A DNA stretch of 64,000 bases from Candidatus Nanopelagicales bacterium (GTDB taxonomy: Bacteria > Actinomycetota > Actinomycetes > S36-B12), in NCBI GenBank assembly GCA_028687755.1, contig JAQTZL010000011.1:1-64000 (forward strand), in the 5' to 3' direction. Shown here piece after piece: positions 1 to 64,000 of this stretch (its first letter is position 1; each line of letters opens with the position of its first letter). The position numbers and the translations under genes are program-made. The notes below the pieces were generated by a model. It saw only the letters and a program-made list of their open reading frames with translations. It was not told where the DNA came from and made no database searches.

Positions 1-152
1 GCCACCGTGGGTTTTGGTGCCCGAACGGGCGACGAGACTGTGAGACTTAACTCCTGCCCGCGTTGCCACAGCTTGGGTCGTCACTTGGTTATCTCGTTCC
101 CAAGACTGTGTCAGCCAAGGTCAGGGAAGCCGTCCAAGTCGCATAACTTCCT

Positions 153-286
153 CGAAAGTGGGCGGAGTGGGTGCAGGCTTGCACCCTCAGGGGAGTGCAG
201 CGGGGGGTGCAGAAGTGACCGTTTGTGAGGGTAACTCGCAGGGCACGCAACCCAAAGATCGTGCATCCTCAGTTTCTCCCCGCTAC
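153..286 (+). repeat. GTGCA-rich 134-nt element, copy 1 (candidate small RNA gene)
   Basis: First of three near-identical elements; the others are at 5150-5282 and 17723-17856. All begin CGAMAGTG and end CTCCCCGCTAC. Within it a near-palindrome (GGGTGCAGGCTTGCACCC) is followed by two more GTGCA motifs, then a TGAGG that can pair with the CCTCA near the end, and a GCGGGG that can pair with the terminal CCCCGC. A -10-like CATAAC lies at 142-147; no clear -35 is visible. A perfect terminator follows 12 nt downstream. No open reading frame is conserved between copies. I read it as a non-coding RNA gene; a DNA-level recombination or protein-binding element is the alternative. Confidence 0.6.
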
Positions 287-297
287 CAAATTAGGTT

Positions 298-325
298 CAA
301 GACCTCCCAAATCTGGGAGGTCTTG
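298..325. terminator. Strong hairpin terminator after element copy 1
   Basis: A perfect 12-bp stem (CAAGACCTCCCA / TGGGAGGTCTTG) closes on an AATC loop. The run downstream on + is only moderately T-rich (TCCTATTTC). It sits directly behind element copy 1 and could also end transcription entering from the GTGCA-rich tract on the right. Confidence 0.75.
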
Positions 326-371
326 TCCTATTTCAGCATGATTTTCAGCCTCTCCCGAGAGGTCAAAGTAG

Positions 372-490
372 GCGGCAGCCTGCACCCGGTGCACCTGCCG
401 GCTGCACCCTCGGTGCAGGCGGCGGCAGTCTTGGATCCGGGTCTCATTGCACCCCGGGGGGAATGCAGCCCTGGGCAATCTGCACCCATA
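372..490. repeat. GTGCA/TGCAC-rich inverted-repeat tract
   Basis: The tract has nested inverted repeats: GCCTGCACC at its left pairs with GGTGCAGGC about 30 nt later. Further TGCACC, TGCAG and GGGGGG motifs follow. Read on the minus strand it shows GGGTGCAG, TTGC, AGGG, TGCA and GGGGTGCA in the same order as the first half of the 134-nt element, so it may be a diverged antisense relative ending at the same terminator. No supportable protein is encoded here. Confidence 0.4.
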
Positions 491-528
491 CTTGCGGTGA
501 GGTTCTGAAGTGCTTGTGTGTGCTTATC

Positions 529-545
529 CGTATCAATTTGATACG
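529..545. promoter_or_regulatory. Inverted-repeat operator upstream of the abiE operon
   Basis: CGTATCA and TGATACG are perfect 7-bp arms with an ATT spacer, ending 9 nt before the AbiEi start codon. AbiEi antitoxins are known to repress their own operon by binding inverted repeats in the promoter, so this is the obvious autoregulatory site. No Shine-Dalgarno is visible, and the short gap suggests a nearly leaderless transcript. Confidence 0.6.
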
Positions 546-554
546 CTTTAGCAC

Positions 555-1124
555 ATGAATGTGAGGGATCGGGTGCTCGAGCGAGCCGTGGAGCAGCACG
601 GGTACATCACCACGCGTGATGCCCGAGCCATTGGCGTGGATCCTGCTGCGTTGCGGGTGATGGCTGCCCGTGGACGGCTGGAGCGCGTGGGTCGGGGTGC
701 TTATCGGGTGCCCGTCTTGCCGCGCACCCGGCATGACGATCTGGCTGAGGCGGTTGCCTGGACGCTGGGCAGGGGCGTGGTTTCCGACGAGTCGGCGTTG
801 GTGCTGCACGGGCTCTCCGACGTCAACCCATCGCGCATTCATCTGACCGTGCCGCGCGCCAATCACCCGCGCGGGGCAGGTGGTGAGCTGTATCGCCTGC
901 ATCGCCGGGACCTTGCGATGGGCGATGTCACCGAGGTCGACGATATTCCCGTCACCACGGTTGCCCGTACCGTCCGAGACTGCTTGGCCGACGGCACCGA
1001 CCCTTACCAACTACGTCTGGCGCTCGATCAAGCCGAAGCCCAAGGTGAACTTCGGCGGGACGAGGCACGGGCATTGCACACTCGGATCGATGAGCGTGGC
1101 ACGAATAGCGGGCGACGGGCATGA
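555..1124 (+). CDS. abiEi: AbiEi-family antitoxin (type IV toxin-antitoxin)
   Basis: A 189-aa protein with an N-terminal winged-helix segment (YITTRDARAIGV near residues 17-28, then a GRLERVGRGAYRV wing near 40-52) and a C-terminal region with the family's SALVLHGLSD and IPVTTVARTVRDCL motifs. AbiEi proteins neutralise the AbiEii nucleotidyltransferase without direct contact and repress the operon. The stop overlaps the start of the toxin gene by 4 nt (ATGA), so the two are translationally coupled. The palindrome at 529-545 is the likely binding site. The family assignment is secure; a role in phage defence is inferred from known AbiE systems. Confidence 0.85.
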   Translation: MNVRDRVLERAVEQHGYITTRDARAIGVDPAALRVMAARGRLERVGRGAYRVPVLPRTRHDDLAEAVAWTLGRGVVSDESALVLHGLSDVNPSRIHLTVPRANHPRGAGGELYRLHRRDLAMGDVTEVDDIPVTTVARTVRDCLADGTDPYQLRLALDQAEAQGELRRDEARALHTRIDERGTNSGRRA

Positions 1125-2002
1125 CGTCGCGTTATGACGCCTCCCCTTCGAATCTGCGGGCATTGCGAGATCGCCTGGCGGCCGCTGCGAAGCGCGAGGG
1201 AATCGTCTTTGGTCGGCTCCAGCAGCACGTCGGTGTTCTAGTCGTGACCCAGTTCTTCTCGGCGCTGACCGACGATCACGGGGATCCGCTGCTTCTGGTC
1301 AAAGGAGGCGTCTCCCTGGAACTGCGGCGAGGCATCCCGCAGTCCCGAACGTCTAAGGTCCTTGACGCCGTCATTCGAGGTGACATCGCTGCCGTCCACG
1401 AAATGCTCGCCGAGGCAGGTGCGCAAGGGTGGGAGGGATTCACTGCCGTGTTCACGCCGCCGGTTGCATTCGAGGTTCCGGTGCTGGGTTCTGATGCATT
1501 CCGATTCACTGCGAAGATCCACTACCAAGGCAAACCCTTCGTGTCGGTACCGATCGAGGTCTCTCCGAGCGAAGCGGGCAACGGCGATTCTTACGACAAG
1601 GTCAGTTCCCAGGCTCTGGCGCTCGTGGGTCTAGCGAACAGCGGGGCAGTGCCGTGCATGACACTGCCATGGCAGGTCGCACAGAAGCTCCACGGTTGCA
1701 CCGAGCCTGTTGATGAGCCACGTGCGAATGATCGAGGGCGCGATCTGGTTGACCTGCAACTTCTCGAAGCGCTGCTAGTTGACGAAACCCTGAGCGAAAC
1801 GCGTGCTGCGTGTGTCGCTGTCTTCGAGGGTCGGAGTAAGCAGCGCTGGCCGCCCGTACTCGTTGCGTTGCCCCATTGGCCGTCAATGTACGTTCGGGCC
1901 ACTGAAGGTCTCGACGAACTCGGTCTCGCCTCCGACATCGAACAAGCCGTCCTGCGAGTCCAGTCCTTCGTCGATCGGATCGACAATTCGATGCGAGATT
2001 GA
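1121..2002 (+). CDS. abiEii: AbiEii/AbiGii-family nucleotidyltransferase toxin
   Basis: A 293-aa protein of the DNA polymerase beta-like nucleotidyltransferase superfamily that pairs with the upstream AbiEi. Visible motifs are KGG near residue 61 and KLHGC followed by NDRGRDLVDL near residues 184-206, matching the conserved second half of AbiEii proteins. The usual metal-binding D-x-D after the GG motif reads V-L-D here (SKVLDAV), so the first acidic residue is missing. The toxin may be weakened, or a neighbouring residue may substitute. It is the last gene of the operon; about 280 nt without a gene separate it from the convergent antiporter gene. Confidence 0.82.
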   Translation: MTSRYDASPSNLRALRDRLAAAAKREGIVFGRLQQHVGVLVVTQFFSALTDDHGDPLLLVKGGVSLELRRGIPQSRTSKVLDAVIRGDIAAVHEMLAEAGAQGWEGFTAVFTPPVAFEVPVLGSDAFRFTAKIHYQGKPFVSVPIEVSPSEAGNGDSYDKVSSQALALVGLANSGAVPCMTLPWQVAQKLHGCTEPVDEPRANDRGRDLVDLQLLEALLVDETLSETRAACVAVFEGRSKQRWPPVLVALPHWPSMYVRATEGLDELGLASDIEQAVLRVQSFVDRIDNSMRD

Positions 2003-2281
2003 CGACGAAAATGCAATGGGGGGTGCTGGATTGATGCCTAATGATCGACTCTCATCGCGGTGAAAGTGTCGCAGGCAGAGTGCGCACTCTGATCATGGAC
2101 GAGCCAATCAGCCCGAATTTGCTCTAGCCGGCGAGAGCGTGGGTGTCACCCGTGGCGGCTTGGTATATGGGATCGCCGTTGGGGATCGGAGCGAGTTTTA
2201 CGAGACCCACGTGTTGCAGATTTGCATATGGTTGTGCGCTCATGCCTGTTGTCCGTTACTCAATACGGCTTGAGAGAGCCG

Positions 2282-3886
2282 TCACTCCTCGGCGATGCGT
2301 TGTGACAGGTGTGCTGCGAATCCGGCCCCGGCTTCGGCGTACACATCGAAAGCGAGATCCACGCCAAGGTTACGGAGGTCCTGCGCATCGTCGGGGAAGG
2401 TCGATGTTGCGGCGATCTTGCCAACGAAGCCGCGCTCGCGTAGCAATTCGACAGCTGCCACGTTGGCTTCGTGTGAAGACATGGTGAGCAGGACCCACGA
2501 CAGATGTTCAACGAGACCATCAGTCCTCGACCAGAACTCGGGATCGGTGGCATCTCCCACGACGCACGTCTGCTGGTGTGCCTGCGCTCGTGCGATGCGC
2601 GCGCTGTCCATGTCAACGCCGAGCACCCGGCCAGGGTGTTGAGCGTTCAGTGCGCTGTAGGCATGCGAGCCAATGCGGCCCATCCCGAAGACTACGTAGT
2701 CGATGTCGAGCACGTGAAGATCTTCATCTCCTGGTAGTCGTCGAGCTCGCTCGTGGCGTTTCAGACTTGCCCGCACGTGTCGGTAGAACACATCCCCTCG
2801 CTCAGCGATAGGCGCGGAGATCGCAAACGATCCGATGATCGCCAAAGCCAAGACGGCGATCCATATCGAAGGAATCCAGCCCACGCCAGCGGCGACAACG
2901 AGCAGGATCAAGCCAAATTCGCTGTAGTTGGCGAGATCCAGGCTCGCCTGCCAAGAGGTGCGCGCTCGCAGGAACCGCATGGAGAACAGTAGGAAATAGA
3001 GCAGGGCCTTGAGCGGCAGTATCAAGATCAGGGCCGCTGCGATGGCGATGCCTATCCCATCCGGGAACTGTGTCATGCCGACGCTGAGAAAGAAGCCCAC
3101 GAGAAAAATGTCCTTCAAGCCCAGCATGTTCTTACTGAGCTCATCGGCCTTCTCGGTGTTGGAAAGGAGGAGTCCGGCAGCAAGCGCCCCTACGGCTCCC
3201 TTGATGCCGACAGCATCGAACAGTGCGCTGCCGGACAGGGCTGCTGCGACACCGAACAGCAGGAGCAACTCACCGTGACCGCTGCTGTTCATCACGCGGA
3301 CGAGAAGTGGACGCGCAGGAATGAGCAGGACCAGAGCTAGAGCCCAGACGCTCGGCCACGCCTGCGCCGATGCGGCCAGGATGATGACGGCAATGAAGTC
3401 CTGTAGGACGAGCACCCCAATCGCCAGTTTTCCGTGTCTGCTCGATGCCGCGCCCCGGTCCTCAAGCACCTTCACTGCGAAGACTGTGCTTGAGAATGAC
3501 AGCGAAATGCCCAGCAGTAATGCAGCACGCAGGTCCAAGCCTGAAAAGGGCCCTGTCTGAGTGAATGCGAGCAACCAGATAACACCGGTGAAGCCGAACG
3601 TGGCCAGCGTGACTTCGAGGGTTCCGACCACCCAGATCTCGGCCTTGAAGAGAGATTTCAGATTGAGCTTGAGTCCGACCGTGAAGAGCAGCAAGATGAT
3701 GCCTACATCGGCGATTTGATCGAGCAGGGCACCTGTTTCGGCACCGAAAGCATGCAGGCCCAAGCCGGCAGCGAGGTACCCCACCAGAGGTGGCAGACCA
3801 ATGGCGCGACACAGGAAGCCCGCAGCAAATGCGATGAGGATCCAGATGGGGTCCGTGAGTGTGGCTACTAGATCATTGGGATCCAT
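2282..3886 (-). CDS. Kef/YbaL-like monovalent cation:proton antiporter (CPA2)
   Basis: A 534-aa inner-membrane protein. Residues about 1-370 form a Na+/H+-exchanger-type bundle of roughly a dozen hydrophobic helices, with GLPPLVGYLAAGLGL in an early helix. Residues about 395-520 form a cytoplasmic TrkA-N domain with a GMGRIG dinucleotide-binding loop. This architecture is that of KefB/KefC/YbaL antiporters, where nucleotide binding gates K+ or Na+ exchange for H+. It lies 99 nt downstream of the universal stress gene on the same strand, so the pair may be one stress-responsive operon. The transported ion cannot be read from sequence. Confidence 0.87.
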   Translation of the reverse strand: MDPNDLVATLTDPIWILIAFAAGFLCRAIGLPPLVGYLAAGLGLHAFGAETGALLDQIADVGIILLLFTVGLKLNLKSLFKAEIWVVGTLEVTLATFGFTGVIWLLAFTQTGPFSGLDLRAALLLGISLSFSSTVFAVKVLEDRGAASSRHGKLAIGVLVLQDFIAVIILAASAQAWPSVWALALVLLIPARPLLVRVMNSSGHGELLLLFGVAAALSGSALFDAVGIKGAVGALAAGLLLSNTEKADELSKNMLGLKDIFLVGFFLSVGMTQFPDGIGIAIAAALILILPLKALLYFLLFSMRFLRARTSWQASLDLANYSEFGLILLVVAAGVGWIPSIWIAVLALAIIGSFAISAPIAERGDVFYRHVRASLKRHERARRLPGDEDLHVLDIDYVVFGMGRIGSHAYSALNAQHPGRVLGVDMDSARIARAQAHQQTCVVGDATDPEFWSRTDGLVEHLSWVLLTMSSHEANVAAVELLRERGFVGKIAATSTFPDDAQDLRNLGVDLAFDVYAEAGAGFAAHLSQRIAEE

Positions 3887-3985
3887 GGTTCAACCTTGTC
3901 GGAAGCCCTAAACTCGGGCAACTGTGACCGAATATGGCGGAGTCCGCGGCGTATCCGCGCGGCCAGTATCGTTGTTGAAGTCGAC

Positions 3986-4813
3986 TCAGTGGCCATGGGC
4001 TAGTAGCACGGAGCATTCTGCGTACTGAGTGACGTCGTTTGCGATCGATCCCATCAGCGCACGAGATAGACCCCGGCGCCCCTTCGTGCCCAGAGCAACA
4101 AAATCCGGGGCCAATGAATCGAGCATGTCGAAGATCGGGTACTTGGCGTTGAGTCGCGACACAGTCGGATCAGCGAGCAGGACTTTCACTGACACCTTTG
4201 CGCCACAGTCGCGCAATATCCGCGCAGAGTTTTCAGCCTTCTCACGTAAGGATGGCACTTCCGAATCCCAATCCAAATCGTGATCAACGGCGAGCACAGT
4301 CACGTGCGTCGTGGCTATCCAAGGCATCTTGACGAGTGCTGCGATGGCGGCATCCGAATGAGGGGAACCGTCGACACAAGCGAGGATTGAATGTATCCGT
4401 TCTGAGCGCCGTGCGATGACAACAGGTGCATTTGGAGACTTCGCCAGCCGCTCAGCAGTGCTGCCCAAATGGAGCGCCTTCATGATTCCGCTCCCGCGCG
4501 CTCCGATAACCGTGAGGCCAACCCCGAGGCCCTCGCTGAGCACGATTCGTGGGTCCCCTGAAGCAGTCAGGTATCGGACCTTTTTCAATTCGCATGACTT
4601 TGGAATCGTCCGAGGGTGTTCGGGCTGCACTTCACGCAAGGGGTCTGAGGTGATCAAGGAGACAAAGCTCGGATCCGGAGGTGTTACGGAGACAATGTCA
4701 AGGTCCCACGTGGGCCATTCGTGTGCAGTGATCCACCTAAATGCGATGTCTGCACCGGCAGAGTGATCGTCGCCAAAGACGATTCGACTCTGCAGGGAGG
4801 GCTCGCATTCCAT
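3986..4813 (-). CDS. Tandem universal stress protein (two UspA domains)
   Basis: A 275-aa cytoplasmic protein with two UspA domains. Each ends in the ATP-binding G-x2-G-x9-G-S motif: GARGSG...LGST in the first and GTKGRRG...MGS in the second. I start it at the ATG at 4813 (MECEPSLQ). An upstream extension is open for 54 more codons, but it is only the antisense of a decayed sulfatase fragment. Actinobacterial tandem Usp proteins have about this length. It precedes the Kef-like antiporter on the same strand; nucleotide binding by both proteins suggests a link, which is inference. Confidence 0.85.
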   Translation of the reverse strand: MECEPSLQSRIVFGDDHSAGADIAFRWITAHEWPTWDLDIVSVTPPDPSFVSLITSDPLREVQPEHPRTIPKSCELKKVRYLTASGDPRIVLSEGLGVGLTVIGARGSGIMKALHLGSTAERLAKSPNAPVVIARRSERIHSILACVDGSPHSDAAIAALVKMPWIATTHVTVLAVDHDLDWDSEVPSLREKAENSARILRDCGAKVSVKVLLADPTVSRLNAKYPIFDMLDSLAPDFVALGTKGRRGLSRALMGSIANDVTQYAECSVLLAHGH

Positions 4814-4849
4814 GGATTCAGTTAACCACAGTGGGGATACATTAGATAG

Positions 4850-5070
4850 TGACCCAAGCCTTTGAGCGCTCCGAGTGACCGACATCGGAAGTAGCGTGAG
4901 AGAAATTGATCGCGACGGAGAGGAAGAACTCTTCAATCTCATCAAAGATCCTTTCGAGATGGACAACGTGATCACGAGCGCAGACCCAGAGATCGTGAGG
5001 CAACTACGTCATCAACTCAAGGCACTCGCCGCATGAACAGGAGCCTCATGTCTAGTGGCGGATGCAATGC
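4850..5070 (+). pseudogene. Decayed 3' fragment of a sulfatase gene
   Basis: From about 4914 the + strand encodes DGEEELFNLIKDPFEMDN and DPEIVRQLRHQL, nearly matching the C-terminus of the intact sulfatase (DGEEELFDLINDPYEMDN, DPEIVRQLRQQL at 17440-17560). The homology continues past an in-frame TGA into SCLVADAMPN, matching SCRVADAMRN. About 20 codons upstream it shifts frame. No start, signal peptide or catalytic part remains. The small-RNA-like element follows, in the same order as behind the intact sulfatase, so a sulfatase-plus-element unit was duplicated and one copy decayed. Confidence 0.85.
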
Positions 5071-5149
5071 CCAACGGCGTGGTGAATTCGTATACGCATT
5101 GATGGCTTTGCGCTGCTAAAGGTTGAAACGTCCCTGAGGTTAGATTGGT

Positions 5150-5282
5150 CGACAGTGCGCGGGGTGGGTGCAGGCTTGCACCCTCAGGGAAGTGCAGAAA
5201 GGGGTGCAGAAGTGCTCGTTTGTGAGGGTAACTCGCAGGGCACGCAACCAAAGCCCTTGCATCTTCAGCTGCTCCCCGCTAC
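5150..5282 (+). repeat. GTGCA-rich 133-nt element, copy 2 (candidate small RNA gene)
   Basis: Aligns over its full length with the elements at 153 and 17723, including GGGTGCAGGCTTGCACCC, GGGGTGCAGAAGTG, TTTGTGAGGGTAACTCGCAGGGCACGCAA split across two blocks, and the final CTCCCCGCTAC. Where copies 1 and 3 pair TGAGG with CCTCA, this copy has CTTCA, which still pairs through one G-U. A TTAGAT hexamer at 5140-5145 could be a -10 box. Unlike the other copies it is not followed by a strong terminator but by an operator-like palindrome. Confidence 0.58.
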
Positions 5283-5285
5283 AGA

Positions 5286-5297
5286 TTGAACGTTCAA
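5286..5297. promoter_or_regulatory. TTGAACGTTCAA palindrome
   Basis: A perfect 12-bp palindrome directly behind element copy 2. The same 12-mer is the core of the 16-bp palindrome at 45356-45371, which lies between two divergent redox genes. The reuse suggests a common regulator, perhaps of MarR or TetR type; none is adjacent. The nearest downstream gene is the sulfotransferase-like CDS about 210 nt away. Confidence 0.4.
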
Positions 5298-5505
5298 CTA
5301 CATGGGCCTTGGCCCAGCAGTGGGTCCCTGTGAAAATCGGGGATCCTTGGTCATTTCGGGGGTCCACGCGCCGATGCTGGTGAAGCACAGTTGTGAGTGC
5401 TCGCAGCAGCTATTCAACTGTGTGCGCGTGCTCGGCTACGGATCCGAGTTGCGCTTGTACTCGCAGGTGCTGACGAAGCCCAGGTGCAGCCCTTGTAGGT
5501 AGGGT

Positions 5506-6660
5506 TTGGGAGTGACTGCAGATTCTGAAGGGTCTTCTCTCCTGCTGGCTCCTGGTGGCATGGTCTTGCATATTGGCGTGCACAAGACGGGCACTACCGC
5601 CATTCAGGCTTCGCTCGCTAATAGCCGACCGGTGTTGGAAACCCTGAAGATCCGCTACCCGGGCACCCGACAGGCTCATCGACTCATCGCCTCCTCGGCC
5701 ATGGACAGGAGGTTGGGCTGGCGCGTCGGGGGATCAGCGGCGCCTGATCCGAATGCCTGGAAGGATTTCGTGCGTAGCGCGCACTTATACGAGGGCACAA
5801 CAGTGTGCTCGAGTGAGTTCTTCGCTGAGTCCAGCAACGAGATCGCCGAGCGTATCGTCAGTCAGGTCGGCCGGAAACGCATCCATGTTGTTGTCACTCT
5901 TCGTAACTTGGCACGCATTCTGCCCTCGGCCTGGCAGCAGATCCTGAAGTCTGGCTACGAGACTGGATATGAGCCTTGGCTGCACCAGATCTTTGCCTCT
6001 GAGTTCGCGGAGCCCAAGCCGCAAACGTTTTGGAATCGTCATCACCATGACCGCGTTGTCCAGCGTTGGGCTGCACTGGTCGGTCCAGAGAACTTGACCG
6101 TCGTTGTCGTTGACGACGCCAACCGTGATGGCATCTACCTGAGTTTCGAGCGGCTGCTCGGTCTGCCCGGTGGGACCCTTCTTAATCACCGGGACGCTGC
6201 GCCCAATCGCTCGATGACACTGGCTGAAGCCGAACTGCTTCGTCACCTGAACATCGCGGTTGGAGGAGCCATGGGCTGGGGCCCGTACAGCGACAAAGTA
6301 CATGACGGGCTGATTAAGGGGATGATCGAAAGACGAATGCCCGGGCCTGACGAGGCGCGGTTACAGACGCCGCAGTGGGCACTGGATCGGGCGGCCGAGT
6401 TCGCGAGCGTGTACGTCGATGCGATTCGCGCCAGTGGGGTTCATGTCATAGGTGACCTCAATCTACTGTCGGAGCACCTGCACGGACCAGAAGTCGTGGA
6501 GGATGCGGAGATCACCGATATGCCGATTGCGGCAGCATTGGCGGCGATGCTAGGTGTCCTCGAGGGTTCTCGGACACATCCTGAATCATCCAATTCCTCA
6601 GGGTTCAAGCGTTTTGTCACGTTTCTCCAGTCGCAGTTGACTTCGTCTGCAAACGTCTAG
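5506..6660 (+). CDS. Sulfotransferase-family protein
   Basis: A 384-aa protein with a PAPS-binding P-loop near its N-terminus (LHIGVHKTGTTAIQ, residues about 21-34), typical of bacterial carbohydrate sulfotransferase-like proteins. A second region (VTLRNLARILPSAWQQIL, near residues 131-148) matches the 3'-phosphate-binding helix. These enzymes transfer sulfate from PAPS to polysaccharide or lipid acceptors; the acceptor cannot be told. The start is uncertain: TTG at 5506, GTG at 5512 or ATG at 5560, the last lying just before the P-loop. It shares a neighbourhood with a sulfatase and its remnant, which hints at sulfated glycan metabolism. Confidence 0.75.
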   Translation: MGVTADSEGSSLLLAPGGMVLHIGVHKTGTTAIQASLANSRPVLETLKIRYPGTRQAHRLIASSAMDRRLGWRVGGSAAPDPNAWKDFVRSAHLYEGTTVCSSEFFAESSNEIAERIVSQVGRKRIHVVVTLRNLARILPSAWQQILKSGYETGYEPWLHQIFASEFAEPKPQTFWNRHHHDRVVQRWAALVGPENLTVVVVDDANRDGIYLSFERLLGLPGGTLLNHRDAAPNRSMTLAEAELLRHLNIAVGGAMGWGPYSDKVHDGLIKGMIERRMPGPDEARLQTPQWALDRAAEFASVYVDAIRASGVHVIGDLNLLSEHLHGPEVVEDAEITDMPIAAALAAMLGVLEGSRTHPESSNSSGFKRFVTFLQSQLTSSANV

Positions 6661-6716
6661 GTCGTGACAGTCCCACTCATCTTAAGTGCGAAAGAGGATG
6701 GGTCAGGCGCAATGAG

Positions 6717-6905
6717 TCATCCCCTGTCAACGGTGTTTGAATCTTGCTCCATCGCGAGTTGGCGTGAATCAAACTCATCGGCGACCCAACGAGCGGCAGT
6801 CCAATTGACGGCAATCGCGGTTAGCGCCTGAAGGGCATGGCTGGTGTAATTCCACACATTCCTACCAGTGTGTAGGGATCCAATTGCCGAATCGTGCTGA
6901 CACAT
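6717..6905 (-). CDS. Possible small protein, unrecognised
   Basis: A 62-codon frame starting MCQHDSAIGSLH with a convincing Shine-Dalgarno (GGGGAGGTGA) seven or so bases before the ATG. It is divergent from the gene at 6985, and both have strong ribosome-binding sites facing away from one 79-nt spacer. No family is recognised, and the composition (several Trp, Asn, Ala) gives no clue. It could be spurious. The rest of 6661-6984 shows nothing else. Confidence 0.3.
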   Translation of the reverse strand: MCQHDSAIGSLHTGRNVWNYTSHALQALTAIAVNWTAARWVADEFDSRQLAMEQDSNTVDRG

Positions 6906-6984
6906 AGCTGTCACCTCCCCAGAATCAAATTGGGCACAGTTCGATGGCAATCTGAGTGCAACGAGTCCACGCGAGGAGGCAGTA

Positions 6985-7467
6985 ATGAGCCAAGCAAGTG
7001 AAATCGACTCACGACGCGAATTGATCGCTACCCAGGAGATCTGCGAATTGGCAATGTGTCCGCATGCCTACTTGAAGCAGGCTATTTGGTGGACGAGATT
7101 GGCAGCGGCATTGGATCTGCTTGCGGAAGAGGTTCTCACCGCAAACCTGAAGATCGTAGGGAGCCAAATGGCCGCCGACATGCCTCACCTGGCCGATCAG
7201 GCTCTATCCCTTGATGCAATGGGTAGTGAAGCCCTGGATGCGATTCAGTCGACGCGGGAAACTGTGACTCGCTTGGCTGGGGAAAGCCACGAAGCCATGT
7301 GGGTGCGTGACTCGGTGAAGTGGGTGCTGAAACGCATCCAGTTGATCAACTTCTTGGTCGAGGACCTTGCTATGGCTGACTGCTGCCGGTGGCTTACTAG
7401 TTCGGGGACTTCGCGTCTACACCTAGTCAGTTCGCGGCCACAAAGTACTGGCGGCACAGATCAATGA
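6985..7467 (+). CDS. Hypothetical helical protein
   Basis: A 160-aa protein preceded by an excellent Shine-Dalgarno (GAGGAGG, 6 nt before ATG). Residues about 25-130 look largely alpha-helical (KQAIWWTRLAAALDLLAEEVL; SVKWVLKRIQLINFLVEDLAM, each a likely helix), and there is no signal peptide. I do not recognise the family. Its stop overlaps the next frame by 4 nt (ATGA), implying a small operon with the frames at 7464 and 7793. Good initiation signals make it a probable real gene. Confidence 0.5.
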   Translation: MSQASEIDSRRELIATQEICELAMCPHAYLKQAIWWTRLAAALDLLAEEVLTANLKIVGSQMAADMPHLADQALSLDAMGSEALDAIQSTRETVTRLAGESHEAMWVRDSVKWVLKRIQLINFLVEDLAMADCCRWLTSSGTSRLHLVSSRPQSTGGTDQ

Positions 7468-7790
7468 GTACTTGTTCGATTGTTGTGATTTCGATTCCAC
7501 TGTTACAGACACTCATCGATCAATGTATCGGACGTGTGCCAACTATGAACTTCGGCAAGCATCTGACTGAACATCCGCCCAGGCGTGTATTGAGATTTCA
7601 GCGACGGAAGTTTTCGTGGGATCTGACGGCCGTGAGGGATCTGGCTAGCGCCACGAGTGTTCGCGCGTGTGCACCATTCCTCATGAGCAATTGCAGATTC
7701 ACGCGAGAAAGAGTGCCGTGGGCGTTGACTCGCATTGCAAGTCAATTGCTTCGCCTCCCGCTCTACCTGTCCAAGGTCAATGCGCGGTGA
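7464..7790 (+). CDS. Hypothetical protein, weakly supported
   Basis: A 108-aa frame coupled to the previous gene through an ATGA overlap. The protein is basic and contains no recognised domain. The only arguments for it are the overlap and its fit between two frames on the same strand. It may be a decayed gene or a chance frame. Confidence 0.3.
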   Translation: MSTCSIVVISIPLLQTLIDQCIGRVPTMNFGKHLTEHPPRRVLRFQRRKFSWDLTAVRDLASATSVRACAPFLMSNCRFTRERVPWALTRIASQLLRLPLYLSKVNAR

Positions 7791-7792
7791 GC

Positions 7793-8167
7793 ATGAGCAC
7801 AGTGTTAGGCCAAACGAGCTCTCCGTTTCTTGGATGCCCTACCTACGCCCTCACCATGCCCTGCCCTGCTGTAGCAGCGGGAGGTTGCGCGGTCGATTTC
7901 GAAGTGACTGTGGAGTTTGCATACCCTGATCTCTGTGAAGCAGAGGTGAAAGAACTGTTCCTCATTTTTCAGGGTTCGACGGTCGCCGTGCATAATGATT
8001 TGGACTTAGGTCGCACGGAAATGACATTTGCTACGCAGTACATCGACTCTTCGTCCATGTACGAATTGATGAATCTGCTCTTGGACATGCTCGGTTCGGA
8101 ATTGTCCGCGCGCGTTGTGCGGATCAGCGCAAGTGAGTTGCCCCAACTTCACATGCGCATCGTGTGA
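7793..8167 (+). CDS. Hypothetical protein
   Basis: A 124-aa frame starting at ATG 7793 (an in-frame GTG lies 6 nt earlier). The middle reads like a folded alpha/beta domain (VDFEVTVEFAYPDL, ELFLIFQGSTVAV, ELMNLLLDMLG, ARVVRISASEL). No family is recognised. It follows the frame at 7464 on the same strand by 3 nt and would be the last gene of this small cluster. Confidence 0.42.
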   Translation: MSTVLGQTSSPFLGCPTYALTMPCPAVAAGGCAVDFEVTVEFAYPDLCEAEVKELFLIFQGSTVAVHNDLDLGRTEMTFATQYIDSSSMYELMNLLLDMLGSELSARVVRISASELPQLHMRIV

Positions 8168-9003
8168 ATGACAAATTTCACAGAGTCGGGTGCCCATTCT
8201 TTGTAGCTCCCTCGCCCGGCAGTTGTGTGAATCATCGGGTTGCATTAGGAGCGCAACCACCAGGACTGGCGAAGCGTGATCTGGTTTACCTTTGAGTCGT
8301 ATCGAGGGCTGTGCAGTAGTTCGTGAGTTGCGCACTGTTGCGTGGCCGATTGCCCTGGCTACTGGTCGTGTTTGCACGAGCAGGCGATGCCATCCGGACA
8401 CGCTGTTACCGGACACCACCTGACGCACCGCAGATGCCACGGTGCGTCTGCTCACTTCATGTCTCCGCGAGGTGCGGCGGGCGTCAGTGCGGCAGTCCAA
8501 ATGTGCGGCGAACTGCGGCTGCGCTTGACTGCAGTCGCAGCATGCGCGAGGTAATTCTTGCCGTCACTTGTTCCACGTTTCGGAGATCCCTCGTCGCCTT
8601 GAGCTTGGATCAATGCTTCTTCCAAGCCAGCGTGCATGAGTGAGGCCTCGTGAGAAGCGCTCCAGTGCACCAGTCCAGGCTCGCAACTGCGGAAGATCAA
8701 GCGGTACCAATGAAGATTCGGTGAGATGAATCTTGGGACACATGGCTGGACGCTTGAGTAGCGACTGAGTGTGCGTCGCCACTATCCAAACCAGCGGGGC
8801 ATCCTGCCGATTCGCATATGTGTTCCAGGGGTTATGTCCTGACAGCGATTGGTGGCATCGCACATGAGCGTCGCATATTAGGAAACTGTGAATGCGCCGC
8901 AACTGCCGGTGCTTGTCCATGCAACCGTCGATAGGACGCCTGCTCGATTCACTCGGCAGAGGCGCACATGCCCGCTTCGGCAACTCACCACAGCGCCGGC
9001 AAG
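8168..9003. other. About 840 nt without a supported gene
   Basis: Open frames of 60-160 codons occur on both strands, but they are rich in Arg, Cys and His, show no domain, and have no convincing ribosome-binding site. No repeat copy, terminator of note or RNA gene was seen. Given the decayed genes next to it, the stretch is probably degenerated coding sequence. Confidence 0.4.
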
Positions 9004-10024
9004 TCACGCGTATGTGGTCTGAAACGCCGTGGAACTGGGGAAGCCGGTATTCATCGTGACGCCCAGGAGATCGTTCCTGGCAGACCACGAGTACCAGAAG
9101 GTGTGCGCGACCCCCAGCCTCACGCTGTCCAGATAGGTGTGCGCGACATAGATCGCTGCCTTGGTTCCGCCGATGTCTTTGTCGGGGTAGTGCGAGCCGG
9201 GGCCTTTTGTTCCATAGTTCACTTCGGTGTCCCACAGTGGTCGGATTGCCGCGTGTGCTTTGCGAAGCGCCGCGCGAGCACGCGATACGTATGCGGCGCG
9301 AAGTGCAGGGGTTGCTGTGCTCGGTCCGTAGGTGTGGATAGCGAAGGCGTCCACAGGCCAGCCCGGACGTCGCAGTTGGTTCAGGTACGAGGGAAGATTC
9401 TGTTGAAGGTACTCTTCAGCCGGACAGTGCTGCTTGCTGCAACAACCTCCGCTGTTGGGTCCAGACGTCGGATGATGCGCTTTGCCTCCAGCGTCAACAG
9501 GACCATCTGTCGTGGAGTTCCCTGCCAAAACGTCGTGAGGTTGGCCTCATTCCAGATCTGGTACGCATCGATCGATGGCCCAAAACGCCTAACAACGGCA
9601 GTCACCCACCGACGCCAATCGGACATAAGCCGCGGATTGGAGGCGGCTCCCTTATTCGGGTAGGTGCCCTGCGAGACGCGAGAAGCACCCCATGTGGGTG
9701 TGATCCAAGTACGTACAGAATCTGCGCACGCTGCGCCTGCGCCGCTTGTACGGCGTGGTCCAGCCCCACCCACCAATACTTGCCTCGTTGCTGCTCGACT
9801 TGTCCCCATGCGACACCGGAATCCCACAACCTGATCGCTCCGTACGTCACTGTTGGTACGACACCATTAGCTACTCGGGGCACGTGCAGTCCAAAGTCAC
9901 GACCATCGACATAGGTGTCTGCGTGTGCTGCCGGTGCTGCCAGAGCACCGAGCGGAATCATTGCGGCCGCAAGGCTCGAAACCAGGATCCCAGCCATGCT
10001 TTTGCGATCCATTTGTATTTCCAT
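9004..10024 (-). pseudogene. Broken secreted glycoside hydrolase (clan GH-A type)
   Basis: Three consecutive frames on the minus strand together encode one protein. Frame 1 has a signal peptide (SMAGILVSSLAAAMIPLGALA, ending AHA) and runs to QILYVLG. Frame 2 continues TPTWGASRVS and holds YQIWNEANL, the usual acid/base NE of GH-A TIM barrels. Frame 3 continues SYLNQLRRPGWPVDAFAIHTYG and holds WDTEVNYG, a candidate nucleophile Glu. The frameshifts are near 9705 and between about 9400 and 9440. It would have been an exported beta-glycosidase or cellulase-like enzyme; the substrate is unknown. Two independent shifts make it a likely pseudogene. Confidence 0.82.
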
Positions 10025-10254
10025 CCCGTAGAGCTGTGGAACCCGTTAGTGACATCTGGGGATGCCGCCGTAGATTGTGAGATCAGGTGTTTGGGGTGAG
10101 GAGGCGCTCACATTGGATTGCCTTTCGGCAACTCACGCGTTGCCATTCCTGCATTTCACGATCAGCGAACCAATGGCATCAAGAATGTCTCGTTGTCCGT
10201 GTTCGATGCCGCATTCTCGTGGGGGCAAGGGCGAGGTCGAATGTGCAACCACCT

Positions 10255-11862
10255 TCAGCGGATCTTTGTCTGCGTGAAACCACTGGAGAATGTGAAGGCT
10301 GACGGCACGGCAGGCTGGAAGGATGCCGTGACCGATGTGAGCCCACGCGGCCATCGAGCCGGAACACGCCAGCGCACCTGCGCAACACCACCGATACCAA
10401 CTGCTGCGCGCCGGATGCCTTGCTTGCCAGCAGCACGGAAATTGAAGGTGACTGTTCCGGTCGCACTGGCCGAGACGCGCGCGGTATAGGTCTTGGTGGC
10501 CTTGCGCTTTTGCTTCGCAGGTCCGACAACAGTGGTCACCGTGGGCACCACAGTCGGTGGCGGCGCCGTTGGCACCACAACTGGTGTCGTGGTGCTGGAG
10601 CCCACTGAAACTGGAGCTGAGTATTCCGTGGTGGATTTGCCGTTGGCGCTCGACGCAGCAACCCCCAGGCGCAAATATTGATTGGCGTCAGCGGCCTGGA
10701 CGGTGTACTGCCACGCCGTCGATACCTGGGCTGTACAGGTGTTGACGGCCTGGCTAGAGCAACGCTGCCAGGCGTAGGTATAGCTAGTGGGTGCATAGGA
10801 CCAACTTCCGTTGGCTGCCGTCAGAACCGATCCCACATTGGGATTCGTGGGCGACATAATCCCTGGAGGGCTGGCAATCATGGGAACTTGCCCCGAAAGG
10901 ACCTTGGCGATCTTGCCAGGAAAGGTCTCTGCCACCCACATGCTGCCGTCGGATCCCATGTCCAGTCCCATAGGCCTGGCGCTGGCGGGCAGCGCGTACA
11001 TACCCACTACGGATCCATTGGCCGCCATGCGCACCAGCTGATTGGTCCCGTTCATGGTGATCCAGATGGACGGTCCGGGACCATCAGCGAGCATCGTCGG
11101 CTGTGAGTTGCTCGGGAAACTGATTTCTAGCGGAGTCGAGTCCGCCAGCCGACCGAGCTTCCCGGATCCAGATTCTGCAAACCACACCAGATCCTCGCTC
11201 ACTGCGATACCTCGAGGAGCTGAGCCCGCTGCCAGAGCCACCTCAGAGATCGTTCCCGACATCCAGATGGAGCCAATCTTGTCGCCCGCTTGCTCGGTGA
11301 AATACATCCGAGGCTCGCCCTTGGGTGCTGCAGTAATGCCCCACGGTTGCGAATTCGGCGTAGGAATTTGCCACTCTGTAATAGCCCCGGCGGTGGTAAT
11401 GCGCCCAATCTTGTTGGCCTTGATCTCGGTGAACCACAGTGCCCCATCGGGGCCGGGAGCGATACCCCACGGCTCGGAGTTAGCCGTAGGCACGGCGAAC
11501 TCCGTTATCACCCCAGTCGTGGTGATCCGACCGATCTTGTTGCTTGACTGCTCCGTGAACCAAAGATTGCGATCGGAGCCGACTGCGATGAATCGAGGAT
11601 TCGACCCGGGTCCAGGCAATGGGAAATTGGTGACCGTGCCGGACGGCGTGACTCTTGCGATGGCGTTCGCGCCGCCTCCATTTGCTACCCAGATGTTGCC
11701 ATCAGGCCCAAGGACAACTCCGTATGGTGCCGCGTAGGCCGGCATCGAAATCTCCGTGAAGTCGCCTACCGCCGCATGAGCGGGCTGGACGAATCCCAAA
11801 GCACTAACGGAAATTGCTGCGAGCGCGACCATTGGTTTAGTGAGGAAGTGGAGATTTGTCAT
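10255..11862 (-). CDS. Secreted Vgb-like beta-propeller protein with Ig-like C-terminus
   Basis: A 535-aa exported protein. I start it at ATG 11862 (MTNLHFLTKP) because a clean signal peptide ending QPAHA follows. Residues about 30-315 contain about seven propeller blades with the repeat theme GPDGxLWFTE...NKIGRITTxGxITEF of virginiamycin B lyase-like proteins. Then come an Ig-like segment (SYAPTSYTYAWQRC), a Pro/Thr/Val-rich linker and a final Ig-like domain. After the signal peptide there is no histidine at all, although streptogramin lyase catalysis needs one, so antibiotic cleavage is unlikely; a binding or scaffold role outside the cell fits better. Confidence 0.8.
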   Translation of the reverse strand: MTNLHFLTKPMVALAAISVSALGFVQPAHAAVGDFTEISMPAYAAPYGVVLGPDGNIWVANGGGANAIARVTPSGTVTNFPLPGPGSNPRFIAVGSDRNLWFTEQSSNKIGRITTTGVITEFAVPTANSEPWGIAPGPDGALWFTEIKANKIGRITTAGAITEWQIPTPNSQPWGITAAPKGEPRMYFTEQAGDKIGSIWMSGTISEVALAAGSAPRGIAVSEDLVWFAESGSGKLGRLADSTPLEISFPSNSQPTMLADGPGPSIWITMNGTNQLVRMAANGSVVGMYALPASARPMGLDMGSDGSMWVAETFPGKIAKVLSGQVPMIASPPGIMSPTNPNVGSVLTAANGSWSYAPTSYTYAWQRCSSQAVNTCTAQVSTAWQYTVQAADANQYLRLGVAASSANGKSTTEYSAPVSVGSSTTTPVVVPTAPPPTVVPTVTTVVGPAKQKRKATKTYTARVSASATGTVTFNFRAAGKQGIRRAAVGIGGVAQVRWRVPARWPRGLTSVTASFQPAVPSAFTFSSGFTQTKIR

Positions 11863-12094
11863 GGTTCGAAAGTAGAACTCCGCCAACCTTCCACCGCGCA
11901 CAGAATTGGCGGCGAATACGATTAGAAAGAACTTGCGACGTCAGTGAGATACAGACGTCAGCGGGATACATGTTCGCTGAGATGTTGTCATTGCGCATTT
12001 GCCGAGAACTCGCAACCGATCGTCGGCGATGTCGCACGCAGAACGTCATTGATTTCGCAGAGCAGTTGGCTTCAAGAACAGCATTTCGATCGGC

Positions 12095-12545
12095 AATTTG
12101 AAGTCCGCCGGGAAGGCGGCGTTTGTATTCGACGCTTCGAACCTCGCCAAGGCGTACCTGGCCGGGCTGGCCATGCCGAATACCAACGGATCCACGCATC
12201 AGCGATGCGAGCCTGACGGCCGCTGACCTGTCCAAAGGCAACCATGAGGTGGGGATGTTCGACAACGCCACGATGAACCGCATTGACATGAGTCACTCTG
12301 AAAACACGGGTGCGTACTTCAGGGGGGAACAAGCTGGCGAAAGCAGAGCCCAGGAATGCAGATTCCAGGTACGCAGTCCTGACCGGAGCAAATCTCAGGG
12401 GAGCCAACCTCGAAGGAGCGCTATCCGACGGCGCCGAGCTCACCCGCGTGAAATGGACTGACCATGACCCCGACACTGACGCGATCTGCCCGAACGGCAG
12501 CACGGGTCCCTACCCCTGTTGGTGTGAGGTGCCCGGCAGCATCGG
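12095..12545 (+). pseudogene. Broken pentapeptide-repeat protein gene
   Basis: Coding fragments in different + frames add up to one repeat protein: FDASNLAKAYLAGLAM, then DASLTAADLSKGNHEVGMFDNATMNRIDMSH, then NKLAKAEPRNADSRYAVLTGANLRGANLEGALSDGAELT split over two frames. The A(N/D)LxG theme repeats every five residues. It ends DHDPDTDAICPNGSTG, a typical Cys-containing tail after such repeats. At least two frameshifts separate the pieces and no intact start remains. The rest to 12649 shows nothing further. Function unknown; pentapeptide proteins form right-handed beta-helices. Confidence 0.65.
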
Positions 12546-12649
12546 TACCTCGCAAAATCAATCGCAGTTCAAACGGACTACGGGTGACGTCAAGCTTTGC
12601 CGTGGCAATTCCATCGATGGCTTCGGCGATTTCGCCCCTGGTGCTCTCA

Positions 12650-13891
12650 TCAGTCCGAGTGCGCTCGCAGTGGCGTGTAGTGCCGTCCGCGAGCGAGAAG
12701 CACTATGGAGGCGAGGACTCCAGCGATCAGTGAGGCCACGAGGACTGCGAGTTTGGCATCGGGGAGCAGGGCTGTTCCTTCGTAGGCTAGTTCTGCAATC
12801 AGTAGTGCGACGGTGAAGCCAACTCCGGCAAGCACGCCGACTGCCGTGACGTCGGCCCAGGTGATTGATGGAGCTAGCGAGGCCCGAGTGAACCTTGCAA
12901 CGAGCCACGCTGTGCATACGATGCCGATTGGCTTGCCGACCACGAGCCCGATCCCGATTCCCAGGGCGATCGGGCTGGTGAGCGCCTCGACAACGTTGAT
13001 CCCGGCAAGTGGAATCCCTGCGGCGGTCAGGGCGAACAGCGGTACTGCGATTCCGGCACTCAGCGGGTGAATCCGATGTTGGACTCGATCTGCTGGTCCT
13101 TGTTCTTCGCCCGTGTCTGGGCGCGCACGAGTGAGAAGTCCAATTGCAACGCCGGCGATGGTTGCATGGATGCCACTGGCGTGCATGAAGCCCCAGGCCA
13201 GTAGGGCAAGAGGCACATACAGCCACCATGTGGTTATTCGGCGATGTTGTGCCCACGCGTAGCCCGCTAGACAGATTAGGGATGCTGCGAGCCAGGTGAG
13301 GGATACGTGCTCGGTGTAGAACAGGGCGATGACAGTGATTGCGCCGAGGTCATCGACGACGGCCAATGTGAGCAGGAAAGCGCGTAGGGCCACCGGCAGT
13401 CGACGGCCGACTATGGCGAGCACGGCTAGTGCGAAGGCGATGTCGGTTGCCATGGGGATGCCCCAACCGATGGGTGATCCGCCTGGAGTCCACAGGTTGA
13501 TGCCTGTGTAGATCAGAGCTGGTACAAGCATTCCGCCCAAGGCTGCGGCGATAGGCACAGCAGCCTGTGCTGGGCGCGACAGCGTTCCCAGAGTCAGTTC
13601 GTGCTTGAGTTCGAGCCCCACAACCAGGAAGAAGATGGCTAGCAGCCCGTCTGCAGCCCATTCCCCGACTGTGAGGTCCAAGTGGAGGGCGGGGATGCCG
13701 ATGACTGTCGAGACAAAGGCCTCGTATTGGGCGCTCCATGGGGAGTTGGCCCAGATCATGGCTAGTGCGGCTGCGATGAGCAGGAGGGCTCCGCCGATAG
13801 TTTCCTCGCGCAGTTGCTCTTCAACCCAGCGGCGGTTGGCTCGGGGGATGCGCGTGAATATCACGCCAGGGGAAGGCAAGGAGCGCTCCAA
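12650..13891 (-). CDS. nhaA: Na+/H+ antiporter NhaA
   Basis: A 413-aa integral membrane protein with the NhaA hallmark segments: FFLVVGLELKHEL in an early helix, ATDIAFALAVLA carrying the first transport Asp, and LAVVDDLGAITVIALFY carrying the Asp pair that binds Na+ and H+. Eleven to twelve membrane helices are apparent. It exports Na+ for H+ at alkaline pH. It is the last gene of a minus-strand run SulP-MerR-NhaA, 99 nt after the MerR gene, so it may share regulation with the anion transporter. Confidence 0.95.
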   Translation of the reverse strand: MERSLPSPGVIFTRIPRANRRWVEEQLREETIGGALLLIAAALAMIWANSPWSAQYEAFVSTVIGIPALHLDLTVGEWAADGLLAIFFLVVGLELKHELTLGTLSRPAQAAVPIAAALGGMLVPALIYTGINLWTPGGSPIGWGIPMATDIAFALAVLAIVGRRLPVALRAFLLTLAVVDDLGAITVIALFYTEHVSLTWLAASLICLAGYAWAQHRRITTWWLYVPLALLAWGFMHASGIHATIAGVAIGLLTRARPDTGEEQGPADRVQHRIHPLSAGIAVPLFALTAAGIPLAGINVVEALTSPIALGIGIGLVVGKPIGIVCTAWLVARFTRASLAPSITWADVTAVGVLAGVGFTVALLIAELAYEGTALLPDAKLAVLVASLIAGVLASIVLLARGRHYTPLRAHSD

Positions 13892-13990
13892 TCAGTTGAC
13901 GGCATGTCCTGCCGTGCCGACCAGACTTCCCGGCGCTCCATTTGCAGCATAACTGTCGCGAGCGATGAGGTTCGCCACGTGCCTGTTGGG

Positions 13991-14410
13991 CTAGGCGCTG
14001 CCTAGTGACTCTTCGGCGCGTTGGAGAGCCGTGCTGAGTTGTGTGGCAGCGTCCAGTTGCAATTGGAGACGCACTCGACGTTGGTCCAGGTCCTGATGTA
14101 AAGCGGTCAGCTTTGCCAGAAGTGCGGATCGGGCGGCCGAAGTCAGGCTTGGGGCGCCAGCGGCGTCGAGGACGTGCACGAGTTCGCGCATCTGATCAAG
14201 GGTGAATCCCAAAGGCTTGAGGGTCTTGAGCACTCGAAGTCGTTCTTCCTCGAGTGGCCCGAACAGGCGAAACCCTCCTGGGCTACGGGTGGAAGGGACC
14301 ACGAGTCCAACTTCCTCGTAGTAGCGCACGGTCCGCATGCTCAGTCCTACGCGCTCTGCGAGGACGCCGATCTGCACGAGAACGCCGTCTCCAACTCCGT
14401 TGCCGTCCAT
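13991..14410 (-). CDS. MerR-family transcriptional regulator
   Basis: A 139-aa regulator with the MerR winged helix at its N-terminus (IGVLAERVGLSMRTVRYYEEVGLV, split around residues 12-36, then GGFRLFGPLEEERL) and a long dimerisation coiled coil from about residue 85 to the end. There are no Cys clusters, so it is not a metal sensor of the classic kind. Its start overlaps the SulP stop by one base (TGATG), so it is coupled to the transporter it probably controls. A matching dyad lies in the SulP promoter (15961-15990). Confidence 0.88.
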   Translation of the reverse strand: MDGNGVGDGVLVQIGVLAERVGLSMRTVRYYEEVGLVVPSTRSPGGFRLFGPLEEERLRVLKTLKPLGFTLDQMRELVHVLDAAGAPSLTSAARSALLAKLTALHQDLDQRRVRLQLQLDAATQLSTALQRAEESLGSA

Positions 14411-15894
14411 CAGTGTCCCGAGGTCAAACGGCCTTTGAGTCGCGTACGCATCGCGGTGCTGTACTCGTTCACTCCGATCACCTCCACGCTCTTGTTGCGC
14501 TTTTCGTACTTGTAGATAATCGCATCGAGTGCGGCAACGGTGGAGGCATCCCAGATGTGTGCACCAGTCATGTCAATAATCACTTCGTCAGGGTCGTTGG
14601 CGAAGTCGAACTGGTACACCAGATCATTGCTGGACGCAAAAAACAGCTCGCCATGCACGAAGTAGGTGATCGAAGTCCCGTCGACGCTTGGCTGGCGGTC
14701 GACTGTGACCAAGTGGGCCACGCGCCGGGCGAACAGCACCGTTGCCGTCAAGACGCCGACAACAACTCCGATGGCTAGATTGTGGGTGAATACCGTGGCG
14801 ATCACGGTGGCGAGCATGACGGTGGTCTCGCTCTTAGGCATGTGGGGCAGCGACTTCAGGCTGTGCCAGTCGAAGGTCGAATAGGCCACGATGATCATCA
14901 CTGCTACCAGCGCAGCCATGGGGATGACCTCGACGACGGGCCCCAGCGCGACAACCAGGGTCAGCAGCAGGACGCCTGCGAGGAACGTGGACAGGCGGGT
15001 CCGTGCCCCGCTGGTCTTCACGTTGATCATGGTCTGCCCGATCATCGCGCAGCCGCCCATACCGCCAAAGAAGCCGGTGACGATGTTGGCGATGCCCTGA
15101 CCAAAAGACTCCCGGGTCTTGTTGGAGTGGGTGTCAGTGATGTCATCGACGAGCTTGGCGGTCATCAGCGATTCCATGAGCCCGACAAGCGCCACCGCGA
15201 GGGCGAAGGGAGCGATGATACGCAAGGTCTCAAACGTGAGCGGAACGTCAGGCAGCCCCAGCGTCGGCAGGCTGGTAGGCAGTTCACCTTCACCGCCGAC
15301 GTTTGGCACGGTCAAGCCGAGCGTCACAGTCGCGATGGTCAGCAGCACGACTGCAACCAGAGGGGCAGGGATGATGCTGGTGACGCGTGGCAGAAAAAGC
15401 ATGATGACGATCCCAATCGCCACCATCGGATACACCAATGCTGGCACGTCAATCAGGTATGGCAGTTGGGCGCTGAAGATTAGGATGGCCAACGCGTTGA
15501 CGAAACCGACCATAACGCTACGTGGAACGAACCTCATGAGTCGCGCAACTCCCGCAAGGGCGAGAGCGACCTGGAAGATCCCTCCGAGGATCACGGCGGC
15601 AACCAGATACCCCAGGCCGTAATCGCGAACCAGTGGCGCAACAACCAGGGCAATTGCCCCGGTGGCTGCGGAGATCATTGCCGGCCGCCCACCGGTGAAG
15701 GCGATCGTGACGGCCATGGTGAACGATGCGAACAGGCCTACTTGCGGATCAACGCCGGCCAGGATCGAGAATGAAATCGCCTCCGGGATCAACGCGATAG
15801 CAACGACCAATCCGGCGAGAAATTCGGTTCGGAAGACCCTCGGGCTCAGCCACGTGGGTCGGGACAGCGATGTGGGACGTAGTGCCAATGACAC
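14410..15894 (-). CDS. SulP-family anion transporter with STAS domain
   Basis: A 494-aa membrane protein starting at GTG 15894. Residues about 20-385 form the SLC26/SulP transmembrane core ([43 protein letters not shown] in two parts), and residues about 395-490 form a cytoplasmic STAS domain ([32 protein letters not shown]). Bacterial relatives carry sulfate or, as in BicA-type proteins, bicarbonate with Na+. The neighbouring nhaA would supply a Na+ gradient, and the divergent sulfatase releases sulfate, so both substrates fit. Confidence 0.9.
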
Positions 15895-15960
15895 GAGAAA
15901 TGCTCCGGTCTTACAGAAATGAGGCAGGACGAGTGACTCGCCACCTGCAGTACGGCCCAG

Positions 15961-15990
15961 ACTCTAACGTTGCGTTAAGGTACGGGACAA
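15961..15990 (-). promoter_or_regulatory. MerR-type promoter/operator of the SulP operon
   Basis: On the minus strand a TTGTCC -35 (15985-15990) and a TAGAGT -10 (15961-15966) are 18 bp apart, with the dyad TAACG-TTG-CGTTA (15965-15977) filling the spacer. A dyad inside a stretched spacer is the hallmark of promoters activated by MerR proteins. The MerR gene is in the same operon. The divergent sulfatase starts about 80 nt away on the other side. Confidence 0.6.
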
Positions 15991-16068
15991 ATCGGCGCAT
16001 GCCGACCTTTCGGTGAGTTCCTGCGACAGATGGGAAACACCCCCCAGCGACAGTAGAGGAACGCGAAC

Positions 16069-17628
16069 GTGCCTGTGCCAGTGAGTCGACGATGGTCAAC
16101 AGCTATAGCCGCGATCCTCACGTCCGTTGCGATCGCCGCAGTGATGGTCCTGGGGCAGATTGCCTCGAACTCATCCCGCAGTGGAAATTCAGATCCGTCT
16201 GTTGTGAACTCGGCCCAGTCCTTTCGCACTACCGGCTCCCTTGCGGACATCAAGAATGTGGTCTTGCTGTTGGCCGATGATCTGGACTGGTCAACGTTTG
16301 ACGAAGTGCCCCGCCTGGCTGCGCTCAAAGAGCAGGGCACGACCTTGACGAATTTCGTGGTCACGAATTCGCTGTGCTGCCCCTCACGAGCCTCACTCCT
16401 GCGCAGCCAATACGTGCACAACCACCAAGTCGTATCCAACGTGCCTCAAACCGGCGGCGGTTGGCAGACGTTCTACAACCGTGGGCTGGAACACGATTGT
16501 CTACCCACTTGGCTACAGGAAGCCGGAGTGAACACCTCACTGTTCGGCAAGTACATGAATGGATTTCCCGGACCGTCGGTTGCACGGAACTACATTCCGC
16601 CGGGCTGGAATTCGTTCGTGACCTCCATATCGAAGAATCAGTCGTACAAGGGCTACGACTACACGCTCAATCGAAATGGCGAACTGGAGGACTACGGGCA
16701 CAGCCCGGAGGATTTCCTCAACGATGTGCTGACTCAGGCTGCAGTTGAGCACCTGGAATCGGTGACATCCCCGTTCTTCATGGAGTTCGCGTCCTACCAG
16801 CCGCACACCCCAGCGCCTGTCGCAGATCGCCACATTGGCAGTCATCTCGGTGAAGGCGTACCCAGAACGCCGTCCTTCAATGTTCATGGAAGTAGCGAAG
16901 TCGATTGGCTGGCAGCTCAACCAGACAACACAGCGACTCGCGTTGCAATGTTCGATGATCGCTGGCGCAAAGGCCTGGAGTCCACCGAATCGATCGCCGA
17001 CACCTACGACGCGCTCGTCAGCGCATTGCAGCGCGCTGGACACTTGGACGACACACTGATTGTGGTTACTTCCGACAACGGCTATCACGCTGGCACCCAC
17101 AGGCTTGGAACGGGAAAGAACACGGCCTACCGCGAAGACTCTGTCGTTCCGGCAGTACTCATCGGCCCAGGAATCGCCCAAGGAACAATCATCAGCAAGA
17201 TCACGTCAATGGTGGACCTCGGACCGACCATCAGCTCACTGCTGGGAGCCGAGACACCCTCATGGGTTGACGGGCGCAGTCTTCTCACTTTGATCTCACA
17301 CCAGTCCAAGACGCCCTGGCGCACTGCGGCGCTCAATGAGCGGCTACGTCAGACGAAACCTGGTGACCCGGACTATGAGCCGTACCAAGCCCCCGCATTC
17401 CACGCGAGCCGCAGCGAACAATGGCTCTTCGTGCAATACGACGACGGAGAGGAAGAGCTCTTCGATCTCATCAACGATCCATACGAGATGGACAACATCA
17501 TCGCGACTACTGACCCTGAAATCGTTCGACAACTACGACAACAGTTGAATGCCTTGTCAGAGTGTTCTGGAGAGTCCTGCCGCGTGGCAGATGCAATGCG
17601 CAATTATCCGATGAACCCGCTTCCTTGA
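16069..17628 (+). CDS. Secreted sulfatase
   Basis: A 519-aa type I sulfatase with an N-terminal signal anchor (AIAAILTSVAIAAVMVLG). The active-site signature is CCPSRASLL at residues 103-111; Cys103 would become formylglycine. Metal ligands are visible in LLLADDLDW (near 67-75) and VTSDNGYH. The family resembles GlcNAc-6-sulfatase and related choline/arylsulfatases, and would remove sulfate esters from external substrates. The start is GTG 16069 with AGAGGAAC upstream. It is divergent from the SulP transporter. A decayed duplicate of its 3' end lies at 4850-5070. No formylglycine-generating enzyme is in the window. Confidence 0.92.
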   Translation: MPVPVSRRWSTAIAAILTSVAIAAVMVLGQIASNSSRSGNSDPSVVNSAQSFRTTGSLADIKNVVLLLADDLDWSTFDEVPRLAALKEQGTTLTNFVVTNSLCCPSRASLLRSQYVHNHQVVSNVPQTGGGWQTFYNRGLEHDCLPTWLQEAGVNTSLFGKYMNGFPGPSVARNYIPPGWNSFVTSISKNQSYKGYDYTLNRNGELEDYGHSPEDFLNDVLTQAAVEHLESVTSPFFMEFASYQPHTPAPVADRHIGSHLGEGVPRTPSFNVHGSSEVDWLAAQPDNTATRVAMFDDRWRKGLESTESIADTYDALVSALQRAGHLDDTLIVVTSDNGYHAGTHRLGTGKNTAYREDSVVPAVLIGPGIAQGTIISKITSMVDLGPTISSLLGAETPSWVDGRSLLTLISHQSKTPWRTAALNERLRQTKPGDPDYEPYQAPAFHASRSEQWLFVQYDDGEEELFDLINDPYEMDNIIATTDPEIVRQLRQQLNALSECSGESCRVADAMRNYPMNPLP

Positions 17629-17722
17629 TGACGCATCTGATGCAGTGCGAGCGGGTTGAGCGATGAACCGAGTTGAATTCCGCTAATGCCTGAGCCAGGA
17701 AGAGTGTCGGCCGCTTACGATT

Positions 17723-17856
17723 CGAAAGTGTGCGCGGTGGGTGCAAGCTTGCACCCCCGGGGGAGTGCAGACGGGGGTGCAGAAGTGGTCTTTTGTGAGG
17801 ACAACTTGCAGGGCACGCAACCCAACGATCGTGCATCCTCAGTATCTCCCCGCTAC
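17723..17856 (+). repeat. GTGCA-rich 134-nt element, copy 3 (candidate small RNA gene)
   Basis: Third copy of the element. The first hairpin is here a perfect 18-bp palindrome (GGGTGCAAGCTTGCACCC). GACGGGGGTGCAGAAGTG, TTTTGTGAGG, GCAGGGCACGCAACCCAA, GATCGTGCATCCTCAGT and TCTCCCCGCTAC follow as in copy 1. TGAGG/CCTCA pairing is preserved. A classic intrinsic terminator begins 5 nt after the element, so a transcript of about 170 nt would end cleanly. It follows the intact sulfatase gene by about 95 nt. Confidence 0.65.
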
Positions 17857-17860
17857 GAAT

Positions 17861-17897
17861 ATGAGGACCAGCCCTCTGGGCTGGTCCTCATTCTTTT
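17861..17897 (+). terminator. Intrinsic terminator after element copy 3
   Basis: A perfect 14-bp stem (ATGAGGACCAGCCC / GGGCTGGTCCTCAT) with a TCT loop is followed by TCTTTTG. This is a strong rho-independent terminator for a + transcript covering the element, and possibly for the sulfatase upstream. Confidence 0.88.
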
Positions 17898-18352
17898 GAG
17901 CTCCTGATGTTCGTTCGAGCATTCATTGATACGCCAAAATCTGACACCGGTTGGTATTGATCGAGATCGTGCGGGCAAAGTTGCCGTGAGCACTACCTAC
18001 ACGGCCTAGTTGCTCGATCGAAGGAGCAACGAAGACCGAGCCTGCTCGATAGTGCGATCACGGTTTGAATGTTGTTGGACGCTCGGATATGTCCTAGGCT
18101 CCCGGGACACGCGTTTCGGGTCGGATTCGCGTTTTCGCACAACAGCGGTCTGAGGGGAGCGCCCGTGCTGTCTTCAGTCTTGCCATCGGCGGAGGTACAG
18201 CAACGCAAGGTGCATCCGGCGTATGAGGAGTGGGAAACGGCGGTAAATCTTGGCCGAATATGGTTGTGGAGAGTCCGCGGTAAGGGCCTAGGTAGCGGCC
18301 ATGGCAGGCTTGGGTCGCTTCAGGGTTAGCACGACTATTCATAAAGGATTTC
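17898..18352. other. Intergenic region before the ole cluster
   Basis: No supportable gene. A hairpin (GTTGCTC / GAGCAAC with an 8-nt loop) sits at 18009-18030. The oleA ribosome-binding site (AAAGGA) is at the right end. The stretch also marks the change from the G+C-rich accessory part on the left to the more A+T-rich coding style on the right. Confidence 0.5.
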
Positions 18353-19375
18353 ATGACCGGCAATGCAATGTTCGGATACCGCGATACAGCGGTGTTGTCA
18401 GTGACGGCAATTGATGGTCCTATCGTGGTCACATCTGCCGAAATAGAAACTCAGCTCGCAGAAACTTTGGAGCGAGTAGGGCTTCGATCGGGTCTGTTGG
18501 AATCTCTGGCCGGGATCAGCGAGCGTCGCTGGTGGCCAACTGATGTTTCCTTTGCTGACGCTGCAGCAATGGCCGGCGCTAAGGCGATTGCTGAGTCCGG
18601 AATCGATCCAAGTCAGATTGGCCTACTGATCGATACCTCGGTAAGTCGCAGTCATTTGGAGCCTGCTGCATCAGTTGATGTGCACGAACAACTTGGGCTT
18701 GGTACGCACTGCATGAATTTCGATGTCGGTAATGCGTGTTTGGGATTTCTTAATGGCATGCATCTTGCAGCAACGATGATTGATTCTGGGCAGATTGATT
18801 ATGCGGTCGTCGTTGATGCCGAAGGAACTCGATACACGCAAGAAACAACAATTCAGCGGCTGCAAAACTCAAATGCCACGCGCAGTGAAGTGATTTCACA
18901 ATTCGCGACGCTTACGTTGGGTTCTGGTGCAGCAGCGATGGTGCTTGGTCGTGCATCCCTTCACCCTGAAGGCCACCGCATGATTGGCGGCGTTACTCGA
19001 GCCGCAACGCAACACAACAAGTTATGCATTGGTGATCTCGAGAGGATGGTTACCGATTCCACGAAGCTTCTCAATGCCGGAGTTGAACTTGCTGTTGATA
19101 CTTGGCAAGACGCAAAGGCGCGTTTTGACTGGTCGAATCTGGATGGCTACTTCATTCATCAAGTTTCTAAGGTGTACACGGATGCAATTACCACTGCACT
19201 TGAAATTGATCCCGCACGCACTCCAGTGATCTTCCCAACCCGCGGCAATATCGGCCCAGCATCCGTACCGTTCACCCTCGCTGAACATCAGGCCAATCTC
19301 GTCTCTGGTCAACGCATTGCGCTGATGGGAATTGGTTCTGGTTTGAACTCGGCCATCATCGAGATTGTCTGGTAG
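18353..19375 (+). CDS. oleA: OleA: acyl-CoA head-to-head condensing thiolase
   Basis: A 340-aa thiolase-fold enzyme resembling ketoacyl synthase III. The nucleophilic Cys lies in VGNACLGFLNG (near residue 125), the catalytic His in GYFIHQVS, and the Asn in RGNIGPASVPF. OleA joins two fatty acyl-CoA molecules to a 2-alkyl-3-ketoacid, the first step of long-chain olefin synthesis. The gene starts the cluster oleA-oleBC-oleD, and its stop directly abuts the OleBC start. AAAGGATTTC before the ATG is the ribosome-binding site. Sequence alone would also allow another KAS-III, but the neighbours settle it. Confidence 0.92.
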   Translation: MTGNAMFGYRDTAVLSVTAIDGPIVVTSAEIETQLAETLERVGLRSGLLESLAGISERRWWPTDVSFADAAAMAGAKAIAESGIDPSQIGLLIDTSVSRSHLEPAASVDVHEQLGLGTHCMNFDVGNACLGFLNGMHLAATMIDSGQIDYAVVVDAEGTRYTQETTIQRLQNSNATRSEVISQFATLTLGSGAAAMVLGRASLHPEGHRMIGGVTRAATQHNKLCIGDLERMVTDSTKLLNAGVELAVDTWQDAKARFDWSNLDGYFIHQVSKVYTDAITTALEIDPARTPVIFPTRGNIGPASVPFTLAEHQANLVSGQRIALMGIGSGLNSAIIEIVW

Positions 19376-19378
19376 TTG

Positions 19379-21898
19379 ATGCGCGGTCCTTCAGCACCTG
19401 CGCCGGCGACATTGCCACCTGCTGATCTGCCTGGGCTTGACCCGTCGTGGTCGCGCCTGATCACCTGTGATGACGGTGATGGAATCGCACGCACGTGGCA
19501 CGTTCTTGATACGCAGACTCCCAACCCGCGGGTAACTGTCCTTGCGGTTCACGGTAATCCGACGTGGTCATATTTATGGCGTCGAGTACTAGCTTCTGCT
19601 CCAGCGGATGTGCGAGTAGTTGCGGTAGATCAGTTAGGAATGGGTTTCAGTGAACGGTTATCCACGCAGCGCAGACTTGGCCAACGCATTGATGATCTTG
19701 GTCGTCTAGCCGCTGCATTGGAAATAGATGGGCCTGTTGTGGTGCTTGCCCATGATTGGGGCGGGCCGATCTCGGTGGGATGGGCGCTTGCTCACCGATT
19801 GCAGGTTCGGGGATTGGTGTTAACCAACACTGCCGTGCATCAACCAAGTGACAGTGGCATTCCACGGGTGATTGCTATGGCCCGCGTCGCTCCACTGCGT
19901 ACTTTCAATACGCAACGGTTGCCAATTTTCCTTCGCATCACCACAGCGCTGAGTGGTTCTCGAATGACGCCGGAAATTCGACATGCGTTTTGGGCGCCAT
20001 ACATCAAAGGTGACCGTCGTGCAGCGATTAGCGATTTCGTTGAAGACATTCCCGTCAAGCCAAGTCATCCCAGTGCCGCAATTTTGGATGAAGTTGCTGA
20101 AGGCATTCGTGGTCTTCAAGTTCCCACATTGATGCTGTGGGGTCCAGGTGATCCAGTGTTTAGCGATCGCTATCTCAACGACTTGCGCGAGCGCATGCCA
20201 CACGCACAAGTGCATCGATATGAAGGTGCTCGACACCTCGTCATCGAAGATGCACCGTCACTTGTTGATGATTTTTGGATGTGGATGAGTGATCTCGATG
20301 CAACACGTCACGATGTTGATGAATCAACGGTTGAGTTTGACGGAAGTTTTCTCGAAGAGTCCCTTCCGCTGTGGCATGCGCTTGAAGAACGGGCGCGTAC
20401 TCACCCCCATGAAGATGCGATCGTTGAACCAGCAGGTAGTGGCCATTGGAAACGAATTTCTTGGCGGCAGTTGCATCACACAGTTGAGTTGCTTGCTCGA
20501 GGATTAGCAGGCAGGGGTATCAAGCGAGGTGACCGTGTTGCAGTACTCGTGACGCCAGGTGCAGATCTCATTGCAACGATTTATGCGTGTTGGCGCATTG
20601 GTGTCACGGTAGTGATCGTCGATGCAGCCTTAGGTGTTCGCGGAATTCGACGTGCCTTGCGCAGTGCTCGACCTACTTCAATTATTGCTATCCCAAAGGC
20701 AATTCCGGTTGTCCAAGGCCTTGGCGCGAACGTGATTGCCTCTCGGCAATTGGCGCGGATCGCTGCCGAAGGGAAGTCGCAAGTAAGCCCTGCACACGCA
20801 CAGACAAATGATGAAGCCATTGTCGTGTTCACTTCTGGATCCACTGGCCCGGCAAAGGGTGTGGTGTATCAACATGAGCACATTGCTCGCACCAGGGATC
20901 TGATCGTTGCGCACCTGGACATCACCGAACGCGACGCGCTTGTCGCCGCATTCGCACCGTGGGCGGTACTTGGCCCGGCATTAGGCATTGCCTCGGTCAT
21001 TCCTGACATGGATGTCACGCGACCTGCGACATTAACTGCCAAGGCTTTAGGTGAAGCAGTTCATGCTGTTGGCGGCACGGTTCTTTGGGGTTCACCAGCT
21101 GCGCTTCGTGCAGTTGTTGCAACGCAAGATGGTTTGCGTAAAAATTCAGAACTGAACTCCTTGCGACTCGTGATGGGCGCAGGTGCTCCTGTGTCACGCG
21201 AACTGTTGCAAGGAATGAAGGATCTGTGTCCCACAGCTGATGTGCGCACACCATATGGAATGACTGAAGTATTGCCAGTATGCGATGTTTCTCTGGAAGA
21301 AATAATTTCAGCCGGTGACGGGCCAGGAGTACTCGTTGGTCATCCAGTTGATGGTGTTGAGGTTCGGATCAGTGCTCTTGATCATCAAGGAATGGCTACT
21401 GGCCCACTGAGTGACTCAGCTTTGGTCTTGGGTGAGGTTGTAGTTCGTGCGCCGCACATGAAAGATCGCTACGACTCCTTATGGGCTACTCAGCGGCGCA
21501 GTAGTCGCGATGCTGGCTGGCATCGCACTGGTGACGTAGGTGAATTGGACGATTTCGGTCGCCTGTGGATAGGCGGTCGACTCGCGCATGTGATCACCAC
21601 TGCATCGGGCCCTATTGCCCCTGTCGCTATCGAACAACGCATGGGTGCAATTCCTGACGTAGTTCAGGCCGCCGCAGTTGGCGTAGGGCCATTGGGTAAC
21701 CAGCAAGTGGTCATTATTTTGGAAACCAATCGCGTAGTTGATCTCGACCTCATTGATGAGGTTCGCTCGTTGGCACAAATGCCCGTTGCGGCAGTTCTTG
21801 CACGCACGAGCTTGCCAGTAGATATTCGTCATCGATCCAAGGTTGATCGCAGGGCGTTGGCAGTGTGGGCAAATCAATTGTTGGCAGGGCGCTCGTGA
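19379..21898 (+). CDS. oleBC: OleBC fusion: beta-lactone decarboxylase plus beta-lactone synthetase
   Basis: An 839-aa two-domain protein. Residues about 1-305 form an alpha/beta hydrolase of the haloalkane-dehalogenase type (HGNPTWSYLWRRVL; nucleophile Asp in AHDWGGPISVGWA; His in GARHLVIED). Residues about 320-839 form an AMP-forming ligase-like domain (FTSGSTGPAKGVVYQHEH; TPYGMTEVLPV; GWHRTGDVGELDDFGRLWIGGR in two parts). OleC makes a beta-lactone from the hydroxy acid using ATP, and OleB then removes CO2 to give the cis-olefin. OleBC fusions are known from actinobacteria. I prefer ATG 19379 over the TTG just before it. It overlaps oleD by 4 nt. Confidence 0.93.
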   Translation: MRGPSAPAPATLPPADLPGLDPSWSRLITCDDGDGIARTWHVLDTQTPNPRVTVLAVHGNPTWSYLWRRVLASAPADVRVVAVDQLGMGFSERLSTQRRLGQRIDDLGRLAAALEIDGPVVVLAHDWGGPISVGWALAHRLQVRGLVLTNTAVHQPSDSGIPRVIAMARVAPLRTFNTQRLPIFLRITTALSGSRMTPEIRHAFWAPYIKGDRRAAISDFVEDIPVKPSHPSAAILDEVAEGIRGLQVPTLMLWGPGDPVFSDRYLNDLRERMPHAQVHRYEGARHLVIEDAPSLVDDFWMWMSDLDATRHDVDESTVEFDGSFLEESLPLWHALEERARTHPHEDAIVEPAGSGHWKRISWRQLHHTVELLARGLAGRGIKRGDRVAVLVTPGADLIATIYACWRIGVTVVIVDAALGVRGIRRALRSARPTSIIAIPKAIPVVQGLGANVIASRQLARIAAEGKSQVSPAHAQTNDEAIVVFTSGSTGPAKGVVYQHEHIARTRDLIVAHLDITERDALVAAFAPWAVLGPALGIASVIPDMDVTRPATLTAKALGEAVHAVGGTVLWGSPAALRAVVATQDGLRKNSELNSLRLVMGAGAPVSRELLQGMKDLCPTADVRTPYGMTEVLPVCDVSLEEIISAGDGPGVLVGHPVDGVEVRISALDHQGMATGPLSDSALVLGEVVVRAPHMKDRYDSLWATQRRSSRDAGWHRTGDVGELDDFGRLWIGGRLAHVITTASGPIAPVAIEQRMGAIPDVVQAAAVGVGPLGNQQVVIILETNRVVDLDLIDEVRSLAQMPVAAVLARTSLPVDIRHRSKVDRRALAVWANQLLAGRS

Positions 21899-22842
21899 AA
21901 GTTCTTGTCACCGGTGGGCGTGGACTTCTAGGAAGTGCCACAGTTGCAGAGCTGCGTCGACGTGGGCACGAGGTAACAACCTTTCAGCGCAGCCCGAGCG
22001 GAAATTCGCAGGAAGTTCTCGGAGATGTGACGGATGCTGCGGCAGTACGACGCGCTATCGCTGTAAACGAAGCAGTCGTTCACCTTGCAGCCAAGGTTTC
22101 CATGGCTGGTGCGTGGGAAGATTTCGTTGCGGTCAACGTTGATGGAACAAGCAATGTTGTCGACGCGTGTAGGGCTGAAGGTGTGACACGGCTGGTACAT
22201 GTGTCTTCACCATCCGTAGCGCATGCAGGCGCGCCGCTTGTTGGCGTGGGAGCGCAGCCTGCGGAACCTGACAACGTGCGAGGTCATTACGCACGCAGCA
22301 AGGCAATGGCGGAAATCATTGCGTTAGAGGCAAACTCGTCTGAATTGGCGGTCACTGCGATTCGTCCGCACTTGGTGTGGGGCCCGGGCGACACTCAGTT
22401 GGTCGAGCGCATTATTGATCGAGCTCGATCTGGTCGGCTGTTCCTCATCGGCAATGGTCAGTCCCTTATTGATACGACCTATGTAGATAACGCAGCCGAT
22501 GCTCTTGCGTGTGCGCTTGAACAATGCCCCCGCGGCAAAGCATTCGTCGTGAGCAATGGTGAACCACGCACGGTTGCAGAAGTTGTCGCTCGCATCGCGC
22601 AAGCAGGTGGCGCAAAGATTCGTGGTCGAGTTCCATATTCACTTGCGTATGCGTCGGGAATGGTTGTCGAGCGCGTATGGGGAAATCGAGATATTGATCC
22701 TCCCATCACAACATTTCTCGCCGAACAGCTTTCGACCGCGCACTGGTTTGATCAACGAGAGACTCAAGCTGCGTTGCAATGGAAACCGAGAGTTTCACTC
22801 GATGAAGGGTTCAAGAGACTGGACTTGGCGTATCGAGGCTGA
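21895..22842 (+). CDS. oleD: OleD: 2-alkyl-3-ketoacid reductase
   Basis: A 315-aa extended short-chain dehydrogenase. The cofactor loop TGGRGLLGS lies at residues about 6-14, and the catalytic Ser and Tyr-x3-Lys appear as VSSPSVAH and YARSK. It reduces the OleA product to the 2-alkyl-3-hydroxyacid with NADPH. The GTG start at 21895 overlaps the OleBC stop (GTGA), so the genes are translationally coupled. With OleA and OleBC the pathway from acyl-CoA to olefin is complete in this cluster. Confidence 0.9.
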   Translation: MKVLVTGGRGLLGSATVAELRRRGHEVTTFQRSPSGNSQEVLGDVTDAAAVRRAIAVNEAVVHLAAKVSMAGAWEDFVAVNVDGTSNVVDACRAEGVTRLVHVSSPSVAHAGAPLVGVGAQPAEPDNVRGHYARSKAMAEIIALEANSSELAVTAIRPHLVWGPGDTQLVERIIDRARSGRLFLIGNGQSLIDTTYVDNAADALACALEQCPRGKAFVVSNGEPRTVAEVVARIAQAGGAKIRGRVPYSLAYASGMVVERVWGNRDIDPPITTFLAEQLSTAHWFDQRETQAALQWKPRVSLDEGFKRLDLAYRG

Positions 22843-22958
22843 ACGGAACTCCCAATCATTCACTGGGTACCAGTTACCGTAAACGCGTTGACGGTGAATA
22901 AAACCTCTGCTTGACTCCAAAGAACATGCACCACCGCTCTGGAAGGCAGGCGTGATCA

Positions 22959-23525
22959 GTGGATTTTCATCTTCAAGGCAAGGTGGTCTCTCTTTGTGGG
23001 CCAGAGCAAGCAACACTTGATGCCTGTCGCAAAGTGCTCGAAGCTGAAGGCGCTGTTGTTGCACAGTCACCTACAGACGGAACATTTCCTCTCGCCGATG
23101 TGGTGATCGCGGTGGGTGGGGTACGACCGGGCAGTGATGTTCTCGATGTTTCTAATCCAGACACCTTGTATGAAGCCTGGACCGATGTTACGAATGCAGT
23201 TGATGCCTATCGCTCAGCACTTCCTCGCATGATTGACGGCAAATGGGGTCGCTTCATCTGGATCGGCTCCGCGCAAGCGAAGTCTGTTGACGCAGAAGCC
23301 GATGAATTAGCTGCAATTGCATCCCTTGGAATTCTGGGTTTAAACAAAGTCATTACGGGCGAAGTTGGGTCTAACGGAATCACTGCGAATGCAGTGCTAC
23401 GGGGTGGTACGGCTACTGATGAAGATGTAGCAAACGCAGTCACATTCCTATGTTCACAAGGAGCTGCTTACTTAAGTGGCATCACTATTACTGTCGATGG
23501 CGGCGCTGGATCGGGGATCTTCTAA
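22959..23525 (+). CDS. Degenerate short-chain dehydrogenase-like protein
   Basis: A 188-aa SDR-fold protein starting at GTG 22959, shorter than the usual 250 aa. It has the tail of the family (GSNGITANAVLRGG; YLSGITITVDGGAGSG) but lacks the TGxxxGxG loop at the N-terminus (VSLCGPEQATLDA instead). The Tyr-x3-Lys site is replaced (AAIASLGILGL). It is therefore unlikely to be a normal oxidoreductase and may be a non-catalytic subunit. Its stop overlaps the next SDR start by one base (TAATG), which suggests a heteromeric pair. It follows oleD by 116 nt. Confidence 0.72.
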   Translation: MDFHLQGKVVSLCGPEQATLDACRKVLEAEGAVVAQSPTDGTFPLADVVIAVGGVRPGSDVLDVSNPDTLYEAWTDVTNAVDAYRSALPRMIDGKWGRFIWIGSAQAKSVDAEADELAAIASLGILGLNKVITGEVGSNGITANAVLRGGTATDEDVANAVTFLCSQGAAYLSGITITVDGGAGSGIF

Positions 23526-24352
23526 TGGATTACGGAATTGCAGGTCGAGTAGCCATCGTTTCAGGCGGAAGCCGTGGCATTGGTAAGGCAATTGCGACCA
23601 CGTTTGCAAACGAAGGGGCCAAGGTTGTCATTGCGTCACGTACCCAAGCCAATCTGGAAGAAACACTCGCTGAGTTAGAAGAGATTGCGCCAGGTCGTGT
23701 CCACGGCATTGCTGCGAGCATGACGGACCCAGAAAGTGTTCAACGAGTAGTTGATGAATCACGTGATCGCTTCGGTCCTATCAGCATTGCGATAAGTAAC
23801 GTCATTGGTCACGTCATTGATGCTGCAAAAGAGGGCTCTGGCCCGGGGGCTGGAACCTTTGAGGGCATGGCGGTAGATGCTTACCGTGAAGAATTCACGC
23901 AGCTGCTGGTTTCGTCATGGGCCTTGGCTCGCGCTTGCGTACCAGACATGAAAGCCCAAGGTTGGGGTCGCATCTGCAATATCGGTTCTGGTGTTGCCCG
24001 TGAACCAAGCACACATCTGCCACACCTGTTGCCCAATGTGGTGCGACCACCAGTTGCTGGCATGCACCGATTGATGGCTGCTCGTCTTGCGTCCGATGGC
24101 ATCACGGTCAATAACATTTTGACGGGATCGATTCTGACCGGGCGCAATAAGTCCTATTGGGTTTGGCTTGCTCGCGAGCGCAACATCACCGTTGCTGAGG
24201 CCACTCAAGATATGACCGACCGTATTCCGTTGGGTCGCTTCGGTGAACCCTCAGAAATGGCAGCGCTCGTTGCTTTCCTGTGTTCAAACAAAGCACAAAT
24301 GGTCACAGGGCAGTCAATTCCAGTCGGCGGAGGCGGAAGTTTGCACCTGTGA
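23525..24352 (+). CDS. Short-chain dehydrogenase-like protein lacking the catalytic Tyr
   Basis: A 275-aa SDR with an intact NAD(P) loop (VSGGSRGIGKAIA, residues about 12-24) and a conserved end (FLCSNKAQMVTGQSIPVGGGG split over the last 25 residues). At the active site, where Tyr-x3-Lys precedes a VAG helix, it reads PNVVRPPVAGMHR, so Tyr is lost and Lys is at best replaced by Arg. It can probably bind a nucleotide but may not reduce a carbonyl in the usual way. It is coupled to the preceding degenerate SDR; substrate unknown. Confidence 0.78.
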   Translation: MDYGIAGRVAIVSGGSRGIGKAIATTFANEGAKVVIASRTQANLEETLAELEEIAPGRVHGIAASMTDPESVQRVVDESRDRFGPISIAISNVIGHVIDAAKEGSGPGAGTFEGMAVDAYREEFTQLLVSSWALARACVPDMKAQGWGRICNIGSGVAREPSTHLPHLLPNVVRPPVAGMHRLMAARLASDGITVNNILTGSILTGRNKSYWVWLARERNITVAEATQDMTDRIPLGRFGEPSEMAALVAFLCSNKAQMVTGQSIPVGGGGSLHL

Positions 24353-24398
24353 TGCAGGCATTCGTTAGTGTGGGGTACCGATTCAACTTGGAGACGAC

Positions 24399-24710
24399 AT
24401 GCGCGACACAAAGTTAGAAAACAATGCTAAGGCAAAATGCTATGAGTACTACTTCGTAGGCGAGTTGGCTGCCTTTGAGGATTACAAACTTGACGGAACG
24501 GTGCTCTCACTTCTTCACACTCGAGTTATTCCTGAATACGAAGGTCAGGGCATGGCTGAGACGTTGGTGCGGGGAATTTTGGATGAAGCCAAGGCGAAGA
24601 ATCTTCAAGTACTTCCTGTGTGTGAGTACGTCGCAGGATTTATCGGCAAGCATCAAGATGAATATCTTGAACTTGTTCCAGCAGGTAAGCGCTCAGAATT
24701 CAAGCTTTAA
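24399..24710 (+). CDS. Small GNAT-like N-acetyltransferase (COG2388/NATD1 type)
   Basis: A 103-aa protein of the short GCN5-related acetyltransferase group: an N-terminal sheet (YEYYFVGELAAFEDYKLDG split around residues 13-31), the acetyl-CoA region VIPEYEGQGMAETLVRGIL, and the ending VCEYVAGFIGKHQDEYLELV. Ribosome-binding site TTGGAG lies before ATG. It is followed by a DOPA-dioxygenase-like gene. The same two families stand next to each other again at 44137-45336, so the association is probably functional. The acetyl acceptor is unknown. Confidence 0.8.
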   Translation: MRDTKLENNAKAKCYEYYFVGELAAFEDYKLDGTVLSLLHTRVIPEYEGQGMAETLVRGILDEAKAKNLQVLPVCEYVAGFIGKHQDEYLELVPAGKRSEFKL

Positions 24711-24731
24711 CCTCAGCTGAACTCAACATCA

Positions 24732-25640
24732 ATGTCTGTGCAGATCCGCGGTAGCGTCTCACCTGTTTTACTCAATCCGCTAAAACCTGCACAGGCATTC
24801 GATGACTTCCTCACTGCTGCAGCACCCATCAGCGCGACGCAATCAGAATGGACCGCGCACGATGGCTCAATGCCAGCGTTATTTCTAGGACACGGCGCAC
24901 CACCACTTTTTGATGATCCGCTCTGGATAAGTGAACTCTTTGCCTGGTCGCAATCAATGCCAAAGCCCCGTGCGATCCTGGTTGTCTCAGCGCATTGGGA
25001 GTCCTCGCCGATGTTGTTGTCAGCAACTTCACCGAACACTGATGTCGTGTACGACTTTGGTGGGTTCGCTGATCGTTATTACAAAATGCGATACGACACC
25101 CCTGATGCAAGTGGCCTTGCACGCAGTGTCGTTGCATCATTGTCGGAAATTGGGCCAGTGCATCAGCATGCATCGCGCGGGTTGGACCATGGTGCATGGA
25201 TTCCGCTGAAGATCATGTATCCGGGCGCTGATATTCCGGTACTGCAACTAAGTCTGCCTACATCCGATCCAGTCAAACTCTTGGCGCTTGGATCACGTCT
25301 AAAGGCCCTTCGCGGCGAAGGCGTATTAATCCTTGGTTCGGGTTTCATGACTCATGGAGTAGGTCTTGCAACTCCCGAGACAATCACGGGTAAAGCTGTG
25401 TCAAGCTGGTCAACTGAGTTCTCAACTTGGGCATTAGAGGCGTTGGCAGCCGGTGACATTGATAGGTTGATCAAGTATCGCGAGGACGCGCCAGGGATGC
25501 CGTATGCGCATCGCACCGCAGAACATTTTGTGCCCCTTTTTGTCACCCTGGGGGCAGGAGACAAGGTCGATCAAGGTATCCAGCCGGTCATTGATGGGTA
25601 CTGGGGCGGTCAATCCCGTGCATCATTTCAGACTCAATAA
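24732..25640 (+). CDS. Extradiol dioxygenase of the YgiD/DOPA 4,5-dioxygenase (LigB) family
   Basis: A 302-aa LigB-type protein. Likely metal ligands are in FLGHGAPPLF (near residue 56), VVSAHWESSP (near 96) and GLDHGAWIPLK (near 155). The motifs MPALF and APGMPYAHRTAEHFVPLF near the C-terminus are typical of bacterial YgiD-like enzymes, which open catechol rings such as that of DOPA using Fe(II) or Zn(II). A paralogue is encoded at 44473-45336. It lies 21 nt behind the GNAT gene; the physiological substrate is not evident. Confidence 0.88.
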   Translation: MSVQIRGSVSPVLLNPLKPAQAFDDFLTAAAPISATQSEWTAHDGSMPALFLGHGAPPLFDDPLWISELFAWSQSMPKPRAILVVSAHWESSPMLLSATSPNTDVVYDFGGFADRYYKMRYDTPDASGLARSVVASLSEIGPVHQHASRGLDHGAWIPLKIMYPGADIPVLQLSLPTSDPVKLLALGSRLKALRGEGVLILGSGFMTHGVGLATPETITGKAVSSWSTEFSTWALEALAAGDIDRLIKYREDAPGMPYAHRTAEHFVPLFVTLGAGDKVDQGIQPVIDGYWGGQSRASFQTQ

Positions 25641-25690
25641 ACTCCCCCTAGTTACCGCAGGCTTTGGCCATACAGTGAAACGAGGAACTC

Positions 25691-26482
25691 ATGGATCTGC
25701 AAGTTCGCGATAAGGGATATCTGCTTGTTGGTGGAACTGCAGGCATGGGCCTTGCTGGCGCTCGTGCCCTTGCGGCTGACGGTGCTTCCATCGTTGTGGT
25801 CGGACGCGATCAAGAGCGTGCTGATCTTGCAGCCGCTGCTTTGGTTTCTGAGGGTGCAACGAAGGCCAAGGGTTTGGCCTTTGATGTGTCTGTACAAGGC
25901 GATGCAGCCAAGGCAGTGCAAGGAGCCGTTGATTTCTTGGGTCGTCTCGACGGCATTGGTATTACGACCGGCACTAAAGGCCAGATGTCGATTGAATCTT
26001 CAGATGATGATTGGACCGCAGCATTTCGCGATCAACTCCTGGGACTTTCCCGTGCAGTTGAAGCAGCATTGCCGCACCTCATCGAAACCAAGGGCACGAT
26101 CGTGACTACCGCTGCCTTCTCAGTTCGATCACCAGAACTCGTACGCCTTCCTTATGCATCACTCAAGGGTTCCGTCGCACTCTTCACTAAAGGCATCGCC
26201 AAGGCCTATGGCAAGTATGGTGTTCGCGCGAACTGCATTGCGCCTGGAGCAATTGAAACTGATGCTCTTGCTGGCATGCGTAAGCAAATCTCTGAAGCCC
26301 GCGGTTGGGATTACGACACCGCTCTTGAGCGCGTGATGGTTGAAGAATGGGGCATGCACGTTGCTCTTGGACGTCCAGGCAAGCCCGATGAAGTTGGCGA
26401 CCTGATTGCATTCTTGCTTTCACCACGTGCTGGCTACCTCACAGGATCGCTCATCAACATTGATGGCGGAACAGACTTCTAG
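25691..26482 (+). CDS. Short-chain dehydrogenase/reductase (intact)
   Basis: A 263-aa classical SDR: cofactor region [18 protein letters not shown] (residues about 11-28), catalytic Tyr-x3-Lys in [12 protein letters not shown], and an ending [14 protein letters not shown]. Unlike the two SDRs after oleD, the active site is complete. Ribosome-binding site GAGGA precedes ATG. It lies between the dioxygenase and the LLM monooxygenase on the same strand. Substrate unknown. Confidence 0.88.
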
Positions 26483-26531
26483 GTTCGAGCACGATCACTT
26501 TGGTGGCAGTGCGAAAGGAGCACGGCACCCC

Positions 26532-27518
26532 ATGACGACAGTCCCGATTTCCTTACTCGACCTTGCTTCCATTGGCGAAGGTCAAAGTGTTGGTGAGGCG
26601 TTACACGCCAGCGTTGTTCTGGCTCAACGCGCAGAAGCTTTGGGATACACACGCATTTGGTATGCCGAGCACCACAACATGGCGACCATTGCCTCGTCGG
26701 CAACAGCAGTGTTGATCGCGCATATCGCTGCGAATACGAAATCAATCCGCCTTGGTTCGGGCGGGATCATGTTGCCCAATCATTCACCTTTGGTGATCGC
26801 CGAGCAGTTTGGAACGTTGGCGGAATTGCATCCTGGGCGCATTGATCTAGGGCTTGGTCGTGCACCTGGCACTGACCAAGTCACTGTTCGCGCACTTCGC
26901 AGTGACCCACGGTCGGCAGAGGGCTTTCCGCATGATGTGTTGGAGTTACAGGCGTACCTGTCCGACGAGAGCAGGATTGAAGGCATTCATGCGACTCCAG
27001 GTCGCGGCACAAAGGTTCCGCTTTACATCTTGGGATCTTCGTTGTTTGGCGCGCAATTAGCCGCACAATTCGGATTGCCGTTTGCGTTTGCTTCGCACTT
27101 TGCGCCGCAAGCTTTGCACCAAGCGATTGAGATATACCGTGAACGCTTTGAACCATCGGAACAATTGCAACAGCCATATGTCATGGCTGCGCTCAGTGTG
27201 ATGGCGGCAGATTCACAAGAAGTCGCACAACAACAGTTTGAATTACGTCGACGTGCTTGGGTGCGCGCGATGTTTGGGCGCGGTCGAGCGCCACTCACTG
27301 AGGAAGATGTTGATGCGGTGCTCGCCTCGTCACAAGCCGCGATGCTCGATCAGATGTTCACCTACACGGCACTGGGCACCATCGATCAAGTTCGCGCATT
27401 TGTTGATGACTTCCAGCAACACACTGGTGCTGATGAGCTCATCACTGTGCATCAGTCAGTGTCACCTGAGTTTCGCCTGCGGTCGCTTGAACTGCTCGCT
27501 CAAGCGATGGTGCTCTGA
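26532..27518 (+). CDS. LLM-class flavin-dependent oxidoreductase (YhbW-like)
   Basis: A 328-aa luciferase-like TIM barrel: [12 protein letters not shown] at the N-terminus, [18 protein letters not shown] near residues 43-60, [19 protein letters not shown] near 75-93, and [12 protein letters not shown] near 104-115. These are the signatures of the group with bacterial YhbW, which uses reduced FMN. I place the start at ATG 26532, with AAAGGAG 11 nt upstream. It is the last gene of the + run that begins with oleA. Substrate unknown. Confidence 0.87.
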
Positions 27519-27548
27519 CGGGTAGATTCTTGAGTTCGCAGCTGAGAT

Positions 27549-27884
27549 CTACAGTGATTTCAGTACTTGGCCAACTGCTTTGACAAAAGTTGGAAGGTCA
27601 CTGACTGCAACTGCGTAAAGGACGTCAAGATCAACAGACCAGTAACCATGGACAATGCGATTGCGTAAACGCGTGGGGTGTTGCCAGGGAATTGCTGGAT
27701 AAGAATTTCGTAGATCCTCGGGGAGTTGATTGACTGCTTCTCCGAGAACTGTGAGATTCCAAAGAAGTGCATCGCGGGCGTCAAGATATGTTGCCAGTGT
27801 TTCGGCGGTGTATTGCGAAGCGATCTGTGTCGCTCGATTTGCGGCAGTAATGATTTCTTCCAAAAGCAGTCGCTCACGCTGCAT
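27549..27884 (-). CDS. hepT: HepT-like toxin (DUF86)
   Basis: A 111-aa all-helical protein with the HepT RNase-like motif R-x4-H-x-Y, read as RNRIVHGY near residues 80-87. DUF86/HepT proteins form toxin-antitoxin modules with MNT-type nucleotidyltransferases, which inactivate HepT by AMPylating the Tyr of this motif. Its start lies 11 nt inside the antitoxin gene, consistent with coupling. Target RNA unknown. Confidence 0.85.
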   Translation of the reverse strand: MQRERLLLEEIITAANRATQIASQYTAETLATYLDARDALLWNLTVLGEAVNQLPEDLRNSYPAIPWQHPTRLRNRIVHGYWSVDLDVLYAVAVSDLPTFVKAVGQVLKSL

Positions 27885-28404
27885 AGATCACCTGTGCCTG
27901 GTTGAGCACTTCGGTTTTGAGTGCAGGATGCAGCGCTTTCCTGCTTACCAAGTCGACTTTTTTACCGAACAACGTTTCAAGTTCATCGCTGAGGTCGTTG
28001 ATGGACCATCCAAGTTGCACACCGGGTTTGAGGGTGTAGAGCAGATCGATATCACTTGTTTCGCGACCCTGACCCCGTGCGGTTGATCCAAAGACAGCAA
28101 GCTCGGCAAGTCCGTAACGCACGCATATGTCGATGAGTGACTGCTGGTTCCATGTACGCAGGAACTGTGAGGTCTGAACGCTTGCTGGAATTTCAACGCT
28201 GACGGTGATCCCGGTGAGGCGCATAAAGTCGAACATCCTGACCAAGGCAAGCGAATTCTTTCCGGTCTCGAGTTCAGAGACGTAGGCCTGGGTAATTCCA
28301 AGTTCTTGGGCTACTTGGCCTTGTGAGAGGTGGAGTCGCCGACGGGCGTGCTTGAGGAAGGTACCGAGTTCTTGAGCGTCACGGACCGTCGATTTGGCGT
28401 TCAT
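27874..28404 (-). CDS. HTH-MNT fusion antitoxin (XRE helix-turn-helix plus nucleotidyltransferase)
   Basis: A 176-aa protein with two domains. Residues about 10-75 form an XRE-type HTH (LSQGQVAQELGITQAYVSELE). Residues about 85-176 form an MNT nucleotidyltransferase with an exact G-S-x10-D-x-D motif (GSTARGQGRETSDID). In MntA/HepT systems the MNT domain AMPylates HepT; here the same chain can also repress the promoter. A dyad (TATACG / CGTATA, 28418-28435) sits 14 nt upstream of its start. The upstream antitoxin and downstream toxin overlap by 11 nt. Confidence 0.87.
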   Translation of the reverse strand: MNAKSTVRDAQELGTFLKHARRRLHLSQGQVAQELGITQAYVSELETGKNSLALVRMFDFMRLTGITVSVEIPASVQTSQFLRTWNQQSLIDICVRYGLAELAVFGSTARGQGRETSDIDLLYTLKPGVQLGWSINDLSDELETLFGKKVDLVSRKALHPALKTEVLNQAQVIYAA

Positions 28405-28417
28405 GAAGCCAGAGTAC

Positions 28418-28435
28418 TATACGAAAATCCGTATA
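28418..28435. promoter_or_regulatory. Inverted-repeat operator of the HepT/MNT module
   Basis: TATACG and CGTATA arms separated by AAAATC lie in an A+T-rich promoter stretch 14 nt before the start of the HTH-MNT gene. The HTH domain of that protein is the obvious ligand, giving autoregulation. Confidence 0.55.
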
Positions 28436-28492
28436 TATGGTTCTTTATTACAGAATTATAAGATTATCCTGATAGAACTACGTTGAGAGTCT

Positions 28493-29536
28493 TCAAGCGG
28501 TTTGATTATTAAAGGCCTGCACTGTCGGTGCCAGAAATTCAGGTGTGCTGCCATGGATCAAAATTTCATCAGCCCCGGCATTGAGGTATTGCTTCAACCG
28601 TTCGGCAACTTGTTCTGTAGTACCCACTGCAGCGGCTTCGGTAAACCAATAATCAGGTACGACCTGGCTCACCTCGACGAGTTGTTCATGATCAAGGGCA
28701 CCATCCGCAGGCCGACGTCCAAGCGTGGCGATCAGCGGGTGTGCGTTCACTGCATCAATGACTGAGGGATCCCACTCGTTGGCTTTGACCAGACCCAGCC
28801 CAAGTCCAGGAGCATTGAGGTAAGTAATCAAGCGAGCGCGAACGCGCATGTCAGTTTCTTCCTGCGACATATCAGCTGCTGCAACGACCGTTGCCACGAC
28901 GCGAAGTGCTTGTGGATCGCGACCAGCAGATTCCGCTCCTGCTCGGGTGATGTCAACCGCTTTGCGCTGTGCTTCTAAAGAAAGAAATGGATGCAAGATC
29001 ACGCCGTCATAATTGGCGCCGGCAAGATCAAGTGAGACTGGGCCAATAGCGGCGAGCATCACTGGTGGTGGTGTTACTTCAGGTAAGTCATTGATTTGAA
29101 GAACGGGGAAAGTTCCGAGCGGTCCCTCATATTTCACTCGCTCGCCGTTCATCAGCTGCTTGAGTACGCGCACACCATCGATCAACAATTCATTCGTGCT
29201 TGGTGGCAATCCCCATGCCTTCATGAGCATTGGAACGGAGCGACCCATACCGAGAATGAATCGACCTTGGGAGAGTGCTTGCAGTGTGAGTGCCATTGAA
29301 GCAAGGGCGAGTGGGTGTCGTGTTTGGAAGTGAGTGATACCAACACCGAGGTTGATCGTGCTCGTAGCTTGGGCCATTGCACCAAGAACAGTTGCAGCAT
29401 CCTTGGTCCCGAAACGTTCCGAGAGCCAAATTGTTCCAAGGCCGATGTCTTCAGCGACCTTTGCTTGCTCAATGGCGAGGAGTGGATGAATGGATCGGCC
29501 GGGAAGTGTGTAGGCGCCAAGTTGGTTGTTGCTCAT
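28493..29536 (-). CDS. LLM-class oxidoreductase, F420-type
   Basis: A 347-aa luciferase-like TIM barrel: LLAIEQAKVAEDIGLGTIWLSER near residues 19-41 (in two parts), LGVGITHFQTRHPLALA, GRFILGMGRS, and a long C-terminal part with a TTEQVAERLKQYLNAGADEI tail. This pattern matches actinobacterial F420-dependent LLM proteins rather than the FMN group. The window also encodes FbiC, needed for F420. It overlaps the upstream phosphotransferase-like gene by 4 nt. Substrate unknown. Confidence 0.85.
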   Translation of the reverse strand: MSNNQLGAYTLPGRSIHPLLAIEQAKVAEDIGLGTIWLSERFGTKDAATVLGAMAQATSTINLGVGITHFQTRHPLALASMALTLQALSQGRFILGMGRSVPMLMKAWGLPPSTNELLIDGVRVLKQLMNGERVKYEGPLGTFPVLQINDLPEVTPPPVMLAAIGPVSLDLAGANYDGVILHPFLSLEAQRKAVDITRAGAESAGRDPQALRVVATVVAAADMSQEETDMRVRARLITYLNAPGLGLGLVKANEWDPSVIDAVNAHPLIATLGRRPADGALDHEQLVEVSQVVPDYWFTEAAAVGTTEQVAERLKQYLNAGADEILIHGSTPEFLAPTVQAFNNQTA

Positions 29537-30642
29537 GCAGAAGTCTCCTTGGCAGCGTCTTTCGCTGATTTTTGTTGACTCATCGCGCGCATGAGTTCGG
29601 CGAAATGAGGTGAAAGTTCTGGAACGGGTTCGCCCAAGTATTCAGCAAGAATCTGGGTCACTGGGTTATAGAGATGAGTGGTGGCTTCTTCAGTGAGCAA
29701 GCCCTTGGTTACCTGTTGATCACGGTGGCGCAACATGACTAAGCCCATTTGCATTGCCGCTTGCATGCGACACCATTGCAAGTCTTGGGCAGGGCGTCCG
29801 ATGAATTCTTCCCATCGTGCGATGAGCGGTTCTTCGATTGGCACACCCTCTAATGGCGTGAGACCAGTACGACGTCCGTAGACGTCTTCCATAAACAGCC
29901 ACCACCCAAGATCGAGTTCAGCAGGTCCCAGGGTTGCTGCTTCCCAATCAAGAACAGCAGCAACTGTGCCGTCAAGGTTGAACAGGACATTGCCTGGGCG
30001 AGCATCGCCCCAAGAAAGGGAGTCGTCATCACGATCTGGGATGTTGGCTTCAAGCCATTGCATGCCAAGTTCGAGAAGCCCGGTATCTCTGCCCTGTGCA
30101 GCCCAATCAAGGGTTTCTCGGGTGAGTTCGGTGAGCGCGTTGATTGGTCGCTTTCCTGACTTCAATTCAGGAAGACCATGAATCTTCGATACTTCAACTG
30201 TCACGCGCAAACATTCATCCCAATGTTTGGCGCGTTCTTCAGGTGTGAGATCCACCAGCCAGCCACGTTTGTGATAGCTCGGCACATCTTTGAGTACTCG
30301 ACCTTCAACATGATCCATGACGAAGAAAGGCGCGCCGAGAACTGAAGCGTCTTCTTCTATCCCAATGACGTGCGGAACGGGCACGGTGCCAACGGCTTCA
30401 ACCGCTTGAATTACGCGCGCCTCACGTGCGGCCGACGGGTATTTATAAAGCGAGTCGCTTCCCGGCTGAATGCGAACGACGAGTTTGTGTGGTTGCCCAT
30501 CCCATACGGCTGTAAACACCACGGTGTCGTTGGAGTTGCCTGCGCCGCTGCGAGCAAGCCCTGACACCTCAACGCTGGATGTTCCAAGCTGTAGAGCAAG
30601 CCATAAGGCAAGGCGGCTAGCGAGTTCCTCGTCGTTCAGCAT
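29533..30642 (-). CDS. Aminoglycoside-phosphotransferase-fold protein (ACAD10-type APH)
   Basis: A 369-aa kinase-like protein. The catalytic loop reads WGDARPGNVLF (near residue 215) and the metal-binding Asp lies in VLDWEAATLGPAELDLGWW, both normal for the phosphotransferase (APH) fold. Relatives linked to acyl-CoA metabolism phosphorylate hydroxyacyl substrates; antibiotic resistance is not implied. It is translationally coupled (4-nt overlap) to the LLM enzyme downstream, so the two probably act on one compound. Confidence 0.82.
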   Translation of the reverse strand: MLNDEELASRLALWLALQLGTSSVEVSGLARSGAGNSNDTVVFTAVWDGQPHKLVVRIQPGSDSLYKYPSAAREARVIQAVEAVGTVPVPHVIGIEEDASVLGAPFFVMDHVEGRVLKDVPSYHKRGWLVDLTPEERAKHWDECLRVTVEVSKIHGLPELKSGKRPINALTELTRETLDWAAQGRDTGLLELGMQWLEANIPDRDDDSLSWGDARPGNVLFNLDGTVAAVLDWEAATLGPAELDLGWWLFMEDVYGRRTGLTPLEGVPIEEPLIARWEEFIGRPAQDLQWCRMQAAMQMGLVMLRHRDQQVTKGLLTEEATTHLYNPVTQILAEYLGEPVPELSPHFAELMRAMSQQKSAKDAAKETSA

Positions 30643-30919
30643 CAGTTCTCCATAGGGCGCGAAGATGTGGTTGAGGGACGCTAGCAGTGAAAATGCTTCA
30701 GGGGTAGGGGTATTTAAAATCGATAGAAAACGATAGTTGGCACTTGAATGTGTTACTCAGTTCGGGCGTAGCTGCCGGGTGCGAAAGTGCCTCACGAGAG
30801 GAGCTGTTGGGTGAATAACGAGATGAAGACGGTCTAGTCGAGTTGATAAGTGTGCTGGGGCTTGACTGTAGTCAAACATTGTCGTTCCGGCGGTTACACA
30901 AATGGAACCAAGTCGAACG

Positions 30920-31110
30920 AATGGGTCCAGGCTTGCGCCAGCTGAAAGTGGGAAATTCAGAAGGCTGGACCTGCATTCGTTTCCAGTGAAAAGTTCAGTT
31001 GGTCAAGGAACCTTCCTCACAGCCAATTCAACACAGCAGTTTCAGTGAAATTCACTGCCGATGGAGAAAACTTTCTCCAATGTTGTGAGGGTCAGTCCTG
31101 CTCAATAGAT
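30920..31110 (+). pseudogene. Decayed remnant of the InlB-like protein's 3' end
   Basis: The DNA contains CAGTGAAAAGTTCAGTTGGTCA and, 55 nt on, GTGAAATTCACTGCCGATGG then GAAAACTTTCTCCAAT. These align with the 3' end of the gene at 32559-33962 (GGTGAAAAGTTTGGTTGGTC, GTGAAATTCACCGCCAACGG, GAGAATTTCTCAAACAT). No open frame survives. The rest of 30643-31147 has no gene; a short repeat (ATCGATAGAAAACGATAG) lies near 30720. Confidence 0.72.
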
Positions 31111-31147
31111 TGTTCAGCACATTGAGCGGCACCTCGTCGAGGAATGC

Positions 31148-31591
31148 TTAATTAGTGGTTACTTCAACGGTAAATTTCAATAACGTTGACGGTGTTTGAT
31201 CTTCGCTGTCATTGATCGCTTGCACGGTGATCAATGCCGTACCTGGTGCTTTCGCGATGACTGCAGGAGATGCGGTGATTTCGCCGCTACCTTCAGCTTG
31301 ATCAATAGACACTGCATCAGAGTTGTCGGTTGCGACGAAGAGATCGCTTCCTGCTGGCGTATCGATATCGATGATGAGCATCTGCTCAAGGGTCAGGTTG
31401 AACGTCTTGTTCATGTCTTCTTTAGTGACGTGGATGGGTTCCGCCGATGCAAGTCTGGTTGCCGACGGTTGAGAAGACGCAACTTCGTTCGGTGTAGAAG
31501 CCTCAGTAGAACTAGAGCAAGCTGTCAGTGAGGTAGCAGCAAGGAGAGTTGCTGTTCCGAGCAGAAATCGCAATGTGGAAATGCGTCGCAT
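31148..31591 (-). CDS. Putative lipoprotein with an Ig/chagasin-like domain
   Basis: A 147-aa protein with a lipoprotein signal peptide (FLLGTATLLAATSLTAC, lipobox LTAC) and a Ser/Thr-rich linker. Residues about 60-145 look like one beta-sandwich (LEQMLIIDIDTPAG, FVATDNSDAVSID, APGTALITVQAIN, STLLKFTVEVTT), similar in layout to chagasin or Ig-like domains. It would be anchored outside the membrane. No partner is evident; it stands alone between a gene remnant and the TetR gene. Confidence 0.72.
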   Translation of the reverse strand: MRRISTLRFLLGTATLLAATSLTACSSSTEASTPNEVASSQPSATRLASAEPIHVTKEDMNKTFNLTLEQMLIIDIDTPAGSDLFVATDNSDAVSIDQAEGSGEITASPAVIAKAPGTALITVQAINDSEDQTPSTLLKFTVEVTTN

Positions 31592-31809
31592 GCGAGAACC
31601 TCTTGTGTTGATGATTGATCAACGGTACAGAAGTTTGAAGAATATTCCTTGATTCACGACTCACGAAGAGTCTGCTTTTCTGCCTCTTATGGCTTCATGT
31701 CGACCATTTCGCTGTAGTTGTGAAAAAAGTTGTGCACTTGCGCGGCACGACCCCGAAACGTGCAGACGGGTTTTTGGTTGTTACTGAAAAGTAACGGCAG
31801 TCAAGCAAG

Positions 31810-32445
31810 CTACTTTTGCACAGAGGATTCGGCAATCAAGCCGTCAATGATCCAGTTCAGGCTCGTGACGAATGCGGCCTCGTTCACGGTTTCGACGTCA
31901 CTTTCGGTATTGATGGATTGCAAGATTGTCTTGTTATTGACAAATATGAGGCGGGCAAGTCGAGTCGAGAGGTGATTGGGAGCACCACTGAAATCGAACG
32001 CTGTTGAACCAACGACAAAGGATTCAAGTTGTCGATGGCCGCGGGCCAACAAGGGGCCGGTAAGTCCCAAGTCAGACAACATCTCAAACAGGAGTGCGAT
32101 GATTGCGCCAGTTTGTTCGCCTTCGACGGCTGACAGTTGCATGATCTGGCTAAGGCAAGGGTGGTCTTTAGCTGTCGATCTGAACCCAAGTGCAAGGGCC
32201 ACAATTCTGGCTCGTGGATTGCTGTCAATATTCGGGGGCGCAATCTGATTTAAGAGAGATTCGCGCATGGCGACGATCAGATCGTCTTTGTCCTGGAAAT
32301 ACCGGTAAATGGCAGTTGTGGTGGCACCTACGGACGTGCCCAATGCGCGGAGTGTGAGCCTTGCAATCCCAAATTCATCGGCAAAAGCAATGGCAGCCAG
32401 CACGAATTCCTCGCGGGAATGTGTGGGCTTGCGACCAGGGGGCAC
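31810..32445 (-). CDS. TetR-family transcriptional regulator
   Basis: A 211-aa regulator. Residues about 8-55 are a TetR helix-turn-helix (FADEFGIARLTLRALGTSVGATTTAIYRYFQDKDDLI, in two parts), followed by an all-helical ligand domain of unknown specificity. It is divergent from the broken secreted-protein gene at 32559. A dyad (GTGAAT-AAC-ATTCAC) lies between them, 39 nt from its start. Confidence 0.9.
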   Translation of the reverse strand: MPPGRKPTHSREEFVLAAIAFADEFGIARLTLRALGTSVGATTTAIYRYFQDKDDLIVAMRESLLNQIAPPNIDSNPRARIVALALGFRSTAKDHPCLSQIMQLSAVEGEQTGAIIALLFEMLSDLGLTGPLLARGHRQLESFVVGSTAFDFSGAPNHLSTRLARLIFVNNKTILQSINTESDVETVNEAAFVTSLNWIIDGLIAESSVQK

Positions 32446-32483
32446 GAGCGGACGTTAGCAGCCATTGATTCCACACATTAAAT

Positions 32484-32498
32484 GTGAATAACATTCAC
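32484..32498. promoter_or_regulatory. TetR-type operator (GTGAAT-AAC-ATTCAC)
   Basis: A perfect 6-bp inverted repeat with a 3-nt spacer in the intergenic space between the divergent TetR gene and the secreted-protein pseudogene. Dyads of this size and position are usual TetR-family autoregulatory sites. Confidence 0.6.
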
Positions 32499-32558
32499 TT
32501 ATGGTGTATTGTCCGGTCTTTAATAGACGCGGTTCAGCGGCTGTATGGGGGTGGATTG

Positions 32559-33962
32559 ATGAGTGTGCAACGTTTGATCTCGCGCAAGATTGCATCGGTG
32601 GTTGCTGCTGTTGCGGTGGCTGGGGCGACGCTGGTCAGTGTTGCTGGGCCGGCGAGTGCTGTCGAGACAATCACGGTGAGCCCTAGTACCTACACGAACG
32701 CGACTGCGCCTCTCGAAGTCACCATTAACGGTTTTCCAACCATGGCTTTGAATAACTATTACGTTTACTGGCTCGATTTCACGAACATGCCGGTTCGAAT
32801 ACAGGTACAACGTGCCCTACCTTCACATTGACCGGTGGATCAGGTACGCCGACTCCAAATGGTTCACCTGGCGCTAACAGTGCAAACCCAACACTGTCTG
32901 CATGTAACTGGGTATCGGGAACAAAATTTAGATTCGTCTATTCGGACGCTACTGGCTTAAACGGTAGTAGCCAAGTAAAAATTGCATTTCCAGGCAACAG
33001 TTTTGGTCTACCGTCAAGTGGCTAGTATGGAGTGAACTTCACTGCGGGCTATCCAACTCAGCAATGGCAGTTGTCTAACGCCTGCTTGGGGAATTGCCCG
33101 GTGAATTATGTTGCTGCTGCGAATCCTGCATTAATTACCCTGGATTTCGATGCTAATGGCGGTAGTTGCAAGACATCCAAAATAACCGACTTCATGGGTA
33201 ACTGGGGTAAGGCGCCAAAGGCTGACGATTGCTCACTTGCGGGTAAGCAATTCATAGGTTGGAACACCAGTAAGGATGGATCGGGTATCTGGATTGGCCC
33301 AGGTGGCGCTCTTCACTTCACGGGTGACAACCGCGTGTACGCGCAATTCGGGAGCAATTATTTTAACGAAGTTCTCAATCCTCCGGGCGCACCTATTGAC
33401 GTGAAAGCAACTCCAAAATGGAATCGCATTACATTGAATTGGAATGCGCCTAAGGATGCAGGCTCAAGACCGATTACCAACTACCTTGTGCAAGCACTTT
33501 CCAAGTGCCCAGGTTTGCATTTCCCGCCTTAGTGACAAGATTTTGACGCAATGCACCTTTAATAACGTCACTCCTGGGACCAAGTACACGTTCTATGCGC
33601 AGGCACTTAACTCTGGTGGTTGGGGTGACAAGTCAGCTGCGAGCAACGAAGCTGCTGCGTTCAATCTTAAAATCGTGAAGTTCAATCGAACAAAGATTCT
33701 GTTTGGTCTTGGTGGCCAAAAGCCAAGCGTTGAAGGTGCTGCGCCTGGTTATGCAAATGGCACGAAGCTGACACCTTGGGTGCAGGTTGGGTCCAACGGC
33801 AAATGGGAGGCTCAGAAGCCTGGAACGGCAACTGTTTCAGGTGAAAAGTTTGGTTGGTCGATGAAGGTTCCACGAAGCCAAGCAAATTCAGATGTCTCCG
33901 TGAAATTCACCGCCAACGGTGAGAATTTCTCAAACATCGTGAAAATTCCACCGGCAAAGTAA
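32559..33962 (+). pseudogene. Broken secreted protein with InlB-like and fibronectin III domains
   Basis: A clean signal peptide (IASVVAAVAVAGATLVSVAG, ending ASA) starts at ATG 32559. The product is broken three times: a frameshift near 32793 (before TFTLTGGSG), an in-frame TAG at 33023-33025, and a frameshift near 33520 that restores the first frame. Between these are an InlB B-repeat-like domain (ITLDFDANGG, KQFIGWNTSKDGSG, VYAQF) and a fibronectin III domain (PPGAPIDVKATPKWNRITLNW in part). It ends VKFTANGENFSNIVKIPPAK. It was probably a surface or secreted adhesion-type protein. Part of its 3' end is duplicated at 30920. Confidence 0.8.
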
Positions 33963-33973
33963 CGCTTCACATC

Positions 33974-34008
33974 AATGATGGGCCTCGAAATTTCGGGGTC
34001 CATCATTA
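33974..34008. terminator. Bidirectional terminator
   Basis: AATGATGG-GCCTCGAAA pairs with TTTCGGGGT-CCATCATT in a long hairpin with one or two mismatches. It lies between the convergent secreted-protein pseudogene and the SET gene; T-rich sequence follows on the + strand. Confidence 0.75.
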
Positions 34009-34019
34009 TTTATTGAGGC

Positions 34020-34850
34020 TTAACTTGCTCCCAGATTTCTTCGCGCAGCTTCAGCAATAATCTGGCATGCAATGCTCGACGGGTACTTTGCGCAAGATTC
34101 CAGAAGGTATGCAAGCTGTGTTCGTGTTGCTTCACTTAGCGCACTTGTTGGTACGTAGGGGCTATCCGAATCCACAAATCCATAGGCCGCAGCCAATTCA
34201 AGAGGATCGCGATTCATCCCGTAATTAAGTGCGCACTCATTGGCGTTCAAAGGCTGGGCGTTCGTGACATCGAACGAGTCGCCGCTCCATGAACCGATTG
34301 CACCTTGTTCATGGTGATTGAGTAGGTCAACCAGGGGGATAAGGACGCGTTGTTGTGCTTCATCATTATCAAGTGCAATCTTGAAACAACGATTAGCCCA
34401 GAGTGTGTCTGCTGCCGTCATCGCAGGGATTCGAAATGTTGGCAAGATGGCTCGCACGGCTTCGATGACTTCGTTCGGCAAGTCTGGAGCCAACCAAGGG
34501 TGAGTTTTCGACATCCATGAAAGTTTCTTGCATTGGTTGTGTAGGGCAACTTGAACGTAAAGCATCTCAACTTCGATGTCACTGAGGTGATCGGCTACGG
34601 AAAGCATTTCTAGCTGTTCAGGGTTGTCGCTCCACGTCGCATCATCAACGCGGACAAAAGCAGCACGGGGGATGTGAAAGAGAGGGCTGTTGGCCTCTTC
34701 CGTGGACTCAACATGCAGTTGACCATCACGGCAAACGAACGTGGTAGTTGGCGCAATCCAACCGCCTGCCTCAGCGACTAATTCGATGGTGCTGGCCAGA
34801 AGATCGGCAACAATTGGATCGTCAGAGTCAATGAAATCTGTAGTGCTCAT
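34020..34850 (-). CDS. SET-domain protein (SETD3/Rubisco-methyltransferase-like)
   Basis: A 276-aa protein. The region LIPLVDLLNHHEQGA followed by ECALNYGMNRDPLELAAAYGFVD (near residues 170-240, with an insert) matches the SET motifs P-x2-D-x2-NH and YG...LL..YGF of lysine or histidine methyltransferases related to SETD3, SETD6 and Rubisco LSMT. The N-terminal part is unassigned. Such enzymes use SAM to methylate proteins and are uncommon in bacteria. It follows the Fur-family gene by 15 nt, so the two are co-transcribed. Target unknown. Confidence 0.68.
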   Translation of the reverse strand: MSTTDFIDSDDPIVADLLASTIELVAEAGGWIAPTTTFVCRDGQLHVESTEEANSPLFHIPRAAFVRVDDATWSDNPEQLEMLSVADHLSDIEVEMLYVQVALHNQCKKLSWMSKTHPWLAPDLPNEVIEAVRAILPTFRIPAMTAADTLWANRCFKIALDNDEAQQRVLIPLVDLLNHHEQGAIGSWSGDSFDVTNAQPLNANECALNYGMNRDPLELAAAYGFVDSDSPYVPTSALSEATRTQLAYLLESCAKYPSSIACQIIAEAARRNLGAS

Positions 34851-34865
34851 GATCGGAAGTAGCTG

Positions 34866-35336
34866 CTAGATATAAGCAGCAGTGTCCATGTAGCGGCACT
34901 TGCTGCAGGTGCCGTGAATCGCAAGGTGCGTGAGGTCAAGATCAAAACCATGCTCTGTATCCAGACGCATGCCGAGTTCGTTTGCCAGGTTCGCGCCTGT
35001 ACAGGTCACCTGACTGCAGATATCGCATACGAGGTGAATGTGCGTGCGGTCATCGACCAGGAAGTAGGTAGGGGCGCCGTGGCCAAGGTGTGCGTGAGCA
35101 ACCAAGCCGATGTCTTCAAGGACCTCAAGAGCTCGATACACAGTTGAGAGGTTCACTGCTGATGAGACAAGCTGAATCTCTTTGAGGATTTCTTCAGCGG
35201 TGGCATGCTCGAGGTCAGCGACGGCTTTGATCACCATTTGACGTTGGGGAGTAATACGTACGCCGTGTTCGCGCAGGTAGTCGTCCCAATTCTTGGTCGT
35301 CATCTCACTCAACTCACTTGTGGTTGCCATTGGCAT
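34866..35336 (-). CDS. Fur-family metal-responsive regulator
   Basis: A 156-aa protein. It has the Fur winged helix (ITPQRQMVIKAV near 30-41, NLSTVYRALEVLEDIGLV near 63-80) and the metal region HIHLVCDICSQV plus a final C-SKC pair, forming a structural zinc site C-x2-C...C-x2-C. It could be a Fur, Zur or PerR; residues do not settle which metal is sensed. MPM or the internal MTTKNW could be the start. It is the first gene of a pair with the SET-domain gene. Confidence 0.88.
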   Translation of the reverse strand: MPMATTSELSEMTTKNWDDYLREHGVRITPQRQMVIKAVADLEHATAEEILKEIQLVSSAVNLSTVYRALEVLEDIGLVAHAHLGHGAPTYFLVDDRTHIHLVCDICSQVTCTGANLANELGMRLDTEHGFDLDLTHLAIHGTCSKCRYMDTAAYI

Positions 35337-35586
35337 TGCAGGTACAGATTACTTGCAGGTAGCCCGATCGCGGGGCCTAGGCATGATCAATCCTGTTCGC
35401 CTTGAGGGAATTTTGTGAGGGGATTGGGTGAATTGAGCTGAAGGGGTTACTTTTACATGGACCGAGAAGATCATCAGATCCTCTCGAGGTCGTCTGCTTG
35501 GGAAGATTCTTTCCCCCTCTGTGTTGCGTTGACGCGTAATCAGGCCAGCAACCTCGGCCACCACGCTCACCAACGAAGGATTTCTT

Positions 35587-36930
35587 TTGTCACGTTCGAC
35601 CACGCCTGTAGTAACAACCGTCTCCGCTCAATCCCCAGTCAACTCATCGACTGATTCATTTGCTGCCCTGGGCGTTCCGGGCAAGCTCGTGCAGTCACTG
35701 CGCTCATCGGGAATTGATGCACCTTTCCCTATCCAAACGGCCACACTCCCTGATTCGCTCGCTGGGCGAGATGTGCTCGGCCGCGGCCGAACTGGAAGTG
35801 GCAAAACTGTCGCGTTCTCACTCCCAACAGTTGTGCGTTTGTCAGAGTCAAAGCACGCCCGCAAACCAGGTGCTCCTCGTGCATTGATTTTGGTGCCAAC
35901 GCGCGAGCTTGCGGCGCAAGTGAATGAAACGATTTCACCGTTGGCTAAAGCGATGAATATGAACACGCTGGTTGTTGTTGGTGGAGTAAAGATCAATCCG
36001 CAGATTTCAGCGTTGAAGCATGGCGTCGATATTTTGATCGCAACACCGGGTCGCCTTGAAGATTTGATGAAACAGCGCTTTGCGAAACTTGATCATGTCG
36101 AAGTAACGGTTCTCGACGAAGCCGATCACATGGCGGATCTTGGTTTCTTGCCAGTAGTGAAGCGCCTACTTGATGCAACGCCCAAGAATGGCCAACGCAT
36201 GCTGTTCTCGGCGACCATCGACGCCAGTGTTGATGTGCTCGTCAAGCGCTACTTGAGCTCGCCGGTAACTCACTCAGTTGATTCAGCAGCCTCTCCTGTT
36301 CCTGCAATGACACACCACGTGATGAGTGTTACGTCAGATAACAAGCCTGCTGTAGTGCGTGAACTTGTTTCAGGTGAAGGTCGAACGCTTGCGTTTACTC
36401 GCACGAAACACGGAGCAAAAAAGCTAGCCAAGCAACTCACTGCTGCAGGTATTCCGGCCGTTGAGTTACATGGCAATCTTTCGCAGAATGCTCGCGTTCG
36501 AAATCTGGCTGCATTTTCCGATGGTGATGTTCGCGTTCTTGTAGCGACCGACATTGCCGCTCGCGGCATCCACGTGGATGGTGTGTCACTTGTTGTGCAT
36601 GTTGACCCGCCAGCAGAGCACAAGGCGTACTTGCACCGATCGGGTCGCACGGCTCGTGCAGGCGCAGAAGGTGTTGTGATCACTGTGGGCACTCCTGACC
36701 AACGAGGCGATGTTCGCTCGTTAATGAAGCAAGCAGCCATCACTCCAAAGATGCATCAGGTGGAGCCGGGTTCCGAAGTGATTCGAGCTCTTGTTGGACC
36801 CGCTGCTCCATATGTGAAGCCAGCGCCTGTGCATGTGGAATCAGCGCCAGCTGCTCGACGACCATCAGCTCCTCGTGCAGGATCGCGCAAAGCGCCACAG
36901 CGCGGTCGATCCCAAGGTCGCCAGAGGTAG
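35587..36930 (+). CDS. DEAD-box RNA helicase
   Basis: A 447-aa helicase starting at TTG 35587 behind GAAGGA. All core motifs are visible: Q motif (FPIQTATLP), Walker A (GRTGSGKT), PTREL, DEAD (VLDEADHMADLG), SAT (LFSATID), ATDIAARGI, and HRSGRTARAG. A basic Arg/Ala/Pro/Ser tail of about 40 residues is typical of RhlE/DeaD-type proteins that unwind structured RNA during ribosome assembly or cold growth. A 250-nt upstream region with several hairpins may be a regulatory leader. Confidence 0.94.
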   Translation: MSRSTTPVVTTVSAQSPVNSSTDSFAALGVPGKLVQSLRSSGIDAPFPIQTATLPDSLAGRDVLGRGRTGSGKTVAFSLPTVVRLSESKHARKPGAPRALILVPTRELAAQVNETISPLAKAMNMNTLVVVGGVKINPQISALKHGVDILIATPGRLEDLMKQRFAKLDHVEVTVLDEADHMADLGFLPVVKRLLDATPKNGQRMLFSATIDASVDVLVKRYLSSPVTHSVDSAASPVPAMTHHVMSVTSDNKPAVVRELVSGEGRTLAFTRTKHGAKKLAKQLTAAGIPAVELHGNLSQNARVRNLAAFSDGDVRVLVATDIAARGIHVDGVSLVVHVDPPAEHKAYLHRSGRTARAGAEGVVITVGTPDQRGDVRSLMKQAAITPKMHQVEPGSEVIRALVGPAAPYVKPAPVHVESAPAARRPSAPRAGSRKAPQRGRSQGRQR

Positions 36931-37015
36931 CCGCCAGCGTCGTGACTTCGAGATGCGCTTACGATCAGAAGCAGTCTGTTTCACGCGTGCTTGCTACTAG
37001 TGAAGAGGAGCGACG

Positions 37016-38281
37016 ATGAGTCTGTTTTCTCGTGCTGCTTCGTTAGCCGTGGTGCCAGTAAAAAGCGGCGCTCGTTTTGCTGGTGCAGCAACGATCTCAG
37101 CCTTTGGTGGAGATCGTGATGCTGCTTACGGTAAGGCGCTTCAAGCATCCGCGGAGGAACTCACCGCTGCGCTTGCAAAAGCACGCGGTCCCGTCATGAA
37201 GTTTGGTCAACTGTTAGCACTGTTCTCCTCAACGCTGCCACCAGAGCAGGCGGAAATGCTTTCGTCGCTAACTCGGTTATATGAAGATGCGGAACCACGG
37301 CCATTTACTGAAGTTCAAGAGGCATTTGATCGCTTGCCCGCAGGTGTTAACGTCGACGAGGTTGCTGTGGCTGCCGCAAGTCTTGGGCAAGTGCACACTG
37401 CTACATGGCCAGACGGCAGGCGGGTTGCAATTAAAGTGCAATATCCAGATGCGCATCGCATTGTTCGATCGGATCTCTTGCAGCTACGCACATTTATCCC
37501 GCTGATTCACCGACTGATTCCCACGTTGGATGTCAAGGCACTTCTTCAGGAACATGCGGATCGGTTGTGGGATGAACTGGACTACACGAATGAAGCCAAG
37601 TGGCAAGAAGAATTCCGCAATGTTTGGGCAACGAAGCATCCAGGCGTGGTGACCATTCCTGCGGTGATCTTTGCGGATTCAACGATGTTGGTCACTGAAT
37701 GGTTGCCGGGAATTCCTTATGCGACCTTGCAGTCAGCTCCGGTAGAACAACGTGATCAAGCTGCAAGAAACCTTGCACGATTCACCTTGTGGTCTCCAAG
37801 ACTTGTCGGAGCAATCCATGCAGACCCACACCCCGGTAACTTCCGACTGATGGACGACGGTTCCATTGGTGTGTTGGATTTTGGGTCCGTTGGTCATCCC
37901 GCTGGTGAGTTCACTCGTCTCTTCGTTCGTACCTTTCAACTCGCGGCAGCAAACGATCTTGAAGGTGTTCGGGAATTGTGGCTCAACGTTGGCATGATCA
38001 TGGATTCAACAAGTGCCGATGAGTTGGCTCGCATTATTGCTCTAGATGTCACGCCGTACGTGCAGCCTGAATTTCGATTTTCCTCAGACTGGATCACCGA
38101 GCGCGCCGGCGATTGGTCAGATCCGGGAGGCTCACTGAAAGACGCGGGGAAGCTATCATTTCCGCCGAATCTGCTTCTTGAACACCGCGCGGTGACAGGA
38201 ATGCTTGCGCTATTGACCAGCATCGATGCCACCGTCGATTTCCAGACGGTGATTGACGAAGCCGTTATTCCTCCAGCCTGA
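37016..38281 (+). CDS. ABC1/UbiB-family atypical kinase
   Basis: A 421-aa protein kinase-like protein. Family signatures include the KxGQ motif (MKFGQLLALF near residue 60), the Ala-rich nucleotide loop (AAASLGQVHTATW), the VAIKVQYP lysine, and HADPHPGNFRL with VLDFGSVG as catalytic and metal segments. ABC1 proteins act as ATPases supporting isoprenoid-quinone or lipid metabolism. GAGGAG precedes the ATG. It stands between the helicase and glutamine synthetase on the same strand without overlap. Confidence 0.92.
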   Translation: MSLFSRAASLAVVPVKSGARFAGAATISAFGGDRDAAYGKALQASAEELTAALAKARGPVMKFGQLLALFSSTLPPEQAEMLSSLTRLYEDAEPRPFTEVQEAFDRLPAGVNVDEVAVAAASLGQVHTATWPDGRRVAIKVQYPDAHRIVRSDLLQLRTFIPLIHRLIPTLDVKALLQEHADRLWDELDYTNEAKWQEEFRNVWATKHPGVVTIPAVIFADSTMLVTEWLPGIPYATLQSAPVEQRDQAARNLARFTLWSPRLVGAIHADPHPGNFRLMDDGSIGVLDFGSVGHPAGEFTRLFVRTFQLAAANDLEGVRELWLNVGMIMDSTSADELARIIALDVTPYVQPEFRFSSDWITERAGDWSDPGGSLKDAGKLSFPPNLLLEHRAVTGMLALLTSIDATVDFQTVIDEAVIPPA

Positions 38282-38319
38282 GGTTCAAACCAGACATTTA
38301 TGTCCGTTATGTCCTATTT

Positions 38320-38335
38320 GTAATATCTCTGTAAC
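38320..38335. promoter_or_regulatory. GlnR-like box upstream of glutamine synthetase
   Basis: GTAAT-6 nt-GTAAC lies 76 nt before the glutamine synthetase start. It resembles the paired half-sites (GTnAC-n6-GnAAC) bound by actinobacterial GlnR. The match is imperfect, and no GlnR gene is in the window. Confidence 0.35.
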
Positions 38336-38410
38336 AAAACATGCGATTACGTTTCCTACTCTTATCCCAACCTGCACCGCGCTGGATGCCGTGCTCTGTG
38401 TCGAGAGGTA

Positions 38411-40591
38411 ATGAACATGAGTGGAAATGCCGTACGCCTGCAAGCAATCAAAGATGTCGAGGCCTACGTTCCACCCGCAGTGAGCTTCGATGTCAATGAA
38501 GCCCCTGGTGAGATCTATGGAATGAACGTCTTCAACAAGGCAGTGATGCAACGTCGCCTGCCGAAGAACGTTTACAAGTCAGTCATCGACACCATCGAAA
38601 ATGGTTCAAAGCTCGACCCAACAGTTGCTGATGCAGTTGCCGCAGCGATGCGCGATTGGGCTTTGGAAAAGGGTGCGACTCACTACGCGCACGTGTTCTA
38701 CCCACTGACCGGCTTCACTGCTGAAAAGCATGACAGTTTCTTTGAGCCAACTGGCGATGGCACGACTCTTGCTGAGTTCGCAGGAAAGACGCTCGTTCAA
38801 GGCGAGCCAGACGCATCGAGTTTCCCTAACGGTGGCCTGCGTGCAACCTTCGAAGCTCGCGGTTACACCGGTTGGGATGTCACGAGCCCTGCGTACATTC
38901 TTGAAAACCCAAATGGCAACACGCTGTGCATCCCAACAGTGTTCCTGTCAATGACCGGCGAAGCTCTTGACCTCAAGACACCGCTTCTTCGTGCACAGCA
39001 GGCAATGTCAACACAGGCCGATCGCGTTCTACGCCTCTTCGGAAATGATCCAGACCGCGTGGTTTCGTTCTGTGGTCCAGAGCAGGAGTACTTCCTGGTT
39101 GATCGTCACTTCTTCTTGGCGCGTCCTGACCTTCTTAACTCAGGTCGCACGTTGTTTGGCCAAAAGCCACCTAAGGGTCAGGAATTTGACGACCATTACT
39201 TTGGCGCGATTCCTGAGCGTGTGCTCGGCATGATGATGGAAGCAGAGCGCGAACTCTTCAAGCTCGGAATTCCAGCGAAGACCCGCCACAACGAGGTTGC
39301 TCCCGGACAGTTCGAAATTGCACCGGTCTTCGAACGCGCAAACATTGCTTCAGATCACCAGCAGCAGTTGATGACAACACTGAAGACTGTTGCTCAGCGC
39401 CACGGTATGGAATGCATCTTCCATGAGAAGCCATTTGCTGGCGTTAACGGATCTGGCAAGCACGTGAACTTCTCGATCGGTAACGGTCGTCAAGGCAACC
39501 TGCTCAACCCAGGTGATAACCCGCATGACAACGCCCAGTTCCTCGTGTTCTGTGCCGCAGTTATTCGTGCCGTGCATAAGTACGGTGGCCTTTTGCGCGT
39601 TTCTGTTGCTTCAGCTTCAAATGATCACCGTCTTGGTGCGAACGAAGCTCCACCGGCAATCATCTCGATCTTCTTGGGTGAGCAGTTGGCTGACGTCTTC
39701 GAACAGATCGCAGCAGGTGGAGCAAAGTCATCGAAGAGCAAGGGGACCTTGCGCGTTGGTGTCGACACGATGCCAGATCTTCCCTCAGATCCAGGTGACC
39801 GTAATCGCACTAGCCCATTTGCATTCACTGGCAACCGCTTTGAATTCCGCGCTCCAGGCTCCAACCAATCAGTTGCAGCTCCAATGACGGTTATCAACGC
39901 CATGTTGGCTGAAGCCCTTGATTACATTGCCAACGAACTTGAAGCATCAATTGCGAAGGGTGTTGAGTTCAACGCTGCTGTGCAAGATGTGCTCGCAAAG
40001 ATCATGAAGGAGCACGGCGCAGTTGTGTTCAACGGCAACGGTTACTCAGAAGAGTGGCAGGTTGAAGCAGCTAAGCGCGGTTTGTTGAACCTTCGTACCA
40101 CTGTTGATGCGCTTCCTCAGCTCATTGAGCCAGCGTCCATCGAACTGATGGAGAAGTACGGAGTCTTCAGTGCACGCGAAATGCACAGCCGCTACGAAGT
40201 TGCTCTTGAGCAGTACGTCAACAGCATCGCGGTGGAAGCAAAGCTCACCCTTGAAATGGGCACCACGATGGTGTTGCCTTCAGCAATTCGTTACCAGACT
40301 GAACTTGCTGGCAACATTGCTGCACTCAAGGCCGCTGGTGTTGAAGGCAACGCAACCACGTTGAAGACTGTCACGGCAATCGTGAATGAACTCACTGAAG
40401 CACTGACTGCCCTTGAAGGTGTGCTTGCTGCTGACGCTGGCCACGAGTTGACTGATGAAGCCAAGTACGCACTGAACAGCATCATTCCAGCCATGGGTGC
40501 AGTTCGTGCCGCTGGTGACAAACTTGAAACGGTTGTTGCCGATGATCTGTGGGTGCTTCCTACATACCAGGAAATGCTGCATATTCTCTAA
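38411..40591 (+). CDS. glnN: Type III glutamine synthetase
   Basis: A 726-aa enzyme, the size of GSIII (GlnN) rather than the 470-aa GlnA. Recognisable blocks include [43 protein letters not shown] in part, [15 protein letters not shown], and [20 protein letters not shown] in part. These are the Glu metal-binding and ammonia/ATP-site motifs of the type III class. It makes glutamine from glutamate, ammonia and ATP. A GlnR-like box lies upstream and a strong terminator follows, so it is monocistronic. Confidence 0.95.
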
Positions 40592-40610
40592 GCACAACAC
40601 TTCACAACTT

Positions 40611-40653
40611 CGTGGGCCTTTCTCCATCACTTCGGTGAGGGGGAGGGCCCACG
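40611..40653. terminator. Strong terminator after glnN
   Basis: CGTGGGCC pairs with GGCCCACG; an inner hairpin TCAC-TTCG-GTGA caps it. The downstream run is ATTATTTTGTTTTG on +. It separates glnN from the convergent ATP-grasp gene and may serve both strands. Confidence 0.82.
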
Positions 40654-40671
40654 ATTATTTTGTTTTGTCGG

Positions 40672-41568
40672 TTATTTGATTGTGTGACTGATGGCGCGAG
40701 CTAATCGTGCTGGTGCACCCGTCTCTGGGTTCGAATCAACTTCAAAAAATAGTGATGGCTCAACCATCTCAAGTTCGAGCACTACAGGATTGCCATGATC
40801 GTCATTAATGAGGTCAACGCGGGCGTAAAGCCAACCTTGCGGAGCAACTGCCAGCGCCTTTTGTGCGACATCGAGTTGCATTGGTGTGGCTGTGCGCGCA
40901 ATTATTTCTTCCTTGATGAACAACCCGCCATGGAATTCCTGAGCTGCGTTGTCTAACTTCAAAAGTGGACCTTTGCGAATGGCGTGTGAGAACTCACCGC
41001 CGATAAAGATAAGCGCAGTCTCAGCAGCGGTATCAACACTCTTGAAATATGGCTGAACCATGACGCTACGTCCGCTGGCAAAAATGGCGTCCATCGCTGT
41101 CAGAGCTTCTTGACGTTTATCGGCACTGAGGCGATAGGTGTCGCGTGAACCGGCAGAAATCGACGGTTTGATAACGAATTCATCCTCGGGAAGCACAAGT
41201 TCATCGCCAATTTCGAAAAACTGCGTGGGGACAGTTGGTATGCCAGCTTTGGCCAAGTCATTTAAGTAATGCTTGTCTGAACTCCAGGTAACGACGTCAA
41301 CTGGATTAACAAGAGTGCTGACGACATTGACGCGCTTGAGCCATTCCATGAACTCATTGCGGCGCGCGCTGTAATCCCACGTGGATCGAATCAATACGAG
41401 ATCGAATCGATCCCACTGCACTGAAGGGTCATCCCACACTGTGATCTCAACATTTATGGCTCGTGCTGCGAGTGAGGGAAGAAGCAGTTGATCATCGGGG
41501 TCAAGATCAGCGAAGGCCGCGCACGTAACTATTGCGATGAGTGGAGTGGACTTCATCTCACTGGACAT
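40672..41568 (-). CDS. ATP-grasp ligase-like protein
   Basis: A 298-aa protein with RimK/glutathione-synthetase-like ATP-grasp features: LIRSTWDYSARRNEFMEWL in the N-terminal domain, then VIKPSISAGSRDTYRL (nucleotide-binding strand and loop), MVQPYFKSVDT, and VVLELEMVEPSLFFEVD as the Mg-ATP site. It would join a carboxylate to an amine via an acyl phosphate. Similar proteins include the DcsG-like family; the substrates cannot be read. It stands alone. Confidence 0.85.
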   Translation of the reverse strand: MSSEMKSTPLIAIVTCAAFADLDPDDQLLLPSLAARAINVEITVWDDPSVQWDRFDLVLIRSTWDYSARRNEFMEWLKRVNVVSTLVNPVDVVTWSSDKHYLNDLAKAGIPTVPTQFFEIGDELVLPEDEFVIKPSISAGSRDTYRLSADKRQEALTAMDAIFASGRSVMVQPYFKSVDTAAETALIFIGGEFSHAIRKGPLLKLDNAAQEFHGGLFIKEEIIARTATPMQLDVAQKALAVAPQGWLYARVDLINDDHGNPVVLELEMVEPSLFFEVDSNPETGAPARLARAISHTIK

Positions 41569-41587
41569 CGCGCAAGGCTAGTGCTTC

Positions 41588-41761
41588 TTAGCCAAAGAAC
41601 TTGGAGAAGAAACCGCCCTGCTTTTTTGCTGCGGCTTTCTCCGCTGCGGTGCACTTGCAGCGTTGGTCCTTAGGTACACCCTTCATGACTTGATCAACGT
41701 GTTGGCCACAGCCGGCCCACGTGGTTTTGCCACAGTTCTTACAGGTTGCCTGACGACACAT
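41588..41761 (-). CDS. 57-aa cysteine-rich small protein
   Basis: The protein begins MCRQATCKNCGKTTWAGCG and has five Cys in its first 17 residues plus a late KCTAAEK Cys, with two His/Gly turns between; a Lys/Gly/Phe tail follows. It looks like a small zinc-ribbon or metal-binding protein seen widely in actinobacteria. GAGGAATTCC precedes the ATG. A CsoR/CstR-type dyad (41799-41817) lies 38 nt upstream and also precedes the divergent methyltransferase gene. Function unknown. Confidence 0.75.
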   Translation of the reverse strand: MCRQATCKNCGKTTWAGCGQHVDQVMKGVPKDQRCKCTAAEKAAAKKQGGFFSKFFG

Positions 41762-41798
41762 GGAATTCCTCGGTTTCTCGTAGTGAAGATAAGTGCAA

Positions 41799-41817
41799 TA
41801 TACCCTATGGGGGTATA
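41799..41817. promoter_or_regulatory. CsoR/CstR-type operator (TATACCC-n5-GGGTATA)
   Basis: A 7-bp inverted repeat TATACCC / GGGTATA with a TATGG spacer lies between the divergent Cys-rich gene and the methyltransferase. Its form matches operators of copper- or persulfide-sensing CsoR/CstR proteins. A near-identical dyad stands at 42544-42564. No regulator of this family is in the window. Confidence 0.65.
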
Positions 41818-41867
41818 AGATCAACCTACACTCCACACAAAACACTCACATGAATAAGGCGGAATCC

Positions 41868-42521
41868 ATGGCTACTCCTGATTTACAAGCGTGGGATACC
41901 CGCTTTGCGCAAGATGCCTACATCTTTGGCACCGCCCCCAATGTTTTCCTCGTGAATTCCGCCGCGCATATTTCAGTAGGCGCTCGCGTGCTTGCGGTTG
42001 CTGACGGAGAAGGCCGCAACGGAGTCTGGTTGGCGCAGCAGGGCTTTGCAGTCCACGCAACTGACGGTTCAAAAGTGGCTGTAGCCAAATCCATGGCCTT
42101 GGCTAAAGAGCGCGGAGTGCCTGTTGTCTATTCCGCGGCAGAACTTGTTCCTGGATCGATCTTCCATGAATGCGCAGACGCCGACACTTGGATCTGGCCT
42201 GTGGGGGCTTTCGATGCCGTTGTTGGGATTTTCATTCAATTCGCCAAGCCTGATGAGCGTTCAATGATGTTCGCTAACATGATTGCGGCATTGAAGCCCG
42301 GTGGAGTGTTGTTGCTTGAGGGCTATCACCATCGTCAACTTGGTTTTGGTACGGGTGGCCCACCGGTACTTGATCAGCTATATGACCAAGCGTTGTTGAG
42401 TAGCGCTTTTGCACGTCTTGAAACCATCGAACTTCGTGACTACGACGAAGAGGTAGATGAAGGCGAAGGGCATGAGGGCATGTCGGCGCTCATTGATTAC
42501 ATCGGTCGCGCACCCAAATAA
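41868..42521 (+). CDS. Class I SAM-dependent methyltransferase
   Basis: A 217-aa protein with the SAM-binding loop VLAVADGEGRNGVWLAQQG (near residues 43-61), the acidic strand-2 end HATDGSKVAV, and IAALKPGGVLLLEGYHHRQLG. It resembles TehB-like methyltransferases. I choose ATG 41868, preceded by AAGGCGGAA, over the ATG at 41850. Its promoter carries the first CsoR/CstR-type dyad, so it may respond to a toxic metal(loid) or reactive sulfur. Substrate unknown. Confidence 0.85.
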   Translation: MATPDLQAWDTRFAQDAYIFGTAPNVFLVNSAAHISVGARVLAVADGEGRNGVWLAQQGFAVHATDGSKVAVAKSMALAKERGVPVVYSAAELVPGSIFHECADADTWIWPVGAFDAVVGIFIQFAKPDERSMMFANMIAALKPGGVLLLEGYHHRQLGFGTGGPPVLDQLYDQALLSSAFARLETIELRDYDEEVDEGEGHEGMSALIDYIGRAPK

Positions 42522-42543
42522 ACCCGAAGATACCTATGGCAAA

Positions 42544-42564
42544 GTATACCCCCATGGGGTATAC
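42544..42564. promoter_or_regulatory. CsoR/CstR-type operator upstream of DUF2202-thioredoxin-rhodanese genes
   Basis: A perfect 9-bp inverted repeat, GTATACCCC and GGGGTATAC, separated by CAT, ends 40 nt before the DUF2202 start codon. Together with the site at 41799 it defines a two-site regulon. Confidence 0.72.
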
Positions 42565-42604
42565 TAAATTTAGGTCACGACGTGGCCGACTATGGAGGTT
42601 CGCC

Positions 42605-43108
42605 ATGAAGGTTTCATCATTTGTCGCAGCCGCACTCATCGGCGTCGCAGTACTGACCCCGTCCGCGCAGGCGCAAGCTGTGTCAGTTTCACCGGAGTTG
42701 AAAGCCCAATTGGTCTACCTCGTGCAAGAGGAGAAGTTAGCTCGTGACGTGTACACGACGTTGTATGCAGCCACAGGAGTTCGTCAGTTCAGCAATATTT
42801 CCTCTTCTGAGCGCACACACATGACGCTCATGCAAGGAATCTTGAAGACCTATGGCATAGCCGACCCAACCGTTGGTTTACCAGTTGGATCGTTTAAAGA
42901 CGCGTCTCTTAGTGCGCTCTACAAGAAACTCATAGCGAGTGGGAAAACCTCGACCACGGCGGCGCTAGCCGCAGGTGTAGCCATTGAGAAAAAGGACATC
43001 ACGGATATCAATGTGATGCTTAAAGACAATCCACCTGCTGACGTCACATCTGTGTTGCAGCGTTTGCTGAGTGGCTCAAAGAGTCACCTTGCGGCCTTCG
43101 CCCGCTAA
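42605..43108 (+). CDS. Secreted DUF2202 (ferritin-like) protein
   Basis: A 167-aa exported protein: signal peptide (FVAAALIGVAVLTPSAQA), then a helical bundle with LVYLVQEEKLARDVYTTLY and SSERTHMTLMQGILKTYG, the E-E and E-x2-H patterns of DUF2202, a ferritin-like family that could bind a di-metal centre. GGAGGTTCGCC precedes the ATG. It is the first gene after the second CsoR/CstR-type operator. Role unknown; the neighbours suggest redox or sulfur stress. Confidence 0.87.
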   Translation: MKVSSFVAAALIGVAVLTPSAQAQAVSVSPELKAQLVYLVQEEKLARDVYTTLYAATGVRQFSNISSSERTHMTLMQGILKTYGIADPTVGLPVGSFKDASLSALYKKLIASGKTSTTAALAAGVAIEKKDITDINVMLKDNPPADVTSVLQRLLSGSKSHLAAFAR

Positions 43109-43131
43109 GAAAATTTCAAAGGGAGAACATC

Positions 43132-43329
43132 ATGTTGAAGAATGAAAGTTCAGTAGATCGCGTCATTCGATTGGTTATTGCTGCTGTGGCGATCGCCATT
43201 GCGTTGGTGGTTGGTGGATCAACAGTTGTCGGCATCATTCTTTTCGTCGTAGCCGCGGTCATGGTGGTTACGGCAGTTGTTGGCTTTTGTCCGCTGTATC
43301 GAATCTTTGGCCTTCGAACCAATAAGTAG
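43132..43329 (+). CDS. DUF2892 small membrane protein
   Basis: A 65-aa protein: NESSVDRVIRLVIAAVAIAI at the start, one long or two short hydrophobic helices, and FCPLYRIFGLRT at the end. This is the DUF2892 motif set, also found as the membrane part of the rhodanese YgaP. AAAGGGAG precedes the ATG. Having it next to a separate rhodanese gene recreates YgaP in split form and supports a sulfur-transfer role. Confidence 0.88.
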   Translation: MLKNESSVDRVIRLVIAAVAIAIALVVGGSTVVGIILFVVAAVMVVTAVVGFCPLYRIFGLRTNK

Positions 43330-43360
43330 TCATAACACTTCACACCAGTAAAGGAACAGC

Positions 43361-43729
43361 ATGGCAACAACGAATCTCACTGCAACGTCATTTGAAGATG
43401 CAGTTGTAAAAGACGGAATCCTGTTTGTGGATTTTTGGGCATCGTGGTGCGGACCATGCCGCAGTTTTGCGCCGGTATACGAAGCAGCTTCAGAGATCCA
43501 CTCGGATGTGGTGTTTGGCAAGATTGATACCGAAGCCGAGCAGGGGATTGCTGCTGCCGCTCAGATCACTTCAATTCCTACCCTTATGGCATTTCGTGAC
43601 GGAATCTTGGTGTACCGGGAAGCTGGTGCTCTTCCCGGTACGGCTTTTGAAGAGTTAGTGCAGGCAGTAAAAGCGCTTGATATGAACCAAGTGCGATCGC
43701 AAATGGAACAGGAGCATGCGCATGAGTAA
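43361..43729 (+). CDS. Thioredoxin
   Basis: A 122-aa thioredoxin with the active site WASWCGPCRSF near residues 28-38 and the cis-Pro segment ITSIPTLMAF. No signal peptide, so it is cytoplasmic. It would reduce disulfides or persulfides. AAGGAACAGC precedes the ATG. Its 3' end overlaps the rhodanese start by 8 nt, so the two are coupled. It lies in the DUF2202-DUF2892-thioredoxin-rhodanese operon. Confidence 0.92.
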   Translation: MATTNLTATSFEDAVVKDGILFVDFWASWCGPCRSFAPVYEAASEIHSDVVFGKIDTEAEQGIAAAAQITSIPTLMAFRDGILVYREAGALPGTAFEELVQAVKALDMNQVRSQMEQEHAHE

Positions 43730-44147
43730 TGCAGTCAAGAACCGACGATCTCTAGGCTTCGTAGCATTCATAGGAATGCTTGTGGCTGGGCTTTTCGTGG
43801 TGACCGCGTGCAGTTCGTCATCGAGTGCCATAACAACAGTAGATCCTCAAGTCTTCTTGCAGACTGCATCCCAGCCTGGGACAACAGTGATCGATGTGCG
43901 CACCCCGAGTGAATACTCATCAGGTCACTTGCAAGGTGCTGTGAATATCGATGTGGAGGCACCCACCTTTACTGCTGCCATTGATGCGTTAAGCAAGAGG
44001 GGAGCATATGCCGTGTATTGCCACAGTGGTCGCCGTTCCGCACTCGCATCTGACCAGATGGCAAGTAGTGGGTTCACTAACATCACGAACTTGCAGGGCG
44101 GCATTGCCGATCTACAAGCGGCTGGTGGAGTGATCGTTACTTCGTAG
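43722..44147 (+). CDS. Rhodanese-domain lipoprotein
   Basis: A 141-aa protein with a lipoprotein signal (FIGMLVAGLFVVTAC) and one rhodanese domain: VIDVRTPSEYSSGHLQGAVNID and the active-site loop YCHSGRRSALAS with its Cys near residue 103. It would handle sulfane sulfur at the outer face of the membrane. I prefer ATG 43722, as the GGAG at 43711 is too close to ATG 43716. It is the last gene of the operon; its stop runs 11 nt into the convergent GNAT gene. Confidence 0.9.
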   Translation: MSNAVKNRRSLGFVAFIGMLVAGLFVVTACSSSSSAITTVDPQVFLQTASQPGTTVIDVRTPSEYSSGHLQGAVNIDVEAPTFTAAIDALSKRGAYAVYCHSGRRSALASDQMASSGFTNITNLQGGIADLQAAGGVIVTS

Positions 44148-44463
44148 AACTTCCTGGCAAACCGAATTGGGCTCGTACTTCTTGAGGTACGAGCCCAAGG
44201 TATTTCTCCGGTTGATCCGCAATCACCTTTTGGATGTAACTGCAGTAGGGCGCCACTTCGAGATGTTGAGTCGCAGCATCATCCAGAGCTGTTTCAACCA
44301 AGAGTTTGGCGTAACCCTTTCCGCCGTGGGCAGGTTCAATTTCAGTATGAGTGAATGAAAGTCGATTGTTGTGTTGGGTGTAGTCACAGACACCGATCAA
44401 TTCGCCATCGAGATGAATTTCAAAGCGATGAAGTGCGACGTTCTGGTGAACGATCGGATGCAT
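44137..44463 (-). CDS. Small GNAT-like N-acetyltransferase, second copy
   Basis: A 108-aa COG2388-type protein related to the one at 24399: RFEIHLDGELIGVCDYTQHNN, then EPAHGGKGYAKLLVETALDDA and PYCSYIQKVIADQPEKYLGLVP (each in part). It is adjacent to a DOPA-dioxygenase-like gene, the same association as at 24399-25640, although the order within the presumed transcript is reversed here. Its 3' coding end contains a perfect hairpin that could terminate the opposing rhodanese operon. Confidence 0.8.
   Translation of the reverse strand: MHPIVHQNVALHRFEIHLDGELIGVCDYTQHNNRLSFTHTEIEPAHGGKGYAKLLVETALDDAATQHLEVAPYCSYIQKVIADQPEKYLGLVPQEVRAQFGLPGSSTK
44167..44198. terminator. Perfect hairpin inside the GNAT coding end
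   Basis: TTGGGCTCGTAC pairs over 12 bp with GTACGAGCCCAA, loop TTCTTGAG. It lies 20 nt past the rhodanese stop, within the convergent GNAT gene. No T-run follows on +, so termination is plausible but not certain. Confidence 0.5.
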
Positions 44464-44472
44464 GGTTTTCCT

Positions 44473-45336
44473 TTAGGCGATTTGGAAGGACTTCTTTGAT
44501 AGTCCCCACATATAACCCTCAATTGTGAGTTTGGGCAAGGCGTTCTCACTAGCAGCGCCCATCACAACGAACAGTGGGGTGAAGTGTTCAGCGCTGGGAT
44601 GCGCATACGGCATGCCTGGCGCATCTTTGTAGTCGGCAAGGGTGTCGAAATCTAAGCGTTGAGTTGCGTCCCATGCCCATGCATCAAAATCTGATGACCA
44701 GGAAGGAACCTTGCCAAGATGAATCATGTCGCCGGTGAGATACGGCAATCCATGGGTCCAAAAACCTGATCCAACAATCAGCACGCCTTGTTCGCGAAGT
44801 GGGCGTAGTCGATTCCCGAGTTCACGAAGGCGATCAGGGCGTGCGGTTGGCAAACTCAGTTGGATCACGGGCACATCACCTAATGGGTACATGGCTTTCA
44901 GTGGCACCCAGGCGCCGTGATCAAGTCCACGGTTCTTGTGCTCATGAATCGGTGCGTTATCTGGCAACACATCGTTGACGAGCTTGGCGATCGTGGATGC
45001 ATCTGGGGTTTCGTACTTCATGTTGAAGTAGCGCGGATCAAAGCCACCAAAGTCATAGACCAACGGGGTTGACGCACTCGACGATGAAATCGCAATGGGA
45101 GCTGACTCCCAGTGAGCGCTGATCATCACGATTGCGGTTGGTTTAGGAAGAGAGGTTGTCCACTTGAGCAGCGATTTCATCCAAGCGCCGTCATCAAAGA
45201 GTGGAGGAGCGCCGTGGCTGATGAACAGCGCAGGCATTGGGCCATCGGCGCCGGTCCATGTGCGATGGGTCTGTGATTGCTTCAGGGCATCAGGCAGGAA
45301 CGCATCAAATGCTGCGCCGGCTCGTTGGTTGCTCAT
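44473..45336 (-). CDS. Extradiol dioxygenase of the YgiD/DOPA 4,5-dioxygenase family, second copy
   Basis: A 287-aa paralogue of the protein at 24732. It shares MPALFISHGAPPLFDD, ISAHWESAP, YDFGGFDPRYFNMKY, RGLDHGAWVPLK and APGMPYAHPSAEHFTPLF, so metal ligands are kept. I start it at ATG 45336 (MSNQRAG), behind AAAGGTGGG. It is transcribed away from a RutE-like nitroreductase, with a 16-bp palindrome at 45356 in the gap, which suggests a shared redox- or phenol-responsive repressor. Confidence 0.88.
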   Translation of the reverse strand: MSNQRAGAAFDAFLPDALKQSQTHRTWTGADGPMPALFISHGAPPLFDDGAWMKSLLKWTTSLPKPTAIVMISAHWESAPIAISSSSASTPLVYDFGGFDPRYFNMKYETPDASTIAKLVNDVLPDNAPIHEHKNRGLDHGAWVPLKAMYPLGDVPVIQLSLPTARPDRLRELGNRLRPLREQGVLIVGSGFWTHGLPYLTGDMIHLGKVPSWSSDFDAWAWDATQRLDFDTLADYKDAPGMPYAHPSAEHFTPLFVVMGAASENALPKLTIEGYMWGLSKKSFQIA

Positions 45337-45355
45337 GGGACCCACCTTTGCCTAA

Positions 45356-45371
45356 AGTTGAACGTTCAACT
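45356..45371. promoter_or_regulatory. Perfect 16-bp palindrome (AGTTGAACGTTCAACT)
   Basis: It lies between the divergent dioxygenase and nitroreductase genes, 20 nt from the dioxygenase start. Its core TTGAACGTTCAA recurs at 5286-5297. Size and placement fit an operator for a MarR- or TetR-like repressor. Confidence 0.65.
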
Positions 45372-45437
45372 ATTATGGCATTCGATCGTTACTCACGTCA
45401 ATGAAGCCCACGAAGCCCAGGAATTTAGGAGACCGCC

Positions 45438-46049
45438 ATGAGCGATACCTTCACAGCCCATTCACGCGCAATTGGTCCGGCCTCAACAAATGCGCTCTTT
45501 CGTGAGGCGCAAACTGGATACGCCTTTCACGACACTCCTGTCTTGGATGATCAGCTCGCAGAAATCTATGATCTAGTGAAATACGCACCAACTGCAATGA
45601 ACACACAGCCATTGCGGATCACCTTCATTCGCTCTGAGGAAGCCAAAGCGCGCTTACTTCCATTGCTTGCAGAACCCAATCGGCCTAAGTCGCAGTCCGC
45701 ACCCGTTGTTGCCATTCTTGCTGCTGATACAGATTTCCACGAGAACTTGCCACGAGTGCTTCCGCAGAATCCATCGGCCAAGGATCGATTTGCCGACGAT
45801 GCAATACGCATCGCAGCGGCCTTGGCAAATGCCAATATTCAAGCTGGCTATTTCATTCTTGCTGCTCGCGCGGTGGGTCTTGATGTTGGGCCTATGGGCG
45901 GTTTCAACCTTGCCGGTGTGGATGCTGAATTCTTCCCGGGTACGCCATTGAAATCCTTCATGGTGGTCAATCTCGGGTACGCGACACCTGAGGGAACCTT
46001 CCCTCGCAACCCTCGACTCGAGCATCACGAGGTAGTGACTCTCCTGTAA
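45438..46049 (+). CDS. RutE-like nitroreductase / malonic semialdehyde reductase
   Basis: A 203-aa flavin reductase of the nitroreductase fold: LVKYAPTAMNTQPLRITFIRS near residues 47-67 (in two parts), NIQAGYFILAARAVGLDVGPMGGFN in part, and KSFMVVNLGYATPEG. These match RutE/HadB-type malonic semialdehyde reductases. GGAGACCGCC precedes the ATG. No other rut gene is nearby, so a general quinone or nitro reductase role is as likely; divergence from a ring-cleaving dioxygenase supports that. Confidence 0.85.
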   Translation: MSDTFTAHSRAIGPASTNALFREAQTGYAFHDTPVLDDQLAEIYDLVKYAPTAMNTQPLRITFIRSEEAKARLLPLLAEPNRPKSQSAPVVAILAADTDFHENLPRVLPQNPSAKDRFADDAIRIAAALANANIQAGYFILAARAVGLDVGPMGGFNLAGVDAEFFPGTPLKSFMVVNLGYATPEGTFPRNPRLEHHEVVTLL

Positions 46050-46086
46050 ATGAGTAGGGTCGCCCTCATATTCATCTCCTCATGAA

Positions 46087-47379
46087 ATGGTGACCATGGC
46101 TGAGCAGCTCACTGGCAAACAACTTGCACGCCTTCTTGTAATTTCCCTTGCCATAGGAGTGCTCGGCGCGATTGGCGCATCGTTGTTGTTGTGGATTATC
46201 GACCATGGAACCGATCTCGTATTCGCGCATATTCCCCAAGCCCTTGGTCTGGAAACCACTCCATGGTGGTGGGCAGCGCTACTCCTGTTGCTTTCGGCGC
46301 TCTTGGTAACGCTGATTCGCAAGCTACCTGGGGCAACAGGTAAAGGTCCACTGACAGGTTTTCATTTTGATGATCCATTGCGCATTGTTCCTGGAGTTCT
46401 CCTGGCGGCGCTCGCAACATTGATCTTTGGTATCGCACTTGGGCCGGAGGCCCCGCTGATTGTGTTAGGTACTTCCATTGGGGCGATCGTGGCACGCAAG
46501 GCGGATCCGAAAACTCGTCAGGCCATCATGATGCTCGGCGGCGTGGCGGCAATCAGTGCGGTGTTTGGCAGCCCGTTCATCACTGCCTTCATGATTTTGG
46601 AATTCGCGGCGTTGGGCATGTTGCCCGCACTGCTGATTACTCCAGTGCTTGTTGCTTTAGCTGGGTCTTACATCGTCCAAATTGGTATTTGGGGTATCCC
46701 GGGATTCGGGGTTCATTCATTGAGTGTTCCTGGGCTTCCCGCGTATACCGAAATTGCGTTTGGTGATCTGTTTATTGGTTTACTCGTTGCGCTCGTGGCG
46801 GGAGTTGTCGCAGTGCTGGCGCGACTAGGTGGTTTGGCATTTGAACGGTTGAGTTCCCAACGCGCAACGGTCGGGCTTTTCGTCGCTGCGATCGTCACAG
46901 CAGGCGTTCTCTTCGTTGCGATGAACGGATTCTCATTGCCGATGGATCAAATTCTCTTCAGTGGTAATTCAGGCATGGCGACCCTCATTCATGAAACTTC
47001 AATTGCTGCGGTTCTGTGCATCTTGATTGGGAAGGGAATCGCCTATTCGGTTGCGCTTGGTAGTGGTTTCCGTGGCGGCCCGATCTTCCCCGCAACATTC
47101 CTAGGCGTCGCAGTTGCAGTGCTATTTGTACTGATTTTCCCTAACGATTCCGTAAGTGCAATGGCAGCTGCGGGTATTGCCGCTTCGGCAGCGGCAATGC
47201 TCAAGCTCCCTGCGACTTCCGCACTTCTTGGAATGCTTTTGATCGTTGGCGCGGGTCCCGCTGTTGCGCCGTTTGCGATTATGGGTGCGGCGATTGGGTT
47301 CTTGATTCGTTTACTCATTGACCATCAACTTGGAAACGATGAGCAGCCTAAACATGCGGTGGCAAGCTCAACGACCTAG
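46087..47379 (+). CDS. ClC-family chloride channel/transporter
   Basis: A 430-aa membrane protein. Helix motifs GIALGPEAPLIVLGTSIGA (the GxEGP region), FGSPFITAFMILE and GSGFRGGPIFPATFLGVA are those of ClC proteins. The GxEGP motif reads GPEAP, keeping the gating Glu. No CBS domain follows. It moves Cl- (or F-, if CLC-F) across the membrane, possibly with H+. The start could be ATG 46087 or 46096; no strong ribosome-binding site is seen. Its end overlaps the convergent membrane-protein gene by 4 nt. Confidence 0.88.
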   Translation: MVTMAEQLTGKQLARLLVISLAIGVLGAIGASLLLWIIDHGTDLVFAHIPQALGLETTPWWWAALLLLLSALLVTLIRKLPGATGKGPLTGFHFDDPLRIVPGVLLAALATLIFGIALGPEAPLIVLGTSIGAIVARKADPKTRQAIMMLGGVAAISAVFGSPFITAFMILEFAALGMLPALLITPVLVALAGSYIVQIGIWGIPGFGVHSLSVPGLPAYTEIAFGDLFIGLLVALVAGVVAVLARLGGLAFERLSSQRATVGLFVAAIVTAGVLFVAMNGFSLPMDQILFSGNSGMATLIHETSIAAVLCILIGKGIAYSVALGSGFRGGPIFPATFLGVAVAVLFVLIFPNDSVSAMAAAGIAASAAAMLKLPATSALLGMLLIVGAGPAVAPFAIMGAAIGFLIRLLIDHQLGNDEQPKHAVASSTT

Positions 47380-48044
47380 AGAACATTCACTGCTCGGGCG
47401 AGCACCAACCCAATCAGTGAAAGAGAAATCGCTGCCTCGGTGATCATGGAAAGTTTGGGCCAGTGACGAATCGCGGCAATATCAGTGGGGCTGAACGCTG
47501 TAGCAGTGTTAAAAGACAAGGCGAGGTAATCAACAAATTTCGGGTACCAGTGTTCACCAACAATTTCTGGCAGTCCTTGCTCAGGGAAGCGAAAAGCTGG
47601 TTGGGTATGAATCATTCGTAATGCGCGTGCTGCGGGGCCACCTGAGTCCAAGTGCCAGTACCAAAGTGCGAATGCAAGTACGTTCGTTACCCAGATAATT
47701 CCGCCAATGAGTAACAGTGTGCCTGGCGTATCAAATTGAGCGTTGGTCAAAATACCGAGCACTAAGCGTACGGCGGAAACGAGGGTGACGAACGTGATGA
47801 GTCCAAGCATGATGCCGGTGACGATTCGCAGGCCGCGTGACTCCCGATCGATACGTCCGGGATCGCCAATGATCAAAATCAAGAGCAAAACGATGAGGAA
47901 TGCGAGATAGGTGTAATGCCACACGTTGTTTAAGCGGAATTCCTCTGGAATGACGAAGAAGAGTGCTCCGGTAGCTAAGACGGCAACGGTCATCGGCCAA
48001 CGGCGCTCACCTGCATCTTGTTCAATCTGCTCGCCGGTGTCCAT
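47376..48044 (-). CDS. Multipass membrane protein of unknown function
   Basis: A 222-aa protein with six or so hydrophobic segments (MTVAVLATGALFFVIPEEF, YLAFLIVLLLILIIG, IMLGLITFVTLVSAVRLVLG, LLLIGGIIWVTNVLAFALWYW, and a C-terminal AAISLSLIGLVLARAV). The stretch DYLALSFNTATAFSPTDIAAIRHWPK in part is a conserved-looking ion-channel-like loop, in the style of DUF1345 proteins. Substrate unknown. It is downstream of nothing and convergent with the ClC gene. Confidence 0.6.
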   Translation of the reverse strand: MDTGEQIEQDAGERRWPMTVAVLATGALFFVIPEEFRLNNVWHYTYLAFLIVLLLILIIGDPGRIDRESRGLRIVTGIMLGLITFVTLVSAVRLVLGILTNAQFDTPGTLLLIGGIIWVTNVLAFALWYWHLDSGGPAARALRMIHTQPAFRFPEQGLPEIVGEHWYPKFVDYLALSFNTATAFSPTDIAAIRHWPKLSMITEAAISLSLIGLVLARAVNVL

Positions 48045-48096
48045 GTAGTGGACTCTACGGCCTTAGGGCACTGACGTGATGCGGTGGTAAACGCAA

Positions 48097-49581
48097 TCAA
48101 CCCTTTGGTTTCGAGGCTTCATGTAACTCATACGCTTCTCCTGCAGCCTGCGTTTCGGTATTCAAACTGGAATCAACCGCAGATGTCTCGCTCATCGTGG
48201 TCGAGATTTTTCCTTCGGTAATGGCTTGAGTGAACTCAGCAAAATCCTTATGCACCTGTTCTGCGTATCGCTGGCTGAAATCAACCAATGAGGTATCGAA
48301 TGTGTCGCTGGTTCCGATGTAGCCGGCAATCTTGACGGAGTCGCCGCTGCGTGCGTGGCCTCGAGCAAGGGACTTCCCACACAACTGCGCATACCCGTTC
48401 ATGGCCTTAGGCGTCAGGTTGCTGATGATCGGTGACCATTTCATGTCACGAAGTTGACGTAGATAGAAGTGTCGCCCCCCAATGCCAGTGATGTAACCAA
48501 GGAAGACGTCGCTTGCTGCTTGCATCATTCGCTGACCAGCTACTACGCGATGACCTTCGTCGGTAAAGAGTGGTCCACCCGTGTATCGAGATAGCGCGCT
48601 CTGCACAGCTTCTTTGACCTGAAGCACGAGTAGATCATCATCATCACGACCTTGAAGGAGTACAACAAATGCTCGAAGGCCAACGCTACCGACTCCGACA
48701 ACCTTGTGAGCGAAGTCAATGATGTGGTAGCGACGTAGTAGTTCGCGTCGATCATCGAGCATTGATGTGCGGTACTGCTGAAATTGGCTTTCAACCATAA
48801 GCCAGACAGCGCCAGTCATGGGAAGCCGAGCAAGCAGTGGGGGTTGATTGAGGAACTGTCGCTTGCCATCAACAATCTCGGTCAATTTGCTAATTGCGGA
48901 CCATCGATCGCGGCTGCGCGCTTTATCGAGTGTGCGACCCATATTCTTCACGGCTTTTGTGCTGCCTTCAGTTTCCGCGAGATCCATCAAATACTGAGCA
49001 TCAACTCTGGAGTACCACTGATCCAGATCATTCATGGTCGCGTATGTCATCATCGATTCGCGATAAGTTTTCGCTGCAGTGCTGGCGATGGCTTGGCTTT
49101 CTGCCTGCGTGAATTTATTTTCCTGTGCGGCGATCAAGAATGAAGCGACCATGCGCGCCACATCCCACTCGAAGGCGCCTGGATGGGTTTCGTCAAAGTC
49201 GTTGACATCGAAAATCATTGATCGGTCGGGGCTACCGAAAACACCAAAGTTAGATAGGTGGGCATCACCACAAAGCTGGCTCACGATTCCAGAGTTGGAG
49301 TAGGTGCCAAGGTCGTAGGCCATGATTGATGCTCCGCCGCGATAAAAGGCGAAAGGGCTAGCAGCCATCCGGGCGTGACGAATGGGCAGCAGCTCTGGCA
49401 CTCGGTTGACTTCTTGGTCGAGCACCATTTTCACGACATCGGGACGGTCGCCATTTGGTGACCACTGGCCAAGCGCGCTTCGTGGGTGTTCCTTGCGAGC
49501 TGCCTTTCCTGCAGCTGACCGCTCTGCGACCGATGCCTTACGCGTGGTGGTGGGTAAATTCCAGTCTTTAGGAGCAGGCAT
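48097..49581 (-). CDS. DUF2252-family protein
   Basis: A 494-aa protein typical of DUF2252: [17 protein letters not shown] near residues 67-83, [11 protein letters not shown] near 105-115, [20 protein letters not shown] in part, and [13 protein letters not shown]. The HLSNFG and FDxNDFDE pair resembles the catalytic and metal segments of kinase-like folds, so phosphotransfer is conceivable but unproven. I start it at ATG 49581 (MPAPKDW); the open frame upstream is antisense to cysK. It is divergent from cysK by 88 nt. Confidence 0.85.
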
Positions 49582-49669
49582 AGGTCCGATTATTGCCTCC
49601 AGTTGCGAATCATCCGCATTTTCCGCAGGAGTGCTGCGCGAAATGTGGGGGACAGGGCATGATTTGCTC

Positions 49670-50602
49670 ATGCGCATTGCAAATGACATCACTGAGTTGA
49701 TCGGCAACACCCCGTTAGTCAAGATTCGCAATATCACCGATGGCGCCAATGCCACGGTCGCTGCCAAGCTTGAGTTCTTCAATCCGGGTAACTCCGTGAA
49801 GGATCGCATTGGCGTGGCGATGATCGATGCTGCACAGTCAGCAGGACTCATCGGTCCTGACACCATCGTTGTAGAGCCAACAAGTGGAAACACTGGCATC
49901 GCTCTAGCGATGGTGTGCGCAGCACGCGGCATCAAGGTTGTGTTAACGATGCCAGAGACCATGAGCATTGAGCGCCGGATGTTGCTTCGTGGCTATGGAG
50001 CAGAACTCATTCTGACCCCTGGGCCAGAAGGTATGGGTGGAGCGATCGCCAAGGCAAAGGAACTTGCGGATTCAGACCCTAAGTACTTCATGCCACAGCA
50101 GTTTGAAAACGCAGCTAACCCAGCAATTCACCGCGCAACAACTGCGGAAGAAATCTGGAATGACACTGACGGCAAAGTCGACATCGTGATTGCTGGCGTA
50201 GGAACTGGCGGCACCATTACCGGCGTTGGTCAGGTTCTTAAGGAACGTAATCCAAAGGTTCAGATCATTGCGGTTGAGCCAGCAGCATCACCAGTGCTTT
50301 CAGGTGGAGCTAAAGGACCACATCCGCTTCAGGGCATTGGTGCAGGGTTCGTGCCAACAGTGCTCGACACTCAGGTTTTTGACGAAGTCGTCAAGGTTGA
50401 AGCCGAAGATGCGCTCAAGACAGCTCGTCGCGCAGCCACTGAAGAAGGTCTCCTGGTAGGCATTTCCTCAGGTGCGGCCCTGTGGGCAGCAGCCCAGGTT
50501 GCACAGCGCCCAGAAAATGCAGGCAAATTGATCGTGGTCATCGTGCCTTCCTTCGGCGAGCGCTATCTTTCGACCGCCCTTTTTGCTGGTCTAGGCGACT
50601 AA
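49670..50602 (+). CDS. cysK: Cysteine synthase (O-acetylserine sulfhydrylase)
   Basis: A 310-aa PLP enzyme. It has the internal-aldimine Lys in [11 protein letters not shown] (near residue 45), the substrate loop [10 protein letters not shown], the phosphate-binding [10 protein letters not shown], and the C-terminal GISSGAA. CysK makes cysteine from O-acetylserine and sulfide. I start it at ATG 49670 ([12 protein letters not shown]). Sixteen nt later cysE begins on the same strand, giving the usual cysK-cysE operon and cysteine synthase complex. Confidence 0.95.
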
Positions 50603-50618
50603 CTGACACACTGGTGTC

Positions 50619-51350
50619 ATGTCTTTCCTTCCCCAAGGACTGGTGTCGTTCTTAGCTCAGGCTAAGGAAGACGTCGAATCCGTACTAGAGCGCGATCCGG
50701 CAGCTCGTTCTGCCATCGAAGTGGCATTGTTGTATCCGGGTTTGCACGCTATTTGGGCGCATCGATTGAGTAATTCCTTGTGGAAGCAAGGCTCGTACTT
50801 TCCCGCTCGCGCTGTTTCTCAAGTTGCCCGAGCCGTCACAGGCGTTGAGATTCACCCAGCAGCCACGATTGGCCCACGCGTCTTCATTGATCATGGTGCA
50901 GGGGTAGTTATCGGTGAAACTTCAGTCGTAGGTGCAGATGTCACGATTTACCACGGTGTGACTCTTGGCGGAACAAGTTTGAGTCACGGAAAGCGTCACC
51001 CCACTGTGGGTGATCGCGTCACCATTGGCGCAGGTGCAAAAGTGTTAGGCGACATCAATGTCGGTGCAGATTCGCGTATTGGTGCAAACGCAGTGTTGGT
51101 TCGCTCAGTCGACCCTGATTCAGTCATCGTCGGCGTTCCAGGTCAAGTAGTTGCTCGCGCTGGTGTTCACACTGCGCAGCCCAAGCATGACGCACAGGAT
51201 CGCAATGCACCTGACCCTGTGGGTAGTGCAGTGCAGGCATTGCTGGCCCGCGTTGAAGCACTGGAAACTGAAGTGACTGGCAAGGCGTCACCCGAAGGTA
51301 TTTATCGACCAGTTGATGGTGTTTGGGAATCCACTGATTTTTCAATTTGA
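50619..51350 (+). CDS. cysE: Serine O-acetyltransferase
   Basis: A 243-aa acyltransferase. Residues about 65-175 form a left-handed beta-helix of hexapeptide repeats (EIHPAATIGPRVFIDHGAGVVIGE in part; YHGVTLGGTSL; GAKVLGDINVGADSRIGANAVLV in part). His in EIHPAA and DHG are catalytic in the family. It acetylates serine with acetyl-CoA to feed CysK. About 60 extra C-terminal residues are not part of the fold. Its last 49 nt overlap the end of the convergent MFS gene. Confidence 0.93.
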   Translation: MSFLPQGLVSFLAQAKEDVESVLERDPAARSAIEVALLYPGLHAIWAHRLSNSLWKQGSYFPARAVSQVARAVTGVEIHPAATIGPRVFIDHGAGVVIGETSVVGADVTIYHGVTLGGTSLSHGKRHPTVGDRVTIGAGAKVLGDINVGADSRIGANAVLVRSVDPDSVIVGVPGQVVARAGVHTAQPKHDAQDRNAPDPVGSAVQALLARVEALETEVTGKASPEGIYRPVDGVWESTDFSI

Positions 51351-52582
51351 TGAGGATGCGGTTCTTCAATAACTTTATGAACTGCCGCAATACGTTTAAA
51401 GATATAAAACATCGGGAGTCCGAGGAAGATCAAGGTAGCGGCTGCGATGAAAAACGCTGCTTCGTAACTTATGTTTGCCGCAATGATTCCGCCCACGGCC
51501 GGACCCAGTTGAGCGGATAGTGCCTGCACGCTTTGGTAAAGCCCAAACATTGAACTGAGTGCCGCAGCTGTAACAACAGTTGGAAGTAACGTGACCGCAC
51601 TAGTGGTGAGAAAGCCGCCAAAGAGTGACATGACGATGGCTAAGACTGACAGTGCAATCACCGAATTCACAAAGCCCATTGGGATCAAAAAGACTGCAAC
51701 GCCAATTGCCGAAATAAGCAGCACTCGTTGAAGGCCGATGCGACCAATCACTCGACCTGCGAACACCGATGCAATGGCTCCTGCCGCAGAGATGCCAAAG
51801 AAGAGCCACCCAATAATTGCGGTTGCGTTGGACTTGTCCGGTAATAGCTCTACGACATACGGCGGAAGAATTGGTTGAACCATTGGTGCGGCAAAGCTCA
51901 GGAGGAGCACCAAAATCAAAGCACCCCAAACAAGTGGAGATCGCAGAACAGTGCGCATGCTTTGTTTTTTGACTGAGCCCTTGGGTGCCAAAGCGCGTTT
52001 TGGTTCTTTGATCATGAACACTGTGACTGCAGCCCCAGAGAACATCAATGCACCTGCAACAAAGAATGTAGTTTCATAGCCCCAAGCAGCAATAAAGCCT
52101 GCGGCGATCACTGGTCCGATAGCTATGCCCCCCAAGGTTGCGCCTTGAAATTGACCCAAGGCTTTGGGGAGTTTTGCTGCTGGTGTACCGGCAGCAATCA
52201 GGGCCATAGCTGCGGCAGGGGCTCCGGCCATGATGCCAATGAACCCTCGTATAGCAACGATTTGCCAGATGCTCGTGGCAAAGCCAAAGAGAACTAACCC
52301 GACAGCACCGCCGACACACGCGCGGATGAGCATGGGCTTACGCCCGTACTTGTCTCCCAGGATTCCCCAGATCGGCCCAGAGATGAACGAGCCCACGCCA
52401 CCAAGTCCCGTTGCGATACCTGCCCACATGGCTGCATCCGGCCCACTCACGGTTGGGTCTATTTGTTGAATGTAAAGGGGAAGGAAGGGAATCGTGAAGG
52501 AGAAGGTGATGCACAGCAAAAACACCGCGAGCATTGCTGCGTAGTTATTGCGTTGCCAACCTGGGGCACCTTCGTCTTCCAT
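51302..52582 (-). CDS. Major facilitator superfamily efflux transporter
   Basis: A 426-aa membrane protein with 12 predicted helices. The MFS loop motif GDKYGRKPMLIRA lies after helix 2, and the halves are separated by a basic loop (KRALAPKGSVKK). It resembles drug:H+ antiporters. It is divergent from oxyR, 146 nt away, so oxidative-stress control is possible. The gene's end extends into the cysE coding sequence by 49 nt. Substrate unknown. Confidence 0.88.
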   Translation of the reverse strand: MEDEGAPGWQRNNYAAMLAVFLLCITFSFTIPFLPLYIQQIDPTVSGPDAAMWAGIATGLGGVGSFISGPIWGILGDKYGRKPMLIRACVGGAVGLVLFGFATSIWQIVAIRGFIGIMAGAPAAAMALIAAGTPAAKLPKALGQFQGATLGGIAIGPVIAAGFIAAWGYETTFFVAGALMFSGAAVTVFMIKEPKRALAPKGSVKKQSMRTVLRSPLVWGALILVLLLSFAAPMVQPILPPYVVELLPDKSNATAIIGWLFFGISAAGAIASVFAGRVIGRIGLQRVLLISAIGVAVFLIPMGFVNSVIALSVLAIVMSLFGGFLTTSAVTLLPTVVTAAALSSMFGLYQSVQALSAQLGPAVGGIIAANISYEAAFFIAAATLIFLGLPMFYIFKRIAAVHKVIEEPHPHQIEKSVDSQTPSTGR

Positions 52583-52728
52583 CGTTCCTGCTTCCTGTGG
52601 TCGTATTGACCGCGATAAAACGGAACTTAGTGGACATTTGTGTGGGGCGGAGGGGTATCGAAAGATTTTCGAGAACTTTTTCGCATTGAAGAATCATTGA
52701 TGAATGCGATGAGTCATAGGATTTAACT

Positions 52729-53667
52729 ATGGCCTCAGTTACCGTGGTGCAGTTGCGTGCCTTTGTTGCGATTGCTGCGACCCAACACTTTGGCGATGCC
52801 GCCGCAATGATTGGGGTTTCCCAGCCGACTCTGAGTCAGGCGCTTTCTACCCTTGAAGCCAATCTTGATGTGCAACTCGTTGAACGCAATCCACGCCAGG
52901 TGCTTGTCACGGCTGCCGGGTTAAAGCTGTTGCCTTTGGCTCAGCAAGCAGTAGCGGCTGTGGATGCAGTCGTTGACGCTGCTGAACCAGCGCGGTGGCT
53001 CACTGGGTCTATGCGCCTTGGCGTGATCCCGACGATCGCCCCATATCTATTGCCCTCGGTATTGCGCACGATAAAGCGTGAAGCACCTGATCTTGAACTC
53101 TCAGTTCACGAGGACCAAACCTGGCGACTGATTGATGCGCTGAAGCGCGGTGATATCGATGTTGCGATCTTGGCGTTACCTACGAGTGATGCGGGGCTCT
53201 TAGAGATCCCAATGTATGTCGAGGATTTCGTGTTGGCTCTCCCGGCAAAAAGTGCGCTCGCCGGTCGAGTGGATGTTGACCCAACGACGTTGCAAGATCT
53301 GCACCTACTACTCCTTGATGAAGGACACTGTTTGCGCGATCAAGCATTGGATGTTTGCCGACAAGCGGGAGCCAATGAAGCGGGCAGTGATCCGGCACGT
53401 GCGTCGTCGTTAGCAACTATCGTGCAGTTGGTTTCCGCAGGATTGGGTGCCACCTTGCTACCAGCCACCGCCGTTACCGTTGAGGCCAGAGGTGCAGCCT
53501 TAGGGATTGCGCACTTCAAGGCTCCCGCTCCTGGTCGCACTATTGGGTTGGTCTATCGCTCTTCAACGAGGCGAGCTGCCGAGTTGGAAGACTTCGCAGA
53601 AATTCTTCGACGTGCAGTAATCAAGGGCAAACTTGCCGCCCGGCCGCTGTGGCAACCACCGAGCTAA
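52729..53667 (+). CDS. oxyR: OxyR-type LysR regulator
   Basis: A 312-aa LysR-type regulator. The helix-turn-helix reads FGDAAAMIGVSQPTLSQALS, and the redox site GHCLRDQALDVC has two Cys nine residues apart, the same spacing and context as the peroxide-sensing Cys pair of E. coli OxyR. It is thus a probable H2O2 sensor that activates antioxidant genes. No catalase or ahpC is adjacent; the divergent MFS gene shares the 146-nt intergenic region. Confidence 0.9.
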   Translation: MASVTVVQLRAFVAIAATQHFGDAAAMIGVSQPTLSQALSTLEANLDVQLVERNPRQVLVTAAGLKLLPLAQQAVAAVDAVVDAAEPARWLTGSMRLGVIPTIAPYLLPSVLRTIKREAPDLELSVHEDQTWRLIDALKRGDIDVAILALPTSDAGLLEIPMYVEDFVLALPAKSALAGRVDVDPTTLQDLHLLLLDEGHCLRDQALDVCRQAGANEAGSDPARASSLATIVQLVSAGLGATLLPATAVTVEARGAALGIAHFKAPAPGRTIGLVYRSSTRRAAELEDFAEILRRAVIKGKLAARPLWQPPS

Positions 53668-53750
53668 TTTCAGGTCAGGACCTTGAGCCGCTGTTTTTTT
53701 GTTGTTAAAAGGCGCATACTCACATTGAGACTTCAATGAAGGAGATCGTC

Positions 53751-54509
53751 ATGGACACCACTCGGCATGCAGGAAAGATCGCAATCGTCACGGGCGCCGC
53801 AAGCGGCATCGGTAAGGCAACTGCGATTCGTTTAGCGGCTGAGGGCGCACAGGTGTTTGCTGCAGATATTAATGTCGAAGCATTGACGTTAACTGCAAGT
53901 GAAATTACTGCAGCAGGCGGAGTGTGCACCGCTGTGACATGCGATGTTACTCAGCAGTCAGATATTGATGCACTCGTTGGTGCCGTTGGAGACCGTATTG
54001 ACATCTTGGCCAATGTTGCAGGAATCATGGATCATTTCCTTCCTCTGGGTGAAGTCGATGACGCGACTTGGGATGAAGTTTTTGATGTGAATCTCAAAGG
54101 CGTGATGCGATTGACTCGCGCAGTCATTCCTGTGATGGAAAGTGCGGGCAAAGGTTCAATAGTTACCGTCGTTTCTAAAGCCGCCGTTGGTGCAGGTGCT
54201 GCTGGCGTTGCTTACACAGCGAGTAAACATGCTGTTGCGGGGCTTGTAAAAAGCGTCGCGTACTTCTACGGGGCTAAAGGCATTCGTTCAAATGGCGTGT
54301 TACCGGGTGCAGTGAATACCAATATTGGTACTTCATCTACACCGCATGCTCCTTGGGCAATGGAGCGGGCAATGTTGTCGATGGCAACAATGCAACCGCC
54401 GGCTGAGCCAGATCAAATTGCCACGGCAATTTCATGGTTGGCGAGCGAAGAAGCATCAAATGTGAATGGTTCACTGCTCCTTGATGACAATGGCTGGGCA
54501 ACTGCATAG
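53751..54509 (+). CDS. Short-chain dehydrogenase/reductase
   Basis: A 252-aa SDR with the cofactor loop TGAASGIGKATA (residues about 13-24), NVAGIMDH, and the active site VSKAAVGAGAAGVAYTASKHAVAG in part, with Tyr-x3-Lys intact (YTASK). I choose ATG 53751 behind AAGGAGATCGTC rather than the ATG that overlaps that ribosome-binding site. Substrate unknown. It stands alone between oxyR and the 6C-like RNA. Confidence 0.87.
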   Translation: MDTTRHAGKIAIVTGAASGIGKATAIRLAAEGAQVFAADINVEALTLTASEITAAGGVCTAVTCDVTQQSDIDALVGAVGDRIDILANVAGIMDHFLPLGEVDDATWDEVFDVNLKGVMRLTRAVIPVMESAGKGSIVTVVSKAAVGAGAAGVAYTASKHAVAGLVKSVAYFYGAKGIRSNGVLPGAVNTNIGTSSTPHAPWAMERAMLSMATMQPPAEPDQIATAISWLASEEASNVNGSLLLDDNGWATA

Positions 54510-54559
54510 CTGAACACTGTGATCGGTCAATGTCAGATCAAAGGCTTTTCTTGCAGTGG

Positions 54560-54716
54560 ATTCGTGCTTATCTTGAGCTGTGCCGTTAAGGCACTCGATG
54601 CAGCGACCGGCATCGATCTACGCAAGATCGGTGAGTAGCGGCGGGCCCACCAACCCCTCGAGGGCCCCATCCCCACTCATTGATGGCCGTGTGTGGTGAT
54701 CCACACACGGCCCTTG
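54560..54716 (+). ncRNA. Structured RNA resembling actinobacterial 6C RNA
   Basis: A C-rich, strongly folded stretch without a protein. A central stem TGAGT (54632-54636) / ACTCA (54675-54679) encloses a hairpin GGGCCC-loop-GGGCCC (54643-54667) with the C-rich loop ACCAACCCCTCGA; CATCCCC lies on the 3' side. Upstream hairpins GCC-GTTAA-GGC, CGATGC/GCATCG and CGATC/GATCG follow each other. A strong terminator ends it. This layout matches 6C RNA, whose exposed C-runs are its hallmark. The 5' end is estimated. Confidence 0.6.
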
Positions 54717-54718
54717 TG
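54685..54718 (+). terminator. Intrinsic terminator of the 6C-like RNA
   Basis: A perfect 12-bp stem GGCCGTGTGTGG / CCACACACGGCC with a TGAT loop is followed by CTTGTGCTTTCT. It ends the RNA just before the CDF exporter gene. Confidence 0.85.
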
Positions 54719-54740
54719 CTTTCTACGAGATACTTGCGTC

Positions 54741-55664
54741 ATGGGTGGGCTTCAGCATGATCACAGTGGTGGTGGTCAGCTAACTTCGCTGCAGTTGCGC
54801 GGCCGACTCAAAATGGCGCTTGGCATTTCTATCGTCGTACTCATCGTTTCAGTGCTCGGTGCATGGCTTTCTGGATCACTTGCACTGTTAGCTGATGCTG
54901 GACACATATTGACCGACGTCACCGGTTTGTTGATTTCACTTCTTGCACTCACCCTTGCTGCCCGCCCGGCAACGAACCACCGCACCTTTGGGTTGCAGCG
55001 AATAGAAATTCTCGCTGCTGCGGCAAATGCGGTGTTGCTGTTTCTCATCGCAGGGTTTATTGGCTACGAAGCCTGGCATCGCTGGCAGGATCCATCAGTT
55101 GTTGATAGTCCGCTCATGCTGGTCTTCGCAATTGTGGGACTCATTGCAAATGTGATCGGTATGCGGTTGCTGAGTGCAGGTGCTCAACAAAGCCTGAACC
55201 TCAAGGGTGCCTACCTTGAAATGCTTGGTGATCTGTTGGGTTCGGTGGCGGTGATCATCGCGGCAATAGGAATGTGGTTGACCGGCTGGGACCGTCTTGA
55301 CCCGCTCGTCTCAGTCGTGGTCGTCGTCATGATCCTGCCTAGAGCCTGGCTGCTTCTACGAGAAGCCTTATCAATTCTTTTGGAAACCACACCAAATTCC
55401 ATCAACCTTGATGAAGTTCGCGAACACCTGCTCTCCCAAGTCGACGTGGTTGATGTTCATGACATGCATGCATGGACGATCACATCTGGTGTTGAGGTCA
55501 TGAGCGCCCATGTTGTGGTTCGCTCCGATGAGCCGCGCTGTGACACCGGTGCTGTGCTAAAGGAACTTCAAGAGTGTTTGCTCGGGCACTTCAATATTGC
55601 CCATTCGACGCTGCAAATTGAGCCAGAAGGCTTTGATCACTCTGAGGCACCGCTGCATCGTTAG
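54741..55664 (+). CDS. Cation diffusion facilitator (CzcD/ZitB-like) exporter
   Basis: A 307-aa protein with six membrane helices and a cytoplasmic C-terminal domain. The N-terminus is His-rich (MGGLQHDHSGGG). The helix-2 metal motif is HILTD (ADAGHILTDV). In helix 5 the expected His is Glu (LEMLGDLLGS), as in a subset of the family. It likely exports Zn2+, Co2+ or Cd2+ in exchange for H+. I start it at ATG 54741, since the 16 upstream codons overlap the terminator of the preceding RNA. Confidence 0.9.
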   Translation: MGGLQHDHSGGGQLTSLQLRGRLKMALGISIVVLIVSVLGAWLSGSLALLADAGHILTDVTGLLISLLALTLAARPATNHRTFGLQRIEILAAAANAVLLFLIAGFIGYEAWHRWQDPSVVDSPLMLVFAIVGLIANVIGMRLLSAGAQQSLNLKGAYLEMLGDLLGSVAVIIAAIGMWLTGWDRLDPLVSVVVVVMILPRAWLLLREALSILLETTPNSINLDEVREHLLSQVDVVDVHDMHAWTITSGVEVMSAHVVVRSDEPRCDTGAVLKELQECLLGHFNIAHSTLQIEPEGFDHSEAPLHR

Positions 55665-55698
55665 ACCTTGAGCCTGACCGGTATTGTGATCAATTCAG

Positions 55699-58017
55699 GT
55701 GCCACAGTCAGTGGAGGTCATGGTGGGAAGCGAGATTGATCGCTCTCGGGTGACCTATTCCCCAAAGGTGTTTATTCCCCTCACGACCCTGTGTCGAGAT
55801 CGCTGTGGGTACTGCACCTTCGCCCAATCACCCGCGCATGTGGCCCCATTCCTCACCCTTGACGAAGTTGTGGCAATTGCCCGAGCCGGTGCCGAGGTCG
55901 GCTGCCACGAAGCCCTGTTCACTTTGGGCGAAGCCCCAGAAGATCGCTATCCCGTTGCTCGTCAATGGCTTGATGATCATGGGTACGCGTCAACCATTGA
56001 CTACCTCGTAGCAGCGTGTCAGGCAGTCTTGGATGAAACGGGACTACTTCCGCATGCCAACGCTGGTGCGATTTCCAAGGAGGAGCTGTTCAAGCTCCGA
56101 GCTGTGGCGCCAAGCCAAGGAATGATGATCGAAACCTTGCGTGATGACTTGCCTGCGCACCGAGGTGCTCCTGATAAGGCACCTGAGCGGCGCTTAGCAA
56201 CGCTTGAAGCAGCAGGTGAATTAAAGATTCCATTCACCACCGGCATCTTGGTTGGTATCGGCGAATCTCGCGAAGATCGCATTGCTGCATTGGAAGCGAT
56301 AGCTGCATCCCATGCACGACATGGCCATGTGCAAGAAGTCATTGTTCAAAACTTCATGCCAAAGCCTGACACAGTGATGCGATTAGCGCCGGCGTGTAGC
56401 GAAGAAGATCACCTTGATGCCATCAAGTTGGCATGCATGATTTTGCCTCCTGATGTGCATGTGCAAGCGCCACCAAATTTGGTTGACGATGCAGCTCGCC
56501 TCTTGGGTGCGGGCATCGATGATTTCGGTGGAATTTCTCCGATCACTGCGGATCACGTAAATCCAGAGCGACCTTGGCCGCATATTGAAGACCTGCGTGC
56601 TGTCGTAGAAGCAAGTGGTCAGTCGCTCGTGCCTCGCCTTACCGTTCATCCTTCGTATGTATTGAATGCTGATGAGTGGATTGACCAACGCCTGCACTTT
56701 GCAGTGATGGATCGAAGCGATGCTGAAGGTTTGGCGCGTGATGATCGTGGTGCGATGTTCCCCGAACGATATGAAGCAGCAAAAAACGTTGGCACGGGTC
56801 CCGAAGTTATTCAAATCGGACGTCGGTCAACGGCTTGGTATTCAGGTTCAGATCAAATCCCCGAGATGCTCATTGCTCATGGTGAGAGCGTGAGTGTTGG
56901 TGGCGAGGTTGGTGAAGTACTCGCGGGAGTTCGTGCCGGGCAAGAGTTGGGCGAAGAAGAGCTCGTCACCCTATTTGGTGCACGTGGCAAAGGGGTTCTG
57001 GCTGTTGCTTCGTTAGCCGATGAATTGCGACAGCAGGTCAATGGCGATGTCGTCACGTTTGTGCGCAATCGAAATATTAACTACACGAACGTATGTACCT
57101 TCAAATGTAAGTTCTGTGCTTTTTCTAAAGGCCCCGCGACGCTGAATCTTCGTGGCGAGCCGTATTTGTTAACGGGCAGCGATGTTGCTGTGCGTGCAGT
57201 TGAAGCTGTAGAGCTTGGTGCGACTGAAGTGTGTTTGCAAGGTGGCATTCACCCTGACTTTAACGGGCAGTCCTATCTCGACATTCTTGCTGAGGTAAAG
57301 GCAGCTGCTCCTAGCCTGCATATCCACGCCTTTTCTGCGCTAGAGGTGTGGGAGGGAGCCAATCGTCTCGGTCTTCCACTGCGTGAATTTCTTACGCTAC
57401 TTCGCGATGCCGGCCTTCGTTCGTTGCCCGGTACTGCCGCTGAAATTCTTGATGACGAAATTCGAAACGTGATCTGCGCCGACAAGGTAAATACTGAGCA
57501 GTGGCTTGAAGTGCATGAAACTGCTCATGAAGTGGGTTTGAAATCAAACGTCACCATCATGTTTGGGACTATTGAACGACCAGTGCACTGGGCCCGGCAC
57601 CTGTTGCGCACTCGCGAAGTGCAAGCACGTACGGGTGGTTTCACTGAATTTGTCCCACTGCCTTTTGTTCATATGGCTGCGCCGATCTATTTGAAAAAAG
57701 GTGCACGTCGAGGCCCAACTTGGCGCGAAACCGTGTTGATGCATGCTGTTGGACGCATCGCGTATCACGGGTCCATCAACAATATTCAGGCATCATGGGT
57801 GAAACTCGGAGTCAGTGGCGCTCAGCAGTTGTTGCGCGCTGGTGTGAATGACCTCGGCGGCACGCTTATGGACGAAAATATTTCTCGCGCCGCAGGTGCA
57901 ACGCATGGTCAAGGGATCACCGTCGAAGAATTTGCACAGATCACAGATCCCATTGGACGTGAACTTCAAGAGCGCACCACGCTGTATTCACCAATTGCGG
58001 CTTCCGTTCAGGTTTAG
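55699..58017 (+). CDS. fbiC: FbiC: 7,8-didemethyl-8-hydroxy-5-deazariboflavin synthase (CofG-CofH fusion)
   Basis: A 772-aa protein with two radical-SAM domains, each with its C-x3-C-x2-C iron-sulfur motif: CRDRCGYC near residue 32 and CTFKCKFC near residue 470. The first half is CofG-like, the second CofH-like. FbiC makes the deazaflavin chromophore (Fo) of F420 from tyrosine and a ribityl-uracil. The start may be GTG 55699 or ATG 55720; GGAGG lies only 2 nt before the latter. It is followed after 1 nt by a P450 gene. The F420-type LLM enzyme at 28493 is a possible consumer. Confidence 0.96.
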   Translation: MPQSVEVMVGSEIDRSRVTYSPKVFIPLTTLCRDRCGYCTFAQSPAHVAPFLTLDEVVAIARAGAEVGCHEALFTLGEAPEDRYPVARQWLDDHGYASTIDYLVAACQAVLDETGLLPHANAGAISKEELFKLRAVAPSQGMMIETLRDDLPAHRGAPDKAPERRLATLEAAGELKIPFTTGILVGIGESREDRIAALEAIAASHARHGHVQEVIVQNFMPKPDTVMRLAPACSEEDHLDAIKLACMILPPDVHVQAPPNLVDDAARLLGAGIDDFGGISPITADHVNPERPWPHIEDLRAVVEASGQSLVPRLTVHPSYVLNADEWIDQRLHFAVMDRSDAEGLARDDRGAMFPERYEAAKNVGTGPEVIQIGRRSTAWYSGSDQIPEMLIAHGESVSVGGEVGEVLAGVRAGQELGEEELVTLFGARGKGVLAVASLADELRQQVNGDVVTFVRNRNINYTNVCTFKCKFCAFSKGPATLNLRGEPYLLTGSDVAVRAVEAVELGATEVCLQGGIHPDFNGQSYLDILAEVKAAAPSLHIHAFSALEVWEGANRLGLPLREFLTLLRDAGLRSLPGTAAEILDDEIRNVICADKVNTEQWLEVHETAHEVGLKSNVTIMFGTIERPVHWARHLLRTREVQARTGGFTEFVPLPFVHMAAPIYLKKGARRGPTWRETVLMHAVGRIAYHGSINNIQASWVKLGVSGAQQLLRAGVNDLGGTLMDENISRAAGATHGQGITVEEFAQITDPIGRELQERTTLYSPIAASVQV

Positions 58018-58018
58018 C

Positions 58019-59395
58019 GTGTCTTCACTCGACATCCCTGATCGTAAGTATTTTCGAACTCCGGCTACTGCACCAGGTCCGTCTGGTCCACAAATGCTTC
58101 CAGCCTTCCGTGCCATTCGTCGCGACCCATTGGCCTATCTCAACGAGATCTGGAAACGATTTGGCGACGTGGTGCAATTCCCAATTCCAACGCCGCCTAG
58201 CTACTTCGTCAGTCACCCCGATGCGGTCAAGCAAGTGTTGGTCGACCGAGCCCGCGATTACAGCAAAGCCACAATTCAATACAAGGCGTTGGCACTTGTG
58301 ACTGGCAACGGGCTACTAACTGCCGATGATCCGCCTTGGCGTGAACACCGCAACATGTTGCAACCGGCTTTTCATCCTCGCCAATTGGAACCTTTGGTGG
58401 GGCAGGTTGAACTGGGCGCTGTTCGGTTACTGGATGAATGGGCATCAGTGTCTTCGTCAGAAACGGTCGATGTTGAGCGGGCAATGCTGCGTGCGGCGTT
58501 AGAAACCGTGGGTCACGCACTGTTTACGCAAGACCTTTCCGGTGATGCCGCCGAACTCACGGATGCCACCTTGGAGGCACTTGAAGTCGTCGTGGCGCGC
58601 GCTCGAGTACCGATTTCACCTCCGCGATGGATACCCACTCCGGCGAATCGCAGATTAAAGCGAGCAAACGCAATTTTGGATGCCGCCGTTGCTCGACTCA
58701 TTGATCTTCGCAAGCAGGGGGGAGCTTCACTGAATCCTGATGTACTGGATTTGCTGATCGCCGCGAAAGATTCATCAGGGAACTCATTGAGCGATACCGA
58801 GATCCGAGATGAAATCGTCACGTTCATCGTTGCTGGTCACGAAACAGTTGCTGCAGCGCTTACGTGGTGTTGGGCCTTGCTAGCGGCTCATCGAGAAGTT
58901 CAAGAGCAGTTGCAAAATGAAGTGCGTTCGGTTGTGACAGATGAACCTCTGACGCTGGACATTTTGGCTCAGCTTCCATTCACTCGTGCCTGCGTGGATG
59001 AGGCGCTTCGTTTGTATCCACCCGCATGGTTGATTACCCGTAAGGCACTCAAGGATGACGAGCTAGCTGGTGCGCAGATTCCAGCAGGTGCGTTGGTAAT
59101 TATGAGTCCGTGGATTGTGCACCGTCATCCAGATTTCTGGACTGACCCAGATTCTTATGAGCCACAACGTTTTCTCGACGGATCAGTGACGCGTCATGCA
59201 TTTATTCCATTTGGGAATGGTTTGCGTTTGTGTATTGGGCGCGACTTCGCCTATGCAGAAGCAGTTGCCCTCGTTGCGCGCATTGCTTCACGATTCACGC
59301 TGACATTTCCCGATGGTGAATCGGTGCCTGAAGCAAACCCAAGCGTGACGATGAGGCCCATTGGTGGCCTGAATCTGAGGGTTGAAGCACGCTAA
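58019..59395 (+). CDS. Cytochrome P450
   Basis: A 458-aa P450 starting at GTG 58019, one base after the FbiC stop. The I-helix reads VAGHETVAAALTW, the K-helix ExxR lies in DEALRLYPPAWLITRK, and the haem-binding Cys is in FIPFGNGLRLCIG near residue 405. It is a soluble monooxygenase; its redox partner is not in the window. Being co-transcribed with fbiC is unusual. Its end overlaps the convergent CBS gene by 4 nt. Substrate unknown. Confidence 0.93.
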   Translation: MSSLDIPDRKYFRTPATAPGPSGPQMLPAFRAIRRDPLAYLNEIWKRFGDVVQFPIPTPPSYFVSHPDAVKQVLVDRARDYSKATIQYKALALVTGNGLLTADDPPWREHRNMLQPAFHPRQLEPLVGQVELGAVRLLDEWASVSSSETVDVERAMLRAALETVGHALFTQDLSGDAAELTDATLEALEVVVARARVPISPPRWIPTPANRRLKRANAILDAAVARLIDLRKQGGASLNPDVLDLLIAAKDSSGNSLSDTEIRDEIVTFIVAGHETVAAALTWCWALLAAHREVQEQLQNEVRSVVTDEPLTLDILAQLPFTRACVDEALRLYPPAWLITRKALKDDELAGAQIPAGALVIMSPWIVHRHPDFWTDPDSYEPQRFLDGSVTRHAFIPFGNGLRLCIGRDFAYAEAVALVARIASRFTLTFPDGESVPEANPSVTMRPIGGLNLRVEAR

Positions 59396-59826
59396 TCGCG
59401 ATTGGTGATGTAGTTGACCAAAGCGGCGCGTTCACTTTCGAGTTGATCAAGGCGTGCTTTTACGAGATCACCAATACTCACGATCCCACAGAGCTGGAAA
59501 TCTTCGTCGATGATCGGCAGGTGTCTAATGCGTTGGGTTGTCATGATTTCCATCGCATGATTCACAGAATCATGTTCAGTCATCATCGTGACTGGAGTAC
59601 TCATGATCATTGAGACTTTCACTTCGTGAATATCTCGCGAGCGCGCAAGGGCGTGCGCGACATCGCGTTCAGTAGCAAGCCCAAGTACCCGTTCTCGATC
59701 ATCGGAAACAATGACTGCACCAATTTGGTTCTCGGATAGCACACTTGCTAGTCCGAACACTGTGGCGTCTGGGTGAATGGTGATGACGTGTGTGCCTTTA
59801 TGAGCAAGTACCTGTGACAGTTGCAT
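59392..59826 (-). CDS. Two-CBS-domain protein
   Basis: A 144-aa protein made of two CBS domains: residues about 8-60 (ATVFGLASVLSENQIGAVIVSD in part; LGLATERDVAHAL) and about 72-130 (MIMSTPVTMMTEHDSVNHAMEIM in part; RHLPIIDEDFQLCGIVSIGDLVK in part). Such stand-alone pairs bind adenosine nucleotides and regulate partner enzymes. No partner is obvious; the next gene upstream on this strand is the inositol-phosphatase-like gene 54 nt away. Confidence 0.92.
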   Translation of the reverse strand: MQLSQVLAHKGTHVITIHPDATVFGLASVLSENQIGAVIVSDDRERVLGLATERDVAHALARSRDIHEVKVSMIMSTPVTMMTEHDSVNHAMEIMTTQRIRHLPIIDEDFQLCGIVSIGDLVKARLDQLESERAALVNYITNRD

Positions 59827-59880
59827 GATGCTCCGATCCTCGTAGGGATGGATTCATCGTCCTTGGGATGCTGGGGGATG

Positions 59881-60690
59881 TCAGCGGGCTAGGTGGTCTA
59901 GGACCGGTCCGTGTAAATGACCGTTCGTTGCAACAAGGCACCCGCCAGCCAATGCAGGTCCGCCATCAAAAGCGGTCGCTTTGCCGCCTGCTTCAGTGAT
60001 GATTGGAATGAGTGCGGCCATGTCCCAGGCACCGAGTTCAGGTTCAGCTGAAATATCTATTGCGCCCTCTGCAACCAACATATGCGACCAGAAGTCACCG
60101 TAGGCACGTTGGCGCCAAGTAGTTGCATTGAGGTTTTCTAAGCCGCCTAAGGCGCCACGTTCTGCCCAACCAACAGCGTCCGAATAGGAAAACGATGCAT
60201 CTTCAATTTTGGTAACAGCGCTAACAGATATTGTCTTGGGGGATGCGCCAAGTGCTGTTGTCCAAGCGCCAGTTCCTGTTGCCGCCCACCAGCGCCGAGC
60301 AAGCGCTGGAGCGCTCACCACACCCAGCACAGGTTCGCCTTCGATGGTGAGTGCGATAAGTGTTGACCACACGGGAACACCTCGAACGTAGTTTTTCGTA
60401 CCATCAATGGGATCAATGATCCAGCGACGCGAACTTGAGTCCGGTGACGCCCCGAATTCCTCTCCAAGAATGTCATCAAGGGGGCGCTGTTCCGCCAAGA
60501 TTGCACGAAGGGCAAGCTCAGCGGCGCGATCTGCTTCGGTTACTGGAGTGAAATCCGGCTTACTTTCTATTTGTAAAGTGCTGGATTGATAGTGCTGCAT
60601 TGTGATGACATCGGCGAGATCGGCCATAGTGAGTGCCAGTGCCAGGTCGGCTGCCAAAGTTTCAGACAAAGTCTTATACACGGTGTGCAA
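59881..60690 (-). CDS. hisN: Inositol monophosphatase-family enzyme, probably histidinol-phosphatase
   Basis: A 269-aa Mg-dependent phosphatase. The metal motifs are DFTPVTEADRAAE, ILGEEFGAS, WIIDPIDGTKNYVRG and, near the C-terminus, GAWDMAALIPIITEAGG. The order and the spacing fit HisN-type histidinol-phosphatases of actinobacteria, which are in this family; inositol-1-phosphatase or PAP phosphatase cannot be excluded. It starts with TTG 60690 or GTG 60681. Neighbouring rsgA and aroA match the usual actinobacterial surroundings. Confidence 0.83.
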   Translation of the reverse strand: MHTVYKTLSETLAADLALALTMADLADVITMQHYQSSTLQIESKPDFTPVTEADRAAELALRAILAEQRPLDDILGEEFGASPDSSSRRWIIDPIDGTKNYVRGVPVWSTLIALTIEGEPVLGVVSAPALARRWWAATGTGAWTTALGASPKTISVSAVTKIEDASFSYSDAVGWAERGALGGLENLNATTWRQRAYGDFWSHMLVAEGAIDISAEPELGAWDMAALIPIITEAGGKATAFDGGPALAGGCLVATNGHLHGPVLDHLAR

Positions 60691-60731
60691 TCTAGTCGTT
60701 CGCGGTCGAGTGTCTCGTAGGCTGCTGATTT

Positions 60732-61190
60732 ATGTCGCAACTCATAACCTTTGGTGGTTTACCGCTGCATCCTCTTGTTGTGCATGTTGTGGTTGTTCTG
60801 GTGCCATTGACGGCGCTTGGAGCGATATTGATGGCGGTAATGCCGCGGTTCTCTCGACGGTTTGGCCCTTTGGTCGCCCTGGGGGCGTTCATAAGCATGG
60901 GCAGCGCAGTGCTAGCCAAAGAAGCTGGGGAGCAATTAGCACTCGTCAAGGATGTCAGTGCTGATCACCTTCGCTGGGGAGATCAAGCGCCACTTTGGGT
61001 TGGGCTCTTTGGCCTCGTCGTCATTGTGTTTTGGTTCTTTGACCGAGGGATTCCAGCAAATCGATCACGGCCCATGTGGTTGCGGATGTTGGCATTCGTT
61101 GTTATTGCGTTGTCACTTGTTGCAACTGTGTTTGTTCTGGGAGCGGGTCACAGTGGTGCTGAAGCAGTTTGGGCCTCATTGCTGCAGTAA
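60732..61190 (+). CDS. DUF2231 membrane protein
   Basis: A 152-aa protein of about four membrane helices. The family motif LPLHPLVVHVVVVLVPLTALG opens it (in two parts), and GAGHSGAEAVWASL closes it with the GHxGA signature. Function unknown. It is divergent from the hisN-like gene, with only 41 nt between, so the two promoters must overlap, and it is convergent with rsgA. Confidence 0.88.
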   Translation: MSQLITFGGLPLHPLVVHVVVVLVPLTALGAILMAVMPRFSRRFGPLVALGAFISMGSAVLAKEAGEQLALVKDVSADHLRWGDQAPLWVGLFGLVVIVFWFFDRGIPANRSRPMWLRMLAFVVIALSLVATVFVLGAGHSGAEAVWASLLQ

Positions 61191-61206
61191 GGCAAACACA
61201 TCGGAG

Positions 61207-62244
61207 TTATTCGGATGGCTCGGATTCCTCGACAACAGGTTGGGCAGGTTGGGCCAAGAGTCGACGCAAGGAAAGTAGCCGCTCGCGAGTCTGTACTGGC
61301 TGCGTTTCAATCCATATGTTGAGCCCGCAGTCGGGTTCGTCGTGTGAACACGATCGTGGACAGTGTTCGATGCCAGGCTCGAGTTCAGGGAAAGCGTGAA
61401 TCATCTGTTCTGCTTTGACATGCGCAAGGCCAAAGGATCGAATTCCTGGTGTATCAATAATCCAACCGCCATCTGGCAGTTCCAGCGCGACAGCGCTTGT
61501 AGATGTGTGACGACCTTTACCGGTTACGACGTTCACATGGCCTGTGCTGCGCACGGAACCAGGAACGATCGCATTGACTAACGTGGATTTCCCAACTCCC
61601 GAGTGGCCAAGCACCACTGTTACCTGGTCGCGCAGCGCTTCAAGAAGTTGCGTTGGTGGCACTCGGTTGTTGATGGTAAACACGGGTAAGTTGAGCGGGC
61701 CATACATGGCCAGCAATGCATGTGCGCTTGCTAAATCTGTTTTGGTAATCACCAACATTGGTTGGATGCCTTCATCAAAGGCGGCAACAAGTGCACGATC
61801 AATCAGACCGAAGGATGGCTCTGGGTCTGCGGTGGCGGTGACGATGGCAAGTTGGTTCGCATTCGCAACCACAATGCGTTCAACGGGATCAACATCGTCA
61901 GCTGTGCGGCGCAGGGTTGATGTGCGCTCCTTGCGGCGAACGATGCGAGCCAGATCATCAGTGCCTGAGGTATCTGCACCCGTGAGGTCAACTAAGTCGC
62001 CAACGACGATGCCCTTGCGCCCCAATTCCCGTGCCTTAATGGCATAAATCTGTTTGCCATTAGCCAACTCATGAGCGGTATCAAGTGCGACGGTGAAGCG
62101 ACCGCGATCAACGGCAATGACCATGCCGCCTTCAGCATCAGTGTGTGCTGGGCGATCTTTTGTACGAGGGCGAGATTTTGTGCGACCTGGACGAATGCGT
62201 ACATCGTCTTCGTCCCAACGCTCATGGGTTTTCTTGCTTGTCAC
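61207..62244 (-). CDS. rsgA: Ribosome small-subunit GTPase RsgA
   Basis: A 345-aa circularly permuted GTPase: an N-terminal OB domain, then the GTPase with VITKTDLA (G4, before G1), P-loop [14 protein letters not shown] and DTPGIRSF (G3). A zinc finger ([14 protein letters not shown]) follows. It helps mature the 30S subunit. I choose GTG 62244, whose GTGA overlaps the aroA stop by 4 nt, so the genes are coupled. This order is conserved in actinomycetes. Confidence 0.94.
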
Positions 62245-63566
62245 GGATTTGTTGATCCTGAAACCAGCGATTCCCAACGTGCGGCAAAGCCGGGAAGAGT
62301 TTTTGCAGTGGTGTCGATGTTTTCGACCTCAATGCCTGAAACGTGAAGGCCGATGACTGCACCGGCAGTTGCCATGCGGTGATCGTGATACGTGGAGAAA
62401 TGGCCAGCATGCAACATTGCAGGGCGAAGGTGAATGCCATCTGCAGTTTCTGTTGCATCACCGCCAAGGTGATTAATTTCGTGCACGAGCGCAGCTAAGC
62501 GATCTGTTTCATGCCCTCGTAAATGGCCGATGCCTCTGAAGCGTGTTTCGGTAGTTGCCAAACTCGCGATTGCGGCGAGTGTTGGCGTGAGTTCGCCAAC
62601 ATCACGAAGATCGGCATCTATGCCGCGAATGTCTCCGTGCATCGCGCATGTGAGTCCGTGTGAGTCCAAAGAAATAGATGCACCCATTGCTGCGAGGAGA
62701 TCACGTAGGGCATCGCCAGCTTGAGTGGTGTGTGATGGCCAGTCGGGGATAGTGATTTCGCCACCGGTAACCATTGCGGCAGCTAGGAATGGAGCCGCAT
62801 TCGAAAGATCGGGTTCAATGGTGCGATCAACGGGTGCAATGCGTTGTGGGGCAACGTGCCAGGTCACCGAATCAGGTGTGTCGACAACAACACCGTGCTC
62901 CGCCAGCATCGCAATCGTCATGTCGATATGTGGTTGGCTGGGAACAGGGTCACCAACATGGTGAATGGTTAATCCATTGGTGAACCGTGCGGCAGTGAGT
63001 AGGAGAGCGGACACGAATTGGCTTGAAGCCGATGCGTCAATCATAATTTCGCCGCCAGCAACCACGCCCGTTCCGTGCACGATGAAAGGCAAGCTCGTTT
63101 CGCCATCGATCGCTACGCCCAGTGCTCGCAAGGCATCAAGCGTGGTAGCCATCGGGCGTACGCGGGCGCCTTCGTCACCATCAAAAGCAATATCCCCAGT
63201 AGCTAAAGCCGCAACGGGTGGAACAAAGCGCATGACTGTTCCGGCCAGGCCTACATCAATTGAAGAAGGACCGTGCAAGGTAGCTGGAGTGGCGAAGATA
63301 TTGACATTTCCCACTGCTGATGGCTCACTGACATCAAGGCTGATGCCCATGCTGCGCAGAGCACTGACCATGAGGCGAGTGTCGCGGGCGTCTAGGGCCG
63401 CAGAAACGGTGCTGGGACCATCGGCCAGCGCAGCCAGGATGAGGGCGCGGTTGGTTGCGGATTTTGATCCCGGTACGCGCACGGTGGCATGAATAGGCGC
63501 TAACGCTCGTGGGGCAGCCCAATGTGCTTGCGGTGAAGGGGTCATCAAGGCAAGGGTAGTGCTCAT
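62241..63566 (-). CDS. aroA: 5-enolpyruvylshikimate-3-phosphate synthase
   Basis: A 441-aa EPSP synthase of the shikimate pathway. Motifs: [20 protein letters not shown] in part near the N-terminus, [44 protein letters not shown], and [13 protein letters not shown]. It joins shikimate-3-phosphate and PEP. Two starts are possible: ATG 63566, whose bases overlap the start codon of the divergent SRAP gene, or ATG 63545 (MTPSPQAHW), which I find more natural in length. It is coupled to rsgA downstream. Confidence 0.94.
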
Positions 63567-64000
63567 GTGTGGTCGCTATGTAGCAGCGCTGGACCCAGCT
63601 GCGTTGGTTGCCGAATTTGAGGCAGTGGCCGTGCCTGAACAACTTCTTGAGGCAGATTTCAATGTGGCGCCAAGTACACCTGTCTACATCGTGGTGGATA
63701 AGCGTGTAGGGGATGAGCCGCCAGTGCGCTCGATTGAAGTGGCTACCTGGGGGTTGGTGCCCTCGTGGGCGAAGGACCCGTCAATTGCTGCGAAGTTAAC
63801 CAATGCCAGAAGTGAAACCGTGGCCGAAAAGCCATCATTTCGCAAAGCTTTTGCCACACAGCGATGTCTGGTGCCGGCAGATGGCTATTACGAGTGGTAC
63901 GCCTCTACGACCACGAATGGATCAGGGCGACCAGCCAAATTGCCGTTCTACATCCATGCCCGTGATGCCAGCGTCCTGGCCATGGCTGGGCTCTATGAGT
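63565..64000 (+). CDS. SRAP-domain protein (HMCES/YedK), cut by the window end
   Basis: The first 145 codons of a SRAP gene. The protein begins [11 protein letters not shown], with the catalytic Cys2 exposed after Met removal. Other conserved parts are [39 protein letters not shown] in part, and [12 protein letters not shown] with its active-site Glu. These proteins crosslink to abasic sites in single-stranded DNA to protect them. It is divergent from aroA with overlapping start codons, as next to aroA in mycobacteria (Rv3226c). Confidence 0.92.

Follow-up and report, generated by a model that had tools for sequence, protein, structure and literature searches.

A tandem array of small cassettes behind the initiator tRNA-Met gene of a Nanopelagicales genome, bounded by a putative tRNA-imitating attachment site

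Organization of the locus

Nanopelagicales-type actinobacteria of fresh waters are abundant organisms with small genomes; to our knowledge, little is known of how they gain genes. The stretch of DNA analysed here (the window) comprises positions 1 to 64,000 of contig C11 (JAQTZL010000011.1) of a Candidatus Nanopelagicales bacterium, the 2.5 Mb genome of which is assembled in 21 contigs. Three copies of a 134-nt element are found on the plus strand of the window, at positions 152–286, 5149–5282 and 17722–17856, and BLAST of this genome revealed no further element on C11 beyond 17856. All three copies were recovered both by repeat search and by BLAST, in which the copy at 17722 matched 5149–5282 with 83% identity (E 2.2e-33); the repeat search delineated a three-copy family at 152–306, 5149–5303 and 17722–17876. 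The first copy is attachment-site-like: its 3′ half resembles initiator tRNA-Met (tRNA-fMet) and it ends with CCCCGCTAC, the core.

The window opens within a unit. Positions 1–286 (plus strand), which include the first element, are 99.3% identical to G008:C35:7053–7338 and represent the right end of a cassette that is truncated where the contig begins. The following region, 287–480 (plus strand), is the left end of the next cassette; it contains a terminator-like hairpin and is 87% identical to genome G001 from the exact core onward. An arm-like repeat, AAAGTAGGCGG, is located within it at about 365–375, and a cluster of seven GTGCA/TGCAC motifs at 381–481. The cargo that follows on the plus strand is a bacterial type IV toxin–antitoxin pair, consisting of an AbiEi antitoxin (555–1124; PADLOC AbiEi, 1.9e-67) and an AbiEii nucleotidyltransferase toxin (1121–2002; Pfam 8.7e-15, PADLOC 1.8e-75). 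Directly after AbiEii, at 2003–2030 (plus strand), the decayed first ~28 nt of an element can be recognized by eye, at the point where the element starts in G001 and G016. The first 1.7 kb of the unit 287–5282 correspond to the AbiE cassette of these two genomes, with the element shortened to ~28 nt; the homology to G016 extends just past its element start and that to G001 halts at the element. Further downstream, the minus strand encodes a Na+/H+ exchanger with a TrkA-N domain (2282–3886) and a universal stress protein (3986–4813, in an open reading frame extending to 4975), after which come the C-terminal remnant of a sulfatase with an in-frame TGA (4911–5095, plus strand; repeat search and alignment) and the second element. 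The unit 287–5282 is a fusion of an AbiE cassette, the exchanger, the stress protein and the sulfatase end.

The sequence behind the second element (5283–5380, plus strand) is a left end of family F1, which is common to other elements and to tRNA-fMet genes of relatives. The sulfatase cassette contains a SulP sulfate permease gene (14410–15894, minus strand; Pfam 1.1e-51), accompanied by an open reading frame for 139 aa (13991–14410), and the gene for an intact sulfatase of 519 aa (16069–17628, plus strand; Pfam 2.8e-40, match to G003). A terminator-like hairpin (17857–17898, plus strand) opens the sequence after the last element of the contig. Right after that element, at 18353–21898, lie a ketoacyl-synthase III-like gene and a hydrolase/AMP-ligase fusion, which presumably are like OleA and OleBC of olefin synthesis. 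The window also contains a 59-nt inverted repeat (25485–25543 and 44567–44625), the arms of which are 78% complementary and 19 kb apart.

The sulfatase unit and its remnant

The initial annotation had described the sulfatase C-terminus, a spacer of about 100 nt and the element as a unit present once intact and once decayed, and both repeat search and BLAST bear out this order. The intact unit (17442–17856) consists of the sulfatase 3′ end, the ~100-nt spacer and the 134-nt element, and its counterpart occupies 4911–5282. The remnant had been placed at 4850–5282; the unit is indeed there, but the homology begins near 4911, not 4850. The two sulfatase ends were aligned by the repeat search over 162 nt (4913–5074 against 17442–17603) at 75% identity. 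The spacer is present in both units, but its sequence is not conserved (17 of 49 aligned bases equal, 44 gap columns). In the remnant, the sulfatase homology crosses an in-frame TGA (LAA*TGASCLVADAMPN vs LSECSGESCRVADAMRN), and the remnant is therefore, as originally read, the end of a true pseudogene. The view that sulfatase end and element move as one unit is corroborated by sister genomes in which they occur jointly: G003 carries the sulfatase unit (89.3% identity over 2,817 bp, with the match terminating precisely at the core, position 17856 in the window), and in G002 the same block of sulfate permease and sulfatase is located between two elements.

Divergence within the unit is unequal, with the remnant and the window's intact unit sharing 83.6% identity in the element and 69.5% in the coding part. 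The initial annotation had taken this to suggest that the coding part decayed while selection kept the element, a conclusion that does not follow. When compared across the same 187 coding nt, three intact sulfatases are 69.5%, 69.5% and 70.1% identical to the remnant and 80.7%, 65.2% and 64.2% identical to one another; in two of the three pairs the intact genes differ as much as the remnant does. Since the remnant is as similar to living sulfatases as these are to one another, its coding part has not decayed faster than these diverge. Its differences from the window's intact sulfatase number 9, 5 and 26 at codon positions 1, 2 and 3, respectively, an excess at the third position. The remnant lost the rest of its gene recently, by deletion. 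The elements of the sulfatase units are 82.8–88.9% identical in all pairs; they are constrained, as had been suggested, but as an end site common to all cassettes, conserved because every cassette carries it. The region 4850–5282 is best read as the surviving right end of a second, decayed sulfate-permease/sulfatase cassette, the remainder of which was deleted.

The element resembles the initiator tRNA

Eight elements are present in this genome, all on the plus strand and downstream of its only initiator tRNA-Met gene: the three in the window and five on contig C2, at 376215, 408066, 427611, 431581 and 432420. C2 ends 109 bases past its last element, and its last 122 nt are 99.2% identical to G008:C35:3502–3623, the left end of a cassette. 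As a single 3.8-kb cassette of G008 has one end matched by the end of C2 and the other by the start of C11, the contigs are probably neighbours, and about 3.4 kb are probably missing between them.

The tRNA-Met(CAT) gene upstream of the array was matched by the element profile and confirmed by ARAGORN; we take the three G-C pairs of its anticodon stem to mark it as the initiator tRNA. From the D-loop up to the acceptor stem, the 3′ half of the element tracks this tRNA, with the same terminal CCCCGCTAC; the CAT anticodon is lost. Single elements score a median of 20 in local alignment to the tRNA, as compared with 14.4 ± 2.3 for shuffled sequences, 122 of 4000 of which reach that median. The likeness to the tRNA is clear for the profile and modest for single copies. 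The core was found at 67 elements and 32 distinct tRNA flanks, the repeat having otherwise diverged from the tRNA. A phage or plasmid origin of the element was rejected: its exact pattern is absent from IMG/VR, and BLAST of the element against phages and plasmids produced no match.

Arrays in related genomes

The element is present in 13 of 59 genomes, the one under study included in the 59, and scanning named genomes for its pattern yielded a further four; hosts found by the scan include Candidatus Nanopelagicales STC_133 and Actinomycetota E19_metabat.bin.114. The counts that follow refer to 16 genomes, namely 12 of the 13 matching relatives and the four found by pattern; they leave aside G044, with one 50-nt partial match, and some further element-bearing contigs of G060 and G061. 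The stretches analysed from these genomes contain 88 elements. On each of the 19 contigs with at least two elements, all elements are on one strand, and in all seven contigs that hold both tRNA and element (including G025:C11) the tRNA-fMet gene is upstream on the same strand. An unbroken example is G059:C1, where the tRNA (138154–138230) is followed by ten elements within 51 kb.

The 52 units bounded on both sides range from 815 to 31,836 bp, with a median of 3,093 bp; the longest of them, reaching 31.8 kb, exceed the length of a simple cassette and probably arose by fusion. In 61 of 69 cases, an element and the gene preceding it share a strand (three more elements have no preceding gene on their piece and are left aside), and 35 of these 61 genes end at most 30 nt away from the element. 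Forty proteins of the window and arrays were scanned with Pfam and ten with PADLOC. In addition to AbiEi/AbiEii and SulP with sulfatase, the cargo includes HigBA, Phd/ParE, SIR2-HerA, MMPL with TetR, amidohydrolase, Rieske and ABC/FtsX proteins; a recombinase is missing from most units. A HigBA cassette turns up at many sites, its right end coinciding exactly with the core, and another cassette is the first behind the tRNA in G008 and lies far down the array in the genome studied here (G000).

Junctions and left ends of the cassettes

The 90 nt following the core are at least 75% identical to some tRNA-fMet flank for 39 of 63 elements, a level reached by none of the 58 controls (maximum 0.66). 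The 80 nt preceding the core are only 51–62% identical in the 14 best element–tRNA pairs. Sharing of sequence after the core, and not before it, is the trace that site-specific insertion into the end of the tRNA would leave. Moreover, the tails are exchanged where tRNA and element have only ~10 exact bases in common, and homologous recombination is therefore no explanation. The sequences just past the core form families common to elements and tRNA genes; these were defined by expressions composed after inspection of the sequences. The swapped tails fold at −38.0 and −38.4 kcal/mol per 85 nt, as against −26.8, and terminator-like tails were counted in 30/57 and 18/29 cases, as against 5/86 controls. 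These strong terminator-like folds suggest that each arriving cassette supplies the tRNA with its terminator.

Arm-like repeats were recognized in only 20 of 91 left ends. Repeats of 11 bp are prominent over left ends in general (16 vs 0 in control stretches), and the element carries their motif again at its 5′ border, as would be expected of arm sites. The arm types at the left and right ends of the same unit were not associated (6,1 / 3,1; Fisher p = 1). Several left-end families contain a motif, TCAACGGTGT...CGGTACCTCGCAAGTT, 100–250 nt past the core (e.g. L048:10328 and L185:9915; also L209, about 13990–14030, and L214), which occurs inverted in the recombinase leader of G002 and G016.

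A candidate recombinase

The array contigs contain no PF00589 match above the cut-off except a short fragment on G032:C34, one on G061:C38 and those of a classical island in G025. In G020, the gene right behind the tRNA encodes a protein of 669 aa with a weak PF00589 match (21 bits). Relatives of this protein were identified in 5 of 59 genomes by single-protein search and in 9 of 394 genomes from the class by profile search. Thirteen of the 14 checkable loci follow a tRNA-fMet gene (eight: G020:C250, G002, G012, G354, G226, G324, G249 and G013, the last a fragment), a 3′ fragment of tRNA-fMet (G395) or an array element (four: G020:C139, G060:C324, G061:C188 and, in the genome under study, C2:377183–377656). 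The 14 loci exclude G016:C159, G020:C174 and G354:C212, where the upstream side is beyond the stretch, as well as G060:C224 and two matches that are too weak, G059:C3 (7e-6) and L193 (8e-4). At G043:C121:47686 (L216, L230), a homologue of the recombinase is found beside tRNA-Pro(CGG), not tRNA-fMet, possibly as a result of a change of target. Among the 16 array genomes, a full-length recombinase is present in three (G002, G016 and G020), a fragment in three (G000, G060 and G061; that of G000 is an N-terminal piece only), a weak match in one (G059) and none in the other nine. The intact recombinase unit of G002 has no element within 24 kb on its contig.

Searches against PHROGs assigned the first part of the protein to integrases (E 4e-13 to 8e-19, four members) and part of its tail to excisionases. 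The residues R, K, R, H and Y, to which we presumptively assign the catalytic roles, are invariant in sets of 6 and of 10 homologues; some members have Lys in place of the first His of HxxR. A first structure model (pLDDT 57.6) was dropped in favour of a second, built with 10 homologues (pLDDT 73.1, pTM 0.46), and the fold predicted in the latter resembles those of archaeal Xer, Tn1549 and lambda integrases (Z 13–14). The tail has weak local structural matches to BldC and to Xis of phage Pukovnik. Between the tRNA and the recombinase of G002 and G012 there are 11-bp tandem repeats, starting near +75. The candidate enzyme is a divergent tyrosine recombinase of 670–800 residues with a C-terminal, excisionase-like helix-turn-helix tail.

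Two other groups of enzymes were considered as movers and rejected. In the stretches of ordinary phage integrases that were analysed, the tRNAs called are other tRNAs, several stretches have no tRNA in reach, and there is no arm motif; the only tRNA-fMet core among them is that of G025. Among 11 genomes, two have serine recombinases, in neither case on an array contig.

Proposed growth of the array

In our view, the 134-nt element probably serves small integrative cassettes as their right-hand attachment site, and these cassettes form a tandem stack behind the single initiator tRNA-Met gene. Insertion of a cassette would take place at the terminal bases of the tRNA gene, or of an element that imitates this end. 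The 3′ end of the tRNA would be retained, the left end of the incoming cassette would become the new terminator of the tRNA, and the element at its right end would form the boundary to the older cassettes, so that repeated insertion would produce a one-directional array. The inserting enzyme would be the fused tyrosine recombinase/excisionase that several relatives encode right after the tRNA; given that the genome under study keeps only an N-terminal fragment of it, its array is probably fixed or served by an outside enzyme. From the arrangement, the precise junctions, the shared cassettes and the neighbourhood of the recombinase, which are directly visible in the genomes, we infer a recombination reaction in which this enzyme would be paired with this site, a circular intermediate, and movement of cassettes between cells. 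A broader proposal, which we make tentatively, is that of a cassette-capture platform with an origin independent of integrons, an initiator-tRNA gene as its permanent entry site, a dedicated, tRNA-imitating 135-bp site on the cassettes and a fused integrase–excisionase that would both insert and remove cassettes.

The strongest competing explanation, which we judge unlikely, is ordinary tandem accretion, whereby unrelated islands entered a popular tRNA end via various phage- or Xer-type integrases and were later shuffled by homologous recombination across the elements, the fusion recombinase being just one visitor. This scenario would fit the G025 island, a classical one that uses the same tRNA and has its own integrase as well as a tRNA fragment of 35 nt. 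It would also fit the several array genomes in which strong PF00589 matches number only two and resemble XerC and XerD, and the fragments of other phage integrases near two elements. However, conservation of the 135-nt element extends across genera and over cargo of unrelated kinds, and unrelated islands would not share it; the stretch common to tRNA and element is too short for homologous exchange, yet flanks swap exactly there; and the fusion recombinase is found at the tRNA or element in all but one of the 14 loci.

Far less probable is the proposal of the initial annotation that the element is a small-RNA gene, forming a family duplicated with its host gene and kept by selection on the RNA. 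The element shows good conservation and has a terminator-like hairpin behind it, and three copies each fold somewhat better than shuffled sequences (z −1.6 to −1.9), but RNAalifold detected no consensus structure among 43 full-length copies (3 pairs, −0.99 kcal/mol), and no Rfam family matched the element at gathering scores. The conserved entity therefore looks like a DNA site. The terminator behind the element belongs to the next cassette; terminators vary among copies and are common to the tRNA-fMet genes of relatives. In addition, all copies are on one strand, behind one tRNA. On present sequence evidence, the element is best read as an attachment site.

Relation to known systems

Additive islands anchored at tRNA and tmRNA genes are already known, and the array is therefore a variant of this kind, tRNA-anchored additive islands being the closest known one. 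The part of PMC10872708 available to us describes an additive flexible genomic island of Ca. Methylopumilus at tRNA-Lys, with a 20-nt tRNA copy as the boundary, and the corresponding part of PMC7771536 describes tRNA-anchored additive islands of Ca. Actinomarinales. As portrayed in those parts, these islands and the array share serial addition of cassettes at a tRNA, repeats of the tRNA 3′ end as boundaries, variable small cargo and aquatic, streamlined hosts. The array differs in its conserved 135-nt site, which is clearly diverged from the tRNA, in its location at the initiator tRNA and in its candidate dedicated recombinase. The Dehalococcoides ssrA islands, according to an excerpt of PMC3146451, are likewise arranged in tandem behind one single-copy RNA gene, with an extra conserved motif beside the repeat, and 15 of 31 are without an integration module; they differ in having a tmRNA target, a 20-bp repeat and the serine recombinases DsiB/DsiA.

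No description of such an array, element or fused recombinase was found in the open-licence literature. Tycheposons are tRNA-bounded cargo elements with a tyrosine recombinase, and are large single elements. Those of Methylophilaceae at tRNA-Met(cat), as presented in the same portion of PMC10872708, resemble the array in tRNA-bounded cargo, tyrosine recombinase and tRNA-Met site, and that portion mentions no tRNA-imitating conserved end site; unlike large single tycheposons, the array is a stack of units with a median size of 3.1 kb. The candidate enzyme resembles lambda- and Tn1549-type integrases in its predicted core-binding and catalytic fold, its N-terminal three-strand-plus-helix domain and the five invariant residues. 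Unlike these integrases, it is about twice as long and includes several C-terminal excisionase/MerR-like helix-turn-helix domains in the same chain.

With chromosomal integrons and CALIN, as far as the consulted part of PMC11389934 covers them, the array shares small cassettes on one strand, the order of gene then site, toxin–antitoxin cargo, a tyrosine recombinase at the head, here in some genomes, and the existence of many arrays without the enzyme. The array works like an integron, but by strict test it is none. That it could be a strict integron with attC sites has next to no probability: the one-stranded array, gene ends abutting the site, toxin–antitoxin and defence cargo and a recombinase at the array head would agree with it, but GTTRRRY is found near the 3′ end of 0 of 43 elements, there is no attC consensus or conserved hairpin, a tRNA gene stands in place of attI as the primary site, the recombinase is of another type, with an arm-binding-like domain and an excisionase tail, its fold is no closer to IntI4 (Z 12.9) than to lambda or Tn1549 integrases, and the cassettes have their own left end and terminator.

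If the attachment-site reading is correct, a one-directional store of defence, toxin–antitoxin and metabolic cassettes behind an essential tRNA would provide integron-like gene uptake. It would also permit a clean test of array evolution, with entry site and boundaries known, a candidate enzyme named and cassettes traceable from genome to genome. The integrase–excisionase fusion merits study in its own right.

A second site type and neighbouring islands

In G013, two 160-nt repeats (82.5% identical) unlike the element are located behind tRNA-fMet, at C55:42870–43060 and 28021–28209 (L220, L221), with a recombinase remnant between them; they end with CCCCGC(T/C)AC on the tRNA strand. This second element type, which shares the core and the orientation of the first, is absent from the other 58 genomes searched. 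The presence of an unrelated repeat in the same plan means that the plan is not tied to one site sequence, and, as two or more unrelated kinds of site exist, the platform may occur generally in actinobacteria.

The classical island of G025 (C11:140271–177750) carries arsenic genes and two integrases and resides in the same tRNA-fMet; it is closed by the 35-nt tRNA fragment, and an element follows 0.8 kb further on. At G061:C212:5690–6332 (L190), tRNA-Pro(GGG) is called about 430 nt upstream of an element. Arrays were also encountered on contigs deposited as Bifidobacterium breve MAGs (L150, L152, L154, L158, L160 and L164); these labels look wrong, and the contigs seem to derive from aquatic actinobacteria.
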